A stretch of DNA of 29,408 nt from a virus, in the IMG/VR virus record IMGVR_UViG_3300036671_000194, positions 1 to 29,408 of that record. The stretch is one strand, 5' to 3'. Positions 1 through 29,408 of the stretch are shown piece after piece. Each line of letters opens with the position of its first letter. Positions within the stretch are counted from its first letter, which is position 1. The notes beneath the pieces were generated by a model, which searched no databases, was not told the origin of the DNA, and saw only the letters and a list, made by a program, of their open reading frames with translations. The position numbers and the translations under genes were made by a program.

Positions 1-458
<458 letters not shown>

Positions 459-459
459 T

Positions 460-1941
460 TTATGCAACTCCTAATTGTTTTTTAACATATTGCATCATAC
501 GTTGTCTGTCTTTCTTAGCCAGTGCGGATATTAATTTTTTAACATCATCATAACTGGTAACAGTTTGTTCTGTTCCTGACAATTTCATATCAGCATATAC
601 CTGTGTAACTAGACTGCTATCTACACCTTGTTTTTCTAAAAATGCTGCAAGTTCATTGCTGTCTGTAGGAGCTCCTGCTGCCTTCCATGCTGAATTTAAT
701 TTATCTGCTGTAACTTTGGTAGTGAGATTGGTTCCAACTTGTCCAATTTTCTTTGCGGCAGCACCGGCCAGCTTGCTTGCGCCTGCCTTGATAGAATCAA
801 ATGGGCCTTCATCTAATCTTTGTATCTTGTTGAATAACAAATAAACTTGTCCTTCGCTTAGTGGACGAGTCTGACGATAATAGCTTTCTTTAGTAGGCTG
901 ACCTGTTTTATCCATGCCGGTGGCACCTGTAGCAGCACCTTGTGCTGCTGCCCCGATGCCCTGTATTAGTTTAACAGCATCCTGACCTTGTTTTATTAAT
1001 TGGTCGCGACCTGCATTTACAATATTCAGTGCATCTAAATATTCTGGTGTTGTAGTTTTTGCAGCCAACTCAGCTGCTTTGGCAAAGGCCTGTTGCGATG
1101 CTCGAAAATCTTGATCTCCCCAGGCTTTTGCACCGGCATTAAATGCTGATTTAATGGCTGCTGCATCTTCTTGAGTTGCAACTACACCTATATTTTCATA
1201 TGCACTAGGGTAACCAGTGCCGGCAGCAATATAATTTAATTTTAATCTAAGAGCGCCTGGGTACATGTTATCAGCTACGGTAGCTACACCTTTGCCAACT
1301 GCATCTCCAATTACTTCAAATGATTTGCCAGCTAGCCAACCTACTGCGGCAGCTTTTAAACCTTTGCCTACTGCTGTGCTTAGTTTTTCACCTTTGAGTA
1401 ATTCTACAGAACCCTTTAATACTTGACCAGCAATAGCACCTCCTACAGGGCCACCTGCCAATGCAGCAATGGCTGTTAGCACACCTATTACTGCGGCAGT
1501 TTTACCAGGATTTTCTTTGACCCATATGCCTAAATTAGAAACTCCGTCTAATATCTTGCTATCTGGAAACTTGGTATTGATAACATTCTTTAGTTTTTCA
1601 AATTTAGCATCAAATGCCTTTACAGGTGTTGTATCTTGCAGCCATTTGCCAACATTGTTTATAATCTCATTGGCTTTTTTAGCTGTGTCAATACCCTTGC
1701 CAATGCCTGTTCTATTTCCACCAGCAGCAGTGGCATTTTTTTCTACCTGTGCAAATACCTGCTGTACCTGATCAGCTGTAAGACTTGCTTCGATCAAGGG
1801 CAATAATGCCTGATATATTCCTTCAACAACACGTTTTTGATCACGATCAAGACTTACACAGGATTCAGTCAGAATCGTCTGAGAATTATGCATATGCTCA
1901 GACAATTGCAGCCGTTGTTCGATTAGTGTTTTAATACGCAT
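460..1941 (-). CDS. Putative late virion/internal protein with prohead-protease-like sites (493 aa)
   Basis: The family is not recognised. The ATG at 1941 has GGAAAG about 7 nt upstream and lies about 25 nt downstream of a T4-type late promoter, which points to late (virion) expression. The protein begins MRIKTLIEQRLQLSE, much like the start of the next gene. Residues 145-225 are Gly/Ala-rich and hydrophobic (AVIGVLTAIAALAGGPVGG and following) and could insert in a membrane or pack as helices. Residues 280-295 form an Ala-rich helix. A second copy of the motif seen in the neighbour lies at 361-380 (LSEGQ, then RLDEGPF), followed by an Ala/Lys/Gly segment and a charged C-terminal region (410-493) with the motif AGAPTDSNELAAFL. 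LTE-S (24-26), LSE-G (361-363) and LDE-G (376-378) fit gp21-type cleavage sites. Inference: a protein packaged in the head, perhaps processed and ejected with the DNA. Existence of the gene is sure; the role is not. Confidence 0.8.
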   Translation of the reverse strand: MRIKTLIEQRLQLSEHMHNSQTILTESCVSLDRDQKRVVEGIYQALLPLIEASLTADQVQQVFAQVEKNATAAGGNRTGIGKGIDTAKKANEIINNVGKWLQDTTPVKAFDAKFEKLKNVINTKFPDSKILDGVSNLGIWVKENPGKTAAVIGVLTAIAALAGGPVGGAIAGQVLKGSVELLKGEKLSTAVGKGLKAAAVGWLAGKSFEVIGDAVGKGVATVADNMYPGALRLKLNYIAAGTGYPSAYENIGVVATQEDAAAIKSAFNAGAKAWGDQDFRASQQAFAKAAELAAKTTTPEYLDALNIVNAGRDQLIKQGQDAVKLIQGIGAAAQGAATGATGMDKTGQPTKESYYRQTRPLSEGQVYLLFNKIQRLDEGPFDSIKAGASKLAGAAAKKIGQVGTNLTTKVTADKLNSAWKAAGAPTDSNELAAFLEKQGVDSSLVTQVYADMKLSGTEQTVTSYDDVKKLISALAKKDRQRMMQYVKKQLGVA

Positions 1942-1965
1942 TGTTTACTTTCCAGTATTTGTTTT

Positions 1966-1975
1966 GTATTTATTA
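1966..1975 (-). promoter_or_regulatory. T4-type late promoter for the 493-aa gene
   Basis: The minus strand reads TAATAAATAC here, one base from the T4 late -10 element TATAAATA recognised by gp55. It lies about 25 nt before the ATG at 1941. Similar AT-rich octamers precede the tube-cap gene and gene 6 in this window. Confidence 0.55.
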
Positions 1976-1980
1976 CAAAG

Positions 1981-2118
1981 AATGAGCTAAAGCTCATTTG
2001 TGTTGTCGCTTGCGCTCAACACAATTTTCTTTCTTTAATTATAGAAGTGTTATGTAGTGCGAAGCACTTTAAATATTATCTAGATTCGTTAGTCACAATT
2101 GCCCGTTTGCACGGGCAA
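1981..2118 (-). ncRNA. Candidate structured RNA or leader: four hairpins, two with GCAA loops
   Basis: On the minus strand the order is: TTGCCCGT-GCAA-ACGGGCAA (2118-2099, 8-bp perfect stem), AGTGC-TTC-GCACT (2068-2056), TTGTGTTG/CAACACAA with an inner GC-GCAA-GC (2024-1998), and AATGAGC-TTTA-GCTCATT (1998-1981). GCAA is a GNRA tetraloop, which forms on this strand only and so favours a minus-strand RNA. The array sits between the extended -10 promoter at 2160 and the late promoter of the 493-aa gene. It could be a long structured 5' leader, a processed small RNA, or a set of attenuator hairpins. No known RNA family is recognised. Confidence 0.4.
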
Positions 2119-2159
2119 AAATATATAGGAACATTATCTGAGTTCTTATAGTCACTAGC

Positions 2160-2187
2160 ATTATAGCATTACCTAGGCGGTTGTCCT
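2160..2187 (-). promoter_or_regulatory. Extended -10 sigma70-type promoter in the gap
   Basis: The minus strand has AGGACA (2187-2182), a 16-nt spacer, and TGC-TATAAT with the perfect -10 hexamer at 2165-2160. The -35 matches the consensus at 4 of 6 bases and the TGn extension compensates. The predicted start is near 2153, which puts the hairpin array in the transcript leader of the 493-aa gene. Confidence 0.5.
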
Positions 2188-2208
2188 GTACCTATAGCTA
2201 CGTTCTTG

Positions 2209-2220
2209 GTGCTTGCGCAC
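2209..2220 (-). other. GTGC-GCAA-GCAC hairpin upstream of the promoter
   Basis: This is a short perfect stem with a GCAA loop on the minus strand. It lies upstream of the predicted start near 2153, so it would be present only in read-through RNA from the gp46/47 operon. Confidence 0.35.
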
Positions 2221-2453
2221 GACAGCGGCAGTTAATATCTTATACGCTAACATATGATACTAACGCGGAGTATTTCTCTCCTCATTGGGCTCTAATTTAA
2301 ATTATTTTCAAACAGCAAAACCGCGGCACTTGCGATCTTCGTCCTGTAAAGGATAGTTGCTGAGTACTCTTAACGGCAAGAGATTTACGTCCGAGTGACC
2401 CGAGGTCCTCTTTTCATGTGCGCTTGATATTGGCCAGCGCCAGCTATAACCGT

Positions 2454-2888
2454 TTAAATTGCCTTGTAATGTTCTAGGAGTGCTTGTCTTAGCTTGGCTG
2501 ATCCGCCTACTCTAATGTTTATAATGCCATTATAATAGTCGTCAGTTTCTAAAACTCTGCGATCGAATTGCTCTTTTGCCTCGATGTAAGACAGTTCTGC
2601 CTTACTGGTACAGTAATATAATATTTCTCTTGTGAATTTTTCCGGGCCTAATCTTGTGATGTCTGCGTTGAGTCTATCGGACGAACCCCAATAATCACGC
2701 CAATCACTTTCAACTACGCTTCTGCGTTTGAGTTTTTTGCCTTTGAGAGGTGGTTTAGTACGTTTGAACTGTGCTAATTTCTTGCCTATGTACTTTTGCC
2801 CGGTAGTGAGATTTGTAATGATGTACACGAAGCCAATTTTGCCTTCGGGTATTTCGATTACAGGTTGGTTTTGATATGTCCATGTCAC
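2454..2888 (-). CDS. GIY-YIG-like endonuclease (144 aa)
   Basis: The domain looks like a GIY-YIG nuclease. GFVYII is at residues 19-24 and KYIGKK at 32-37 (the two beta-strand motifs). A basic stretch follows (40-56), then DYWGSS (65-70) and LGPEKFTREIL (80-90), typical of phage Seg-like proteins. A helix carries the candidate catalytic glutamate (YIEAKEQ, 101-107), and an Asn lies at 120. The start is GTG at 2888-2886, forming a GTGA overlap with the stop of the previous gene; no better start exists before the domain. Known relatives cut DNA as free-standing homing or repair nucleases. Here the gene is translationally coupled to the end of the gp46/47 operon, which hints at a DNA-processing role and not a recent homing insertion, though homing cannot be excluded. 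The exact active-site residues are inferred. Confidence 0.75.
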   Translation of the reverse strand: MTWTYQNQPVIEIPEGKIGFVYIITNLTTGQKYIGKKLAQFKRTKPPLKGKKLKRRSVVESDWRDYWGSSDRLNADITRLGPEKFTREILYYCTSKAELSYIEAKEQFDRRVLETDDYYNGIINIRVGGSAKLRQALLEHYKAI

Positions 2889-3118
2889 TCTTTAGTTATC
2901 TTGGGTGGTCTGCCTAGCATGCCTTTCTTGGCTTTTTTACGTGCCTGTCGTTTTTCTTGTATTTCTGTTCGCCTTGTTAGTGCTTCACTGCGTATTTTTG
3001 ATAGCCAATATCTTGCCTTGAGTCCTGCCTCGTCTGAATTTTTATATTCAAAATTCGTTTGCCACTTGAAATATTCCTGAAAAGCGGCAATCATGTTGTC
3101 ATGACTGTCTGTTGACAT
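2885..3118 (-). CDS. Small basic conserved-type phage protein (77 aa)
   Basis: The function is unknown. The ATG at 3118 shares one base with the TAA of gene 46 (TAATG), and the end overlaps the next gene by 4 nt, so it belongs firmly to the operon. The sequence is helical and strongly basic towards the end (residues 44-77: many Arg/Lys, KRQARKKAKKG, then GRPPKITKE). The GRPPK-type tail resembles AT-hook minor-groove-binding motifs, so DNA binding is a reasonable guess. The N-terminal half (MIAAFQEYFKWQTNFEYKN) is amphipathic. No signal peptide or membrane segment is seen. Confidence 0.8.
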   Translation of the reverse strand: MSTDSHDNMIAAFQEYFKWQTNFEYKNSDEAGLKARYWLSKIRSEALTRRTEIQEKRQARKKAKKGMLGRPPKITKE

Positions 3119-4899
3119 TAATCTGTAATCTCAACGTCTGTAGAGTAGCTGGTAAATCCGTTTTCTTTAATTACTTTCAACACATGATTCACTCGACTTG
3201 TTAGATCATCTCTGTGACTGATCAAGAATACATTTTTATCACGTTCTCTAGTCATACGCTTCAGCACACCAATGCTGGATTCGACTCCGCTGGCATCCAT
3301 GCCTGAATCAACCAGTTCGTCAATAAACAGCAGATTGATGCTTTGATACAAGTTTTCCCAAACATCACGGAAGGCCCAGGACATTGACAAGATCAAACGA
3401 TTGCGTTCACCACGACTTAAATTATCAAAGTCAAGGTCTTGACCCAGTTGAGTAATGATAACTGTTAGATCGTTTTGAAATTCTACAGTGTGTGGCAGGC
3501 CAATCTTGTCAAGATAATATGTTAGGCGTTGATTTAAAAATGCCAGATTCTGATCAATGATGCGTTTGCGTACAAAACTGTCCTTGTTGGTTAACAATTT
3601 GTGTAAGAACTCTTGGTGATCTTTCATACGAACTAGTTCATTTAGACCATTCCAATCAATTTCTTGCAAGGCAGTTGCTTTTAATTCTGCAATTTGATCA
3701 TCGTAGGGATTTTCTTCTCCTGCCTTGATGGTAACTTCGCGCTCTAGTCCTTCCAGGGTGTTCTTGTGATTTAGAGCTTGTTCTAAATTGTCATAGGTAA
3801 CAGTAGGACATGTGCCCAGGATTCCTAGCAGACTCAATGCTTCGTTCAGTGTGGCAAGTTCTTCTAGATGCTCAGTGATAAATTGTTTGCTTTCGCTGAC
3901 CTGCCCAGCCTTGCCCGCCAGCATTTCATCATGTTTGACATCATGCAGCTCATGTCCACAGGAGTGGCATTTATGATCCGCAAGACTTGCAAGATCTTTT
4001 TCTAGTTTTTCTAGTGTTCTTTGTTCTTTTTCCAATGTTGATGTTTGTTTAGCAACCAAGGAGTTTAGGCTATCTACTTCTTTTTTAGTTTTATTCCATT
4101 CGACTAGGGCACGTTGATCAACAATTTCAGTATCAATGTCAATGTCACTCAAACGATCTATATTTTTAAGCAGATTTTCCAGCAAAGTTTCATGTTGAGT
4201 AGCCCACATGCTTTGTTTACGTTCCAACGATTCGATGCTTTGTTGTATGCGCTCATTGCTGGCTTTGACAGTTTCAATTCTAGTATTTTCTGTAGCAATA
4301 GAATCTTTAGAAATTTTAACAGCATCTTTGAGAGCTTCTGCTTTTTCTGACAGAATAGTAATGCCCAACAACTGTTCAATAATGGCTCTTTGATCCGCTG
4401 CTCGCATGCTGAGAAACGGTTCAGTGTAAGTGTTTAATGCAACCAGATGCTTGAACATGTCATGTGTCATGCCAAACACTTCTTCAATGGCTTTTTGTGT
4501 TTCTCTGCTGTCGCCTTGACTTTCGTCTAGGTCTTTTGACTGTTGTTCTTGCCCATCAACACTAAATTTCAGCACGTTAGGCTTGCGACCACGTTCAATA
4601 TGATAGTTTACACCATCTACTTCAAAGTTAACTGTACACAACATGCCCTTGGAATTGATCTTGTTTACAAGATTATCCTTCTTGATGTTGGTCAAAGCAT
4701 TGCCATAGATGGCATAACTCAAGCCGTTTACAATAGTGGTCTTGCCTGTGCCGTTGCGAGCACCACTATCATCACCACCTAGGTCTAAATTTTCACCCAG
4801 TACTAGAGTTAGCTGCCCTTGATCAAAGTCAATTGCTTGCGTCTGCGCACCTACACTCATGAAGTTGCGCACTGTTAGGTTCTTAATTTTTATTGTCAT
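3118..4899 (-). CDS. 46: gp46-like recombination endonuclease subunit (SbcC/Rad50 family, 593 aa)
   Basis: This is the ATPase subunit of the gp46/gp47 exonuclease, which resects DNA ends for recombination-dependent replication. The Rad50/SbcC architecture is complete. Walker A is at residues 46-55 (GARNGTGKTT). Coiled-coil regions flank a zinc-hook CxxC (CHSC, 311-314). The ABC signature LSRGERNRL is at 494-502, Walker B LLFIDELVD at 523-531, and the H-loop His (SHRDD) near 562. The length is close to T4 gp46 (about 560 aa). The start ATG at 4899 overlaps the stop of gene 47 by 4 nt (ATGA), implying translational coupling of the two subunits. Identification is very secure. Confidence 0.96.
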   Translation of the reverse strand: MTIKIKNLTVRNFMSVGAQTQAIDFDQGQLTLVLGENLDLGGDDSGARNGTGKTTIVNGLSYAIYGNALTNIKKDNLVNKINSKGMLCTVNFEVDGVNYHIERGRKPNVLKFSVDGQEQQSKDLDESQGDSRETQKAIEEVFGMTHDMFKHLVALNTYTEPFLSMRAADQRAIIEQLLGITILSEKAEALKDAVKISKDSIATENTRIETVKASNERIQQSIESLERKQSMWATQHETLLENLLKNIDRLSDIDIDTEIVDQRALVEWNKTKKEVDSLNSLVAKQTSTLEKEQRTLEKLEKDLASLADHKCHSCGHELHDVKHDEMLAGKAGQVSESKQFITEHLEELATLNEALSLLGILGTCPTVTYDNLEQALNHKNTLEGLEREVTIKAGEENPYDDQIAELKATALQEIDWNGLNELVRMKDHQEFLHKLLTNKDSFVRKRIIDQNLAFLNQRLTYYLDKIGLPHTVEFQNDLTVIITQLGQDLDFDNLSRGERNRLILSMSWAFRDVWENLYQSINLLFIDELVDSGMDASGVESSIGVLKRMTRERDKNVFLISHRDDLTSRVNHVLKVIKENGFTSYSTDVEITD

Positions 4900-5906
4900 A
4901 GATTGTTATAGATATCCAACAGAATTCGTTTGTCAAATGCATCACTTTCAATTGCATTGATCTGATTCATTACAATAGTATCAACACTTTCAAAGTTGAT
5001 GTCGATGGGAGTAGCGTTTGACTCCACAGACACCTTTTCTGGAATCAGCATCAGTTCACGCAGTTTGTACTGCGGAATAAACTGTTCTTTGATAAAGTTT
5101 GCTTCTTCAAAAGTAATAGGCAAGTCAATGGTCACACGACAATGCATCTTTTCTCTAAGTAGAGTGTCTGGAGAATCAATAATTTGACTCAGCCGGTACG
5201 TTCTGTATGTAGGTTGCTCAGTCCAGGTCTTGAACTCAGGAGTACCACCCCAGTCCAACAGCATCATACCACGATCATCATCACCAGAATCTGCATAGTT
5301 GTGCGGAAACGCATTGCCAATGTAGTGAATATTTCTATTGTTCTGACGCTTATGAAAGTGTCCAGTAAACACATAGTCCTGATTCACAAAGTGTGATCCT
5401 TGTATGGTACCGTGATCTGGCATCTGCACCATGGCATTCATGTAGAAACTTGGCAGTTCCAAATGTCCAAACAGGTACTTGCTTTTGATGTTGGGAACAT
5501 TCTTCCATTCCTCGCCCACAAGCCAGGGCATAATAGTCACATCACCTTGAGTAAATTGTTCTTTAACCGGAACAATATTAGGAAACAAGCGCATGAACTC
5601 AACTGAGTTAATTTCTCGTTTGTCTTTGTAAAACAAGTCATGATTGCCTAGGATGAAATACACTTTTTCAAAAGTTTGACTCAATCGTTCCAAGTTAGAC
5701 AATGTATAATTCATTGTGCTGACATCTGTAGTTGAGCGATTATGATGCCAATCGCCTAAGAATATACAAGTCTCAGCTCCTTCGGCCACAGCAGTTTTAC
5801 AAAACCACTTGACAAAATCTTCACAGTCATTGTTGTGTGTTCTGCTGCCGCTTTTGAGCCCAAAATGCACATCTGTAAATGCTGCCACTTTTTTAAATAG
5901 ATTCAT
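4896..5906 (-). CDS. 47: gp47-like recombination endonuclease subunit (SbcD/Mre11 family, 336 aa)
   Basis: This is the metallophosphoesterase nuclease subunit that partners gp46. All metal-binding motifs are present in order: DVH (12-14), GDWHHN (51-56), GNHD (87-90), GHLE (147-150) and GHFH (182-185). The length matches T4 gp47 (about 340 aa). The C-terminal part (215-336) would be the capping and gp46-contact region. The ATG at 5906 lacks any Shine-Dalgarno-like sequence. It lies right after a good sigma70-type promoter, so its mRNA may be leaderless or nearly so. Gene 46 follows by a 4-nt overlap. Confidence 0.96.
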   Translation of the reverse strand: MNLFKKVAAFTDVHFGLKSGSRTHNNDCEDFVKWFCKTAVAEGAETCIFLGDWHHNRSTTDVSTMNYTLSNLERLSQTFEKVYFILGNHDLFYKDKREINSVEFMRLFPNIVPVKEQFTQGDVTIMPWLVGEEWKNVPNIKSKYLFGHLELPSFYMNAMVQMPDHGTIQGSHFVNQDYVFTGHFHKRQNNRNIHYIGNAFPHNYADSGDDDRGMMLLDWGGTPEFKTWTEQPTYRTYRLSQIIDSPDTLLREKMHCRVTIDLPITFEEANFIKEQFIPQYKLRELMLIPEKVSVESNATPIDINFESVDTIVMNQINAIESDAFDKRILLDIYNNL

Positions 5907-5912
5907 AAGTTA

Positions 5913-5941
5913 ATAATACACTGTTCTAGGTTAAAGGTCAA
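5913..5941 (-). promoter_or_regulatory. Strong sigma70-type promoter directly before gene 47
   Basis: The minus strand reads TTGACC (5941-5936), a 17-nt spacer, then TATTAT (5918-5913). This matches the consensus at 5 of 6 and 5 of 6 positions with ideal spacing. The -35 overlaps the stop codon of gene 55. A start 7 nt after the -10 falls on the A of the gene 47 ATG (5906). Confidence 0.6.
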
Positions 5942-6804
5942 TCTTGTTCAGGCTCTTCGGTAGGAATACTTGTGGTGATAGTAACAGCACCTGGTGCATG
6001 AGCAGCACTACCACTGTTCTGTCTTGTCCAGCTGGGATTCATTCCGTTCATTTCAAGCACATCGTCACGTATGTTCTGATTGCGTTTTTCAACGTTGATG
6101 ATTCTAACAAAACTGTTGGTCACTGCGGCTGTAAAGTAGGCAAACGGATTGTCACTCTTGGACTCGTTAAATTGTAAACCAATCTGCGTCAGCTGCAATA
6201 TGGCCTGGCCTTTCATTTCGTCGTTGTAGGTATATCCACGAACATTGCCTCTAGTGGCATAACGTTCGCACAGCTTGATAAACATACGGGCGAGATCGTT
6301 GGTCATCATGCCGTGATCCTTGCTGAAGTGACCAGTATCAAGATCGCCCTTCCAATGACTTTTTCCCACACATATCAAGTTGTTATTATCGTCAAACTTC
6401 CAGTGCTGGTACGGAGGAAAATTTACTTTTTCATGACTGTCTCCGGTATTTTTAATTGTTTTTTTGCGTCCTGGAGTAAGTGGCACATGTTCAAATGTTG
6501 TGACACGAAATACTAAATTGTGCTTGTTAATTTTTTTATAATCGACATCAAATTCTTTTGCAGGCATCTTCTTTCCTGCTGCAAGCATGGCCGCTTCGTG
6601 TGCCTGTTTGCTTAGTCTGGATGCTTGATTTCGTTTGGCTTCTGCAATGGTTCTAATGTTGATTTTTTGCAAACTAGGAACAATCAAATCGTATTCGCTG
6701 TATTCGGTGTGGGTGTAAGAACTAAATGTAACCTTACTTAGATGTATTTCTCTTAGCAAATCCTTGTTTGTTAAGTATTTTACTTTTGGTATAATTGGTA
6801 TCAT
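5938..6804 (-). CDS. 55: gp55-like late-transcription sigma factor (288 aa)
   Basis: This is a T4-family sigma subunit that directs host RNA polymerase to late promoters. The N terminus (KVKYLTNKDLLREI, 7-20) aligns with that of T4 gp55. The sigma-2-like core is at about 168-245: NDLARMFIKLCERYATR, GYTYNDEMKGQAI, then NPFAYFTAAVTNSFVRIINVE (219-239). T4 gp55 has 185 residues; the extra length is mainly an insert of roughly 120-140 residues (about 25-165) between these parts. The ATG at 6804 is chosen because GGAG (6819-6816) precedes it with 10 nt spacing and because it aligns with the T4 start. The longer frame from a TTG at 6873 has no such support. The C terminus is acidic (TEEPEQD), but the hydrophobic clamp-binding motif of T4 gp55 is not obvious. 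Confidence 0.93.
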   Translation of the reverse strand: MIPIIPKVKYLTNKDLLREIHLSKVTFSSYTHTEYSEYDLIVPSLQKINIRTIAEAKRNQASRLSKQAHEAAMLAAGKKMPAKEFDVDYKKINKHNLVFRVTTFEHVPLTPGRKKTIKNTGDSHEKVNFPPYQHWKFDDNNNLICVGKSHWKGDLDTGHFSKDHGMMTNDLARMFIKLCERYATRGNVRGYTYNDEMKGQAILQLTQIGLQFNESKSDNPFAYFTAAVTNSFVRIINVEKRNQNIRDDVLEMNGMNPSWTRQNSGSAAHAPGAVTITTSIPTEEPEQD

Positions 6805-6831
6805 TGAATCGGAATCTCCGTAGTTAGTAAT

Positions 6832-6840
6832 ATAATAGCA
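6832..6840 (-). promoter_or_regulatory. Extended -10 promoter for gene 55
   Basis: TGC-TATTAT on the minus strand (6840-6832) forms an extended -10 element. No good -35 hexamer is seen at 16-18 nt. The predicted start is near 6825, a few bases before the GGAG of gene 55. Confidence 0.4.
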
Positions 6841-6852
6841 CATTTTTGCAAG

Positions 6853-6860
6853 AATAAATA
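6853..6860 (+). promoter_or_regulatory. T4-type late promoter for the structural block
   Basis: AATAAATA, one base from T4 TATAAATA, lies 28 nt before the ATG at 6889. It sits in the 84-bp divergent region, back to back with the gene 55 promoter. It probably drives the tube-cap gene and the genes behind it. Confidence 0.55.
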
Positions 6861-6888
6861 GACTATACGACAAGGAAATTTGCCCAAA

Positions 6889-7995
6889 ATGCCATTATCT
6901 ATTAATCCTATTGCTCAAGCATACCAACAAGCATCCGACGCTGTTGCTCAGGCCACTACGCAGGCGCAGGCCAATTTAACAGAAGCATTGTCTAAGTTTG
7001 ACCTAGACAAAAAAATATCTGCACTGTCTGGAGAGCTAGGATCAGGGTTGAACGGGCTAACCGGCAATCTCAAAAACTTAGCTGGGCAAGCTACAGGAGC
7101 ACTGGGCGGAATCTCTGGCATGGGAGATATATCCACTACCATACAAAGCAAAGTTGGAGGTGCAATAAGCTCGCTGCAATCAGTGGCAGGCTCTACTAGC
7201 AATATTGCAGCAGACATACAGGGTGGTCTTAACAAGTTAACTGGTGGTAATCTTGCTGGTGGTCTGCAAACTCTTGCAGGTTCTATCAGCTCAGCAGCCG
7301 GCATGCTTAATAATATACTTAGTTTAAAAAGAGGAGCCAACATTCCTTCTGGAGCAGAAGCATTTATTAAACAGGGTCAGGCAATCAAACTACAACCCAG
7401 TGCTGCAAATGACTGGCGTGTAAGAATCACTTGTCAGTGGAACACATTTAATAGTCCAATATTTGCCTTGTTGCAAAATACCGGCGGGGTAGTATGGCCC
7501 TACATGCCCAACATAACAGTCAGTACCAAGGCAGAGTACACCGCAGTAAATTCAACTCACTCCAATTATACAACCAATTCTTACAAGTCCAGCATTGTAG
7601 ATGATATTCAAATCAGTGGAGAATTTACTTGTGAAACAGAAAGCGATGCAGCCTATTGGATAGCTGCCACAACATTTTTCAAAACTGCAACCAAAATGTT
7701 TTTTGGTCAAGGAGATCTTGCAGGTAACCCACCGTTGGTCTGTAACTTGACAGGATACGGTGCAAGTATTTTTGACAATGTTCCTGTTATTATCAAATCG
7801 TTCTCGGTGGATTTAAAAGATGATGTAAATTATATCAATTGCAACACATTCAACACCAACACATGGGTTCCTATTGTGAGCACCATAACTGTAACAGTAT
7901 CTCCAGCATACAACAGACAACGTATGAGACAGTTTAATCTACAAGATTATGCAAAAGGCAAAATGGCAGGTTCTGGACAACCAGGATACATCTAA
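6889..7995 (+). CDS. 48: Tail-tube cap/initiator-like baseplate protein (gp48/gp54 type, 368 aa)
   Basis: Likely a baseplate protein that starts or caps the tail tube. Residues 1-155 are low complexity, rich in Gly/Ala/Ser with regular hydrophobics (GSGLNGLTGNLKNLAGQATGALGG). Residues 170-350 look like a tail-tube beta-barrel domain: DWRVRITC, WPYMPNITVS and ISGEFTCETESDAAYWIAAT. The end (VSTITVTVSPAYNRQRMRQF) recalls the C terminus of T4 gp48. The length matches T4 gp48 (364 aa), and the position ahead of gene 53 fits. The ATG at 6889 is preferred because AAGGAAA lies 10 nt upstream; a TTG at 6880 would be only 1 nt from that site. It could instead be the gp54 equivalent; the tube-family call is firmer than the exact number. 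Confidence 0.7.
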   Translation: MPLSINPIAQAYQQASDAVAQATTQAQANLTEALSKFDLDKKISALSGELGSGLNGLTGNLKNLAGQATGALGGISGMGDISTTIQSKVGGAISSLQSVAGSTSNIAADIQGGLNKLTGGNLAGGLQTLAGSISSAAGMLNNILSLKRGANIPSGAEAFIKQGQAIKLQPSAANDWRVRITCQWNTFNSPIFALLQNTGGVVWPYMPNITVSTKAEYTAVNSTHSNYTTNSYKSSIVDDIQISGEFTCETESDAAYWIAATTFFKTATKMFFGQGDLAGNPPLVCNLTGYGASIFDNVPVIIKSFSVDLKDDVNYINCNTFNTNTWVPIVSTITVTVSPAYNRQRMRQFNLQDYAKGKMAGSGQPGYI

Positions 7996-7996
7996 C

Positions 7997-8296
7997 ATGG
8001 CAAACTATACCAACTACAGTCCTTGGGCAACAACATTACAAAATTCGTTGTACATGGAATTACTCAACATTCGCCCAGTGCCTGCGGAGCCGGACGATTT
8101 TCAATACATTATTGAAAATCAATATCGTCATCGTCCAGATCTGTTGGCATACGATCTTTATGGCAACGCCAAACTATGGTGGGTATTTGTTCAACGCAAC
8201 ATGAGTGTGTTGAAAGATCCTATCTACAATTTTGAACCAGGAATACAAATATACCTTCCTAAGAAAAGCAACTTAGAAAAGTTTTTAGGAATATAA
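7997..8296 (+). CDS. 53: gp53-like baseplate wedge protein (99 aa)
   Basis: This is a wedge component. The typical gp53 core is present: YIIENQYRHRPDLLAYDLYG, then KLWWVFVQRN, then KDPIYNFEPGIQIYLP. It is about half the length of T4 gp53 (196 aa), keeping the N-terminal core only. The start is the ATG at 7997, one base after the TAA of the previous gene (TAACATG). An upstream in-frame ATG at 7949 would overlap that gene by 47 nt and adds residues with no family similarity. The ATG lies about 34 nt into the tail of the tube-cap gene's terminal codons, so translation is likely coupled. Confidence 0.9.
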   Translation: MANYTNYSPWATTLQNSLYMELLNIRPVPAEPDDFQYIIENQYRHRPDLLAYDLYGNAKLWWVFVQRNMSVLKDPIYNFEPGIQIYLPKKSNLEKFLGI

Positions 8297-8301
8297 CAAA
8301 T

Positions 8302-10752
8302 ATGGCCACAATAGTAGATTATCTTGGTAAAGCCCTGAATCTTAAAAAACCTGACGGTACTCCACTGATTGCACTTCCTACTAATTCCACGATCAACACA
8401 GGTGCGGTTGCCAACATATCTAAACTTGTAACTTCAAAGGCAACAGATATATTAAAAAACGGTGTTTCGTCGGTAATACCGGATACCAAAACAACTGCAG
8501 GTACCGCAGTGAAGAATCTTCCAGCATTGGTCAAAAACCCAATGGAACAGTTTGCTTCCTCGTCTGTGTTGTGGACAATGTCGTGCCTAACTCCGTTGCA
8601 ATACAACAATCCAACTACATACAGAAATAGTCCTCAAGATTTAAAAAATGTAATTTTTTCTTCTGGTGGTAGATTTGACAGTCAGCGCACCAAAACATTT
8701 TATGGTGCACCAGAATATTTTATCAACAATTTTCAAATGAATTGTCTAATAGGTGCAAGTGAAAAAACAGGAAACAGCAACGCTATCAAATTCAGTTTTG
8801 ACATATACGAACCCTATTCAATGGGACTATTATTGCAAAGCATGCAGCTTGCAGCGGTTAATGCAGGATATTTAAATTACATCGACAATGCTCCTTATTT
8901 GTTGAAGATGGATATTGTCGGATACGATGAATTAGGCCAAGTAATAAAATCAGTCAAGCCCAAATTCTTTCCGATGAAATTGATCTCGGTAAAATTTAGT
9001 GTCAATGAAGGAGGCAGCTCCTACAAAATAGAAGCCATGCCTTACAATCATCAAGGATTTGCCGACAACATCAACACTACCTACAGTGATTTAAAACTAG
9101 TTGGTGACCCAAAAGGAGTTGGTAATGTAGTTGAACTGCTGAGTACCGGCAAGGCTAGTCTTGCAGCAGCCCTTAACCACAATGAAAATAAATTAAAAGA
9201 CGACGGAAAAATAGGAATACCAGACCAATACTATATAGAATTTCCAGAAATAGCCGGAGTCATGTACAGTAACGGAGCAAGTGTTCCAACGGTCAAAGGA
9301 GCCACAGCTAGCCCCTCGGCCCTAGAACCCAAAAATATAGTAGGTGGTATAGGAAAAAAAGAAGATATTGTATCAAAGCCAGTAAACTCAATTGGAACAG
9401 CCAGTTTAGGTTTTGATCAAAGCACCGGCGGCAACCAGATTTTTAAACGTTCACAAGATCAAATTGACGACAAGACAGGACTGGTCAAGCGAGATGGAAT
9501 GACAATTGATCCTAAACTACGAGCTTTTCAATTTGGTCAAAGTCAAACATTAACATCTATTATCAATCAGATTGTACTCAGTTCAGATTATGCTGCCAAG
9601 GCAATTGATCCTGCAAACACAGAGAATGGATTTATAAAATGGTTCAAACTTGATGTGCAAATTCAGTTGTTGGATATAGATCCTGTAACAGGTGACTACG
9701 CTAAAAAAATAATCTACAGAGTAGTTCCGTATCTTGTTCATCAAAGTATCTTTGCTAATCCAAGCTCTGCTCCTATTGGATATGCAGAATTGCAAAAACA
9801 AGTAGCCAAGGACTATCAATACATCTACACAGGGCAGAACGTAGATGTGTTAAAATTTGATGTCACTATTAACAACTTGTTTTATGCAGGTGTTGCTCCA
9901 AAAGCAGAAAAAGATGGCGCTAAAGTAAGCCTACAAGATCAAGGCGGAACAACAGAAAGAACAAACAACACGACTGAAACAGGCCAAGGACAAGCCCCTG
10001 GCGCACAAGCTGCACAAGCTGGCCGAGCTAGACCTAGACGTGATCCTAAACAGCTGGCAGGACTCAAAGGCGGATCAGGAATCAAATCAGTTGAGCAGAG
10101 CGTGGCAGAAAATTTTCAACAGGCATTTATTAGTGGAAACAGTGTTGACCTAGTTTCTGTAAGTTTAGAAATACTAGGAGATCCGTACTGGTTAATTGAC
10201 AGCGGCATAGGCAATTATTTTGCTGGAGTACCTTCTCAACAGTCGCAAATAACCAATGACGGTACAATGAATTACGAAAGCGGCAATGTGTATATCTATC
10301 TGACTTTTAGAACGCCAGTAGACATCAACGAAAAAACAGGTACATATGATTTTTCTATAGCAGGTAAAGAAAGTCCGTTCGGCGGCATATATCGAGTAAA
10401 CTCATGTGAAAATCATTTCCAAGATGGCACATGGAGACAAAAGTTAAAATGCTTAAGAATGCCTGGACCACAGGGCCCTGAAACTAACAAAACTACTCAA
10501 GGTAGTACGCCTTTGGTTATTGCTAAAGCAGATTCTTCTGCTACAGAAATTACCGAACCAGCTGCTCCTAGATCATCAAATATTGCTGGTGATACCGGCA
10601 ATTCAACATTGCAACCCACAGCAAATCCAACCACAACACCAAATAAACCTGTGGCAGGAAACCAGTTACCGTCTACTACAACAACAACTACTTCTAATCA
10701 GGTTAAACCTGTGACCGGTTTTAGATATTATAGAGATATAGGAAAACAATAA
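8302..10752 (+). CDS. Large baseplate hub protein, probably gp27-like (816 aa)
   Basis: Virion structural protein placed between genes 53 and 5, where T4-like marine phages keep a large hub protein. The N-terminal part includes FSFDIYEPYSMGLLLQSMQL and, at about 198-215, YLLKMDIVGYDELGQ, suggesting a hub or tube-adaptor beta domain. GDPYWLI and, near 693, FGGIYRVNSCENHFQDG resemble the closing domain of gp27/VgrG-type hubs. A Gln/Thr/Ala/Arg-rich linker lies near 548-590. Residues 720-816 form a Thr/Pro/Asn-rich tail (PSTTTTTTSNQ). At 816 aa it is about twice T4 gp27 (391 aa). The stop shares one base with the ATG of gene 5 (TAATG), as expected for hub and spike subunits made in equal amounts. 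The hub role is an inference from context and these motifs. Confidence 0.65.
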   Translation: MATIVDYLGKALNLKKPDGTPLIALPTNSTINTGAVANISKLVTSKATDILKNGVSSVIPDTKTTAGTAVKNLPALVKNPMEQFASSSVLWTMSCLTPLQYNNPTTYRNSPQDLKNVIFSSGGRFDSQRTKTFYGAPEYFINNFQMNCLIGASEKTGNSNAIKFSFDIYEPYSMGLLLQSMQLAAVNAGYLNYIDNAPYLLKMDIVGYDELGQVIKSVKPKFFPMKLISVKFSVNEGGSSYKIEAMPYNHQGFADNINTTYSDLKLVGDPKGVGNVVELLSTGKASLAAALNHNENKLKDDGKIGIPDQYYIEFPEIAGVMYSNGASVPTVKGATASPSALEPKNIVGGIGKKEDIVSKPVNSIGTASLGFDQSTGGNQIFKRSQDQIDDKTGLVKRDGMTIDPKLRAFQFGQSQTLTSIINQIVLSSDYAAKAIDPANTENGFIKWFKLDVQIQLLDIDPVTGDYAKKIIYRVVPYLVHQSIFANPSSAPIGYAELQKQVAKDYQYIYTGQNVDVLKFDVTINNLFYAGVAPKAEKDGAKVSLQDQGGTTERTNNTTETGQGQAPGAQAAQAGRARPRRDPKQLAGLKGGSGIKSVEQSVAENFQQAFISGNSVDLVSVSLEILGDPYWLIDSGIGNYFAGVPSQQSQITNDGTMNYESGNVYIYLTFRTPVDINEKTGTYDFSIAGKESPFGGIYRVNSCENHFQDGTWRQKLKCLRMPGPQGPETNKTTQGSTPLVIAKADSSATEITEPAAPRSSNIAGDTGNSTLQPTANPTTTPNKPVAGNQLPSTTTTTTSNQVKPVTGFRYYRDIGKQ

Positions 10753-13259
10753 TGGCAGAACAACAAAGACCGTCGGCCAGTAACGAAGGCAAAAGAAGCA
10801 AACTAGGAAACGGCCCATACTTGGCACGAGTAATAAGCCACCTTGACACTACATTCATGGGCGGCCTTGAAGTACAAATATTAAAAGATCAGTCTAACAC
10901 AGCAGGTGAAGATTCTGAAACATACTCTGCCAAATATGCAAGTCCATTCTTTGGGTATACTCCGTTTGAATTCATGGGACAAAATGATGGATCAAAATCT
11001 ACCATAGAAGGATTCAACGACACACAAAAATCGTACGGCATGTGGTTTATTCCGCCTGATGTGGGTGTCAACGTTCTTGTTATATTTGTTGACTCAGATG
11101 AAAGTCAGTGTTATTGGTTTGCCTGTGTGCCTGGTAGATACACCAACAACATGGTTCCAGCCATTGCAGGCAGTACCAACTATCAGCTAGACAGTGTAGA
11201 CAAAGCAAGATACGGCTCGTTGACAGATGGTGCTGGAAAACCTTTGCCTTTGCCTGTGGCGGAAATTAATAAAAGATATAATGCGTTTGGAGACACCAAT
11301 GGCGGCGCCAGAGAAATAGATCCAGAAAAAATTAAAAAAGTTGTTCACCCAATTGCAGATAGATTTTTAGAACAAGGTCTGTTGAGGGACGATGTCAGAG
11401 GAGTTACTACTTCGTCTGCTAGACGTTCGGTTCCTAGTTCAGTATTTGGCATATCAACACCAGGTCCAGTGGATCGACGAACAAATGCTAAAAAAGCAAA
11501 GATAGGAAAAATTGGCGACACCACAGAACCAGTTCCTGTAAGCAGATTAGGCGGCACACAACTTGTAATGGACGATGGTGATGATAGATATCACAGAGAA
11601 ACAACTGCCGCTGAGGGTCCTGTAAAATATCTTGATCTGTTAGATCCAGAAGTACAAAAAACACTCAACCAAGGATTGCCTACAGTTCCTTACAGCGAAT
11701 ATTTTCGTATTAGAACCAGAACCGGACACCAGCTGTTGATGCACAACAGTGAAGATCTAATCTACATTGCCAATGCCAGAGGCACCACCTGGATAGAAAT
11801 GACCAGCAATGGTAAAATTGATATTTTTGCACAGGACAGCATCAGCATAAGAACTGCAAATGATTTGAATATAAGTGCTGATAGAGATTTGAATTTTGCC
11901 GCCTCTAGAGATATTAATTTCAATGCAGGCAGAGATTATAAATTAACAGTTGCCAACAATAGTGATGTTGTTGTAGGAGTCAACCATACTGTTACTATTG
12001 GTGCAAATCACAATTTTACAGTTGGAGCCAATCAGAAACTAACAGTGGTTGCAAACAATGACATAGTTGTAGGCGCTGCTAACAAAATAACAACTGGTGG
12101 TACGCTGGATATTGCAACTGGTGGTATCCGTAAAGATTCTCAGGCTAGTTTTAATCTAAACAGCACCAGCGATAATAAATTTAGTTCTGGTGCCGATACC
12201 AGCATTTTAAGCAGTGGTAATCATATTGAAACAGCGGCTCGCATTGATATGAATGGCACAACTGCTGCCAAGGCAGCCGCAAGTGCAGCGCCTGGTAGTG
12301 CAGCTAGTCAAGCTACTCCTGCACTGTGGCCACGGCGTGTTCCTGAACACGAACCCTGGAAAGAACACGAACATTTTGACCCGGCCAAATTTATACCATC
12401 GCAAACTCAAGCAAGCACTAGTGCCAGTTCAGTATCAACAAATGCATCACCGTTGATCAACAGTGCATCAGACGAAGAAAACAGCGGCGCAAATACTACT
12501 CCTGAAGCCCGAACCGCAGCAAATCAAAAAGGTGACCAGGTAATTATACCTAGTGCAGGTGTCCCTGTTGGCGAGCAACCTAGCAATCCTGTGCCTATTA
12601 CACAAATGCAAAGATACTTCCTGGGAGAGTTGATCAAAATACTCAAACTAGATCCTGTAAACTGTTTAAAAAGTTCTAATCCTGCAGATCTAGCCCCAGG
12701 GGAAACGCCAGGAAATGCTCAAGCACTGGGCATGGCACTGGGACAGATTGAAGCCGAATGTGGATTCAGACCGCGAAACGAAAACTTGAATTACAGTGCG
12801 CCTAGACTAAGAGAAGTGTTTCCTAGTCGTGTTCGTACCAATGAATTTGCACAACAACTTGCAGCAGCAGGCCCAGAAGCAATTGGCAACACATTGTATG
12901 GAGGTAGATTTGGAAATGCAGCAAACGAAGGATATCTGTATCGTGGCCGCGGACTCATTGGCGTAACCTTCAAGGCAAATTACATCACGTACGGCAAGTT
13001 GGCAGGTTGTCCACAGATTCTTCAAAACCCTGATCTAGCAAATGATCCTATTATTACTACCAAACTTGCGGTTTCATTCTTAAATTCTAAAACAGTGTCT
13101 TGGACCAGTTTTAATTTTAATGCACTAGGTGAGCAGTTCCGTGTAGCAGTGGGTTATGCTGATCGAGGCGGCGCAGAAACAATAAAGCGCATAGGGCTAG
13201 GACGTGGATTCACCGCAAAACTGTTGAATGGCAGTTTAACACCATCCGCAAGCACGTAG
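10752..13259 (+). CDS. 5: gp5-like baseplate spike with C-terminal GH19-like glycosidase domain (835 aa)
   Basis: This is the central spike that pierces the cell envelope. Residues 20-145 form the gp5 OB-fold domain (GPYLARVISHLDTTFMGGLE, then the FIPPDVGVNVLVIF strand). A conserved middle (about 250-345) includes RLGGTQLVMDDGDDRY and RIRTRTGHQLLMHNSEDL. Residues 345-470 are the beta-helix with octad-like repeats (VVVGVNHTVTIGANHNF). A Ser/Thr/Ala-rich linker (490-615) leads to a C-terminal GH19 chitinase/lysozyme-like domain (about 618-835): GQIEAECGF (664-671, with candidate catalytic E667/E669), YRGRGLIGVTFKANY (730-744) and a NPDLA motif. In T4 gp5 the glycosidase domain is of T4-lysozyme type and sits between the OB fold and the helix. 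Here the order is OB, helix, GH19. Its substrate is probably peptidoglycan. Confidence 0.9.
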   Translation: MAEQQRPSASNEGKRSKLGNGPYLARVISHLDTTFMGGLEVQILKDQSNTAGEDSETYSAKYASPFFGYTPFEFMGQNDGSKSTIEGFNDTQKSYGMWFIPPDVGVNVLVIFVDSDESQCYWFACVPGRYTNNMVPAIAGSTNYQLDSVDKARYGSLTDGAGKPLPLPVAEINKRYNAFGDTNGGAREIDPEKIKKVVHPIADRFLEQGLLRDDVRGVTTSSARRSVPSSVFGISTPGPVDRRTNAKKAKIGKIGDTTEPVPVSRLGGTQLVMDDGDDRYHRETTAAEGPVKYLDLLDPEVQKTLNQGLPTVPYSEYFRIRTRTGHQLLMHNSEDLIYIANARGTTWIEMTSNGKIDIFAQDSISIRTANDLNISADRDLNFAASRDINFNAGRDYKLTVANNSDVVVGVNHTVTIGANHNFTVGANQKLTVVANNDIVVGAANKITTGGTLDIATGGIRKDSQASFNLNSTSDNKFSSGADTSILSSGNHIETAARIDMNGTTAAKAAASAAPGSAASQATPALWPRRVPEHEPWKEHEHFDPAKFIPSQTQASTSASSVSTNASPLINSASDEENSGANTTPEARTAANQKGDQVIIPSAGVPVGEQPSNPVPITQMQRYFLGELIKILKLDPVNCLKSSNPADLAPGETPGNAQALGMALGQIEAECGFRPRNENLNYSAPRLREVFPSRVRTNEFAQQLAAAGPEAIGNTLYGGRFGNAANEGYLYRGRGLIGVTFKANYITYGKLAGCPQILQNPDLANDPIITTKLAVSFLNSKTVSWTSFNFNALGEQFRVAVGYADRGGAETIKRIGLGRGFTAKLLNGSLTPSAST

Positions 13260-13285
13260 TATCAAACACATAATAGAGGAATATC

Positions 13286-13726
13286 ATGGCATCAACAAAA
13301 CTTTACAATCAAAAAATAGTAGCAACTTCAAATGCTCAGGTTACTAACAATCTAGGAGTTCTCACCTACAAGGGATTTAGTTCTGTTGAGTCTGCCAAGA
13401 ATTACAAACTGTATGATATTGATCTAGTCAAGCAGGATCTAATGAATCACTTTTACATTCGAAAAGGTGAAAAACTAGAGAATCCAGAGTTTGGCACAGT
13501 GATTTGGGACATGCTGTTTGAACCTTTTACAGACGATGTAAAAAAGATAATTGCCAAAGATGTAGAGGACATTGTCAATTACGATCCTAGAATTGCTGTA
13601 AAAGAAATACAAATTGATACCACAGATCAGGGTATTAGAATACAAGCTGACATAGTGTATGCGCCGTTTAACATAAACGAACGCATGACTTTTAACTTTG
13701 ACAAGACCAACTCCGTCATTATCTGA
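13286..13726 (+). CDS. 25: gp25-like baseplate wedge protein (146 aa)
   Basis: GPW/gp25 family wedge protein that links the hub to the wedges and helps nucleate the sheath. The characteristic core is present: LMNHFYIRKGEKLENPEFG (59-77), then TVIWDMLFEPFTDD and NYDPRI. The length is close to T4 gp25 (132 aa). A good Shine-Dalgarno (AGAGGA) precedes the ATG at 13286. It follows gene 5 by 26 nt and precedes gene 6, as in many contractile systems where gp25 and gp6 (J) homologues are adjacent. Confidence 0.94.
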   Translation: MASTKLYNQKIVATSNAQVTNNLGVLTYKGFSSVESAKNYKLYDIDLVKQDLMNHFYIRKGEKLENPEFGTVIWDMLFEPFTDDVKKIIAKDVEDIVNYDPRIAVKEIQIDTTDQGIRIQADIVYAPFNINERMTFNFDKTNSVII

Positions 13727-13742
13727 CCACTTAATTTTGTTA

Positions 13743-13750
13743 GATAAATA
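13743..13750 (+). promoter_or_regulatory. T4-type late promoter for gene 6
   Basis: GATAAATA, one base from TATAAATA, lies in the 42-nt gap between genes 25 and 6 and ends 18 nt before the ATG at 13769. AGGAA follows as the ribosome site. Confidence 0.5.
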
Positions 13751-13768
13751 TTGGTATAGGGACAGGAA

Positions 13769-16700
13769 ATGACCACAACAAGCAGACAAAATAATTTAAT
13801 TCTAAATCAAGATTGGACTAGAATCTATCAGACATTTAGAAGCGCTGATTTCAAATCTTACGATTTTGAAAATCTACGTCGGGTTATCATCACATATCTA
13901 CGTGAAAATTACCCAGAAGATTTCAACGATTACATTGAAAGTTCGGAGTACATGGCTCTTATTGATGCCATTGCTTTTCTTGGTCAAAGTCTGTCCTTCC
14001 GTATTGATCTAGCCAGCAGAGAGAATTTTATTGAGCTGGCAGAAACAAAAGAAAGCGTGCTACGTATTGCTCGCATGCTGAGCTACAATGCCAAACGAAA
14101 CATTGCTGCAACAGGCTTGTTGAAATTCACTTCAATATCCACAACAGATACTATTCTCGACAGCAATGGCAAAAATCTAGCACAACAGACTATTTCTTGG
14201 AATGATCCTACAAATACCAACTGGTTAGAACAGTTTATTCTGGTACTGAATTCTGCCATGAGCGACAATACAGAATTTGGCCGCAGTCAAGGATCTGCCA
14301 CTATTCAGGGTATTCCCACAGAACAATATCGTTTTAGAACAACCACCACAGATGTACCACTGTACGCATTCACTAAAACAGTAGCATCAAGGGGTATGCC
14401 ATTTGAAATAGTTAGTACAGCGTTTGCTAATAGTGAAAACATCTATGAAGAACCTCCAGTACCGGGAAATCAATTGGGATTTGTGTACAAAAATAACGGA
14501 GCAGGTCCTGGCAATGCCAACACTGGGTTCTTTTTGTTGTTCAGCCAAGGCACATTAGAGCTTGCTGATTTTTCAGTTGATGTGCCTACAACAAATGAAA
14601 AAATTGCTGTTGATGCATCAAACATCAACAATGATGACGTATGGTTATTTTCACTAACTTCAACCGGATCACAGTTGTCTGAGTGGACAAAAGTTTCCTC
14701 GTTAGTAGGAAACAACATTGCATACAACAGTGTAAATCAAAATATTAGAGATATATATGCCATAAACACGAAAGAAAATGACAATATTGATCTGGTGTTT
14801 GCCGATGGAGTGTACGGCAATTTACCACAGGGTGCGTTTAGAGTTTACTACAGAACAGGCAATGGATTATCCTATACTGTATATCCAGGAGACATGCGAG
14901 GAATTAATATCAGTATCAACTATGTAAATTCTACAGGAGTTGCGCATACATTAACAGTTGGGCTTGCTTTACAATCAACAGTTGCAAATTCAGCAGCATC
15001 TGAGGATATTGATTCTATTAGAACCAATGCACCAGCTGTATATTATACTCAGAATAGAATGATCACAGCTGAGGATTATAATTTAGCACCGTTATCTAGC
15101 TCACAAAATCTTATCAAGATCAAAGCAATTAACAGAACCTCTAGCGGTATTTCAAGAAATTATGATATTATTGATGCATCCGGAAAATACAGCTCGGTTA
15201 ACATTTTTTGCGATGACGGATACCTATTCAAAGAGACAGGGGAAAACACACTGTCTTTTAAATTCAATAGTAGAATAGATATTATTAATTTTATCAACAA
15301 CACCGTTGAACCTCAATTTACCAACGACGAAGTTTATAATTTTTACTTCACAAACTTTGACAAGATTTTATTCACAGATGTTGATACCGAATGGGTTTCA
15401 GTCACAACCACAACTCCAACTGGCTATTTTAAAAATCGTGTCGATAGCTCGTTATTAAAAGTTTCTAATTATTCTACAGGCAGTTTAAAATATTTTTATG
15501 TTGGTGCATTAATTAAATTTGTTCCACCAGCAGGATTTGCATTTAAAGATAGTAAATTGGTTGTAGTTGATGCAACAGATCCAGCGCAAACTGATAGACT
15601 ATGGACTGAAGCTGTTCAAATTGTAGGAGATGGAACCAATGCTGGCCGAGGAGTATTAACCAGCGGCCTTGGCCCAATCACCCTGAGCGATCAAGTGCCA
15701 ACTGGTGCAATTGCTACTAGAATTGTTCCTAGATTTGTAAACAATCTACCTATATCGTTGCAGACTGAAATTGTAAATCAGGCGTTTCAAAATTTAAATT
15801 TTGGTTTAAGATACAATATGCTGACATCAAGCTGGAACATTGTTACTTCGTCTAATCTTAATCTTGCTGGCAACTTTAGTTTAGGAAAAGAAGGAGACAC
15901 TACAAATACCAATGCTGATGCTTCATGGAGTGTGGCATTTGTTAAAGAAGCAGATAGTTACACAATCAGAGTAAGAAAGCTAATGTACGTGTTTGGTAGT
16001 GTTAACCAAAACAGATTTTATCTTGATACCAACGAAGAGTCGTACAATGACAGTGTAGGTGCAGTAATACAGGATCAAGTAAAAGTACTTGGAATAAACA
16101 CAGGAAGCAATTCAATTACAGAATTAAAACAAGATATTCCGTTTACGTTAATTGACACAATTAAATTTGATGATGGGTATGAAAGTACCAACGAAATCAA
16201 ATTGACATTTTACGATTCTAACAATAATGGAGTTATTGATAATCCAGATTCGTTTGAGCAAATTGTAGGAATAGACCAACAATTAAACTATCTATTTTTT
16301 AAAGAAACAACTGACCAATACGGATCTACGTTCTTTGAATTGTTAGACAATTCTAATAATTTTATTTTAATTAGAGAAAAAGAATCACTAGTTGATTTTA
16401 CAGATACAGTAACGTATCCAGCAGATCAGTTAATTTATTTTTATGATGTTGATGTTGACGTGGTTAAAAAAGTCAATAGGACAACCAACACATTAGATTT
16501 GATCACAAATTACAAGGCTAATATAGGTCGTCGCAATTTAAAATTTCAATACACACACAACGCCAGTGAGAACCGCAGAATAGATCCAAGTTCTAGCAAC
16601 ATAATTGATTTGTACATGTTGACAAGATCTTACAATGATGATTACAGACTGTATTTGTCAGGAGCTATATTAACAGAACCTGTTGCTCCTGACAGTGACA

Positions 16701-17176
16701 GTTTAAGAATTTCTTTTGGAACCAATTTATCTAGTATTAAATCGTTAAGCGATGAAATAATTTATCATTCAGTTAAGTACAAAGTGTTATTTGGTAGCAA
16801 GGCAGATGAAAAACTTCAAGCAACATTTAAGGTTGTTAAAAATCCAGGTAGAACTGTCAATGACAATGATTTAAAAGTTAGAGTTATTGGAGCAATTAAT
16901 AATTTCTTTGATATAAAAAACTGGGATTTTGGAGATAGATTTTACATGAGCGAAATGACAACTTATATTCTAAATACAGTTGCTCCGGACCTAGCAAATA
17001 TTGTTATTGTTCCTAGACAATTCTCGCAGGTATTTGGTAGTTTGTTTGAAATTCAAAGTAGATCAGACGAAATTTTAGTTAGCGGAGCAACAGTAGACGA
17101 TGTTGAAATAGTTACGGCTATCACAGCAGCAGAAATTGGAACAAGTATTAATAATGTAGTTACATCAACATTTTAA
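13769..17176 (+). CDS. 6: gp6-like baseplate wedge protein (1135 aa)
   Basis: This is the main wedge subunit of the baseplate inner ring (gpJ-like family). The N-terminal part is typical: DWTRIYQTFRSADFKSYDF, YLRENYPEDFNDYIESSEY and ASRENFIELAETKESVLRIA (residues 15-110). The J-like domain follows, with TEDYN-like MITAEDYNLAPL near 430-445. The closing motif at about 1025-1090 (INNFFDIKNWDFGDRFYMSE, then IVIVPRQFSQVFGSLFEIQ) is also typical. At 1135 aa it is much longer than T4 gp6 (660 aa). The extra mid-region carries an EF-hand-like loop (816-827, DSNNNGVIDNPD). AGGAA lies just before the ATG. Confidence 0.93.
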   Translation: MTTTSRQNNLILNQDWTRIYQTFRSADFKSYDFENLRRVIITYLRENYPEDFNDYIESSEYMALIDAIAFLGQSLSFRIDLASRENFIELAETKESVLRIARMLSYNAKRNIAATGLLKFTSISTTDTILDSNGKNLAQQTISWNDPTNTNWLEQFILVLNSAMSDNTEFGRSQGSATIQGIPTEQYRFRTTTTDVPLYAFTKTVASRGMPFEIVSTAFANSENIYEEPPVPGNQLGFVYKNNGAGPGNANTGFFLLFSQGTLELADFSVDVPTTNEKIAVDASNINNDDVWLFSLTSTGSQLSEWTKVSSLVGNNIAYNSVNQNIRDIYAINTKENDNIDLVFADGVYGNLPQGAFRVYYRTGNGLSYTVYPGDMRGINISINYVNSTGVAHTLTVGLALQSTVANSAASEDIDSIRTNAPAVYYTQNRMITAEDYNLAPLSSSQNLIKIKAINRTSSGISRNYDIIDASGKYSSVNIFCDDGYLFKETGENTLSFKFNSRIDIINFINNTVEPQFTNDEVYNFYFTNFDKILFTDVDTEWVSVTTTTPTGYFKNRVDSSLLKVSNYSTGSLKYFYVGALIKFVPPAGFAFKDSKLVVVDATDPAQTDRLWTEAVQIVGDGTNAGRGVLTSGLGPITLSDQVPTGAIATRIVPRFVNNLPISLQTEIVNQAFQNLNFGLRYNMLTSSWNIVTSSNLNLAGNFSLGKEGDTTNTNADASWSVAFVKEADSYTIRVRKLMYVFGSVNQNRFYLDTNEESYNDSVGAVIQDQVKVLGINTGSNSITELKQDIPFTLIDTIKFDDGYESTNEIKLTFYDSNNNGVIDNPDSFEQIVGIDQQLNYLFFKETTDQYGSTFFELLDNSNNFILIREKESLVDFTDTVTYPADQLIYFYDVDVDVVKKVNRTTNTLDLITNYKANIGRRNLKFQYTHNASENRRIDPSSSNIIDLYMLTRSYNDDYRLYLSGAILTEPVAPDSDSLRISFGTNLSSIKSLSDEIIYHSVKYKVLFGSKADEKLQATFKVVKNPGRTVNDNDLKVRVIGAINNFFDIKNWDFGDRFYMSEMTTYILNTVAPDLANIVIVPRQFSQVFGSLFEIQSRSDEILVSGATVDDVEIVTAITAAEIGTSINNVVTSTF
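16214..16249 (+). other. EF-hand-like calcium-loop motif within gene 6
   Basis: Residues 816-827 read DSNNNGVIDNPD, with acidic or Asn ligands at positions 1, 3, 5, 9 and 12, Gly at 6 and Ile at 8. This fits the EF-hand or dockerin loop pattern. It lies in the part of the protein that has no T4 counterpart by length. Confidence 0.5.
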
Positions 17177-17181
17177 AGAAC

Positions 17182-20100
17182 ATGGCAAACAAATTTTATC
17201 CCAATAGCGGCGTACCAATTAGAAGAACAGTTGATCTTCTACCAGTCATTTTTCAAACAAGTGCCAATGATAAATTTTTATCAGGCGTACTAGATCCACT
17301 GGTTCAACCAGGCGTGTTAGACAAAGTAGTTGGGTATGCAGGTCGCAAATACGACAAGACATACATTGGATCAGATGTTTATGTAGATGCAGACAACACA
17401 TTAAGAAGTAGATATCAATTAGAGCCTGGTGTTGTTTATAAAAACAATAATACTGTAGAAAATTTTTACGACTATATTGATTTTAAAAATCAATTAAAGT
17501 TCTTCGGAAATACAGACGAACGCGACGACAATATTACAGGACAGCAGCACTATACATTGAATCCCCCAGTTGACTGGGACAAATTTATTAACTATAGAGA
17601 ATACTACTGGGAACCAAATGGTCCACGCAGTATTGCAATCGCCGGACAATCTGCCAGCATCACCAGCACCTACAAGGTGGTATTAGGAACAACTAGAAAT
17701 TCTTTTGTATTCACTCCGGATTCTTATACAAATAACCCTACAATCACATTGTACAGAGGACAAACATACAAATTTAGAATCAATGCACCAGGTCAGGGAT
17801 TTTCAATTAGAACAAACTACGATACTGGATCTTTGATATTTGAACCAGTTAGAGCATATAGAGCTGGTGAGTTGGCTGTGTTTGACAACAAGTTATGGAG
17901 AGCCAACGTAGATGTTTCGCCGCTTGATGGAAGTTCAATTACTATTGATAGTCAAGACTGGAGTTATGTTGAACCAGCATCTGCTGGTACAGCACTAGAA
18001 TACCCAAAAGGAATAACCAACAACGGAACTGAAAACGGAGTATTGACATTTGATATTCCTTATGATGCACCGGATGTACTTTATTATCAAAGTTTAATTA
18101 CTCCTGATATGTTTGGTAGATTCTTAATATCAAACATTGAAAACAATACAAGTATCAATGTCGAACAAGAAATTGTAGGAAAATCTACATATACATCCAG
18201 TAACGGGGTAGTTCTATCCAACGGAATGGTTCTCGAATTTAGAGGAACAGTACTGCCTTCTAAATATGCCACAGACACCTGGCTAGTTGAAGGAGTTGGA
18301 GAAGCTATTACTCTTACCCGATTTGCTGATTTAATAGTTCCAGTGTTGACAACAGAAGTGCCCGAGGTGCTGTTCGACAATGAAGGATTTGATACTCAAC
18401 CATTTGACGATGCTACTGCATATCCAACTTTTAAAGATTACATAACTATCAAACGAGACAGCGTGGATTCTAATCCATGGAGTCGTTACAATCGTTGGTT
18501 TCACCGAAGTGTATTAGAACAGGCATACTCTTTAAGAGGAGTAGATTTTCCAGCGACCGAATCTCTAAGAGCCAAACGACCAATTATTGAATTTAATTCA
18601 AATCTACAGCTATTCAATCATGGTGCTGTAGCAAAACCCACAGTTGATTATATAGATACTTTTACCACTGACATCTTTAGTAATATAGAAGGCAGTGCTG
18701 GCTACAATATTGATGGAGAGTTCTTGTTCGAAGGAGCAAGAGTATTATTTGTTGCAGACACCGACAACCTTGCAAATAATAAAATTTATCAAGTTTCATT
18801 TGTAACATTTAAAAATTCACGTCAACTACATCTTATAGAAACTGCTGACACATTGTCAACAGTTGGAGAATGTGTGTTGGTGCAACGAGGAACAGTCAAT
18901 GGCGGTAAAATGTTCCACTACAACGGAACCAGCTGGGTAGAGAGTCAGGCCAAGACTGATGTAAATCAGCCACCATTATTTGATGCATACGATTCTAATG
19001 GAGTGAGTTTTGCAGATCCTGTAAATTATGCCTCCAGCACATTTAGTGGAAGTAAAATATTAAGTTACAAATTAGGAACCAGCGTAGTTGATAAAGAATT
19101 AGGATTCAGTATTGATTATCTTAATATTAACAATATTGGCGACATACAATTTAGCTGGGCATGGGACACTGAATCTTTTAATTATAATTTAACAAGATTT
19201 ATTCAAACTAAAAATCTTTCTACAGGATTTTATAAATTCAACAATATTGCTCAGACAGAATACAGCAATGGATGGATAGAATTTAGCAATGAATTTGTTC
19301 AGCCTATAATTGATAGTCAGGTGGTACGTACTGCATCTAATACGTTGACATTTAACACAGTTATCTGGCAAAATATCACTGTAGATCCAATTATTAATTT
19401 CTACGTCAACGGAAACAAGTATACCGGAACCTGGACTAGAAATCTGGGTACATTTACGTTTAGTACAGAGTTTTTGGTCAACGATGCAGTTTCAATAAAA
19501 CTAGTTGGAGACATAATTCCTGAACAAGGATATTACGAAATTCCTGTAGGGCTAGAAAAGAATCCGCTTAATAGTTCCTTACAGTTGTTTACTCTTGGAC
19601 AAGCAATTGATCACTTATCAACTGCTTTAGAATTCAATACAGACATTGCAGGAATAGTGCCAGGAAATTCCAACCTACGCGACCTTTCATCATATCAACA
19701 ATACAGTAAACGTTTTTTAAAACATTCAGGATTAACTCCTATTACTATGATGACATTGTGTGATAAAACACACAACGTTATTAAATCAATTCAATATGCT
19801 AGAAAATCCTACACTGATTTTAAAAATAATTTCCTGGCACGAGCATTAGATATTGATTTCAATGAAAATACTGCAAACTTTGTTGATGATATCATCAACA
19901 GCCTGACCAAAACTAAAACAATAGATAGTTCATTTGCTGTATCAGACATGATTGGAGCAGGCGCATATACTTCAATTAACTATACCGTCGAAGACACTGG
20001 AATTGTTACATATGCATTATCAGAGAAATTTGATCTCATAACGCCAAGTACACGAGCAGTGTATGTATATGTCAATGAAAATCAATTACTCAATGTAGTT

Positions 20101-23100
20101 GATTACACATTTAATTCTACATTTGGCTTTGTTCAACTATTGATAACGTTGGCAGAAGGTGACCGGGTTGAAATTAGGGAATACATCTCAACTTCAACAA
20201 ACTATATTCCTCCTACACCAACGTCAATGGGCTTGTATAAAAAATATACTCCTACTAAATTTATAGACGACACTTATACTGAACCTAGAGAAGTAATTCA
20301 AGGACACGATGGTAGCATTAGTGCAACATTTGGTGATGTGCGAGATGACTTGTTATTAGAATTAGAATATAGAATTTATAACAATATTAAACAAGAATAC
20401 GATGAAAATATTTTTAACATTGATGATATTGTTGGCGGATATAACGGCGTAGGTATTTACGAAAAATCTCAGCTTGATGCTATTGTAAATCAAGAATTTT
20501 TAAAGTGGATTCAAAATACCAACATCAACTACACGTTAAACACCTACTTTGATAGCCAAGATAGTTTTACATATACCTATTCCAGAATGGCAGATCCAAC
20601 CAAAACAGTTAGCCTGCTAGGATATTGGAGAGGTGTATATCAGTCATTTTACGACACTGATCGGCCACATCGTTGCCCTTGGGAAATGTTAGGTTTTAGT
20701 CAGAAACCTACCTGGTGGGAAAACCAGTATGGTGCTGCTCCTTACACCAGCGGCAATTTAATTTTGTGGGAAGATCTATCAAACGGCATCATTCGTCAAG
20801 GCAACAGAGCTGGAACGTATGCTCGTTACAAAAGACCAACATTGTTGAGTCATATCCCAGTTGACAACGATGGCATACTATTGAGCCCGTTAGATTCTGG
20901 ATTAGCACAAAACTTTTCTTTGATTAACAATCAAGGACCTTTTAGATTTGGTGATATTGGACCTGCAGAATATGCCTGGAGGGCCAGCTCGGAATGGCCG
21001 TTTGCTGTAACTCTAGCCATGTGCTTGCTAAAACCTTTTGAATTTATCTCTGACAGTTTTGATAGATCAAGAGTATCAAAAAATTTATTAGACCAAACAA
21101 TTCACAGCGACACCGAAACATTTGTCAAGCTGACTGATTTTGTAACGCATAAAGATGATATCTATATTGGTCTTGTAAAATACATTATTGACTACGTTAA
21201 ATCTAAAGGAATTAATCCTGGTACGTTGTGGGATAAAATTTCTAATCTTGATGTTGCCTTGTCATATAGAATGTCTGGATTTGTGGACCAGTCCCAACAA
21301 AGATTTTTGTTAGATAGTAAAAATCCAAATGCAACATCCAGCAGTATATTTGTTCCACAAGAGAACTACGATATTATCTTTAATGTAAGTGCTCCTATTG
21401 CAAGTATTACATACAGTGGTGTTATTTTAGAAAAGACAAGCAGCGGCTGGGTAATTAATGGATATGACGATATAGCTCCATATTTTAATTATTTTCAAGC
21501 CATGCCCAATCAACGAGATCCATTGATCTCAGTGGGCGGAGTGAGCGAAAACTTTCTTGACTGGACAGATAACAAACTATACAACAACGGAACATTGGTT
21601 AGAAATGGAAACATTTTTTACAGAGCATTAAAAACACATACCAGTAGCGAATTATTCGATACAACATTGTGGCAAAAGTTGCCAGGCGTTCCTCAGGTAG
21701 GGGCAGTTGAAGCATTTAGAAGAAAAACATTCAACACCATATCTACAAAACAGTTGAGTTATGGCACCCAGTTTACAAATATTCAACAGGTTGTAGATTT
21801 CTTACTAGGGTATGAAGCATACTTAAACAGTGTTGGATTTAAGTTTGACAACTATGATTCAGAAAACAAAGTGTCTCAAGACTGGCTAAGTTCTTCTAAA
21901 GAATTCATGTTCTGGACCAAGCATAACTGGCAAGTTGGAGCATTAATCTCTATCAGTCCGTCAGCACAAAAAGTTAACATCACTGTGCCAGTTGGAGTTG
22001 CTGACAGCATATTAGATGGATTCTATAACTATCAAGTCCTCACAGGTGATGGCAAGCCGTTACCGCCGCAGTTCATTGATGTGAACAGAAGTTTTCAAAA
22101 CATCACGGTTACTACCACAAACACGACCGATGGCATTTATTACTTAAAACTATATTACGTATTAAAAGAACATGTAACTATTTTTGATGATCGTACGGTG
22201 TTCAACGACATTGTCTACGATAAGACTACAGGATATCGTCAAGGCCGTATCAAGGTACAAGGGTTTCGAACAACTGATTGGGACGGTGATTATACCAGCC
22301 CTGGATTCTTGTTTGACAATGTTAATATCCAAGCATGGTTACCGTACACTGATTATAAGTTAGGTGACATTGTGGTCTACAGAAGTTATAACTGGACCAG
22401 TTTACAAAATCAACTAGGCGAAGCTACTTTTGACGAAACATACTGGACTAGATTAGACACTACACCTACTAAACAATTGGTTGCCAACTTTGATTATAAA
22501 ATTAATGGATTTGCAGATTACTTCGAAGTAACTTCAGAAGGTCTAGACAAGAGCAACAGAGATCTAGCACGACACACAATTGGTTACCAAACACGAACTT
22601 ATTTGCAGAATCTGTCAGCAGATCCTGTGACACAATTTCAATTGTATCAAGGATTCATAAGAGAAAAAGGAACAGCCAATGCTATTACTAAAATTTTTAG
22701 TAAACTGAGTCGCTCTGGGGCAGACAGCATTGTACTCAATGAAGAATGGGCATTCTTGGTAGGACGTCTAGGCGGCACAGACGAAATTACCGAAATTGAA
22801 ATACAATTAGAAAAAAATAAATTTCAATTAAATCCTCAACCGTTTTTAGTACAGTCAACAGTGTCTAATAATATTACGGATCAAAATTACAGAGTAACAC
22901 AGACAGACTTTACTATTTCTGCTATTCCGTACTCTACTAATATTAATTTCATGTCGACAGCAGCAGAACCTATGATGACAGCAGGTTATGTTTCAATTAA
23001 TGACTTCGACCATGTTCTTTCAAACAGAACAGAACTAGTAACACTTGACATTGCTACAGTAAATGAAAATGATCATATCTGGATAATATCAGATAAAGAT

Positions 23101-26100
23101 TCATGGACAGTATTGAGAGTCAACGAATCACCACTTTTATATATTATTGCAGCCGAAAGTCAAAGCGACACCACAGTAACAATCACGTTGAATAGACCTC
23201 ATGATCTAACAGTTGGTGAATATGTTGGAATTAGAGAGTTACAAGATCTAACTGGATTCTATCCAATTATAGGTGTTACAAACAACACAATCACTATCAG
23301 CGATACAGGTCCGTTGGCAGAAGTTACAATTGATACTGCCTTTACAATCAATCTACAATTATTAGTTGAGGCAAGATTTTCTTCTTACGATGCAGTAGAT
23401 CCAGCAGTAAATGCAGTATTAAAAAACAAAGCCAGATTGTTTATTGACAAAAATGGTAGTGACTTATGGGAAGTAGTTGAAAAAAATAATGTGTATTCGC
23501 CTAAGTTAATTTCTGAATATGGAACTACAACTCCACTTAATGCAGGAAAACGAGTAGTATACGACAACACTCATAAACAAATTATTACAAGTATTCCTGG
23601 TTCCGGAATCATCAATGTGTATGTAGAAACTGACACTGGACTACAAATAAAACAAATTATTTCTCCTCCAGTGGGAACTTTTAATATTTCTGTGGGATCG
23701 TTTGGAAATGCCATGACAATTTCTCCAGATGGCAAATATTTAATTGTTGGAATTCCGCAAGCAAGTGGAGTACCTTGTAACTATCAAGGCGAATGGGGAC
23801 CAGATGCCCGTTACCTTCAAGATGACGTTGTATTGTACGAAGGCAGATTATGGAAAGCATTAAGCAGTAACGATAGCGATGGCAGTACTACTGCAACAGT
23901 CAATACAGACGATTGGGAATTGGCAACTAGTATTCCAGTTACTTCTTCAGGAAGCAATACTGGATTACTGAATCAAGGTATGATTGCTATCTACACATAC
24001 ATCGATGGCCGTTATACCAATACCGCAGCATTTGCCAGTCCTCGTCCTGCAGACTTAGAAAAGTTTGGTTCTGAAATCACTGCTGGATTTGATGGAACAA
24101 ATTATTATCTTGCCGTTAGTGCTGTTGGTTCTCAAAATGGTTCTGGCAGAGTTTACTTGTTTAAAAATAGTGGCGCAGCCTGGGCTCATATGGAAAATCC
24201 TCAATATAGAGGATTATACAACTTTGCTGAAAATTATTATGCAGGCGATATTGTATGGCAAGCAGCAGTGGATCCAATTGCAGAAGCAGTAAAAGGAAAC
24301 CTGTGGCAAGCAACAGTCGATCAGTTCGGCGATGGCAGCACACTGACATTAGATTCAATGAACTGGTCAAAGGTTAGTGAAATTTCTACTAACTGTTCGC
24401 TACCAACCAATATTGCATTAGAGGACGATAGCTCTACACTGGCATTCGGAATAACAGGATTATTATCTGCTAACCAACTAGCAGAAATAATCAAGCAAGA
24501 AGATCACTTTGGATTCAGCATGGCAATGAGTCACGATGCGGCCATCCTTGTGGTAGGAGCACCAGATAGTGATGGTCAATATTTTGCAAATTACAGAGGT
24601 GTATGGAGAACCGATACCGAATATGTAGAAGGCGAAGTAGTAAAATACTCAGATCCAGCGACAGCTGATTCCTATCAATACTACAAGTTAGGAGACCCTG
24701 GCCTGTCTCCTGATTCTACATATAGAAGCTTAAACGAAGATCCATCGGACAGCGCTGTTTGGCAAGTTGTAGGAGATAGCACAACCACACCGTCTGGCAA
24801 AATCTTTGTTTATAAAAAAACAAGTTATGACCTATATCAATTGACACAAATGATCAACGCTGGATCTATTTCGTCATTTACTGATATAGATTCTGGCCTG
24901 GTAGTTGGCACAGGCGACCAGTTTGGATTTGCAATGGATATCGATTCCTCTGGAACAACATTGGTTGTTTCAAGTCCACGATCTGATTTTAATTATCAAA
25001 CTCAAGGTTCTGTGTATTTGATGACATTGGATTCTGCCACAACAGAATTTAGAGTGCAACAAAAATTAGAAAGTTTTGAACGTTACCCAGGTGAATATTT
25101 TGGGTATGGAGTATCTATAAGTCCAGACGGTGCAAAAGTAGCTGTAGGTGCAAGAAACGCATACAATAACTATCCTGTAAATTTTGACATAATCAACGGC
25201 ACAACATTTGATCAGAATAGAACTTCGTTCTACATTGATCAAGGATACACCGGAGGCGTATACATATTTGACAAAAAAGATCAGGTATTTTTCTTGACTG
25301 AAAAATTAGAAGATTTTTTTGCACCAAACGAAGGATTTGGTTCCAGTGTTGATTGTGTAGGATCAACAGTTGTGGTGGGATCTCCATATTACAGAATACC
25401 TCAGAGCAATCAGGATGGAGTTGTTACCTACCCAGGCACGTTTGTGGGTAATGTACGATTGTTTAAGAAAGATGAAAATGTTGATTCTTGGGCAGTAACT
25501 TCCCAGCAACAAGCTGTTGTTGACTTGAGAAAAATTAAAAGCATTGAATTATATGACAATGTTAACAATGTTAAAATTCAAGATATTGACTATGTAGATC
25601 CTGCAAAAGGAAAAATTCTCAACATTGCAGAACAAGAAATTAAATTTAAAACAGCATACGATCCTGCAGTTTATACAATTGGAACAGAGGTCTCAGTAGT
25701 TGATCCTGTAATCAACTGGATGGAGAAAAATGTAGGACAACTATGGTGGAATATTGGAACAGCCAAATGGCTGTATGCCGAGCAAGGAGAGTTAGCATAC
25801 AGAGTAGGCAACTGGAACCAACTGACTCAGGGTGGATCTGTTGATGTCTACGAATGGGTCGAAACTGCTCTATTGCCTAGCGAATGGGCTTCAATAGCAG
25901 ATACAAATGCAGGATCAGTGCAAGGAATTTCAGGACAACCATTATATCCTAATGATGACACCTACAGTATCAAACAACTGTTCAGCACAACTACAGGAAC
26001 AGTAAATCAAACTCTTTACTATTACTGGGTCAAAGGCAAAGCAGTAACACCAGATAACATGCCAGGCAGAAATAGATCAGCTTCAGAGATTACAAACTTG

Positions 26101-29100
26101 ATTTCGTCACCTGCTGGCACAGGTACAGCATTTATAGCATTAATTGATGCTGATAAATTTTTAACTTATAATTTTGATTCTGTTATTGGTTCTGACACTG
26201 CTTTATTAAATTTCAAATACAAAGATAATATACAACGTTCTATACCAATTCATAGCGAATATCAGCTATTGTCTGAAGGTGTTGCAACAAGTCTTCCTAC
26301 TGCAAAACTAGAAAATAAATGGATAGATAGTTTGATAGGATACGATGCGGTTGGTAATAGAGTGCCAGACAGCAATCTCTCTGCCAAACAAAAGTACGGA
26401 GTATCATACAGACCACGTCAAAGCATGTTCGTTGATAGAACAGCAGCTCTTAAAATTGCAATTAACAATATTAATTCTGTGCTACTACAACGCCCGTTTG
26501 CTTCAGGTATTAATTTTTCAAATTTAAATTCAGTAGATGTTGCACCTGCCACGGTACTAAACTTATACGATGCTACAGTAAACACTGAAATAGATCTACA
26601 AAATGTAGGTGTAGTTAGAACAAAAAGAGCCATTCTATCTGCTAATCTAGTAAATGGTCAATTAGATACCATTGATATTATTGATCCTGGATTTGGATAC
26701 AAAGTGACTCCGCTAGTGATTATTTCTGGCGATGGATCAGGAGCAAGTGCAACAGTTGTACTGGACAATCAAGGCAGAATAATTTCTGTTACAGTTACTT
26801 CTAGAGGTAAAAAATACAGCACCGTATCTGCAACAATTAGATATTTTGCGGTGTTGGTTCAAAATGATTCTACTATTGATAACTTTTGGAGCATATATTC
26901 GTGGGATGATATTCGAAGAGTGTTCTTTAGAAGTCAGACACAGGCCTTTGACACAACTCGTTATTGGAGTTATGCTGATTGGTGGGAAACTGGATATAGC
27001 AAAAATGTCAGAGTTACTCGAGAACTATTAAGCATTTTTGAAATAGTATTATACACAATACTGCCCGGTGATCTAATAAGAATTAAAGAATTCCAAGATG
27101 GTGGATGGGCAGTGTTTGAAAAGAAATTAAATTCCGTAAAAGTTGAAAATACAGAAGAAACTTTCCTAGATCAATTCACTCAAGTTGGAAGAGAAAATGG
27201 TACTATACAATTTAATGCATCGCTATATGACAACACTATTTTAGGAATAGGATTTGATAATACACAGGCATTTGATGACACTGGATATGACATCGATAAT
27301 TCTATAGAATTAAGAAATATTTTTAAAGCTGTTAAAGAAGATATCTTTACATCCAACAATGGAGATTACTCAGCAGAGTGGAATAAGTTGTTCTTTACAT
27401 CTATGAGATACATTCTGTCTGAGCAAACATATGTGGATTGGATGTTCAAGACCAGTTTTGTAAATGCCATTCATAATGTTGGAACATTAGAAAACCCACC
27501 AAACTATAGAAATGATAATTTATCAAATTATCAAGATTACATCAACGAAGTTAAACCGTATAGAACAACAGTTAGAGAATATGTAAGTCGTTACCAATCA
27601 CTTGAATTATCAGGTTCTGCATTGTCAGACTTTGATTTGCCTGCAACTTTTTCTGTAGCCGATGGAAAAGTTGTTCCAGTTACTATAGGTCGTAGTGAGT
27701 TAGATATATATCCATGGAAGTGGTGGACTGATAACAACAGTTACTCTGTGGTAGAAATTGTAGTATACGAACCAGGTTCTCAATACACATCTCCGCCAAC
27801 AGTGTTGATTACTGGTAATGGAACCGGCGCCACCGCTCAAGCATACATCTCTAATGGTCGAGTTTCTGGGGTAGTAGTTCTAACTGGCGGTACCGGATAT
27901 ACTGTTGCGCCTACAATTTCTTTAGTAGGTAGTAACCCTGCTGGAGCAGTAATAGCCAAAGCTGTTGCAGTACTAGGAAACACATTAGTAAGAACGTTTA
28001 ATGTAGGTGTTAAATTTGACAGGATTACATCAACTGGAATTTATACTGCATACTCACAGTTAGAAACATTTACTGCATCTGGATTAACAGCAGTATTTGA
28101 ATTGTCATATGCTCCAACAAGAGATAAAACTACTTTTTCAATAACAAAAAATGATCAATTGGTATTGAATAGTGATTACACATTAACATTATATTACTCA
28201 AACACAGATAGTTATTCGTTACTAAGAGGTAAAATTATATTCAATACAGCTCCTGCGGCTGGTGATGTAATTATTGTAAATTATGATAAAAACATAGAAT
28301 TATTTGATGCAGTAAATCGTATTGAACAAAAATATAATCCAACAGCTGGAATGGCTGGCAAAGAGTTAAATCAGTTAATGACAGGTATTGACTTTGGCGG
28401 AGTACAAATACAAGGCACAACATTTGATGTTACTGGCGGCTGGGACGCCTTGCCATGGTTTACAGACAACTGGGACAGTGTGGAAGCAAGTTCTGATTAC
28501 TATAATGTGTGTGACGGAAGCACAACAGATGTAACATTGCCATATATCCCTGCCAACGGCCAAGAAATAAACATCTATATCAAACGAGCAGGCAAAACTA
28601 CATCTACAAGAATAGATGATCCTAATTACACCGATGCGTGGGATTCTGCATCAATAATAAATCCTGCTGCTCAGATGCCAACCTTTGTAGGTGATGGAAC
28701 ATTACGTGATGTGGAAATTGGTCGATATATTCAAACCAATGCAGGCGATATTTTAATATTCCGCCCGATAGAAAGTGACGGCTCGGTTACTATTACTGAC
28801 GAACAATTGTTAGATACCAGTATAAGTGGCGGCACGTTGTCAGCAATTGATAGTGCGTATATTACTGCTTCAGGAACAACCGCAGAAGAAATTACTATCA
28901 ATGGCGGAAGTTTTATTAGTCCTGAGCAAGTTCCTGCTCCTGAAGAAAATATCCCAGGTCAGGTACTAGATAGCGTGTCTATCAAAGTATACAACAACAC
29001 AGTATCTGGTGCAGCCACATTGCAATCTAAGATTACTGAAGGTAATGACATCAATACAGTGTACGCTATAGGACAAACTGTGTTAAAAAATAATTCAGTA

Positions 29101-29408
29101 TTGGTATATATTAACAAAATTAAACAAGTGTACGGTACTGATTATACTTTAGATTTAGAAAATTTCAATGTTGAATTTGCAGTGCCACCGGCTGTTGGAT
29201 CAGTAATTGAAATATTATCCATTGGCTTGGGCGGTCTAGGAATATTAGATTATCAGGAATTTGTTGCGGATGGCGCCACCAACTTGTTCTTGACCAATGC
29301 CAATTATGATTACACCGCATCTATATTTGTAACAATTAATGGCGAATCTGTAGATACTGGATTTAGAAACAGTACCGACATAGTAGATGCTGTAGGCAGA
29401 ACCTTGGT
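17182..29408 (+). CDS. 7: Giant gp7-like baseplate/adhesin protein, partial (at least 4075 aa)
   Basis: The ATG at 17182 lies 5 nt after the TAA of gene 6. The frame remains open to the window end. The N terminus (FQTSANDKFLSGVLDPLVQPG, then DWDKFINYREYYWEPNGP) is of the kind seen in the very large protein following gp6 in T4-like marine phages. Synteny makes it the gp7 counterpart, although T4 gp7 has only 1032 residues. Modules seen in order: a CBM5/12-like unit (221-265); a VNxxxLxxxxDYT unit (959-1001); CBM-like units at 1461-1502 and 1719-1759; an FG-GAP propeller (about 2165-2780) with three CBM-like inserts; two GxGY-type repeats (3168-3219 and 3529-3583); and more VN...DYT units near 3650 and 3975. 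It also has a motif GYWRGVYQSFYDTDRPHRCPWEML in two parts (about residue 1150). It probably forms the outer wedge and contacts the host surface. The exact role and total length are not visible here. Confidence 0.75.
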   Translation, partial: MANKFYPNSGVPIRRTVDLLPVIFQTSANDKFLSGVLDPLVQPGVLDKVVGYAGRKYDKTYIGSDVYVDADNTLRSRYQLEPGVVYKNNNTVENFYDYIDFKNQLKFFGNTDERDDNITGQQHYTLNPPVDWDKFINYREYYWEPNGPRSIAIAGQSASITSTYKVVLGTTRNSFVFTPDSYTNNPTITLYRGQTYKFRINAPGQGFSIRTNYDTGSLIFEPVRAYRAGELAVFDNKLWRANVDVSPLDGSSITIDSQDWSYVEPASAGTALEYPKGITNNGTENGVLTFDIPYDAPDVLYYQSLITPDMFGRFLISNIENNTSINVEQEIVGKSTYTSSNGVVLSNGMVLEFRGTVLPSKYATDTWLVEGVGEAITLTRFADLIVPVLTTEVPEVLFDNEGFDTQPFDDATAYPTFKDYITIKRDSVDSNPWSRYNRWFHRSVLEQAYSLRGVDFPATESLRAKRPIIEFNSNLQLFNHGAVAKPTVDYIDTFTTDIFSNIEGSAGYNIDGEFLFEGARVLFVADTDNLANNKIYQVSFVTFKNSRQLHLIETADTLSTVGECVLVQRGTVNGGKMFHYNGTSWVESQAKTDVNQPPLFDAYDSNGVSFADPVNYASSTFSGSKILSYKLGTSVVDKELGFSIDYLNINNIGDIQFSWAWDTESFNYNLTRFIQTKNLSTGFYKFNNIAQTEYSNGWIEFSNEFVQPIIDSQVVRTASNTLTFNTVIWQNITVDPIINFYVNGNKYTGTWTRNLGTFTFSTEFLVNDAVSIKLVGDIIPEQGYYEIPVGLEKNPLNSSLQLFTLGQAIDHLSTALEFNTDIAGIVPGNSNLRDLSSYQQYSKRFLKHSGLTPITMMTLCDKTHNVIKSIQYARKSYTDFKNNFLARALDIDFNENTANFVDDIINSLTKTKTIDSSFAVSDMIGAGAYTSINYTVEDTGIVTYALSEKFDLITPSTRAVYVYVNENQLLNVVDYTFNSTFGFVQLLITLAEGDRVEIREYISTSTNYIPPTPTSMGLYKKYTPTKFIDDTYTEPREVIQGHDGSISATFGDVRDDLLLELEYRIYNNIKQEYDENIFNIDDIVGGYNGVGIYEKSQLDAIVNQEFLKWIQNTNINYTLNTYFDSQDSFTYTYSRMADPTKTVSLLGYWRGVYQSFYDTDRPHRCPWEMLGFSQKPTWWENQYGAAPYTSGNLILWEDLSNGIIRQGNRAGTYARYKRPTLLSHIPVDNDGILLSPLDSGLAQNFSLINNQGPFRFGDIGPAEYAWRASSEWPFAVTLAMCLLKPFEFISDSFDRSRVSKNLLDQTIHSDTETFVKLTDFVTHKDDIYIGLVKYIIDYVKSKGINPGTLWDKISNLDVALSYRMSGFVDQSQQRFLLDSKNPNATSSSIFVPQENYDIIFNVSAPIASITYSGVILEKTSSGWVINGYDDIAPYFNYFQAMPNQRDPLISVGGVSENFLDWTDNKLYNNGTLVRNGNIFYRALKTHTSSELFDTTLWQKLPGVPQVGAVEAFRRKTFNTISTKQLSYGTQFTNIQQVVDFLLGYEAYLNSVGFKFDNYDSENKVSQDWLSSSKEFMFWTKHNWQVGALISISPSAQKVNITVPVGVADSILDGFYNYQVLTGDGKPLPPQFIDVNRSFQNITVTTTNTTDGIYYLKLYYVLKEHVTIFDDRTVFNDIVYDKTTGYRQGRIKVQGFRTTDWDGDYTSPGFLFDNVNIQAWLPYTDYKLGDIVVYRSYNWTSLQNQLGEATFDETYWTRLDTTPTKQLVANFDYKINGFADYFEVTSEGLDKSNRDLARHTIGYQTRTYLQNLSADPVTQFQLYQGFIREKGTANAITKIFSKLSRSGADSIVLNEEWAFLVGRLGGTDEITEIEIQLEKNKFQLNPQPFLVQSTVSNNITDQNYRVTQTDFTISAIPYSTNINFMSTAAEPMMTAGYVSINDFDHVLSNRTELVTLDIATVNENDHIWIISDKDSWTVLRVNESPLLYIIAAESQSDTTVTITLNRPHDLTVGEYVGIRELQDLTGFYPIIGVTNNTITISDTGPLAEVTIDTAFTINLQLLVEARFSSYDAVDPAVNAVLKNKARLFIDKNGSDLWEVVEKNNVYSPKLISEYGTTTPLNAGKRVVYDNTHKQIITSIPGSGIINVYVETDTGLQIKQIISPPVGTFNISVGSFGNAMTISPDGKYLIVGIPQASGVPCNYQGEWGPDARYLQDDVVLYEGRLWKALSSNDSDGSTTATVNTDDWELATSIPVTSSGSNTGLLNQGMIAIYTYIDGRYTNTAAFASPRPADLEKFGSEITAGFDGTNYYLAVSAVGSQNGSGRVYLFKNSGAAWAHMENPQYRGLYNFAENYYAGDIVWQAAVDPIAEAVKGNLWQATVDQFGDGSTLTLDSMNWSKVSEISTNCSLPTNIALEDDSSTLAFGITGLLSANQLAEIIKQEDHFGFSMAMSHDAAILVVGAPDSDGQYFANYRGVWRTDTEYVEGEVVKYSDPATADSYQYYKLGDPGLSPDSTYRSLNEDPSDSAVWQVVGDSTTTPSGKIFVYKKTSYDLYQLTQMINAGSISSFTDIDSGLVVGTGDQFGFAMDIDSSGTTLVVSSPRSDFNYQTQGSVYLMTLDSATTEFRVQQKLESFERYPGEYFGYGVSISPDGAKVAVGARNAYNNYPVNFDIINGTTFDQNRTSFYIDQGYTGGVYIFDKKDQVFFLTEKLEDFFAPNEGFGSSVDCVGSTVVVGSPYYRIPQSNQDGVVTYPGTFVGNVRLFKKDENVDSWAVTSQQQAVVDLRKIKSIELYDNVNNVKIQDIDYVDPAKGKILNIAEQEIKFKTAYDPAVYTIGTEVSVVDPVINWMEKNVGQLWWNIGTAKWLYAEQGELAYRVGNWNQLTQGGSVDVYEWVETALLPSEWASIADTNAGSVQGISGQPLYPNDDTYSIKQLFSTTTGTVNQTLYYYWVKGKAVTPDNMPGRNRSASEITNLISSPAGTGTAFIALIDADKFLTYNFDSVIGSDTALLNFKYKDNIQRSIPIHSEYQLLSEGVATSLPTAKLENKWIDSLIGYDAVGNRVPDSNLSAKQKYGVSYRPRQSMFVDRTAALKIAINNINSVLLQRPFASGINFSNLNSVDVAPATVLNLYDATVNTEIDLQNVGVVRTKRAILSANLVNGQLDTIDIIDPGFGYKVTPLVIISGDGSGASATVVLDNQGRIISVTVTSRGKKYSTVSATIRYFAVLVQNDSTIDNFWSIYSWDDIRRVFFRSQTQAFDTTRYWSYADWWETGYSKNVRVTRELLSIFEIVLYTILPGDLIRIKEFQDGGWAVFEKKLNSVKVENTEETFLDQFTQVGRENGTIQFNASLYDNTILGIGFDNTQAFDDTGYDIDNSIELRNIFKAVKEDIFTSNNGDYSAEWNKLFFTSMRYILSEQTYVDWMFKTSFVNAIHNVGTLENPPNYRNDNLSNYQDYINEVKPYRTTVREYVSRYQSLELSGSALSDFDLPATFSVADGKVVPVTIGRSELDIYPWKWWTDNNSYSVVEIVVYEPGSQYTSPPTVLITGNGTGATAQAYISNGRVSGVVVLTGGTGYTVAPTISLVGSNPAGAVIAKAVAVLGNTLVRTFNVGVKFDRITSTGIYTAYSQLETFTASGLTAVFELSYAPTRDKTTFSITKNDQLVLNSDYTLTLYYSNTDSYSLLRGKIIFNTAPAAGDVIIVNYDKNIELFDAVNRIEQKYNPTAGMAGKELNQLMTGIDFGGVQIQGTTFDVTGGWDALPWFTDNWDSVEASSDYYNVCDGSTTDVTLPYIPANGQEINIYIKRAGKTTSTRIDDPNYTDAWDSASIINPAAQMPTFVGDGTLRDVEIGRYIQTNAGDILIFRPIESDGSVTITDEQLLDTSISGGTLSAIDSAYITASGTTAEEITINGGSFISPEQVPAPEENIPGQVLDSVSIKVYNNTVSGAATLQSKITEGNDINTVYAIGQTVLKNNSVLVYINKIKQVYGTDYTLDLENFNVEFAVPPAVGSVIEILSIGLGGLGILDYQEFVADGATNLFLTNANYDYTASIFVTINGESVDTGFRNSTDIVDAVGRTL
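17842..17976 (+). other. CBM5/12-like module 1 in giant protein
   Basis: Residues 221-265 show the pattern Y-x-x-Gx-x-V-x-x-x-x-x-LW-x-A ... DWSYV (RAYRAGELAVFDNKLWRA, ending DWSYVE). This matches the spacing of small CBM5/12 (ChiC-like) carbohydrate-binding domains with their aromatic residues. The call rests on pattern only. Confidence 0.45.
21562..21687 (+). other. CBM5/12-like module 2 in giant protein
   Basis: Residues 1461-1502: WTDNKLYNNGTLVRNGNIFY, then RALKTH and a closing TTLWQKLPG. Same spacing as the other units. Confidence 0.45.
22336..22458 (+). other. CBM5/12-like module 3 in giant protein
   Basis: Residues 1719-1759: WLPYTDYKLGDIVVYRSYNW, then TSLQNQ and closing ETYWTRLD. 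This is the clearest of the W...YxxGDxVxY...W...W units in the protein. Confidence 0.6.
23701..25500 (+). other. FG-GAP beta-propeller region with inserted CBM-like modules
   Basis: Six FG-GAP-type blades begin at residues 2174 (FGNAMTISPDGKYLIVG), 2295 (FGSEITAGFDG), 2443 (FGFSMAMSHDAAILVVGAP), 2581 (FGFAMDIDSSGTTLVVSSP), 2640 (FGYGVSISPDGAKVAVGA) and 2719 (FGSSVDCVGSTVVVGSP). Each has the FGxxhxhxxDGxxLhVGhP pattern of integrin-alpha-like propellers. The outer strand GxVYLF/Y is also seen (GRVYLFKN, GKIFVYKK, GSVYLM, GGVYIFDK, GNVRLFKK). Blades 1-3 are interrupted by CBM5/12-like units at 2205-2248, 2342-2398 and 2475-2530. In known proteins such propellers bind ligands, often at cell surfaces. 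Confidence 0.75.
26683..26838 (+). repeat. GxGY-type beta repeat, copy 1, in giant protein
   Basis: Residues 3168-3219: DPGFGYKVTPLVIISGDGSG, then ASATVVLDNQGRIISVTVTS, then GKKYS. It pairs with a second copy at 3529-3583 with the same order PG-x-x-Y...P-x-V-x-I-x-G-x-G-x-GA...G-x-x-Y. Such units are common in large phage tail proteins. Confidence 0.55.
27766..27930 (+). repeat. GxGY-type beta repeat, copy 2, in giant protein
   Basis: Residues 3529-3583: YEPGSQYTSPPTVLITGNGT, then GATAQAYISNGRVSGVVVLT, then GGTGYTVAPTISLVG. It aligns with the copy at 3168-3219 and was probably derived by duplication. Confidence 0.55.

Follow-up and report, generated by a model that had tools for sequence, protein, structure and literature searches.

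Gene neighbourhood of the giant protein

The window, i.e. the whole stretch of DNA analysed, is a 29.4 kb virus fragment (29,408 nt) with no near-DNA match among named phages. Its last ORF encodes a giant protein and is open at the 3' end. The giant comes after a hub gene, whose product has a gp5-type trimerisation domain, then a gp25-like gene and finally one like gp6. The last two genes of this series are:

13769..17176, + strand, T4 gp6-like baseplate wedge gene, directly upstream of the giant (phrog_10646 'baseplate wedge subunit', E 5e-276)
17182..29406, + strand, giant virion/baseplate-region protein, 4075 aa seen, ORF cut by the window end (phrog_10938, E 0)

Complete homologues of the giant are about 4600 aa long. 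A gp6-like gene directly followed by a homologue of the giant is also present in PA5oct, Atu_ph07 and 121Q, and in T4 the corresponding position directly after gp6 is occupied by gene 7. The PA5oct homologue, EST35_0128, is marked ESI-MS/MS in its annotation, indicating virion membership. The giant is probably a virion protein, and its gene lies in the T4 gene 7 position. The whole giant had no match among PDB sequences, and a profile of its conserved scaffold (see below) matched no solved structure there, T4 gp7 included; the label 'baseplate wedge' is therefore derived from gene position, and the giant may yet be a remote homologue of gp7. At its C-terminus, the gp5-like hub (10752-13259) is similar to a GH19-type endolysin by phrog_181 (1e-25), the Pfam GH19 score being below cut-off, whereas the T4 hub carries lysozyme at this place.

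An integrin-type propeller within the giant

FG-GAP_2 (PF14312) was detected in the giant by Pfam in four stretches (E 7.8e-15), scoring 55.2 bits against a curated cut-off of 23. The strict blade pattern occurs four times, compared to 0.07 expected from residue shuffles, and the W-module pattern described below six times, compared to 0.05, so that chance occurrence of both patterns was ruled out. For structure prediction, aa 2085-2800 were aligned with 41 viral-contig relatives (alignment A1). The resulting AlphaFold2 (AF2) model has a mean pLDDT of 79.6 and a pTM of 0.81, and its strand map gives a closed propeller of seven four-stranded blades. The predicted features are:

23524..25476, + strand, integrin-type seven-bladed beta-propeller including inserts, aa 2115-2765 (AF2, VIA, Pfam FG-GAP_2)
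23524..23679, + strand, blade B0, degenerate, aa 2115-2166 (four strands in the model)
23698..24051, + strand, blade B1, interrupted by insert I1, aa 2173-2290 (model and relatives)
24064..24201, + strand, blade B2, aa 2295-2340 (model)
24508..24861, + strand, blade B3, interrupted by insert I3, aa 2443-2560 (model and relatives)
24919..25071, + strand, blade B4, no insert, aa 2580-2630 (Pfam, model, blade pattern)
25093..25317, + strand, blade B5, no W-module, aa 2638-2712 (model, blade pattern)
25327..25476, + strand, blade B6, no insert, aa 2716-2765 (model, blade pattern)

In a Foldseek search with the model, integrin alpha heads rank first (4e-11). VIA-align superimposes model residues 19-683 on integrin alphaL (5e6u) with Z 38.1 over 359 residues at 3.0 Å, and all 50 matches listed are integrins. 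An earlier sequence-only reading had suggested an integrin-type propeller with at least six FG-GAP blades and proposed structure prediction as a check. The prediction returned the propeller, with the W-rich segments outside the blade strands. At least six blades are indeed present, although the count is seven, as degenerate B0 lies before the blade that had been taken as the first.

No full DxDxDG calcium-binding loop is present in the propeller, which has one partial motif, 'DIDSSG'; such loops are not common to all FG-GAP propellers. A motif search of the propeller for RGD, KGD and LDV found none of them. The integrin likeness is meant as a resemblance of fold only, and the giant is not presented as an integrin alpha subunit.

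W-modules and their fold

Six W-modules were found in the giant by an iterated family profile, at aa 219-264, 1457-1500, 1715-1759, 2200-2251, 2342-2401 and 2470-2532, the last being matched in two pieces. Three modules in the first three blades had been noticed from the sequence; all three are confirmed by the profile, but they are accompanied by three additional copies elsewhere in the giant:

17836..17973, + strand, W-module M1, outside the propeller, aa 219-264 (family profile, 1e-12)
21550..21681, + strand, W-module M2, outside the propeller, aa 1457-1500 (family profile; CBM_5_12, E 4e-4)
22324..22458, + strand, W-module M3, outside the propeller, aa 1715-1759 (Pfam, family profile)
23779..23934, + strand, insert I1, W-module of predicted CBM5/12 fold, in the strand 2-3 loop of B1, aa 2200-2251 (model, family profile, fold of the isolated module)
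24205..24384, + strand, insert I2, W-module close to B2 strand 4 or to the junction of B2 and B3, aa 2342-2401 (family profile, relatives)
24589..24777, + strand, insert I3, W-module, longer and divergent, in the strand 2-3 loop of B3, aa 2470-2532 (model, family profile)

In the M3 region, the scaffold matches of five named phages leave 2-7 aa, i.e. there is neither room for M3 nor a gap.

Pfam detects CBM_5_12 in three stretches of the giant (E 4.9e-6), with the best single match at 1718-1746, in M3. The whole giant scores 26.9 bits against a cut-off of 26.2, while individual modules stay below the cut-off. Searched singly, I2, I3 and M1 gave no Pfam CBM5/12 match and are joined to the family only through the iterated profile. 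In a broader sample of 69 W-modules, 57 match CBM5/12 at E<=1. The profile built of these 69 (A2) has its best match in the Milano tail spike (1e-9), and also matches PDB 2rts (3e-7), the chitinase A1 ChBD (3e-7) and the phage 7-7-1 fibre. Modelled alone, I1 reaches a pLDDT of 73.7; CBM5/12-type domains are on top in Foldseek (prob 1.00, best E 3e-3), and VIA aligns it to such domains with Z 5-7 (7.0 at best), modest values as expected at 60 residues. Profile matches and the top matches of the I1 model thus indicate that the predicted fold of W-modules is CBM5/12 (small ski-boot).

In CBM5 domains, the core includes a buried Tyr and the final Trp, and chitin is contacted by an exposed Y/W-W pair (PMC8449059). 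The core is kept throughout the family (column 20 aromatic and column 60 Trp, both in 69/69), but at the two columns of the contact pair, as equated in our reading of the profile alignment with 2rts, only 0/69 and 3/69 modules have an aromatic, and at the third contact column 0/69 do. Hence the earlier designation of the inserts as sugar-binding modules is not supported, as neither the window modules nor almost any of their relatives have the chitin-contact aromatics.

The spike protein gp124 of Milano contains two W-modules, at 29-72 and 80-117, and by their coordinates both should fall inside its tail-binding part. Among the loci examined, further W-modules are encoded by a gp6-like wedge gene (L113) and by two other ORFs (L148, L123), while the fibre genes, as far as these were identified, carry none. 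The gene in L113 (ORF from 5583) is the gp6-like gene of Vibrio phage 2.275.O, with three tandem W-modules. Loss of contact aromatics, overlap with the Milano tail-binding part and absence from fibre genes together support docking or spacing better than sugar binding, and we somewhat favour docking as the role of the modules. Binding faces of CBMs vary, and the modules may bind sugar in a non-canonical way. A general caution follows for CBM5/12-like modules in phage tails, which are not always sugar binders; here the contact residues are gone, and in the solved spike of Milano the fold is found within the tail-binding region.

Position and removability of the inserts

The inserts had been read as lying between blades. 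This does not apply to I1 and I3, each of which interrupts its blade (B1 or B3) in the strand 2-3 loop; I2 lies close to B2 strand 4 or where B2 and B3 meet. In the model I2 comes after strand 3 of B2, and pLDDT is 35-40 just after it. Strand 2-3 loops and strand 4-1 connections of propellers are on one face, which is the ligand face of integrins. The loops that carry I1 and I3, both of the strand 2-3 type, would share this face if general propeller topology applies.

Natural relatives differ in their inserts. Both I2 and I3 are absent from L087, in which B3 is closed as a plain blade, 'ILAVGAPQIFNEIPENKGKVFVYQ', and I2 is absent from L088, L098/L102 and L089. Additional stretches are present before I2 in L103, L094 and L106, and before blade B4 in L089. 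As blades still close in relatives without inserts, the inserts represent removable domains. This agrees with the proposal that W-modules are separate, looped-out domains, which is also supported by structure prediction and fold search. It is very improbable that the W-rich segments are instead strands of irregular blades. Such a reading could draw on the lack of Pfam matches for I2 and I3 alone and on the low-confidence flanks of I2 in the model, but it was rejected because canonical strands flank I1 and I3 on both sides, insert-less relatives exist, and the isolated module is predicted as a CBM5/12 fold. We regard the architecture of a propeller with looped-out modules as highly probable.

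Conserved scaffold and variable slot

The propeller is located between two conserved segments of the giant:

22480..22911, + strand, conserved scaffold segment upstream of the slot, aa 1767-1910 (profile match with PA5oct, Atu_ph07, SCTP-2, 121Q and Vibrio 2.275.O)
25507..26484, + strand, conserved scaffold segment following the slot, aa 2776-3101 (profile mapping with the same five phages, spanning about 2766-3104; tblastn)

The downstream segment has tblastn matches in 55 phage records, with 32% identity to the PA5oct group. Between the two segments, 121Q, Vibrio 2.275.O, PA5oct and SCTP-2 have 130-330 unmatched residues; Atu_ph07 has about 1500. A census of viral contigs and named phages comprised 152 distinct slots. 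A propeller match was found in 122 of them, 97 of which also have W-modules; the slots without a propeller match are either short (16) or long (14), and in eight of the long ones Pfam detected no FG-GAP. One propeller-less slot (L117, 12332-15085) is filled by a GSGY-type repeat array. In another locus (L192, 12170-14737), the propeller carries small inserts of another kind, which our reading of the sequence seems to place in strand 3-4 hairpins.

A scaffold tree, built by a quick method with the slot left out, separates the propeller-less phages from all others by a branch with full support; as the tree is unrooted, it is compatible with propeller gain as well as loss. Module-bearing propellers nest among plain propellers, with two changes, and inserts are kept across about 55 divergent scaffolds. 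It is quite likely that the propeller fills a lineage-specific slot in a conserved scaffold. Baseplate giants of jumbo phages are mostly unannotated, and a conserved scaffold with a defined slot, the contents of which differ by lineage, gives testable hypotheses on what these contents do.

Comparison with known systems

The predicted propeller shares with the integrin alpha subunit seven blades, FG-GAP_2 motifs and extra domains set into propeller loops, as in the integrin alpha-I domain, which is inserted into a propeller loop. It differs in having only about 17% identity, in lacking DxDxDG calcium loops, in being embedded in a giant protein, and in inserts of CBM5/12 fold rather than I domains. 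Stand-alone integrin-like propellers annotated as 'hemagglutinin' exist in jumbo phages (Atu_ph07 A0A2L0UZX4 and AP-J-162 gp213), but these are separate proteins of 375-394 aa outside the giant scaffold, and the Atu_ph07 giant itself has no FG-GAP match. The protein gp213 was described as similar to human integrin (PMC11242549), and the CBB virion contains a Kelch propeller protein (PMC5259590).

The chitin-binding domains of chitinases (1ed7 of chitinase A1, and 2rts) have the fold, the core Tyr and the final Trp in common with the phage modules, which however lack the chitin-contact aromatic pair and sit in propeller loops. The N-terminal modules of Milano and 7-7-1 tail spikes (8fqc, 9rkv) are the best profile match and likewise tandem W-modules of a phage tail protein; those of Milano lie in the tail-binding region. 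They occupy the N-terminus of trimeric spikes and not a propeller. Four proteins of named phages that share the scaffold, PA5oct EST35_0128, 121Q gp582, Atu_ph07 gp180 and SCTP-2 gp140, have no FG-GAP propeller detected in the slot and contain zero to two W-modules (E below 1e-5) at other places.

A tblastn search of named phages with the propeller alone (E 0.01) gave no match, and no named phage in the collection searched was found to have this propeller in the slot. A genome scan for the propeller returned only four weak FG-GAP-type loci, all in metagenome-assembled bacterial genomes, and consequently provided no prophage or host link. No paper connecting FG-GAP with a baseplate or tail fibre was found in the open-access literature. 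Separate integrin-like propellers in jumbo phages and CBM5/12-like modules in phage tails are thus already known; new is their combination, in which a propeller is installed in the giant scaffold and W-modules in the propeller loops.

Proposed function

In our preferred explanation, the giant, encoded directly after gp6, combines a conserved scaffold with a variable slot. In this uncultured aquatic jumbo-phage lineage, the slot holds a predicted closed seven-bladed integrin-type propeller, which would act as a rigid, peripheral display platform. Three modules of CBM5/12 fold are set into the propeller loops, two of these loops being of the strand 2-3 type. Since the fold is retained in the modules and the aromatics for chitin contact are not, the modules are proposed to be protein-docking or spacing plugs that would hold adjacent parts of the baseplate or fibres in place and modulate the face that is exposed. 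We consider this the best explanation, with a probability of about 0.55. The propeller itself most likely serves the baseplate as a platform that docks fibres or faces the host.

The sequence-only reading favoured a receptor-binding platform, with the propeller face and the W-modules binding host surface glycans directly. The CBM5/12 fold and the integrin-type face are in line with it, as are the presence of modules in most propeller slots, suggesting usefulness, and the variation of insertions among lineages. Yet the contact-pair positions are almost devoid of aromatics, and conservation of the inserts is similar to that of the propeller (51-56% and 49-66%, respectively), whereas receptor-contact surfaces are often hypervariable. 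Moreover, no binding to the host was seen for the neck-fibre CBM of Anabaena phage A-1(L) (PMC10966104). Direct glycan binding is accordingly the less likely alternative, and we consider the receptor platform unlikely. Propeller and modules could also merely extend the scaffold in size or stiffness and bind nothing specific. Slots of only 230-330 aa, or slots with unrelated repeats, in related phages imply that the scaffold as such can do without the propeller; however, a single branch of the tree sets the propeller-bearers apart and the inserts are conserved across divergent scaffolds, which suggests selection for function and makes a plain structural filler rather improbable.

Together with the display platform and docking modules preferred here, a more speculative possibility is that this lineage built an analogue of the integrin head into its baseplate. 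A propeller chassis with exchangeable small domains in its loops would then offer a swappable surface for host recognition or fibre docking, replacing other slot contents. We put this forward tentatively.

Other features of the window

A gene for a 493-aa protein with a glycine/alanine-rich hydrophobic middle and no PHROG or Pfam match is located at 460-1941 (- strand). At 2454-2888 (- strand), a gene for a SegE-type GIY-YIG homing endonuclease (Pfam, 1.9e-34) adjoins gp46/gp47-like genes. Downstream of the propeller, the giant includes two stretches of GxGY-type beta-repeats (aa 3133-3222 and 3519-3602, about 26578-27987), which have matches among PHROGs for unrelated tail and connector proteins. 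Repeats of this type recur many times in the Atu_ph07 giant.
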